Part shown: piece after piece, positions 1 to 34,327 of the stretch
Layout of the letters: every line of letters starts with the position of its first letter
Position numbering within the stretch: the first letter of the stretch is position 1
From: Gallionellaceae bacterium
Lineage (GTDB): Bacteria > Pseudomonadota > Gammaproteobacteria > Burkholderiales > Gallionellaceae
Direction: 5' to 3'
Assembly: GCA_009773615.1 (NCBI GenBank)
Contig: WSYA01000020.1
Span: forward strand, 1 to 34,327
DNA: 34,327 bases
The notes under the pieces: generated by a model
What the model saw: the letters and a program-made list of their open reading frames with translations, nothing else
The model's database searches: none
Told to the model about the DNA's origin: nothing
Position numbers and translations under genes: made by a program

Positions 1-50
1 CTGGATCATCGTTCTCTCTTCAACACTCAACTGCTTGTATATTTTTCCCA

Positions 51-78
51 TGCAACATTTTCTCCCAAAAATGTTGCA
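51..78. repeat. Perfect 10-bp inverted repeat (operator or terminator hairpin)
   Basis: TGCAACATTT at 51-60 is repeated as its exact reverse complement at 69-78, with an 8-base spacer. The repeat lies just upstream of the candidate -35 box (80-85) of the lysine-rich protein gene. It could be a binding site for a dimeric repressor, possibly the ribbon-helix-helix-like product of that gene. It could also be the terminator hairpin of a gene left of the window, although the following T-run is broken. The palindrome is seen directly; both roles are inference. Confidence 0.6.
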
Positions 79-79
79 C

Positions 80-108
80 TTGGTTTTTGAGCGCGCCCCG
101 TATATACT
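80..108 (+). promoter_or_regulatory. Candidate sigma-70 promoter for the lysine-rich protein gene
   Basis: TTGGTT at 80-85 and TATACT at 103-108 are separated by exactly 17 bases. The -10 box matches 5 of 6 consensus positions; the -35 box is weaker. The start codon is 32 bases downstream of the -10 box, behind a strong Shine-Dalgarno sequence. The promoter directly abuts the 51-78 palindrome, a position suited to repression. Confidence 0.45.
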
Positions 109-140
109 GAATTCACCATACCCAAATTAAGGAGATCAGC

Positions 141-500
141 ATGACCGAAAATATCATCCCAACAAAGGCTGTTACAAAACCGCTAGCCAAAAAAACCCCT
201 GCGCCGCGCAAAGCGGCAGCACCTAAATCCACTGTCGCCAAGCCCGAAAAGAAAGCCAAGAAAGAGAAAAAAAACGAGGGCAAAATAAAAGTGGTGCGCG
301 ATAGCTTTACCATGCCGCAAGCGGATTACGACATCATCGCCGAGATCAAGCAAAAAGCGTTAAAAGCCGGGCTGCATGTGAAGAAAAGCGAATTGCTGCG
401 TGCGGGGCTGCAAGTTTTGGCCAAACTAACTGCCGCTCAGTTGAAGCAATCTATAGCCAATTTAGAGAAGATCAAAACCGGCCGCCCTGCCAAAACCTGA
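141..500 (+). CDS. Lysine/alanine/proline-rich small protein with ribbon-helix-helix-like C-terminus
   Basis: This 119-residue protein has two parts. Residues 1-50 are a low-complexity, strongly basic tail rich in Lys, Ala and Pro, like histone H1-type bacterial proteins. Residues about 52-97 look like a ribbon-helix-helix fold: a short strand (RDSFTMP), a helix (about 60-77) and a second helix beginning KKSELLRAGLQVL. The C-terminus ends in GRPAKT, which could grip the DNA minor groove. I do not know a named family for the whole protein. DNA binding, as a nucleoid-associated protein or autorepressor, is inferred from the composition and fold pattern. The start is secure because AAGGAG lies at 129-134, six bases before the ATG. 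The gene converges on ppk with only 12 bases between the stop codons. Both the tail and the palindrome upstream deserve attention. Confidence 0.75.
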   Translation: MTENIIPTKAVTKPLAKKTPAPRKAAAPKSTVAKPEKKAKKEKKNEGKIKVVRDSFTMPQADYDIIAEIKQKALKAGLHVKKSELLRAGLQVLAKLTAAQLKQSIANLEKIKTGRPAKT

Positions 501-512
501 ACCCGTCGAAAG

Positions 513-2606
513 CTACGCATTTTCAGCGGTGACGACAGGTTTGCTGGCCAGACTTTCCAGCAGCAATGTCTGCGCGCATTTCGGTGACGTGCTGCGCGTA
601 GTTTTCAAGTGCCAGCCTCCGTCACCGTCCATTTCCCACGCCTGACAATTATCTTGCAGGTAGGTTTTTAATCCCTCGTCGATAACACGCTTCTTCAGCT
701 TGTTATCTAGCAGCGGAAAACACGCCTCAATGCGACGGAAGAAGTTGCGATCCATCCAATCCGCACTCGACAGATAGACATCGTGCGCGAGATCGTTGCG
801 GAAATAAAAGATGCGCGTGTGTTCGAGGAAACGCCCGATAACGGAGCGCACGCTGATGTTGTCGGACAAACCCGGCACGCCCGGACGCAATGCGCATACG
901 CCGCGCACGATCAAATCGATCTTTACGCCCGCGCGCGAAGCTTCATACAGCGCCATGATGATCTCTGGTTCGAGCAGGGCATTCATCTTGGCAATAATCT
1001 GGGCATTCTTGCCGGCCTTGGCCAGTTTGGTTTCATTCTGAATCGCGCGCAGTACTTGGCTATGCAGCGAAAAAGGGGATTGCCACAAGTGTTTTAACTT
1101 GCTGGCTTTGCCCAATCCGGTGAGCTGGACGAATATCTGGTTCACATCGGAACACATATCTTCGTTGCAGGTGAACAGTCCGAAATCCGTGTAGAGCTTG
1201 GCGGTGCGCGGATGGTAGTTGCCGGTGCCCAGATGTACATAGCGCCGCAGCTTTCCATCTTCGCGGCGTATCACCATCAGCATTTTGGCATGTGTCTTGT
1301 GTCCGACTACGCCGTATACGACGTGCGCGCCCGCCTGTTCCAGACGGCTCGCCCAATTAATATTGGCCTCTTCATCGAAGCGCGCCAGCAATTCCACCAC
1401 CACCGTGACCTCTTTACCGCCTTGAGAGGCGGCAATGAGCGCTTCCATCAGGGCGGAATCCGCGCCGGTGCGGTAGACAGTTTGCTTGATGGAGACCACA
1501 TTAGGATCGGCAGCTGCCTGCTGGATGAAGTCGATCACCGGGCGAAAAGACTGATAGGGGTGATGCAGCAGCACATCGCCTTTGCGGATGAGCTTGAACA
1601 TGTCCGCGCCTTTTTTTTGCAGGCTGGGTGGCATGCCCGGCACAAAAGAAGGGAACTTCAAATCGTCGCGCTCTACCTCATCCGGTATACGCATCAATCG
1701 CACCAGATTGACCGGGCCATGCACGCGATACAAGTCCTCGGGCTGAAGATCGAATTGCTGCAACAAAAATTCGGACATTTCCGGCGTACAGTTATCCGCG
1801 ACTTCCAGACGTACCGCATCGCCGAAATGGCGCTGCGGCAACTCGCCCTGCAGGCTGATGCGCAAATTCTTTACTTCTTCTTCGTCCACGAACAGATCGC
1901 TATTGCGCGTGACGCGGAACTGATAACAGCCCAACACGTCCATTCCGGAAAATAATTCGCCGACATGCGCATGCAATATGGACGACAGGAACACAAAACC
2001 GTGTTCGCATCCCGCGATGTCGGACGGCATTTTGATCGCGCGCGGCAGTACGCGCGGGGCTTGCACTATGGCCTTGGCGGAATTGCGTCCAAAAGCATCT
2101 TTGCCGCTGAGCTCGACTGCAAAATTCAAGCTTTTGTTGAGCACGCGCGGAAAAGGGTGCGATGGATCTAACCCGATGGGGGTGAGTATCGGCATCACTT
2201 CGCGCAGAAAAAAATCTTTTACCCAAGCACTTTGCACTTCGTTCCAGTGCGTGCGGCGCAGAAAGTGCACACCCGCAGTCGCCAGTGTGGGAACCAGATC
2301 GTTATTGAAGATCTGATACTGTTGCTCGATGATTTTATGTGCCTGATCGCGTACCCGCTTGAGAATTTGCGGGGCATCGAGTCCGTCCGGGCCGGTAGTG
2401 ACTGCACCGAGCTTGACCTGCTCTTTTAATCCCGCCACTCGAATTTCAAAAAACTCGTCCAGATTACTGCTGACGATACACAGATATTTGAGGCGCTCCA
2501 GCGGCGGAATGTTGGGATTCTCAGCTTGTGCCAAAACGCGCCGGTTGAACTCCAGCAATCCGAGTTCCCGGTTCAGAAATTGTTGCGGGGGATATTTTTT
2601 TACCAC
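513..2606 (-). CDS. ppk: Polyphosphate kinase 1
   Basis: Ppk1 reversibly transfers the gamma-phosphate of ATP onto inorganic polyphosphate through a phosphohistidine intermediate. With the start chosen here the protein has 697 residues, normal for the family. The N-terminal domain begins almost at once with FLNRELGLLEFNRRVL. The first catalytic His is in the HAK motif near residue 439, followed by GTGNYHPRTAKLYTDFGLFT. The second conserved His is near 596, in EHTRIF. The reading frame stays open upstream to 2906, but that extension runs through yggX in another frame and has no family likeness. I therefore place the start at the GTG at 2606-2604, 14 bases after the yggX stop and behind an AGG eight bases upstream. 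It is the last gene of a leftward argA-yggX-ppk group. The start is inferred; the identity is firm. Confidence 0.95.
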   Translation of the reverse strand: MVKKYPPQQFLNRELGLLEFNRRVLAQAENPNIPPLERLKYLCIVSSNLDEFFEIRVAGLKEQVKLGAVTTGPDGLDAPQILKRVRDQAHKIIEQQYQIFNNDLVPTLATAGVHFLRRTHWNEVQSAWVKDFFLREVMPILTPIGLDPSHPFPRVLNKSLNFAVELSGKDAFGRNSAKAIVQAPRVLPRAIKMPSDIAGCEHGFVFLSSILHAHVGELFSGMDVLGCYQFRVTRNSDLFVDEEEVKNLRISLQGELPQRHFGDAVRLEVADNCTPEMSEFLLQQFDLQPEDLYRVHGPVNLVRLMRIPDEVERDDLKFPSFVPGMPPSLQKKGADMFKLIRKGDVLLHHPYQSFRPVIDFIQQAAADPNVVSIKQTVYRTGADSALMEALIAASQGGKEVTVVVELLARFDEEANINWASRLEQAGAHVVYGVVGHKTHAKMLMVIRREDGKLRRYVHLGTGNYHPRTAKLYTDFGLFTCNEDMCSDVNQIFVQLTGLGKASKLKHLWQSPFSLHSQVLRAIQNETKLAKAGKNAQIIAKMNALLEPEIIMALYEASRAGVKIDLIVRGVCALRPGVPGLSDNISVRSVIGRFLEHTRIFYFRNDLAHDVYLSSADWMDRNFFRRIEACFPLLDNKLKKRVIDEGLKTYLQDNCQAWEMDGDGGWHLKTTRSTSPKCAQTLLLESLASKPVVTAENA

Positions 2607-2620
2607 TTTGACGACCTGTT

Positions 2621-2893
2621 TTAGTGAGCTTGGGGGATGAATCCCGGCGGCATCTGAGTGCCGGCGCCAAAGAAATAATTCTCCATCTGTTCGGCCAGAT
2701 ACTTGCGGGCTTTCGCGTCCGCCAAGTTGAGCCGATTTTCGTTCACCAGCATGGTCTGAAATTTGATCCAGCCCTGCCACGCTTCCTTCGACACGTTCTC
2801 GTAGATCCGCTGTCCCAACGGCCCCGGGTATGTCGGACGATCCAACCCCTCCGCTTCGCGACCGAGTTTTACGCACTGCACCATTCTTGCCAT
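2621..2893 (-). CDS. yggX: Fe(2+)-trafficking / oxidative damage protection protein YggX
   Basis: This 90-residue cytoplasmic protein belongs to the YggX family, small proteins linked to iron handling and protection of iron-sulfur clusters from oxidative damage. The sequence carries the family hallmarks: a V[13 protein letters not shown] start with the conserved Cys at residue 7, P-Y-P-G-x-L-G-x-R-I-Y near 21-31, and the W-x-x-W-x-x-x-Q-T-M-L helix near 39-49. GGAG lies eight bases before the ATG. The stop is 14 bases before the ppk start, so the two genes are probably co-transcribed. A naive reading of the longest ppk frame hides this gene. Confidence 0.95.
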
Positions 2894-2978
2894 TTATCGA
2901 CTCCATATCGGGTTAAATACTAAGCGTCTATTGTGACGCGCTGATGACAAGCTGTAACAATTGCCTGTCTGAACTATT

Positions 2979-4310
2979 TTATTTTAACGTTTTTATAAAC
3001 ACTTTCGAGCGGCGCTGATAGTTATACAGCGCTTTTTTCTCGGCGGGAAGCTGGCTCGGATCACCTTCTTTAAATCCGCGCTCGACAAACCAATGTGCCG
3101 TGCGCGTAGTCAATACGAACAATTTTTTGAAACGCTGCGCAAGCGCCTCCTTGCTCATGTGATTGAGCAGCGCATCCCCGTAACCGTGCCGACGATAATT
3201 GGCGTGAACGGCCATGCAGGCCAGTTCAGCCGCTTTTTCATCCGGGAACGGATACAAGGCACCACACCCGATAATGCGGTGGTCGTGTTCCATCACCACA
3301 AAACGCTCAATTTCGCGTTCCAGCAATTCGCGTGACCTCCGCACCAGAACACCCTCAGCTTCCAATGGTTGCAGCAGTTGCAAAATGCCTCCGACATCGT
3401 CGATAGTGGCATCGCGTATGGTGTTCAGCGTGCTTTCCACAACCATGCTGCCAATGCCGACATCAGAGAACAATTCTTGCAGCAGCGCACCATCCTGATG
3501 ACGGCTGATCAAATGAGTACGTGCGACACCGGCTTCGCAGGCGCGCACGGCACAAGGTAAAAATAGGCCCACATCGTCGGGCAGTTTGCGCTTACCGGAC
3601 AAGACCTCGTTGGCGGAGACGATGGTCAACTCGCGCAACAGTTTGCCCTGCTTGTCCATGACGCCGTCGGTATCCATCAGGAAGATCAGCTTGTCCGCAT
3701 CCAAAGCAATCGCCGTGGTCGTGGCGACATCTTCCAGCGTCAGATTGAACACTTCTCCGGTAGGCGAGTAGCCGAGCGGCGAAAGCAACACTACCTCATT
3801 GAACTCCAACCTATCCTTGATCGCGGCCACATCCACTTTACGCACACATCCGGTATGTAGCAGGTCTACGCCGTTGATTACACCCATCGGCTGCGCGGTA
3901 ATGAAGTTACCGCCGGCTACGCGAATATCCGCATTGGCCATCGGTGAATTGGCCAAGCCCATCGACAGCAATGCCTCAACCTCCAGGCGCGTGCGCCCGA
4001 CAGCCTCTTTCACGCATTGCAAAGTCTCGACATCGGTCAAACGGATGCCCTGATGGTAATGGTCGGAAATGTCGTTGCGCGACAGATGTTGTTCGATTTG
4101 AGGGCGTGCTCCATGCACCAACACCAGATGCACACCCAGGCTGGCAAGCAAATTGAAGTCGTGCGTAAGTTCGACGAACTTGCCGTCCGCCACGACTTCG
4201 CCGCCGAATGCGATGACAAACGTCTTGCCCCGGAACGCATTGATATAGGGTGCGACGGAGCGGAACCATGCAACGAACTCGGCGGGATTTTGGGCAGAAG
4301 ACTGTGACAT
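2979..4310 (-). CDS. argA: N-acetylglutamate synthase (amino-acid acetyltransferase)
   Basis: ArgA acetylates glutamate with acetyl-CoA, the first step of arginine synthesis, and is usually feedback-inhibited by arginine. The 443 residues match the classical ArgA length and two-domain plan. Residues about 20-290 form an amino-acid-kinase domain, with the early FVIAFGGEVV strand and LVLVHGARPQIE. Residues about 295-443 form a GNAT acetyltransferase domain, with the acetyl-CoA loop RRHGYG at 373-378 and the HWFVERGF segment near the end. No clear Shine-Dalgarno sequence precedes the ATG. The gene heads a leftward group with yggX 85 bases downstream and diverges from yjdM across a 157-base gap. 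The bifunctional ArgJ and an ArgB kinase are ruled out by the fused GNAT domain. Confidence 0.95.
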   Translation of the reverse strand: MSQSSAQNPAEFVAWFRSVAPYINAFRGKTFVIAFGGEVVADGKFVELTHDFNLLASLGVHLVLVHGARPQIEQHLSRNDISDHYHQGIRLTDVETLQCVKEAVGRTRLEVEALLSMGLANSPMANADIRVAGGNFITAQPMGVINGVDLLHTGCVRKVDVAAIKDRLEFNEVVLLSPLGYSPTGEVFNLTLEDVATTTAIALDADKLIFLMDTDGVMDKQGKLLRELTIVSANEVLSGKRKLPDDVGLFLPCAVRACEAGVARTHLISRHQDGALLQELFSDVGIGSMVVESTLNTIRDATIDDVGGILQLLQPLEAEGVLVRRSRELLEREIERFVVMEHDHRIIGCGALYPFPDEKAAELACMAVHANYRRHGYGDALLNHMSKEALAQRFKKLFVLTTRTAHWFVERGFKEGDPSQLPAEKKALYNYQRRSKVFIKTLK

Positions 4311-4345
4311 GATAATTGGGATTCAATGACAGTTGAGCAGCGCGC

Positions 4346-4375
4346 AGTATCCTGCAAGGCGGGCTTGGAGCGCAA
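4346..4375 (-). promoter_or_regulatory. Possible argA promoter
   Basis: On the minus strand TTGCGC (4375-4370) and GATACT (4351-4346) are separated by 18 bases, with the -10 box 35 bases before the argA start codon. Each box is only a partial consensus match, so this is a weak candidate. The divergent yjdM gene must also be served from the same 157-base gap, and I see no convincing promoter for it. Confidence 0.25.
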
Positions 4376-4467
4376 TAGCAGATCGCTGACTTTCGACCAC
4401 TTGGGTTTGCAGTATCATGCCAATCCCTCTAAATTCAAATTTTGCTAAATTTATTTCAGGAGTCTCC

Positions 4468-4809
4468 ATGAGCGGTTTACCCAAATGTCCCAAATGCGGT
4501 TCGGAATTCACTTACGAAGATGGCAGCAATTATGTCTGCCCCGAATGCGCATATGAATGGTCGAAGGACGCTCCCGTTGAGAGTGTTGAACAACAGCGCG
4601 TTATCCACGATGCCGTCGGCAACGTGCTTGCCGACGGCGACTCGATTACGGTGATCAAAGACTTGAAGGTCAAAGGGTCGTCTGCGGTGGTCAAGGTAGG
4701 AACCAAGGTGAAGAATATCCGTCTGGTCGAGGGCGACCATGACATCGACTGCAAGATCGACGGCATCGGTGCGATGTCGTTAAAGTCCGAGTTTGTGAAG
4801 AAAATATGA
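4468..4809 (+). CDS. yjdM: PhnA/YjdM family zinc-ribbon protein
   Basis: This 113-residue protein belongs to the YjdM (formerly PhnA) family. Despite the old name, it is not a proven phosphonate enzyme and its role is poorly defined. Residues 6-28 form a zinc ribbon with two CxxC pairs (CPKC and CPEC) followed by AYEW. The rest is the conserved PhnA beta domain with DGDSVT-like and [10 protein letters not shown] motifs, and [12 protein letters not shown] near residues 90-100. The frame is open to an ATG at 4417. I chose the ATG at 4468 because AGGAG lies at 4458-4462 and the protein then begins [11 protein letters not shown], as in the family. It overlaps the next gene by four bases (ATGA), which suggests translational coupling to the exported phosphoesterase. 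Confidence 0.9.
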
Positions 4810-5633
4810 TGCGTATTATCCTGTTAGCTCTGCTTCTGGCAACGCAAGTCGCTCTTGCTGCCGAGGCGTTGCCGCGCCCCGACCATATCGTCATCGTAGT
4901 GGAAGAGAACAAGTCTTTCTCCCAAATCATCGGCAACAAGCAGGCTCCTTACATCAACGCGCTCGCGCGGCGCGGCGCGCTGTTCACCAATTCTTATGGC
5001 GTCACCCATCCGAGCCAGCCGAATTATCTGGCTCTATTTTCCGGGACTACGCGCGGCATCGGCAGCAATGCCTGTCCGCTGAACTTAGCCGGAGACAACC
5101 TTGCCGCTGCTTTGATCGCGCGGAATCTGAGCTTCGTGAGTTACTCGGAATCCATGCCGGAGACTGGCTATGCGGGCTGCATGTATGGCGCTTATATGCG
5201 CAAGCACAACCCGGCGGCAAACTGGAAAGAACTGGCCGCATTCAACCAGCCGTTCAGCGCGTTTCCGCATGACTATGCCAAACTGCCCACCGTGTCTTTG
5301 GTAATGCCCGATCAGCTCAACGACATGCACGACGGTAGTATCGCGCGGGGTGATGCGTGGCTGGAAAAGAACTTGGAACAGTACGCGCAATGGGCAATGT
5401 CGCACAACAGTTTGCTGATCGTGACCTGGGATGAAGACGATGGCTCGGAAGGCAATCGTGTCGCTACGATGTTTGTGGGAGAAATGATCAAGCCCGGCAA
5501 TTCCATGCAGCGCATCAACCACTATTCGCTGTTGCGCATGCTCGCGGAAATGTATGGATTTCCCTTTTTGGGCGAAAGCGCCGGACAGAAATCGCTCACC
5601 GGCGTTTGGCTGAAGTCTGGCAAAACGCATTAA
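4806..5633 (+). CDS. Exported phosphoesterase family protein (acid phosphatase / phospholipase C-like)
   Basis: This 275-residue protein belongs to the alkaline-phosphatase-fold phosphoesterase family that includes AcpA and bacterial phospholipase C. An N-terminal signal peptide (about residues 1-19, cleavage after ALA) sends it to the periplasm. Family motifs are visible in order: IVVEENKSF at 30-38 with the metal-binding Glu-Asn, a THPSQPNYL block where the nucleophile lies, [10 protein letters not shown] in the middle, and TWDEDDG for the second metal site. The substrate cannot be told from sequence; a phosphomonoester or phospholipid head group is likely. The start overlaps the yjdM stop by ATGA. 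A second ATG lies immediately after the first, so the exact start may be 4809. Its pairing with yjdM hints at a phosphorus-scavenging theme, but that is inference. Confidence 0.8.
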
Positions 5634-5647
5634 TTCCACGTCAAGCT

Positions 5648-6304
5648 GTGAACATTGTTCTTGCTGCCTACATCCCGCCTTGCGACGATTTGGAGGTTAT
5701 CTACGCCGATGAATCTTTGCTGGTGGTAAACAAACCCGCCGGATTGCTGTCCGTGCCGGGACGCGGGACGGACAAGCAGGATTGTCTTTCTTCACGGCTT
5801 CAGCAAAAATTTAGCGACGCGTTGGTAGTGCATCGTCTGGATATGGCGACCTCCGGCTTGATGGTGTTTGCGCGCGGGATCGATATGCAACGTCGCTTGT
5901 CGCAGATGTTTCGCGAACGGGAAGTGGATAAACGCTATGTGGCTGTGGTGGCTGGCAAGATTGAACCCGTGACGGGTGAGGTGAATCTGCCTATCGTGGC
6001 GGATTGGACGAACCGACCATTGCGCAGAATCGATATGGCAATTGGCAAGCCTTCACTAACGCGCTATTCATTGCTGGCCTACGATGCGGGGTCCGATACC
6101 AGCCGCTTGGAACTTGAACCCGTCACCGGGCGCACTCATCAATTACGCGTACATATGGCAGCTATCGACCATCCCATTCTCGGCGATGCGTTATATGGTA
6201 ATGCGTATAATGCAACACGCTTGATGTTGCATGCCAGTTCAGTATGCTTCTCGCACCCGCTAAATGGCTCGCCTTTGAACTTCGTCAGACCGTTCTTGTC
6301 GTAA
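5648..6304 (+). CDS. rluA: RluA-type pseudouridine synthase
   Basis: This enzyme isomerises uridine to pseudouridine. In Escherichia coli RluA the targets are U746 of 23S rRNA and U32 of several tRNAs. The catalytic motif HRLDMATSG contains the conserved Asp (near residue 65). VNKPAGLLSVPGRG at the N-terminus and GRTHQLRVHMAAIDHPILGDALYG in the second half are diagnostic, and there is no S4 domain, which separates it from RluC and RluD. I chose the GTG at 5648, giving 218 residues as expected for RluA. The frame also contains a TTG at 5606 inside the upstream gene, which would add 14 unrelated residues. There is no good Shine-Dalgarno sequence, so translation may depend on the preceding gene, whose stop is 14 bases upstream. 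Confidence 0.85.
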   Translation: MNIVLAAYIPPCDDLEVIYADESLLVVNKPAGLLSVPGRGTDKQDCLSSRLQQKFSDALVVHRLDMATSGLMVFARGIDMQRRLSQMFREREVDKRYVAVVAGKIEPVTGEVNLPIVADWTNRPLRRIDMAIGKPSLTRYSLLAYDAGSDTSRLELEPVTGRTHQLRVHMAAIDHPILGDALYGNAYNATRLMLHASSVCFSHPLNGSPLNFVRPFLS

Positions 6305-6379
6305 ACTCGGTATTGAAGTTTATAATATCGTCATCATTTAGTGAGTACGCTTAATTTATCAACCACTTTGAGGAATTAC

Positions 6380-7231
6380 ATGAAACGTTTCTTGTTGTTA
6401 TTGACCATCGTTCTTTCCAGCCTTTCTTTGCTTGCAACCACTGCCGAAGCAAAACGTCTTGGGGGCGGCAGCAGCATCGGCAAGCAACGCTCCATGTCCC
6501 CGCAACAGACCCAGAAAGCCCCTACGGCCGCACCCGCACCGGCAGCTGCGCCTGCTACACCACCTGCTGCTGGCAATAAATGGCTCGGTCCTCTGGCCGG
6601 TCTGGCCATCGGCGCTGGTTTGGGTGCTTTATTCGCCAGCGGCGGATTAGGTGGATTGGGCGGCGCGATGGGCGGTATTTTGATGGCGCTAGCTGCCGGG
6701 GCCGTGGTGATGTTGCTGATCTCGATGTATCGCAAAAAACAGCAGTCTGCTATGCAATATTCCGGAGCGGGCGCGCCTTATGGAGGAACATCCGCACCTG
6801 CACAGCCATTTATGTCTGGAAGTGCCGCTCCGGTTGCCGCTATCGCTCCGAGCAGCATTCCTGCTGACTTTCCCGTGGAAGCTTTCCTGCGTAGCGCAAA
6901 GACTTCGTTCATCCGCTTGCAAGCCGCGAATGACCGCAAGGATCTGGACGATATCCGCGAATACACTACGCCGGAGATGTTTGCCGAGATCTCGATGCAG
7001 ATCCGCGAGCGCGATAATACTGCGCAAAAAACCGATGTCGTTTCGGTAAATGCCGAGCTGTTGGAAGTGGCGCAGGAGAACGATACAGCTATCGCCAGTG
7101 TGCGCATGAGCGGGCAATTGCGCGAAAACAACGGTTCACCCGAGAACTTCGACGAAGTCTGGCACGTGCAGAAAAACACCAAGGACGACAAAGCTGTCTG
7201 GCTGTTGAGCGGTATCCAACAGATTTCCTAA
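6380..7231 (+). CDS. Tim44-like domain membrane protein
   Basis: This 283-residue protein has the layout of bacterial Tim44-like proteins. A signal peptide (1-24, ending AEA) is followed by the typical KRLGGGSSIGKQR stretch. A Pro/Ala-rich linker (about 40-66) leads to a glycine-rich hydrophobic region (about 68-116) able to span the membrane. The Tim44-like domain covers about 165-283, starting near FPVEAFLRSAKTSFIRLQAANDRKDLDDIREYTTPEMF read as separate helices. Its function in bacteria is not settled; a membrane-associated scaffold or lipid-binding role is usually proposed from the mitochondrial Tim44 fold. The start at 6380 is preferred over the open frame from 6341 because AGGA lies at 6371-6374 and a signal peptide follows. 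A strong terminator directly follows, so this gene closes the yjdM-to-Tim44 group. Confidence 0.8.
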   Translation: MKRFLLLLTIVLSSLSLLATTAEAKRLGGGSSIGKQRSMSPQQTQKAPTAAPAPAAAPATPPAAGNKWLGPLAGLAIGAGLGALFASGGLGGLGGAMGGILMALAAGAVVMLLISMYRKKQQSAMQYSGAGAPYGGTSAPAQPFMSGSAAPVAAIAPSSIPADFPVEAFLRSAKTSFIRLQAANDRKDLDDIREYTTPEMFAEISMQIRERDNTAQKTDVVSVNAELLEVAQENDTAIASVRMSGQLRENNGSPENFDEVWHVQKNTKDDKAVWLLSGIQQIS

Positions 7232-7251
7232 ATTTGCATAGTCTTCCCCCA

Positions 7252-7285
7252 AACGGCGCGATTGGTATCGCGCCGTTTTGTTTTG
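7252..7285 (+). terminator. Rho-independent terminator after the Tim44-like gene
   Basis: AACGGCGCGAT at 7252-7262 pairs perfectly with ATCGCGCCGTT at 7267-7277 around a TGGT loop. The tail TTTTGTTTT follows on the plus strand. The 11-bp GC-rich stem begins 20 bases after the stop codon of the Tim44-like gene. It separates that gene from ubiB. Confidence 0.9.
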
Positions 7286-7410
7286 TAGCTTGCAAATACC
7301 TGCCATATCGTTGCTCCACGCTTGGTACAATTCGCCCGCTGTAGGCCAACAACCTACTGTTTGCATGTCCCGTTGAAGCCCTATCTTCTACGCAATGGAA
7401 AATCCTAGAA

Positions 7411-8928
7411 ATGCGCATCTTTCGAGTTATCAAAATTTTTTATGTGGTTCTGCGCTTTGGCTTGGATGAGTTTTTGCTCGCGCATGAGCGCACCCGATGG
7501 TTGCAGACGCCGCTGAATATTCTTCTGTTCGCGCGTAATACTTCGGCGCCGCGCGCTGAACGTTTGCGTCTGGCACTGGAAAGTTTGGGGCCCATCTTCG
7601 TTAAATTCGGCCAGATGTTGTCTACACGGCGCGACCTGATGCCGATAGATATCGCCGACGAGTTGGCCAAACTTCAGGATCAAGTGCCCCCTTTTCCTTC
7701 CGCTCAAGCTGTTGCTGTTCTGGAATCTATCTACAAGAAGAAACTTTCCGAGGTTTTCCGCAGCTTCGACGAAACCCCCATCGCCAGTGCATCTGTGGCA
7801 CAAGTCCACTTTGCCGTGTTACCCGATGGCCGCGAAGTAGCCGTCAAAATTTTGCGCCCGGGTATCGTCCACGTCATCGAGCACGACCTCGCTTTGCTCG
7901 ATATCTGCGCCGGATTGATGGAGCGTCTGTGGGCCGACGGGAAACGATTGAAACCAAAACTGGTTGTGGCCGAATTTGAAAAGTATCTGCACGACGAGCT
8001 CGATCTGATGCGCGAGGCTTCCTGCGCCAGCCAGTTAAAACGCAACTTCGCCAAGTCCGATTTACTGCTGGTGCCCGAGATGTACTGGGACTGGTGCGAC
8101 ACCAACGTGATTGTGATGGAGCGCATGTATGGCATTCCGATCAGCCAGATGGACGCATTGCGCGCCGCAAATATCAATATCTCCAAACTTGCTTCCGACG
8201 GTGTTGAAATTTTCTATATGCAGGTGTTCCGCGATGGCTTTTTCCACGCCGACATGCATCCGGGCAATATCCAAGTGGCATCCGACGGGCGCTACATCGC
8301 TTTGGATTTCGGCATCATGGGTACGCTTAGCGATACCGACAAAAACTATCTCGCGCAGAACTTCATCGCTTTTTTCAACCGCGACTACAAGCGGGTGGCC
8401 GAGGTGCACATCGAATCGGGCTGGGTGCCTGCGCATACCCGTGTTGATGAACTGGAAGCGGCTATTCGCGCGGTTTGCGAACCCATCTTCGACCGGCCAT
8501 TGCGCGAGGTATCTTTCGGCAAAGTGTTGTTGCGCCTGTTCCAAACGTCGCGCCGTTTCGGCGTGGAGATACAACCGCAACTGGTGTTGCTGCAAAAGAC
8601 GCTGCTCAATATTGAGGGCTTGGGTTTACAGTTGGATCCCGAGCTTGATCTGTGGAAAACCGCCAAGCCCTGGCTGGAGCGCTGGATGAATGAGCAGGTC
8701 GGCTGGCGCGGCTTCCTCAAATCCTTGAAAGAAGAGGCACCGCGTTATGCCATATTGCTGCCGCAAATCCCGCGCTTGCTGCATCAGCGCCTTAACGAAA
8801 ATCCCGCTGCGCAGTACGAAGCTGTATTGCGCGACTTCATGCTGCAACAGAGGAAACGGAATTTTTGGCTGATGCTGATCGCGCTTGCTGCAATCATTGC
8901 GACGTGTTCGCTGGTACTGCGTTTTTAG
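7411..8928 (+). CDS. ubiB: Ubiquinone biosynthesis protein kinase-like UbiB
   Basis: UbiB is a membrane-anchored atypical kinase/ATPase of the ABC1/ADCK/COQ8 family needed for ubiquinone synthesis, probably by moving or presenting hydrophobic intermediates to the Ubi enzymes. At 505 residues it fits the long proteobacterial form. The KxGQ motif is at 65-68 (KFGQ). The alanine-rich nucleotide loop ASASVAQVH is at 125-133. The invariant Lys in VAVKILRP is near 146. HADMHPGN spans 279-286 and DFG 299-301. One or two hydrophobic segments (about 486-503) anchor the C-terminus. The start ATG is assigned by family length; a GGAA lies a little far upstream. The gene stands alone after a terminator and converges on the orphan ParA gene with a 10-base gap. 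Confidence 0.95.
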
Positions 8929-8938
8929 CGTTCTGTTG

Positions 8939-9709
8939 TCAGTTGTCGAAAAATCCGCTTTTCATCAATTCTATAGTCAGGGCTTTGTAGTCAGCTGCTC
9001 CTGGCGTATGCGGACCGAAAGCGAATATATCCAAACCATGCATCGGGCTAGTCGCCAACGCTACGTTTTCCCCGACACGGGTTTGGCATACCTGCGAACC
9101 GTAGCGTTCTTTCAGTTTGTCGTAGATGTCGTAAGAAAGTTTACGGCGCGAGTCGAAGCGGGTGACCACGATACGACGCTCGAATTTGCGCTGAAGTTTC
9201 TTTTCCAGAACGTTCAAAGCCGCATCCAGGCGATGCACGCCTTGTTGCGAAAGAAAATCGGCTGCGACTGGAATCAATACTCTATCTGCTGCCAGCAATG
9301 CGTTGAGTGTAAGCACTCCCAACATCGGACAACAATCTATTAATATCGGTGCGCCCGTAAGCGCCAATTCTTCGCTCAAACCTTGTTTCAACAGCTTGGC
9401 CGCATTTGGGTCGCTGCCATAAGTTGCGTCGATTTTTGACAGTTCGATCGAGGACGGAATTATTTGCCATCCTGCGGGGGTGTCGTGCAAAAGTTGAGCT
9501 AGTGGCGTTTTATCCTTGAAGAAGGTCGCCATGTTGCGTCCTTGTGTTCGAGCATCTTTCAATCCGGAAGCCAGACTCAGTGATCCCTGCGGATCCATGT
9601 CCAAGGCGATAGGCTGTTTCTGGGCAATAGCTAACCCGGCAACGATGTTCAGGGTGGAAGTTGTCTTGCCTACCCCGCCTTTTTGATTGAATACGGCGAT
9701 GACCGCCAT
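8939..9709 (-). CDS. Orphan ParA/MinD-family ATPase
   Basis: This 256-residue protein is a second ParA-type ATPase, clearly different from the parA next to parB. The deviant Walker A motif KGGVGKTT is at residues 10-17 with both signature lysines. The A-prime box DMDPQG is near 37-42 and Walker B PILIDCCP is at 121-128. Such ATPases dimerise on ATP and form gradients on DNA or membrane that place chromosomes, plasmids or protein cargo. No ParB-like partner gene is adjacent; the neighbours are glmS (upstream, same strand) and ubiB (convergent). GGAG lies about eight bases before the ATG. There is no N-terminal helix-turn-helix, so it is of the short (type Ib or orphan) kind. Its cargo cannot be told from sequence. 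Confidence 0.85.
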   Translation of the reverse strand: MAVIAVFNQKGGVGKTTSTLNIVAGLAIAQKQPIALDMDPQGSLSLASGLKDARTQGRNMATFFKDKTPLAQLLHDTPAGWQIIPSSIELSKIDATYGSDPNAAKLLKQGLSEELALTGAPILIDCCPMLGVLTLNALLAADRVLIPVAADFLSQQGVHRLDAALNVLEKKLQRKFERRIVVTRFDSRRKLSYDIYDKLKERYGSQVCQTRVGENVALATSPMHGLDIFAFGPHTPGAADYKALTIELMKSGFFDN

Positions 9710-9755
9710 ATGATTTCTCCACGTAGTGGGAACGATACTGAGTTTGGTCGCCCGG

Positions 9756-9791
9756 CGAATAACCCTGCTTGATAGCTTTTCAGGTTATTCG
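9756..9791 (-). repeat. Inverted repeat across the glmS stop codon
   Basis: CGAATAACC at 9756-9764 and GGTTATTCG at 9783-9791 are exact reverse complements with an 18-base loop. The 3' arm includes the glmS stop codon. No T-run follows on the minus strand, so it is not a standard intrinsic terminator. It could shape mRNA ends between glmS and the orphan ParA gene. Confidence 0.35.
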
Positions 9792-11611
9792 ACAGTTACC
9801 GACTTCGCCAGATTGCGCGGCTTGTCAACATCAGTTCCCTTTTGCAATGCCACGTAATATGCCAGCAGTTGCAAAGGTATCGTGTGAAGAATAGGGCTTA
9901 GAAAACCCGCGTGTTCGGGCATTTGCATCACATGCACACCTTCGCTGGAGTGAATACGCGTCTCTGCATCTGCAAAAACATACAGCTCGCCACCGCGCGC
10001 GCGTACTTCCTGCAAATTGGATTTCAGCTTTTCCAGCAAGGTATCGTTGGGCGCCACAGCGATGACGGGCATGTCTTCGTCCACCAAGGCTAAAGGCCCG
10101 TGCTTCAGCTCTCCGGCGGGATAGGCCTCGGCATGAATATAAGAAATCTCTTTCAGCTTTAATGCGCCTTCCAATGCAATCGGGTAATGCAGTCCGCGCC
10201 CGAGGAACAGGGCATGATGTTTATTGGCAAAATGTTTTGCCAACTTGGCAATCTCCGGCTCCAGCTTCAATACGGCCAATACCGCGCTGGGCAAATGGCG
10301 CAGGTCGTGCAGATGCTGTTGTTCTTGTTGTTCGTTCAGCTTTCCGCGTTGTTTCGCCAATACGAGGGTCAGCAGGAATAAGGCCGCTAATTGAGTGGTG
10401 AACGCCTTGGTCGAGGCTACACCGATTTCCGGGCCCGCTCTGGTCAGCAGACGCATCTTGGATTGGCGGATGATTGCACTCTCTGGCACATTGCATATTG
10501 CCAACGTGTGCAGGTGTCCTATGGATTTAGCGTAATTAAGTGCGGCTAGCGTATCCGCCGTTTCACCGGACTGGGAGATAGTAACCACCAACTGTCGCGG
10601 ATTTGCGACGCTCACTCGATAGCGGTATTCGCTGGCAATTTCGACCACACAAGGAATGCCAGCCAGCTCTTCCAACCAATAGCGCGCCACCATCCCCGCA
10701 TGGTGGCTGGTGCCGCAAGCCAAAATCAGGATGCTATCTATTTGTGCAAATGCACCGGCTGCTTCCGCACCAAAGATTCCCGGTACCAAAGACTGACTGT
10801 TGCATACCGACTCCAACGTGTTCGCCAGCGCTTGGGGCTGCTCGTGAATCTCTTTCTGCATGTAATGCTGGTACTCACCCAGTTCCACACTCGCATTGTT
10901 CAGCTCGCTGATGTTAACTGCGCGCTTTACCTCGACCCCAGTTGCATCGAAAATGCGATAGTCAGTCAGCGCCAACTCAACCACATCGCCCTCTTCCAGA
11001 TACACGACTTTCTGCGTGACTTGCAGCAGCGCCGACATATCCGACGCGATGAAGTGCTCACCCTCTCCGACACCCAATAGCAGCGGGCTGCCTTTGCGCG
11101 CGCCTATCAGTTGTTGCGGGTTATCCGCTGCTACTACGCCGATGGCGTAGGCACCCACTAGCTGCGCAAGTGCTGCCCGTGTTGCTGCCAACAAGTTTTT
11201 ATCCTTGATGTAATACGAGTGAACCAGGTGTGCAATGACTTCGGTATCGGTATCCGATGTGAACACATAACCTTGAGCCGTCAGTTGCGTGCGCAGCTCT
11301 TCATAGTTTTCGATAATGCCGTTGTGAACTACCGCGATGAGATCGCGGCTCATGTGCGGGTGGGCATTGCGTTCGCTCGGTATGCCATGGGTCGCCCAAC
11401 GCGTATGTGCTATTCCTATTCGGCCCTGCGTATTGGCGCTTTTCTCGGTTAATTCTGCTACGCGTCCGGTGCTGCGGACTCGTTCCAGTTTGTTGTCCTT
11501 TACAACGACCAGTCCGGCCGAATCGTAGCCGCGATATTCCAGCCTCAGCAAACCCTGTATCAGGATGGGTACAACATTGCGTTGCGCAACTGCGCCGACT
11601 ATTCCACACAT
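9785..11611 (-). CDS. glmS: Glutamine-fructose-6-phosphate aminotransferase (isomerising)
   Basis: GlmS makes glucosamine-6-phosphate from fructose-6-phosphate and glutamine, the entry step to UDP-GlcNAc for peptidoglycan and lipopolysaccharide. The 608 residues match the family. Cys2 directly after the initiator Met is the N-terminal nucleophile of the glutaminase domain (about 1-240), with HTRWATHG and NGIIENY motifs. Two SIS sugar-isomerase domains follow, with [17 protein letters not shown] and [12 protein letters not shown]. The C-terminus ends KSVTVE as expected. It lies 25 bases after glmU on the same strand, so the two consecutive-pathway genes form an operon. No ribozyme-type leader is visible, in line with other Gram-negative glmS genes. 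Confidence 0.97.
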
Positions 11612-11636
11612 GTTTGATTTCCGTTATTGAGTTAGT

Positions 11637-12998
11637 TTATTTTTTCTTGGTGGGCCGCTGCCAGCCCGGTACGCTGATCTGTTTGGCACGCGACAGTGTC
11701 AACTCGCCTGACGGCGTATCTTTAGTGATCGTCGAGCCAGCGCCAATGGTCGCGCCGCGCCCTACCGTTACCGGTGCCACCAGTTGTGTATCCGAGCCAA
11801 TGAATGCATCATCTTCGATCACAGTTCGGAATTTATTGGCTCCGTCATAGTTGCAAGTTATCGTGCCGGCACCGATGTTCACGCGGCTTCCAACAGTCGC
11901 ATCGCCGATATAGCTCAGGTGATTTGCCTTGCTGGAGCTGGCGATATCGCTGTTTTTAATTTCCACGAAATTGCCGATGTGCACATCATTTTGTAGTTTG
12001 CTGCCGGGACGTATACGTGCAAACGGACCGATATGGCACTGCTCTCCAATCTCGGCTTGGTCAATATGACTATATGGCGCGATATGTGTACTCGACGCTA
12101 TGCGCGTGTTTTTAACCACACTATACGCCCCGACTTTAACACCATTCCCTAGTTGTACCCTTCCTTCAAAGATACAACCGACATCGATCTCGACATCGCG
12201 CTCACAGATTAACTCCCCACGAATATCCAGGCGCGCCGGGTCTGCCAAAGTAACGCCTTGCTTCATCAACCTATCAGCCAATTCGAGCTGCCATATTCGT
12301 TCGAGTTGCGCCAACTGTACTTTGCTATTTATGCCCATAACTTCCCAGGCATGGGTCGGCTGCACTGTTTGAATCACCACACCCTGAGCGACAGCCATTG
12401 CCACGATATCTGTCAGATAGTATTCGCCCTGTGCATTTTCATTGCGCAATTTACCCAGCCACTCCCGCAACAAGCCCGTCGGAGCGGCCAAAATTCCGGT
12501 GTTAATTTCCTGTATTTGACGCTGCTCTGAGCTGGCATCTTTTTCCTCGATGATGCAACTAACCTTACCTGACTGATCGCGAACGATGCGTCCATAACCT
12601 TTAGGGTCTGCCAAATTCTGCGTGAGAAGGGTAAGCGAGTCTTTATGCGCGAGGATTTTTTCAAGGGTATCCTGCTGAATCAGAGGAACATCGCCGTATA
12701 ACACCAGTGAAACACTGTCATCATTCAGTTGCGGAAGTGCTTGCTGAACCGCGTGGCCTGTTCCCAGTTGCGGCTCCTGCAATACAAACAGTGCGTTGCT
12801 GTCCACAAGCGCTTTCGGCACAGTCTCGCCGCCGTGCCCATACACTACGACGGTTTTCGACGGTTTCAGGTTCGCAGCCACATCCACGACATGTTGCAGC
12901 ATGGCTTTTCCAGCAATAGCATGCAGCACTTTGGGTTTGTCCGAATGCATGCGAGTGCCTTTACCGGCAGCGAGAATTACAATGTTAAGCGCAGACAT
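11637..12998 (-). CDS. glmU: Bifunctional UDP-N-acetylglucosamine pyrophosphorylase / glucosamine-1-phosphate acetyltransferase
   Basis: GlmU carries out the last two steps to UDP-GlcNAc. The C-terminal domain acetylates glucosamine-1-phosphate and the N-terminal domain joins the product to UTP. The nucleotidyltransferase motif [18 protein letters not shown] starts near residue 8, and the uridyltransferase domain covers about 1-230. From about 250 to 440 imperfect hexapeptide repeats build a left-handed beta-helix, with the acetyltransferase segment [13 protein letters not shown] chose the ATG at 12998 (453 residues) with GTGGAA just upstream. A GTG at 13007 in the same frame would add three residues. 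A terminator separates it from atpC, so glmU-glmS probably has its own promoter in the short gap. Confidence 0.96.
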
Positions 12999-13031
12999 TT
13001 TTTCCACTATTTTTCAGATGGCGAAGTATAA

Positions 13032-13057
13032 ACAAAAAAAACGGCTCGGGCCGTTTT
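13032..13057 (-). terminator. Intrinsic terminator of the atp operon
   Basis: AAAACGGC (13038-13045) pairs with GCCGTTTT (13050-13057) around a TCGG loop. Read on the minus strand the stem is followed by a run of eight T, then G and more T. It begins about 30 bases after the atpC stop and lies upstream of glmU, ending the ATP synthase transcript. Confidence 0.9.
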
Positions 13058-13087
13058 CCTTGTAATGCTATTCATTCAAAATGAGAC

Positions 13088-13516
13088 TTAATGCGGAGAA
13101 CCTTTGCGCAGTCTTGAAATGGCATGCAGTTGCGCAATTGCCTCGGACAACTCGGCCTGAGCAGCAGCGTAGTCGATATCCGATCTGCGATTTCTCATGG
13201 CTTCTTCAGCAGAGCGTTTAGCTTCAAGCGCTTTTTCCTCATCCAGATCTGCACCGCGAATCGCCGTATCTGCCAAAATAGTGACTACGTTGGGCTGCAC
13301 TTCCAACATACCGCCAGACACATAAATCAAAGTATCTTCACTCTGGTCGGGCAACTTTAAACGTACTGAACCGGGTTTAATGCGCGTCAACAACGGAGCA
13401 TGCCGCGGGTAGATACCCAATTCTCCCGCCTCGCCCGGAACGATAACCAGTTCCGCCAAGCCGGAAAAAATGGATGCCTCGGCACTTACCACGTCGACAT
13501 GAACTGTCATTGCCAT
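13088..13516 (-). CDS. atpC: F1Fo ATP synthase subunit epsilon
   Basis: Epsilon is part of the central stalk. It couples rotation of the c-ring to F1 and can inhibit ATP hydrolysis. The N-terminal beta-sandwich (about 1-85) shows [34 protein letters not shown] and [21 protein letters not shown] as separate strands. The C-terminal helical hairpin (about 95-140) is Ala/Glu/Arg-rich. The start is ambiguous: a GTG lies at 13525, and ATGs at 13516 and 13510. I chose 13516 (142 residues) because AGGTG sits six bases upstream. It is the last gene of the atp operon, just after atpD and before a terminator. Confidence 0.95.
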
Positions 13517-13527
13517 ATTATTCACCT

Positions 13528-14985
<1,458 letters not shown>

Positions 14986-15855
14986 TTAATTTACCGCAGC
15001 TGCTCCGCCCACGATTTCGGATATTTCCTTGGTAATCGCGGCTTGACGGGCTTTGTTGTAAACCAGTTTAAGCTCACCGATAACCGTTTTAGCATTATCA
15101 GACGCGGCCTTCATCGCCACCATGCGCGAACTTTGCTCGGACGCTTGATTCTCTGTCACCGCCGAATACACCAACGATTCAACATAACGCAACAGCAATT
15201 CGTCCACGATCAGCTTCGCATCCGGCTCGTAGATGTAATCCCACTGGCCCTCGCGACCTTCTTCCATGGCTTCGCCGGATAGCGGCAATAGTTGCTCGAA
15301 CGTCGGCTCCTGTTTCATGGTGTTCACGAAATGGTTGTATGAAATATAAATCGCATCGACTTCGCCAGCCACATAAGCATCCAGCATAACTTTGACTGCC
15401 CCGATCAGGTCTTCAACGTGCGGCGTATCGCCCAAACCTGTCAGGTGGGACTGAATCTTGGCACCGATTCGTCCCATAAAACTAAAGCCCTTGTTGCCGA
15501 TCGGACTGACTCGAATTCCGCTACCAGCTGCCTCGAATTCTTTCATCCGAGTAGTCACCAAACGCAACACGTTGGTATTTAATCCGCCGCATAAGCCTTT
15601 GTCCGAAGTAATAACGATAATGCCGACATTCTTTACCTGCTCACGCTTAGCCAGATAAGGATGCTTGTACTCCGGATTTGCGCGTGCCAAATGGGCTGTA
15701 ACTTGACGAATTTTTTCGGCATAAGGACGGGCGGCACGCATACGTTCTTGCGCCCTGCGCATCTTCGCTGCAGCCACCATTTCCATCGCCCGCGTGATCT
15801 TGCGCGTATTTTCTACGCTCTTGATCTTGGTGCGTATCTCTTTGCTACCAGCCAT
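14986..15855 (-). CDS. atpG: F1Fo ATP synthase subunit gamma
   Basis: Gamma is the rotating shaft of F1. The 289-residue protein begins [27 protein letters not shown] when read in pieces, the conserved N-terminal coiled-coil helix. [12 protein letters not shown] is near residues 80-91. The C-terminal helix (about 235-285), with [12 protein letters not shown] and [21 protein letters not shown], pairs with the N-terminal one. The Asn-rich and Gly-rich signatures are intact, so the subunit looks functional. It lies 14 bases after atpA in the order A-G-D-C. Confidence 0.97.
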
Positions 15856-15869
15856 GGTCAGACTCTCGC

Positions 15870-17411
<1,542 letters not shown>

Positions 17412-17442
17412 CTGACTTTTCCTTATTTCGATAAATCGGTGA

Positions 17443-17976
17443 TTAGGCCAATGCAACAGCCAGCTCTGATAGACGCGTGCGCGCCGAGCCGTCTATTACT
17501 TTGTCCCCAGCGCGTATAACAATGCCACCCAGCAACTCGCGTTTAGTTTCGCAACTGAGTTTTATTTCGCGCCCCATTTTGACTTTAAGTGCCGCAGCAA
17601 CCTTTTGCTTTTGAGCATCGCTCAAATCATAAGCCGAGGTCACGACAACATCTATGCTCTTCTCTGCTTCTGCGCGCAGCGTTTCGAACAGCGCGTAGAT
17701 TTCCGGCAAAACTAACAGACGGTTGTTTTCTACCAGCAGCTTAATGAAGTTTTGCGCGATCTGGCTATACTTGCCCCCAGATAGCGCCAACATCAAATCT
17801 GCCAACTTGACCGCATCCATTTTCGGACTACGGATAACCGCTTGCAGATCAGCGTTTTCTACCGCCGCTGCGATAGCACACAGCATTTCAGACCAGCCTT
17901 TGAGTTCGCCCAATTTTTGGGCTTCTTCAAAAGCTGCCTGAGCGTAGGGGCGTGCGGCTGTAATGGCTTGTGACAT
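17443..17976 (-). CDS. atpH: F1Fo ATP synthase subunit delta
   Basis: Delta joins the peripheral stalk (b subunits) to the top of F1. The 177-residue protein has the expected helical N-domain with [16 protein letters not shown] at residues 5-20. The C-terminal portion carries [24 protein letters not shown] in pieces and the conserved [23 protein letters not shown] near the end. It starts five bases after the atpF stop, so the two stalk genes are closely coupled. Confidence 0.96.
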
Positions 17977-17981
17977 AGCGC

Positions 17982-18452
17982 TTAGATTTCCGCAACAAGT
18001 TTATCGAGCAGATCGTTATGTGCCTTGGCATCAATTTCACGACCCAGAATTTTACCCGCACCAGCCAATGCCACGGCTGAAACTTGTGTGCGCAGCTGTT
18101 CTTTTGCTCGAAACACTTCTTGATCTATTTCTGCTTTGGCACCGGCAAGGATACGATCGCCTTCAGCTTTGGCATTTGCCTTGGCTTCTTCGATAATTTC
18201 GCTTGCGCGTTTTTCGCCGGAAACAATAATCTCCCCCGCCTTTTCTTTGGCCTGGTGGATTATTTCAGCCGAGCGCTTTGCCGCTAACTCGAGATCATGC
18301 TTGCCACGTTCAGCTGCGGCCAAACCATCAGCGATGGTTTTAGCGCGCTCTTCCATTGCTTGAAGCAACGGTGGCCACACAAACTTCATGGTGAACCAGA
18401 TAAGGATGGCAAATGTAATTGCCTGTCCCAGCAAGGTTGCGTTGATATTCAA
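17982..18452 (-). CDS. atpF: F1Fo ATP synthase subunit b
   Basis: Subunit b is the peripheral stalk. A single N-terminal membrane helix (about 5-26, ending near [11 protein letters not shown]) is followed by a long charged alpha-helix that dimerises as a coiled coil and holds F1 still. The 156 residues and N-terminus [20 protein letters not shown] match the bacterial b family. The Ala/Glu/Lys-rich middle (about 30-125) is typical. Only one b-type gene is present, as in Escherichia coli, so the stalk should be a homodimer. Confidence 0.96.
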
Positions 18453-18485
18453 GACAGCCCCTTTCAGTCAATAACGATGGACGAA

Positions 18486-18770
<285 letters not shown>

Positions 18771-18791
18771 TTAATTAATAAAGCGAAACTT

Positions 18792-19947
<1,156 letters not shown>

Positions 19948-19979
19948 TCTACTCAAGCTCGCTTATTCACGTCAACGAT

Positions 19980-20822
19980 TTATTTTAAACGAGCGATCAA
20001 CTCGTCGAGATGATCGTTGCTTGAGTATTCAATAATCAATTTCCCCGCGCCTTTTTTTCCCGCTTTTATATGCACTGCGGTACCGAGGCATTGAGATAAG
20101 TTTTCTTGCAAATTCAATGCATCCCGATCCTGAGCCGGTTTTTTATGCTTGGGTTGCGGGTTCAACAACGCCTGCACGAGCTTTTCAGCCTCCCTTACCG
20201 AAAGGCCGTCGGCCACAATTTTATTGGCCGATGCCACCAATTGCGCGGCATCCAAAGGAAGCAAAGCCCGCGCATGCCCCATGTCCAGCTTATTCTCCAT
20301 CAGCATGTTCTGCACAATCTCCGGCAGCTTTAGCAGGCGCAGCAAATTGCTTGCCGCGCTGCGCGAACGCCCCACAGCATCTGCCGCAGTTTGGTGCGTC
20401 ATTTGAAATTCATCGATCAGGCGTTGAATGCCTATGGCCTCTTCCAGCGGATTGAGGTCTTCCCGCTGAATATTCTCGATCAGCGCCATGGCCAGCGCCG
20501 CATTGTCCGGCACTTTGCGCACCAGAACTGGCACCTGCGTCAGTCCAGCCAATTGTGCGGCACGCCAACGGCGCTCACCCGCAATAATCTCGTAGCCGCC
20601 ATTCACCAATTCGCGCGCCAGAATGGGTTGCATGATTCCCTGCGCCTTTATCGAAGCGGCAAGCTCCTTCAGCGACTCCTCATCCATGCGGCTGCGCGGC
20701 TGATATTTTCCCGGCTTAAGCTGATCAACTTTGAGCTCGCGCAAAGCATCGCTGCCCTGCTCTTTGCTTCCCGCCAACAGTGCGTCTAGGCCGCGCCCGA
20801 GTCCTTTGTTTGGTTTTGCCAT
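19980..20822 (-). CDS. parB: Chromosome partition protein ParB
   Basis: ParB binds parS sites, hydrolyses CTP and spreads along DNA as a clamp, giving ParA a cargo to move and loading SMC complexes near the origin. The 280-residue protein starts KPNKGLGRGLDALL as in chromosomal ParB proteins. The CTP-binding motifs are visible: GERRWRA at 82-88 and ENIQREDLNPLEEA near 116-129. A helix-turn-helix (about 143-165, TAADAVGRSRSAASNLLRLL) recognises parS. The C-terminal 60 residues form the dimer domain. AAGGAAG precedes the ATG, nine bases after the parA stop. Matching parS sites are present at 24216 and 30697. Confidence 0.97.
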   Translation of the reverse strand: MAKPNKGLGRGLDALLAGSKEQGSDALRELKVDQLKPGKYQPRSRMDEESLKELAASIKAQGIMQPILARELVNGGYEIIAGERRWRAAQLAGLTQVPVLVRKVPDNAALAMALIENIQREDLNPLEEAIGIQRLIDEFQMTHQTAADAVGRSRSAASNLLRLLKLPEIVQNMLMENKLDMGHARALLPLDAAQLVASANKIVADGLSVREAEKLVQALLNPQPKHKKPAQDRDALNLQENLSQCLGTAVHIKAGKKGAGKLIIEYSSNDHLDELIARLK

Positions 20823-20831
20823 GATTCTTCC

Positions 20832-21617
20832 TTAAATTGAACCTGTTGTCGTTCGCGATGCGTTATTGAGCAATTCCCCGGCCAACGCCAGATACGCCAA
20901 GGTACCCTTGGATAGGCTATCGTGGTAAAGCACCGGAAGCCCGTAGCTTGGCGCTTCCGCCAAGCGCACATTGCGCGGAATAACCGTGCGATATACCTTC
21001 TCGCCAAAATGCTGCTGCAATTGATCCGAGACTTGTTGCGCCAAAGTATTGCGCGGATCAAACATGGTTCGCAGCAGACCTTCAATCTCCAACTCGGGAT
21101 TGAGGTGAGCGCGTACTTTACGTATGGTATTGACCAAGTCGCTCAAGCCCTCCAGCGCATAATATTCGCACTGCATCGGAATCATGACCGATTGTGCGGC
21201 ACACAGACCATTCAAAGTAAGCAAATTCAACGACGGCGGACAGTCGATAAGCACATAGTCATAGTCGTCATAAACAACCTCTAGCGCTTTCTTCAGGCGC
21301 ATTTCGCGATTGTCGAGGTCAACCAGTTCGATTTCCGCTCCCGCTAATTCGCGGTTGGCGGGCAACACATCATATTTACCCTGTTCGGCAGTAGCGCGTA
21401 CTTCACGGATAACTTTCTGCCCCAGAAGCACATCGTAAACCGTCGCGGTAAGCCCCAGCTTGTCGATGCCGCTGCCCATAGTGGCATTGCCCTGCGGATC
21501 AAGGTCGATCAACAAAACCCGCTGTTTTGCTGCCGCAAGACTTGCTGCAAGATTCACCGTGGTGGTGGTCTTTCCCACCCCCCCTTTTTGATTGGTAACC
21601 GCAAGTATTTTGATCAT
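20832..21617 (-). CDS. parA: Chromosome partition ATPase ParA (Soj)
   Basis: ParA binds nucleoid DNA as an ATP dimer, and the ParB-parS complex follows its retreating gradient to separate origins. The 261-residue protein is the short chromosomal type with KGGVGKTTTT at 11-20. LLIDLDPQGNATMGSGID lies near 36-53 and DYVLIDCPPSLNLLTLN near 112-128. The frame is open to 21644, but the family N-terminus [13 protein letters not shown] starts at the ATG at 21617. That codon overlaps the rsmG stop by ATGA. It is followed by parB after nine bases. Confidence 0.97.
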   Translation of the reverse strand: MIKILAVTNQKGGVGKTTTTVNLAASLAAAKQRVLLIDLDPQGNATMGSGIDKLGLTATVYDVLLGQKVIREVRATAEQGKYDVLPANRELAGAEIELVDLDNREMRLKKALEVVYDDYDYVLIDCPPSLNLLTLNGLCAAQSVMIPMQCEYYALEGLSDLVNTIRKVRAHLNPELEIEGLLRTMFDPRNTLAQQVSDQLQQHFGEKVYRTVIPRNVRLAEAPSYGLPVLYHDSLSKGTLAYLALAGELLNNASRTTTGSI

Positions 21618-22237
21618 ATATTTTCTCTCAACACCACCAAACAACGTGCCGCCTCTAGATTTGGAACTTGCAAAGGAATAATTTGCTCAACCAGCACCCC
21701 CTCGGGCAAGCGTGTTAATTCTTGCTCAGGCATCCCTTTCATTGCGGCCCAACGCCCATCCCTTGCCAGCAAATGGCGCGTTAAAGCGACAAATTCCGCC
21801 GTTTCTGCAAAAGCCCGGGAAATTATCCCGTCATACTTTTCCGCAACTTGCCATTCTTCAATTCGCCCGCAACACACTTCTACGTTGCGCAAGCCCAACT
21901 CTATGCAAGCCTGTTGGACAAAACTGGTTTTCTTGCTATTGCTATCCAGCAATGTAAACGACCACTCCGGTCGCACAATCGCCAATACAACGCCCGGCAA
22001 ACCGGCACCGCATCCCACATCCAGCCAGCGCTTTGGCCACAGATGCGGCAATACAGCCAGACTATCGAGCAAGTGGTTACTCACCATTTGTTCCGGCTCG
22101 CGTATCGCCGTCAGGTTGTATACCTTGTTCCACTTGTGCAAAAGTGCCAGAAAATCCAGCAGTTTTTGTTGTTGCTCCGCAGCAACATTTACACCCAGCT
22201 GCGTTATGCCACTCGACAAATCCGAAGCCAGCGTCAT
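21614..22237 (-). CDS. rsmG: 16S rRNA (guanine527-N7)-methyltransferase
   Basis: RsmG (GidB) methylates N7 of G527 in the 530 loop of 16S rRNA using S-adenosylmethionine; its loss usually gives low-level streptomycin resistance. The 207 residues are typical. The SAM-binding motif [11 protein letters not shown] is at 72-82. NLTAIRE (41-47) and the HLLDSL helix before it are conserved. ISRAFAE near 135 is the family's catalytic-region segment. It overlaps both neighbours by ATGA (mnmG upstream and parA downstream), so translation of the mnmG-rsmG-parA run is probably coupled. Confidence 0.96.
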
Positions 22238-24141
22238 TGGCTCAGACGGGCTGTAGCGCTTGTAGCGCCCGCCCCTCCCCGCTTCAGGTGTACCAACAAC
22301 AAAGAAATGGCCGCCGGTGTTATACCTGAAATTCTGGCGGCCTGTCCCAATGTTTCCGGTCGTTGCTGATTTAATTTCTGCCGCACTTCCGCCGACAGAC
22401 CGGACACCGCCAGATAATCCATAGTTACCGGCAACTTTAATTCTTCATTCTCTAGCTGGCGCGCAATTTCGTCATGCTGGCGCTCAATGTATCCCTGATA
22501 TTTGGCCTGCGTTTCAACCTGCTCGGCGACCTTACTGTCGCCCACGCCTGCGCCCGCACCGTCCATAGACATCAGATTCTCATAACTGACATCCGGCCGG
22601 CGCAACAATTCGTACAGCGAATATTCGCGCTCAATGTTTTTCCCGAGCACCCGCTCCGCCTCTGCGACCGCCAATATTCTGGGATTTACCCAGGTGGACT
22701 TCAGGCGCTCCAACTCTTGCGCCACGCGCTCACGCTTGTTCTCAAACGCCATCCAGCGTGCATCGTCAACCAACCCCAATCGGCGGCCGATTTCCGTCAT
22801 GCGCATGTCGGCGTTATCCTCGCGCAACTGCAAGCGATACTCCGCGCGACTCGTGAACATCCGATACGGCTCCAACACGCCCTGCGCAGTCAGATCATCC
22901 ACCAACACGCCCAAATACGCCTCGTCGCGACGGGGGTGCCACGAATCTTCCTCCCGTGCATAGCGCGCCGCATTCAATCCGGCCAACAAACCCTGCGCGG
23001 CAGCCTCTTCGTACCCCGTTGTCCCGTTGACTTGGCCCGCCAAAAACAAACCCTTTATTGCCTTGGTTTCCAGCGAAGTCTTGAGCCCGCGCGGGTCGAA
23101 ATAGTCGTATTCAATGGCATAACCGGGGCGGGTGATATAGGCATTTTCCAGCCCCTTGATAGAGCGCACCAGCGCCAGTTGCACATCGAACGGCAGACTG
23201 GTCGAAATGCCGTTTGGATACACCTCATGCGTGCTCAGACCCTCCGGCTCCAGAAATATCTGGTGCGAATCCTTATCCGCAAAGCGCGTGATCTTGTCCT
23301 CGATAGAGGGGCAATAACGCGGCCCCACCCCCTCGATTACCCCGGTAAACATCGGCGAACGATCTAGTCCGCCACGGATAATGTCGTGGGTTTGTTTATT
23401 CGTTTGCGTGATCCAGCAAGGCAATTGCTGCGGATGCTGCTCTGCCCTGCCCATAAACGAAAACACGGGCACCGGATCGTCGCCGGGCTGCTCCACCATC
23501 ACCGAGTAATCAATGCTGCGCCCGTCTATGCGCGGCGGCGTACCCGTCTTCAGGCGTCCGACAGGCAAACTCAACTCGCGCAGGTCGCGCGACAGCGCGA
23601 TGGACGGAGGGTCGCCCGCCCGCCCCGCCGGGTAATTTGCAAGCCCGACATGAACCAGACCGGACAGAAACGTACCCGCCGTCAACACCACGCTTTTCGC
23701 CATGAAACGCAGGCCCAGCTGGGTTTCAATGCCGATGACCCGATCGCCGTTCATCAGCAACTTTTCTACCGCCTGCTGAAACAGCCAGAGACCGGGCTGA
23801 TTTTCTAAGCGGCTGCGTATGGCTTGCTTGTACAAGGCGCGATCCGCCTGCGCCCGCGTGGCCCGCACTGCCGGCCCCTTGGATGAATTCAAGATGCGGA
23901 ACTGTATACCCGCCTCATCGGTAGCGGCCGCCATCGCCCCGCCCAGCGCATCCACCTCTTTTACCAGATGTCCCTTGCCGATGCCGCCGATGGAAGGATT
24001 GCACGACATTACCCCCAGCGTCTCGATATTGTGCGTAACGAGCAACGTAGCCCGGCCCATGCGCGCACTGGCAAGGGCAGCCTCCGTCCCGGCGTGACCG
24101 CCGCCCACCACGATTACATCAAATTCTTTTGGGTAATTCAT
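22234..24141 (-). CDS. mnmG: tRNA uridine 5-carboxymethylaminomethyl modification enzyme MnmG
   Basis: MnmG (GidA) works with MnmE to build the cmnm5 group on wobble uridine 34 of several tRNAs, using FAD, NADH and a folate one-carbon unit. The protein has 635 residues. The FAD dinucleotide motif GGGHAG is at 13-18. [17 protein letters not shown]-type sequence is seen as [11 protein letters not shown] and [14 protein letters not shown]. The two family signatures [11 protein letters not shown] and the [19 protein letters not shown] stretch are present. The frame is open to 24174, but [15 protein letters not shown] at 24141 is the expected start, with only a weak GCGGG upstream. A parS site lies in the 96-base gap behind it. 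Confidence 0.97.
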
Positions 24142-24215
24142 CAACAACCCGCGCCAAATAAAGGCGCGCATCATACAACAAAATATGTCCGCGCAAGGAT
24201 CACCCTAGAAAAAGG

Positions 24216-24229
24216 GTTTCACGTGAAAC
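24216..24229. promoter_or_regulatory. parS: parS centromere-like site 1
   Basis: GTTTCACGTGAAAC is a perfect 14-bp palindrome identical to the core of the widely conserved chromosomal parS sequence bound by ParB. It lies in the 96-base gap between mnmG and mnmE, about 3.4 kb from parB and 3.8 kb from dnaA. A second identical copy is at 30697-30710. Confidence 0.93.
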
Positions 24230-24237
24230 AACTTCTG

Positions 24238-25590
24238 CTATTTTCCAATGCAGAAACGGCTGAATATCTCACCCAACAGATCATCACTGGAGAATTCCCC
24301 GGTAATTTTGCTTAAAGCATCCTGAGCAAAACGAAGCTCCTCGGCAAACAGTTCGGTGCGCGCGCTTTCTGCGGCGGCGCGTTGCAAACCCTGCTTGGCC
24401 TGCAACAACGCCTGAACATGGCGCTCCCGGGCCATAAACACCCCCGATTCCGCGTGCCAGTCCATCAGCTGCAATATTTTTTTGCGCAGCAGATCAATAC
24501 CCTCGTCGTTCTTTGCGGACACGTAGATATAGCTATCCCCGTCGCGGGTTTCCGCGCGCGCGGCTTGATTCAGCAAGTCGATTTTATTGATCACATGCAG
24601 CCTGGGAATATTGTCGGGGATTAACGCCAGAATCTCCTGGTGTGCCGCCTGTTCTTTTTGCCGCGCATCCGTCAGCAACAGGATCGCATCAGCCTCCCGC
24701 ATCGCCTGTTTGGTGCGCTCCATCCCCATGCGCTCAACGACATCCTGCGACTCGCGCAAACCCGCCGTATCGATGATGTGCAGCGGCACGCCGTCTATAT
24801 TGATCGCCTGACGTATGGTGTCCCGCGTGGTGCCGGCAATCTCGCTCACCAGGGCGACCTCCGCCCCGGACAAGCGGTTGAGCAGCGTGGATTTGCCGAC
24901 ATTGGGCTGACCGACCAGAACAATATGCGCACCTTCGCGCAATATGCTGCCCTGCCGGGCTAAATTGAACACCCGCTCCAACTCGGTAGCAATTGCGTTC
25001 AACTTGTTTTCGCAGCGCTCTGTGTCGGCAACATCCAGCTCTTCTTCGGGAAAGTCGAGAGATGCCTCCACCAGCATGCGCAAATCGATCAGACCCGCCA
25101 CCAGCTTATGAATCGCCGAGGAGAAATCCCCCTGCAAAGAACGCTGGGCGCTGCGTACGGCTTGTTCGCTGGTGGCATTGATCAAATCGGCCACGCTCTC
25201 CGCCTGAACGAGATCCAGCTTGTTATTAAGAAAGGCGCGCTGCGTGAATTCGCCGGGCTGCGCAAGGCGGGCACCCGACGCCAAGCAGCGTTGAAGAATC
25301 AAATGCAGAACCGCCGTGCCGCCGTGCCCCTGCAACTCCAATACATCTTCTCCTGTATACGAGTTGGAGCCGGGGAAATATAGCGCGATACCGTGGTCTA
25401 TGGCGGAACCATCGGCATCCAAAAAGGGAACATAGGCGGCATGGCGCGGAGACGGCGCCTGCCCGAGCAGGGCGACCATAACGGGTGCAATATCAGCGCC
25501 GGATATGCGTACTACGCCGATTCCGCCACGGCCGGGAGCCGTGGCTATAGCGGCGATGGTGTCAGGCTTTTGCAACGCCCTTTTGCTCAT
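24238..25590 (-). CDS. mnmE: tRNA modification GTPase MnmE
   Basis: MnmE (TrmE) is the potassium-activated GTPase partner of MnmG in wobble-uridine modification. The 450-residue protein has the N-terminal folate-binding domain, with IAAIATAPGRGGIGVVRISG near 12-31. A helical domain is interrupted by a G domain: G1 GQPNVGKS at 227-234, G2 GTTRD near 253-257, DTAG at 274-277 and NKID at 335-338. The C-terminal CIGK with the conserved Cys is intact. The ATG at 25590 lies 29 bases inside the end of yidC; a TTG at 25575 is an alternative start. The folate domain begins soon after either one. Confidence 0.96.
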   Translation of the reverse strand: MSKRALQKPDTIAAIATAPGRGGIGVVRISGADIAPVMVALLGQAPSPRHAAYVPFLDADGSAIDHGIALYFPGSNSYTGEDVLELQGHGGTAVLHLILQRCLASGARLAQPGEFTQRAFLNNKLDLVQAESVADLINATSEQAVRSAQRSLQGDFSSAIHKLVAGLIDLRMLVEASLDFPEEELDVADTERCENKLNAIATELERVFNLARQGSILREGAHIVLVGQPNVGKSTLLNRLSGAEVALVSEIAGTTRDTIRQAINIDGVPLHIIDTAGLRESQDVVERMGMERTKQAMREADAILLLTDARQKEQAAHQEILALIPDNIPRLHVINKIDLLNQAARAETRDGDSYIYVSAKNDEGIDLLRKKILQLMDWHAESGVFMARERHVQALLQAKQGLQRAAAESARTELFAEELRFAQDALSKITGEFSSDDLLGEIFSRFCIGK

Positions 25591-27184
25591 TCTCTAAACC
25601 ACGGGTGATATACCATTGTTGTGCAATGGAAAGCACATTGTTTACCACCGAATACAACACCAATCCGGCGGGGAAGAAAAAGAACACCACGCTGAATACA
25701 ATCGGCATAAGTTGCATCAACTTGGCCTGCAACGGATCCGGCGGTACAGGGTTAAGCTTGCTTTGCAGCAGCATGCTGAGACCCATAATCGCGGGCAATA
25801 TAAAGTAGGGATCAGCTGCGGACAGATCCGAGATCCAGCCCACGAATGGCGCATGGCGTAATTCAACGCTGGACAAGATCGCCCAATACAGTGAAATGAA
25901 CACGGGAATTTGAATCAAAACAGGCAAGCATCCGCCCAGAGGATTGATCTTCTCCGTCTTATACAAATCCATCATCGCGCGGTTCAGCTTCTCACGGTCA
26001 TCGCTATATTGCTGCTTTATCTTTTCCAGTTTGGGGGCGACAACGCGCATCTTGCCCATGGAACGGTAACTGGCGGCGGAGAGCGGGAAGAACACCAGCT
26101 TGATCAAAACCGTCAGGATAATAATTGCCAAGCCCCAGTTTTGCACCCAGCCCTGAATGAAAGTAAGCATCCAGAACAGCGGGGTCGCGATGATTGTCAG
26201 CCAGCCATAATCAACTGTCAGACCAAGTCCCGGAGCTATGTCGTTCAGCTTGGCACTGGCCGGGCCGACATATAACGGTACGGTAATATTCCCTTTTTGG
26301 TTTGGCGCAATCGTATTAAGCGACAGAATCGCTCCGACCGAATACTGCTGGTTGCCCAATGACTTGGTGTAATACTCGCGCGCCAGTTTGTCGGCGGGAA
26401 GCCATGCCGCAACAAAGTAATGCTGCAACATGGCTACCCAGCCGTTGTCAGCCATTTTAGGATAACTGGTTTTATTGTTCTCAATGCTTGAAAAGTCGAC
26501 TTTCTGAAATTTTTCCAGGTCTGTGTAAATCGCCGGGCCAGTATATGTCGGCACCAATTTGGAGTCGCCGGCAGGAACAGAGTCATCGCGCACCAGCTGG
26601 AAATACGCCGATGGCGAAATCGGGCTGGCACCCGTATTTACAATTTCATAACCCACATCGATGAGATACTTGCCTCGGTGAAAGGTTAGCACCTTGGTTA
26701 CATTTTTAGCCGTCAACCTCACTGACAGCGTATCTGCACCCTGTGCCAAATTATATTCATCGGCGTCGGAGATAAATTGATCGTGATGGGAAGGCAGGCC
26801 TTCTCCTATCAGCCCTGTTTGAGCCACATACAAGTGTTTTTCATGCTTTTGCAAAAGCACGAGTGGCTTTGTTTTATCTTCTGCATCGTGGTGTTGCAGC
26901 AATTCAACATGCTGAATATCGCCGCCAATAGTATTGATTTCCACTAAAAGGCTATCGGTTCTAACGATTATTTTTTTACCCTGCGCACTGACCTGTCCGG
27001 CAACGTTTTCGCTATGGGTCGCAAGCGTGGCGGCGGGTTTGGGCGTTTCCACACCGGCGGAGGCTGCCGGCGAAACCGCCGTTTGCGCTACCGGTACAGG
27101 ATGCTGATACCGCTGCCAGCCGTCCCATAACAATATGGCGGAAAAAGAAAATATCAGAAAAAGGAATATTCTTTGGAAGTCCAT
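25562..27184 (-). CDS. yidC: Membrane protein insertase YidC
   Basis: YidC inserts and folds inner-membrane proteins, alone or with SecYEG; subunits a and c of ATP synthase are classic clients. The 540-residue protein has an N-terminal membrane helix (about 5-22) and a long periplasmic domain (about 60-320). The C-terminal insertase core has five helices (about 330-525), including the conserved WGLAIIILTVLIKLVFFPLSAASYRSM stretch seen in segments and the charged hairpin with KYSDDREKLN-like sequence (here QYSDDREKLNRAMM). The groove arginine is in the VLIKLVFFPL region or just after it. It lies 29 bases after yidD and overlaps the start of mnmE by 29 bases. Confidence 0.97.
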   Translation of the reverse strand: MDFQRIFLFLIFSFSAILLWDGWQRYQHPVPVAQTAVSPAASAGVETPKPAATLATHSENVAGQVSAQGKKIIVRTDSLLVEINTIGGDIQHVELLQHHDAEDKTKPLVLLQKHEKHLYVAQTGLIGEGLPSHHDQFISDADEYNLAQGADTLSVRLTAKNVTKVLTFHRGKYLIDVGYEIVNTGASPISPSAYFQLVRDDSVPAGDSKLVPTYTGPAIYTDLEKFQKVDFSSIENNKTSYPKMADNGWVAMLQHYFVAAWLPADKLAREYYTKSLGNQQYSVGAILSLNTIAPNQKGNITVPLYVGPASAKLNDIAPGLGLTVDYGWLTIIATPLFWMLTFIQGWVQNWGLAIIILTVLIKLVFFPLSAASYRSMGKMRVVAPKLEKIKQQYSDDREKLNRAMMDLYKTEKINPLGGCLPVLIQIPVFISLYWAILSSVELRHAPFVGWISDLSAADPYFILPAIMGLSMLLQSKLNPVPPDPLQAKLMQLMPIVFSVVFFFFPAGLVLYSVVNNVLSIAQQWYITRGLENEQKGVAKA

Positions 27185-27213
27185 CTTGGCTTACACCTAA
27201 TACATAGTTTTCA

Positions 27214-27423
27214 TTATGGGACAGGATCGTAACCGCCGGTACTCCAGGGGTTACAGCGTAACAGCCGCCGAATGCCCAGCCACATTCCGCGCAATAAGCC
27301 ATGTTTTACAATGGCTTCGCCAACATAATGCGAGCAAGAAGGGGCAAACCGGCAGGAAGGCGGGGACAACGGGCTGATCAGATATTGATATGCCTTGATG
27401 AAGAAAAGGAACAGGCGCGTCAT
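27214..27423 (-). CDS. yidD: Membrane protein insertion efficiency factor YidD
   Basis: YidD is a small membrane-associated protein that improves YidC-dependent insertion. All 69 residues are present. An N-terminal amphipathic helix ([18 protein letters not shown], about 5-22) is followed by the family core [15 protein letters not shown] with its two cysteines. The RLLRCNPW and GGYDPVP motifs close the protein. The start overlaps the rnpA stop by ATGA, the usual arrangement, and yidC follows 29 bases later. Confidence 0.96.
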
Positions 27424-27770
27424 TTAATTGCCATCCTTAATTTCATTAACAAGCCAGACAGTGATCGCCTGAACTCTGCTGTATCTTCATCGCTTAAACT
27501 TCTTCGAATTCTAACAACGATATCCAAAGTGCTTGAATCAACGGGGGGCGCTTGTCTAAAAACCTCACGAATTACTCGTTTGATTCTATTCCTGGCAACA
27601 GATTTTGCCACCACCCGCTTGCTTACAACTATTCCCAACCGATCTGAACCGACTGCATTTTTTTCAGAATGAAGTGCCAACCACCGATCAATTAAGGCTT
27701 TATTATGCAGCGCGCGCTCGAACTCTTCGCGCCGATGAAGCCGTTGGGAAACTAAAAATTCCTGTGTCAC
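27420..27770 (-). CDS. rnpA: Ribonuclease P protein component
   Basis: RnpA is the protein subunit of RNase P, which trims the 5' ends of precursor tRNAs together with the M1 RNA. The 116-residue basic protein shows the signature [17 protein letters not shown] near 63-79 and the early [11 protein letters not shown]. The likely start is the GTG at 27770, a single base after the rpmH stop. No Shine-Dalgarno sequence stands between them, which points to translational coupling with rpmH. The frame has no ATG nearby. It overlaps yidD by four bases. Confidence 0.95.
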
Positions 27771-27771
27771 A

Positions 27772-27906
27772 TTACACAGCTAAACGCGCACGACCCTTGG
27801 CACGACGGGCGGCGATAACAGCGCGTCCGCCTTTTGTCTTCATGCGAACTAAAAATCCGTGGGTACGCTTTCTCTTGGTTACTGATGGTTGGTATGTACG
27901 TTTCAT
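27772..27906 (-). CDS. rpmH: 50S ribosomal protein L34
   Basis: L34 is a 44-residue, very basic ribosomal protein, too short for many gene finders. The translation begins [19 protein letters not shown] and ends [10 protein letters not shown], matching the family throughout. AAGGA stands seven to eight bases before the ATG. A near-consensus promoter is at 27943-27971. The gene heads the long leftward block and diverges from dnaA, the usual arrangement at bacterial origins. Confidence 0.98.
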
Positions 27907-27942
27907 GGTTGTTCCTTACGTGTTCGTGTTGAAAAGCGCGCG

Positions 27943-27971
27943 ATTACAATACTTAACACCATCCCTGTCAA
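27943..27971 (-). promoter_or_regulatory. rpmH-rnpA promoter
   Basis: On the minus strand a perfect TTGACA (27971-27966) and TGTAAT (27948-27943, 5 of 6) are exactly 17 bases apart. The -10 box is 36 bases before the rpmH start codon. A perfect DnaA box lies 13 bases upstream of the -35 box. Confidence 0.85.
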
Positions 27972-27984
27972 GTTTATTTTATAC

Positions 27985-27993
27985 TGTGGATAA
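27985..27993 (-). promoter_or_regulatory. Perfect DnaA box between rpmH and dnaA
   Basis: TGTGGATAA on the plus strand is the exact reverse complement of the consensus TTATCCACA. It sits between the rpmH -35 box and the candidate dnaA -35 box. This position suits autoregulation of dnaA, tuning of rpmH, or origin function. Confidence 0.85.
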
Positions 27994-28000
27994 CTTTTTT

Positions 28001-28028
28001 TTGAACCTGTAGAATACATTGATAGATT
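28001..28028 (+). promoter_or_regulatory. Candidate dnaA promoter
   Basis: TTGAAC at 28001-28006 and TAGATT at 28023-28028 are 16 bases apart, and the start codon is 19 bases after the -10 box. The match is moderate and the leader would be very short. The adjacent DnaA box at 27985 would let DnaA repress or activate it. No good Shine-Dalgarno sequence precedes the dnaA ATG. Confidence 0.4.
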
Positions 28029-28047
28029 TTTTGAGCCCGCAAACTTT

Positions 28048-29388
28048 ATGTCACACCAAAACCTGTGGGATAGTTGCCTCCAGCATTTTAAAGAGCAACT
28101 ACCCTCACAACAATTTAATTCGTGGATAAAACCTTTGATTTTCGAAGCCAATGGGCATCAAATAATTTTGACCGCGCCCAATGGTTTTACATTAAAAGTT
28201 ATTCAAGAGCGTTTTTTGCCTGAGATAGCCAGTCGTGCCCAAGCTTTTTTCTCCGCGCCGGCTCAAATTGAATTACGCGTTGAAAAGAAAGCGTTGCAAG
28301 CCTCACCTAAAAATCAAATTGCGCCTGCAATTGAAAACCCGTCCTTAATAAAAAAATCTCAAAAAAACTCCGTCCGCTTAAATCCTGCTTTGCTCTTTGA
28401 TAACTTTGTTACCGGAAAAGCCAATCAACTGGCACATGCGGCTGCAATTCAAGTCGCTGAATCACCGGGAACAACCTATAACCCGCTGTTTATATATGGC
28501 GGGGTCGGTTTGGGGAAAACGCATTTAATTCAGGCAATAGGCAATCAATTTAAGCAGGAAAACAAACACGCAAAAATTTGCTACGTTCACGCAACTAATT
28601 ATATATCGGATGTCGTTCGCGCCTTTCAAACCAAACAGTTCGATGAATTCAAACAATATTACAATTCACTGGATCTGTTGCTTATTGACGACATTCAATT
28701 CATCGCCGATAAACCGGGAACACAACAAGAGTTTTTTTATACCCTAAATTCGCTAATCGACGCCAATAAACAAGTCGTTATCACCTGCGATACGTTCCCA
28801 AAAGAAATTTCAGGAATAGAACCTCGCCTTACTTCGCGTTTCAGTTGTGGCTTGACTGTTGCCATTGAACCGCCCGGACTAGAAATGCGTGTGGCAATCT
28901 TGTTGCAGAAGTCAAATATTTCGAAAAATCCCATCGGCGAAGACGTTGCCTTCTTTATTGCAAAGCATGTGCGCTCCAATATACGAGAGTTGGAAGGCGC
29001 GCTTAACAGAATAGAGGCTTTTGCGCGCTTTCATAAGCGCCCTATCACCGTTGAGCTTGCCAAAGAAGCGCTTAAAGATCTGCTTGCGGCACAAAACAAA
29101 CAGGTTTCGATTGAAAATATACAAAAAACGGTCGCTGATTTTTATCGCATCAAGCTGCTCGATTTATTATCGAAAAAACGCACGCGCATAATTGCCAGAC
29201 CGAGACAAATGGCCATGTGTCTCGCGCGTGAATTAACACAATTAAGTTTGCCGGAAATTGGCAATGCATTCGGTGGAAGGGATCATTCAACTGTTCTGCA
29301 TGCGTGTAAAACGATTGAAAACTTGAAAAATACGGATGCTTCATTAAATGCCGATTTCAATTTACTAAATCAGACATTAAGAAACTAA
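28048..29388 (+). CDS. dnaA: Chromosomal replication initiator DnaA
   Basis: DnaA binds DnaA boxes at oriC, opens the AT-rich unwinding element and loads the helicase. The 446-residue protein has domain I at about 1-80 (LWDSCLQHFKEQLPSQQFNSWI in segments). A short linker (80-110) precedes the AAA+ domain III: FDNFVTGKANQLA near 117-129, Walker A GGVGLGKT at 151-158 and Walker B LLIDD at 211-215. Domain IV binds DNA through GGRDHSTV at 409-416. The first part of the gene is AT-rich; I counted 20 G+C in the 60 bases 28081-28140, against 32 of 60 in a stretch of gyrB. It diverges from rpmH and precedes dnaN. Confidence 0.97.
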   Translation: MSHQNLWDSCLQHFKEQLPSQQFNSWIKPLIFEANGHQIILTAPNGFTLKVIQERFLPEIASRAQAFFSAPAQIELRVEKKALQASPKNQIAPAIENPSLIKKSQKNSVRLNPALLFDNFVTGKANQLAHAAAIQVAESPGTTYNPLFIYGGVGLGKTHLIQAIGNQFKQENKHAKICYVHATNYISDVVRAFQTKQFDEFKQYYNSLDLLLIDDIQFIADKPGTQQEFFYTLNSLIDANKQVVITCDTFPKEISGIEPRLTSRFSCGLTVAIEPPGLEMRVAILLQKSNISKNPIGEDVAFFIAKHVRSNIRELEGALNRIEAFARFHKRPITVELAKEALKDLLAAQNKQVSIENIQKTVADFYRIKLLDLLSKKRTRIIARPRQMAMCLARELTQLSLPEIGNAFGGRDHSTVLHACKTIENLKNTDASLNADFNLLNQTLRN

Positions 29389-29583
29389 CGCTAAATTGCA
29401 CGGATGTTTTGTTGATAAGGCAGGCTGCGGTACTAATTTGATAAAACTATACTCATTCTATGCACAGCTTTGGGTTAAGTTTATCAACACATAAAGTGAT
29501 CATTAGTTAATTGTTTTAATTATAAAAAGTACTTTTATACCTAATTTCAACCGTCATTATTATAGTTATTAAGGATATATAAA
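29389..29583. other. oriC: Candidate oriC (dnaA-dnaN intergenic region)
   Basis: This 195-base gap holds three DnaA-box-like 9-mers, each one mismatch from TTATNCACA. They are TTATCAACA in inverted orientation at 29410-29418, CTATGCACA at 29458-29466 and TTATCAACA at 29481-29489. An extremely AT-rich tract follows: bases 29501-29580 contain only 15 G or C. A box cluster beside an AT-rich unwinding stretch next to dnaA is the classical oriC plan. None of the boxes is a perfect match; the only perfect one nearby is at 27985, so the rpmH-dnaA gap is a rival or a second half of a bipartite origin. AAGGA at 29571-29575 is the dnaN ribosome-binding site. Confidence 0.6.
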
Positions 29584-30690
29584 ATGTTTATTGAAAAGAT
29601 AGATAGGGATGCGCTGCTAAAACCGCTACAAACAGTTGTTGGCATAGTCGAGAGAAAACAGCCTTTGCCAATTTTATCGAACGTGCTCATTGAAAAAAAC
29701 AATGCGTCTATTCGATTTATAGCCACCGATCTTGAAATTCAAATATCGACCAACCAAGTAATAGAAGCCAGCGGCGATGACAACGGCTCTGTTACGGTAT
29801 CGGCAAAAAAGTTTCAGGAGATACTCCGGGTGTTGCCCGACGCCAGCAAAGTTTCCCTGGATATTCAGGAAAACAAACTGCTGATTAAAGCCAATAAAAG
29901 CAGATTCAGTTTGCAGACCTTGCCGGCACAGGATTTTCCGGTGGTATCCAACCAGCTGGAAAACGCATCCAAGATCACCATAAAGCAGGGCTTGTTGAAA
30001 AAGCTGCTTGGCTTGGTGCAATACGCGATGGCGCAGCAGGACATCCGTTATTATCTGAACGGCGTTTTGCTGGTGATTGAAGGCTCGACTATCCGTTTGA
30101 TTGCCACAGACGGGCACCGTCTGGCCTATGTCAGCTCCAAACTCGACAGCGAATATGCAAAGCACGAAGTCATTCTTTCCAGAAAAACCGTGAACGAACT
30201 GTCCAAACTGCTTTCGGACTCGGAAGAAATGATCACGTTGGAGCTGGCCGAAAAACAGGTACGCCTGTCTTTTGCAGAAATTGTGCTGACCTCCAAAGTG
30301 ATCGATGGAAAATTCCCGGACTACGAGCGCGTTATTCCCAATTATACAAACCACCTGTTGCTGGACCGCATTACCATCTTGCAGGCATTGCAGCGCGCGG
30401 CGATTCTGTCGAACGAAAAGTTCCGTGGCGTGCGTTTTGTGCTAACCGAGAAAAACCTCAGAATCATCAGTAGTAACAGCGAGCAGGAAGAAGCCCAGGA
30501 AGATATTGAAAACGACTATCACGGCCCGGCGCTGGATATCGGTTTCAATGTGAACTACCTGCTGGACGGATTGAACAACACTTCCGCACAAACCGTAACA
30601 TTCTCATTCGGCGATCCGAATAGCAGCATATTGATCACGGTTCCCGGTGAGGACGAATTCAAATATGTTGTTATGCCGATGCGCATTTAA
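29584..30690 (+). CDS. dnaN: DNA polymerase III beta subunit (sliding clamp)
   Basis: The beta clamp encircles DNA as a dimer and tethers polymerase III and many repair proteins. The 368 residues are the normal length for three similar domains of about 120 residues. Motifs include LQTVVGIVERKQPLPILSNVLIE near 16-38 read in parts, RYYLNGVLLVIEG near 156-168, ATDGHRLA, and a C-terminus ending DEFKYVVMPMRI, the hydrophobic partner-binding pocket edge. AAGGA stands eight bases before the ATG. The next gene is gyrB, not recF; the 47-base gap between them carries a parS site. Confidence 0.97.
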   Translation: MFIEKIDRDALLKPLQTVVGIVERKQPLPILSNVLIEKNNASIRFIATDLEIQISTNQVIEASGDDNGSVTVSAKKFQEILRVLPDASKVSLDIQENKLLIKANKSRFSLQTLPAQDFPVVSNQLENASKITIKQGLLKKLLGLVQYAMAQQDIRYYLNGVLLVIEGSTIRLIATDGHRLAYVSSKLDSEYAKHEVILSRKTVNELSKLLSDSEEMITLELAEKQVRLSFAEIVLTSKVIDGKFPDYERVIPNYTNHLLLDRITILQALQRAAILSNEKFRGVRFVLTEKNLRIISSNSEQEEAQEDIENDYHGPALDIGFNVNYLLDGLNNTSAQTVTFSFGDPNSSILITVPGEDEFKYVVMPMRI

Positions 30691-30696
30691 TTGTAA

Positions 30697-33167
<2,471 letters not shown>

Positions 33168-33277
33168 AAAGTATTAGGCATTGTGGAATAGATGCCAGTT
33201 GGTGCGCCTCGAAGTTGCTTTTCGAAGTGTTTTTAAGGTGTCTACTTTTCGTAGGGTTCATTTACTAGGGCTTAGCA
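33168..33277 (+). other. Intergenic region after gyrB
   Basis: This 110-base stretch has no gene. A short imperfect stem (TCGAA and TTCGA around 33208-33224), followed by a few T, could be a weak gyrB terminator. At 33242-33254 CTAC and GTAG flank a five-base loop; a related motif lies upstream of the next gene but one (33809-33825). AGGG at 33267-33270 is the ribosome-binding site of the following gene. Confidence 0.4.
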
Positions 33278-33769
33278 ATGAAAGAAGAAGAAAAATTATT
33301 CGGAATACTCAATTTCCTTCCGTTGTACGCCCAAGACTATGTCCAGTGGTTACTAACCGGACTGGTTATTCTAGGCATTGTTAATCGCATACTAAAAAAG
33401 CTAACCACACCAGAAATGAAACAGGCATGGGCTGCCGCAAAAGCTCTTGGCGGTACTGTTGCTAATTTTGCAAAAGATTTTGCCAAGTCACTCGATTTGC
33501 CTGTGAAATATCCGTGTGGAGAACTTTTTGCACATTCGCTGCTTACGCTTAACAATTATCTTGCGGCACTTTATTTCTTTGCATTTTTTGTACTTGTTGC
33601 GGTTCTTACGGTTGTGGTTGATGGAGTGTCTCCATGGCAACGTCTCGTGGGAGCAACCCTCAGTGCTGTTGCAATTATTTTTGCCCGTTTCTGTTTTGCC
33701 GAAGCTGAACGAGGGAGAGTCGCATTCCCTGTTTTATATGCCAAGTGCCAAGGTAAAACATCACCCTAA
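33278..33769 (+). CDS. Small membrane protein of unknown function
   Basis: I do not recognise this 163-residue protein. It has three likely membrane segments: about 21-39 (after LYAQD), 93-115 (ALYFFAFFVLVAVLTVVV) and 122-140. Between the first two lies a soluble, Ala/Lys-rich amphipathic stretch (about 41-72) that includes WAAAKALGGTVANFAKDFAK. Two cysteines flank the second half (80 and 139), with a third near the end. AGGG seven bases before the ATG supports the start. It follows gyrB by 110 bases on the same strand and is followed by another small membrane protein. The pair may form a module, but no domain points to a role. Confidence 0.65.
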   Translation: MKEEEKLFGILNFLPLYAQDYVQWLLTGLVILGIVNRILKKLTTPEMKQAWAAAKALGGTVANFAKDFAKSLDLPVKYPCGELFAHSLLTLNNYLAALYFFAFFVLVAVLTVVVDGVSPWQRLVGATLSAVAIIFARFCFAEAERGRVAFPVLYAKCQGKTSP

Positions 33770-33808
33770 CCTGACAGTCAAACAGGTCTGCGCAAAAAAG
33801 TGCACACC

Positions 33809-33825
33809 CTCTACTTTCGTTAGAG
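33809..33825 (+). repeat. Short inverted repeat resembling the element upstream of the previous gene
   Basis: CTCTA (33809-33813) and TAGAG (33821-33825) flank a seven-base loop. The bases TCTACTTTCG here resemble TCTACTTTTCG at 33241-33251, and both lie about 25-45 bases before a start codon. This may be a shared operator or an unrelated coincidence. Confidence 0.3.
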
Positions 33826-33844
33826 CGCATTAATACCATTTCGA

Positions 33845-33853
33845 TGTGGATAA
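33845..33853 (-). promoter_or_regulatory. Isolated perfect DnaA box
   Basis: TGTGGATAA is the exact reverse complement of TTATCCACA. It overlaps the possible GTG start and ends two bases before the ATG of the truncated membrane-protein gene. A single such 9-mer has an expectation of roughly 0.26 by chance on either strand of a 34 kb window with even base use, so function is uncertain. Confidence 0.35.
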
Positions 33854-33854
33854 A

Positions 33855-34244
33855 ATGAAAGACCGGATAATTAACGCTATATTCAGCTTGCCAGGGGCAT
33901 CACTTACTGTAGGTGCAACAGGTTTTCTTTCGGCCATAGTGACCATGTTTGTGGATGTAAATAGTCAGCTATCTGTAAAGTGGGCTCTCTTTGCATTGCT
34001 GTTTTTCATCAGCTTTACGCTTATTCTTTTCAAGGTGATCTTTGATCTATCCAATGAGAATAAATCTCCATCCCCTTTTGAGAATCCATTTCAGTTTATT
34101 GAGGCAGATCATCTTTTTATAATTCGACGAAATGAAAATTTTCTTAATAGCATCATAGTCGGATGCTATTCCCAATTAGATGGGATTGACCGACTTGCAT
34201 ATATAGCCGTTGTACACTTGGTTCAGGATAAAGGGCACCTCTAA
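33855..34244 (+). pseudogene. Membrane protein of unknown function, probably 3'-truncated by an insertion sequence
   Basis: The reading frame from the ATG at 33855 codes for 129 residues; a GTG at 33846 would add three. Two hydrophobic segments (about 9-35 and 43-65 from the ATG) are followed by a soluble part with ADHLFIIRRNENFLNSIIVGCY and DGIDRLAYIAVVHLVQ. The last codons, GGG CAC CTC and TAA, coincide with what looks like the terminal repeat of an insertion sequence, so the natural C-terminus seems to be missing. The local G+C is low (20 of 60 in 34021-34080, against 32 of 60 near the end of gyrB). I recognise no family. If the insertion reading is wrong, this is simply an intact small membrane protein. 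Confidence 0.5.
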
Positions 34245-34327
34245 AAATCACCCGAAATAAATGATCTGGCAAGTCATCGAAATAGTGCAGAGAAACGTTA
34301 CTGAAGGATGCGATCACGAACATGGAA
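34233..34327 (+). mobile_element. Possible left end of an insertion sequence (runs off the window)
   Basis: The bases GGGCACCTCTAAAAATCACC at 34233-34252 resemble terminal inverted repeats that I remember from IS5-type elements of betaproteobacteria. About 70-90 bases later, AAGGATG (34304-34310) and a further ATGGAA (34322-34327) could begin a transposase gene. The upstream gene ends inside the repeat. The other end of the element is not in the window, so neither the family nor a target duplication can be confirmed. Confidence 0.4.

Follow-up and report, generated by a model that had tools for sequence, protein, structure and literature searches.

A glmS-linked orphan ParA of chemosensory-type lineage in Gallionellaceae, a probable positioner of sensing and swimming machinery

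The stretch of DNA analyzed here ("the window") is 34,327 nt long and is the whole of contig WSYA01000020.1, part of a 2.37-Mb draft genome of a Gallionellaceae bacterium in which seven matches to the Pfam family AAA_31 are found. The window includes an orphan gene for a ParA-type ATPase, flanked by the housekeeping genes glmS and ubiB. The features relevant to this gene are the following:

8939..9709, minus strand: orphan ParA ATPase gene, 256 aa, of chemosensory-type lineage (from the ORF, AAA_31 match and tree)
9659..9682, minus strand: deviant Walker A motif, KGGVGKTT, residues 10-17 (translation, alignment)
9587..9601, minus strand: Walker A' region, DMDPQ, residues 37-41 (translation, alignment)
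9326..9349, minus strand: Walker B region, PILIDCCP, residues 121-128 (translation, alignment)
9140..9160, minus strand: RFDSRRK, residues 184-190, which holds R184 and R189 (alignment)
9785..11611, minus strand: glmS, upstream neighbor on the same strand, 75-nt gap to the ParA gene
7411..8928, plus strand: ubiB, convergent downstream neighbor, 10-nt gap to the ParA gene
20832..21644, minus strand: canonical chromosomal parA, start probably at 21617, for comparison; product 31% identical to the window ParA
19980..20822, minus strand: canonical parB, for comparison
513-2906: ppk (polyphosphate kinase) ORF, from a family match

A preliminary description of this DNA, made from the sequence alone, had reported a complete ParA-type ATPase with a deviant Walker A motif, located between glmS and ubiB and apart from the canonical parAB (19980-21644). 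This is borne out, and the strand, which that description did not give, is minus: the ORF is intact from its ATG at 9709 to its stop codon at 8939, and its product matches AAA_31 over residues 1-177 (9.2e-35). An AlphaFold2 model of the protein has a pLDDT of 92.5, and its best structure matches are ParA/Soj proteins. Thus, motifs (KGGVGKT and the Walker A' and B aspartates), Pfam match and the Soj-like fold of the model all assign the protein to the ParA superfamily, ParA/Soj type. Loss of ATPase residues in relatives had been named as an observation that would count against that description; K10, K15, D37, D39 and D125 are invariant among 26 aligned clade members. Orthologues with at least 67% identity occur in 30/36 Gallionellaceae genomes, its own genome counted, so the window ParA is not a chance ORF. 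The names attached to near relatives in a named collection (26 loci) include Gallionellaceae, Gallionella, Sideroxydans, Sideroxyarcus and Nitrosomonadales, and a scan across the order found a homologue at E<=1e-42 in 156 of the 399 genomes that are at least 90% complete.

As had been stated at the outset, no partner gene lies alongside: ParB, MinE and chemotaxis genes do not adjoin the window ParA, and neither do genes for CheW, ParP or a DPLAWM-type adaptor. A DPLAWM-type motif was also not found in the stretches of the window genome that were examined. A promoter and terminator scan of positions 8850-9950 gave three promoter-like sites, with 0.9 expected, none of them upstream of the ParA gene on its strand. 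The window looks origin-proximal, with parAB, dnaA, dnaN and gyrB (named from reading the ORFs) within 19980-33167; this would place the orphan ParA gene ~18 kb from dnaA.

The relationship of the window ParA to other ParA proteins was examined with two trees. The first (152 sequences) resolved canonical ParA, a group including the CheW-linked ParA of other orders, and the orphans of the order. The second (117 sequences) added motCD-cheB-cheW-linked ParC loci, ParB-linked ParA, and plasmid and phage ParA. Supports given here are from FastTree; IQ-TREE was used for topology only. In the 117-sequence tree, the window ParA is a member of a beta-proteobacterial order clade made up of two types, the window type (type A) and type B. 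The sister group of this order clade consists of the sampled ParA from che operons, with a support of 1.0 for the union in a tree whose sampling does not extend to PpfA itself. The IQ-TREE topology has the same sister relation but nests type B within type A, which may therefore be a grade. R184, R189, E214 and D240 are common to window-type, type B and che-operon ParA, and canonical ParA and ParC have other residues at these positions. The tree check that had been proposed therefore puts the window ParA beside che-operon ParA and outside the ParC, ParB-linked, and plasmid and phage groups.

Two assignments were considered and rejected on the basis of the tree. First, membership in ParC had been inferred from the che and flagellar neighbors of some relatives, but motCD-linked ParC forms a distinct clade of its own (support 1.0), with the window clade outside. 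Second, a plasmid or phage origin, which the preliminary description had named as the placement that would count against it, is not seen: the best matches among plasmid and phage ParA reach 36% and 38% identity, and the sampled ones lie outside the window clade. A related idea is that the window ParA partitions DNA, either as a chromosomal ParA or as a domesticated plasmid or phage ParA. The ParA/Soj fold and the apparently origin-proximal locus fit this idea, as does the next group out from the order clade and che-operon ParA, which consists of four plasmid and one phage ParA (0.99). However, there is no ParB alongside, canonical parAB is present in the same window, and the tree position is outside ParB-linked, plasmid and phage ParA. 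A role in DNA partition is therefore quite improbable.

The che operons of the sister clade include CheA, CheW and CheD, and the gene adjoining ParA in them encodes a globin-PAS-HAMP-MCP soluble receptor or a STAS protein. A DPLAWM-like motif is found near an ORF start in 11/11 che-type loci fetched at length. In these 11 loci, which come from other orders (L198-L206, L208, L209), the ORF that follows ParA opens with a basic stretch and the DPLAWM-like motif, a candidate ParA-binding peptide of the receptor or STAS protein.

Conserved neighbors, the other check that had been suggested, tie the window clade to glmS in most loci and to che or flagellar clusters in some relatives. glmS lies within 2.6 kb of the ParA gene in 49/72 clade loci and is always co-directional; ubiB is within 2.6 kb and convergent in 17/72. 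Other downstream neighbors vary by family and include argS/SPOR/DsbA-like genes, a gene for a TPR protein and anthranilate synthase (names by eye). A flgM or motD match is found within 4 kb in 8/72 loci, one of which (L104) has only a weak motD match, and 15/72 have neither glmS nor flgM/motD near the ParA gene. The clearest flagellar linkage is in another Gallionellaceae genome (G016), where an orthologue 75% identical to the window ParA sits at the end of a continuous cluster, cheV-cheV-cheY-cheZ-cheA-cheR-cheB-flhB-flhA-flhF-flhG-fliA-motC-motD-flgN-flgM; two CheV, CheZ, CheA, a FliA-type sigma factor, MotA- and MotB-type proteins, FlgN and FlgM are confirmed by Pfam, and the others were named by eye. 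Further flagellar-linked orthologues are those at L099, L100, L110, L112, L113 and L120. At L103 and L105, the genes right after ParA are one for a response regulator and a CheC/CheX-like gene, and in two genomes (G069, G112) a related ParA from the type B side adjoins cheV genes and cheZ. No small conserved partner gene was seen adjoining window-type ParA across the clade loci. In flagellar-linked orthologues of one family, the gene directly after ParA encodes a ~247-aa protein that looks like a coiled coil and matches no Pfam family, and a gene for a GGDEF protein comes next (L112:5620-6366, L211:12864-13601); the ~247-aa protein is a candidate partner of window-type ParA in that family.

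The presence of ppk in the window (513-2906) had prompted the proposal that the orphan ParA positions polyphosphate granules. ppk occurs in 0/71 other clade loci (locus stretches with a median of 13.5 kb), so its presence here looks incidental, and granules are a very improbable cargo. The ppk ORF itself has ~100 residues ahead of the start of the family match, so its true start may lie further downstream. The more general suggestion, that an orphan ParA positions a specific cargo, holds up, and for chemosensory arrays, one of the cargoes then listed, there is support in the tree, the gene neighborhoods and the co-occurrence data.

Co-occurrence with chemotaxis and flagella was assessed across the 399 order genomes. 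Type A was defined by an identity of at least 50% and the absence of a small partner gene nearby, except that one genome (G069) was taken out of it because of where it falls in the tree; type counts rest on the 150 ParA matches listed, and strong CheV means E<1e-100. FliF is above the cut-off in 264/399 genomes. Among the matches listed, window-type ParA is found in at least 66/399 genomes, and FliF in 63 of those 66. The presence of CheV tracks window-type ParA closely: among the matches listed, strong CheV is found in 64/66 carriers versus 80/333 other genomes (P 7e-31 with kinship ignored). The converse does not hold, with 80 CheV-strong genomes lacking window-type ParA among the matches listed, and in one clade genome (G107) no CheV reaches the threshold. 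The three FliF-negative carriers have 2, 6 and 7 CheW-domain ORFs, and CheV in each, weak in one. Strong CheV is present in 28/51 families, and these include every one of the 15 in which the clade occurs (P about 1e-5, counts by hand from tables). The association is kept in a within-family exact test (P=4e-8; 2e-4 once the two most informative families are left out), which covered genomes among those listed, many negatives falling outside that listing. Within Gallionellaceae, 12/12 FliF-positive genomes have window-type ParA versus 0/3 FliF-negative genomes, of which two have no CheW and one has two CheW-domain ORFs. Two further genomes of the family (G011, G018; 89% and 96% complete) lack window-type ParA and have 6 and 7 CheW-domain ORFs.

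These patterns raise the question of whether the window ParA governs the placement, number or export of flagella, with FlhF/FlhG or FlgN/FlgM, rather than an array. The flagellar-linked orthologues adjoin flgM, flgN and motD, and FliF accompanies nearly all carriers, as such a role would predict. Yet the window genome, which encodes FliF, CheA, CheV, CheZ, FlhF and FlhG, has a separate FlhG-like gene adjoining flhF and fliA on contig 73, and the nearest relatives outside the clade are encoded in che operons. Moreover, CheV splits carriers from non-carriers even when only FliF-positive genomes are considered, with strong CheV in 62/63 versus 80/201 among the matches listed. Flagellar control without the array is thus unlikely.

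A further possibility is that the cargo is something else, such as pili, a metabolic body or an envelope complex near GlmS, and that the che linkage is inherited or incidental. glmS is indeed the commonest linkage, and type B, the sister paralogue, comes with a small partner of its own and shows no FliF enrichment. Type B is the second orphan of the window genome, on contig 2; it is 45% identical to the window ParA and belongs to the same order clade. Its partner is a ~73-aa convergent gene directly downstream of ParA, a gene that window-type ParA lacks:

L050:10099-10329, minus strand: type B small partner gene, next to the ParA on contig 2 of the window genome

The small partner gene is present in 84/399 order genomes. 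It lies within 2.5 kb of 62 of the 150 ParA matches listed, downstream and convergent in 61/62; 26/88 small-gene matches have no listed ParA nearby, partly because only ParA among the matches listed were counted. The small protein falls below every Pfam and NCBIfam threshold. Its model (pLDDT 75.7) has a beta-beta-alpha-beta arrangement plus a conserved, ISLISK-like C-terminal helix, and a fold search with it gave no match at E<=0.001. It looks like an undescribed ParA partner. Genomes with the small gene are not enriched for FliF (50/84), so the type B system probably has no connection with flagella. For the window type, by contrast, CheV tracks ParA tightly within families, and the gene has been lost in the three FliF-negative Gallionellaceae genomes, which makes some other cargo a doubtful proposition.

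How does the window ParA compare with known systems? The closest are PpfA, of Rhodobacter sphaeroides CheOp3, and PpfA-like che-operon ParA. PpfA homologues are reported in che operons of 77/206 species, and PpfA is described as working via the N-terminus of the receptor TlpT (PMC2829493, PMC3964821). Like these systems, the window ParA has no ParB, and it shares R184, R189, E214 and D240 with the sampled che-operon ParA. It differs in lying beside glmS and ubiB rather than in a che operon, with only some orthologues in che-flagellar clusters, and in having no adjoining receptor or STAS protein with a DPLAWM-like N-terminus. In a tree without true PpfA, it is sister to the PpfA-like clade and not inside it; it is not classed as PpfA proper because it is not in a che operon. 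ParC, found in Vibrio (ParC/ParP; PMC5706961) and other polar flagellates, has the same fold and a similar tie to chemotaxis and flagella, and some window-type orthologues are near motC-motD, as is ParC. Nevertheless, the sampled motCD-cheB-cheW-linked ParC are only 25-34% identical and form a separate clade, and no parP or cheW adjoins the window ParA; it is not classed as ParC because of its tree position. Chromosomal ParA/Soj of ParABS systems shares the fold and ATPase motifs but differs in its adjoining parB and tree position, and the window has its own canonical copy elsewhere. The motif KGGVGKT differs from the McdA motif, tabulated as SGGQGKT (PMC9178275), and no carboxysome gene was recognized in the window from reading the ORFs. 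Neither minE nor flhF, one of which would be expected beside a MinD or FlhG gene, adjoins the window ParA; glmS and ubiB do. Several A/D ATPases have been reported in Halothiobacillus (PMC10241942).

The fold, the motifs, the tree position, the che and flagellar linkage in some relatives, and the co-occurrence with CheV and FliF are directly supported. We consider it reasonably likely that the window gene is a ParA of chemosensory-type lineage that has been displaced from a che locus and now lies beside glmS in Gallionellaceae as well as in several further beta-proteobacterial families, and that it positions a chemosensory or flagellar cargo. Its cargo is probably part of the machinery for sensing and swimming, and not DNA or storage granules, because the nearest ParA proteins place chemotaxis clusters and its carriers are almost only relatives that are both motile and chemotactic. 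Counting against this reading is that glmS, not che genes, adjoins ParA in the window and in most clade loci. The lack of an adjoining adaptor gene, the 80 CheV-strong genomes without window-type ParA among the matches listed, and the genomes G011, G018 and G107 count against it as well. By analogy with the family, the window ParA would bind ATP and dimerize, and the dimer would coat the nucleoid non-specifically. An adaptor on the cargo, encoded away from the ParA locus, would stimulate the ATPase, and the cargo would thereby be positioned and shared at division. That cargo may be the flagellum's chemosensory array, or else the flagellar pole with which it works; the flagellar linkage and the CheV tracking fit both alike. 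A more speculative extension, which we put forward as a long shot, is that the beta-proteobacterial flagellar array is positioned by ParA with neither ParP nor an N-terminal peptide carried on a receptor, that the adaptor is CheV or a component encoded elsewhere, and that the move to the atp-glmUS region freed the gene from the che operon.

No published description of window-type ParA was found in the open-licence literature returned on ParA in Gallionella, glmS-linked ParA, and orphan or beta-proteobacterial chemotaxis ParA; what was returned on Gallionella ParA and on orphan chemotaxis or flagellar ParA appeared to concern different topics or different ParA systems. Chemosensory ParA proteins are usually recognized by their position in che operons. 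The window-type lineage suggests that a relative can move to a housekeeping locus and be overlooked there as just another "ParA family protein"; for this lineage, a testable cargo can now be named.
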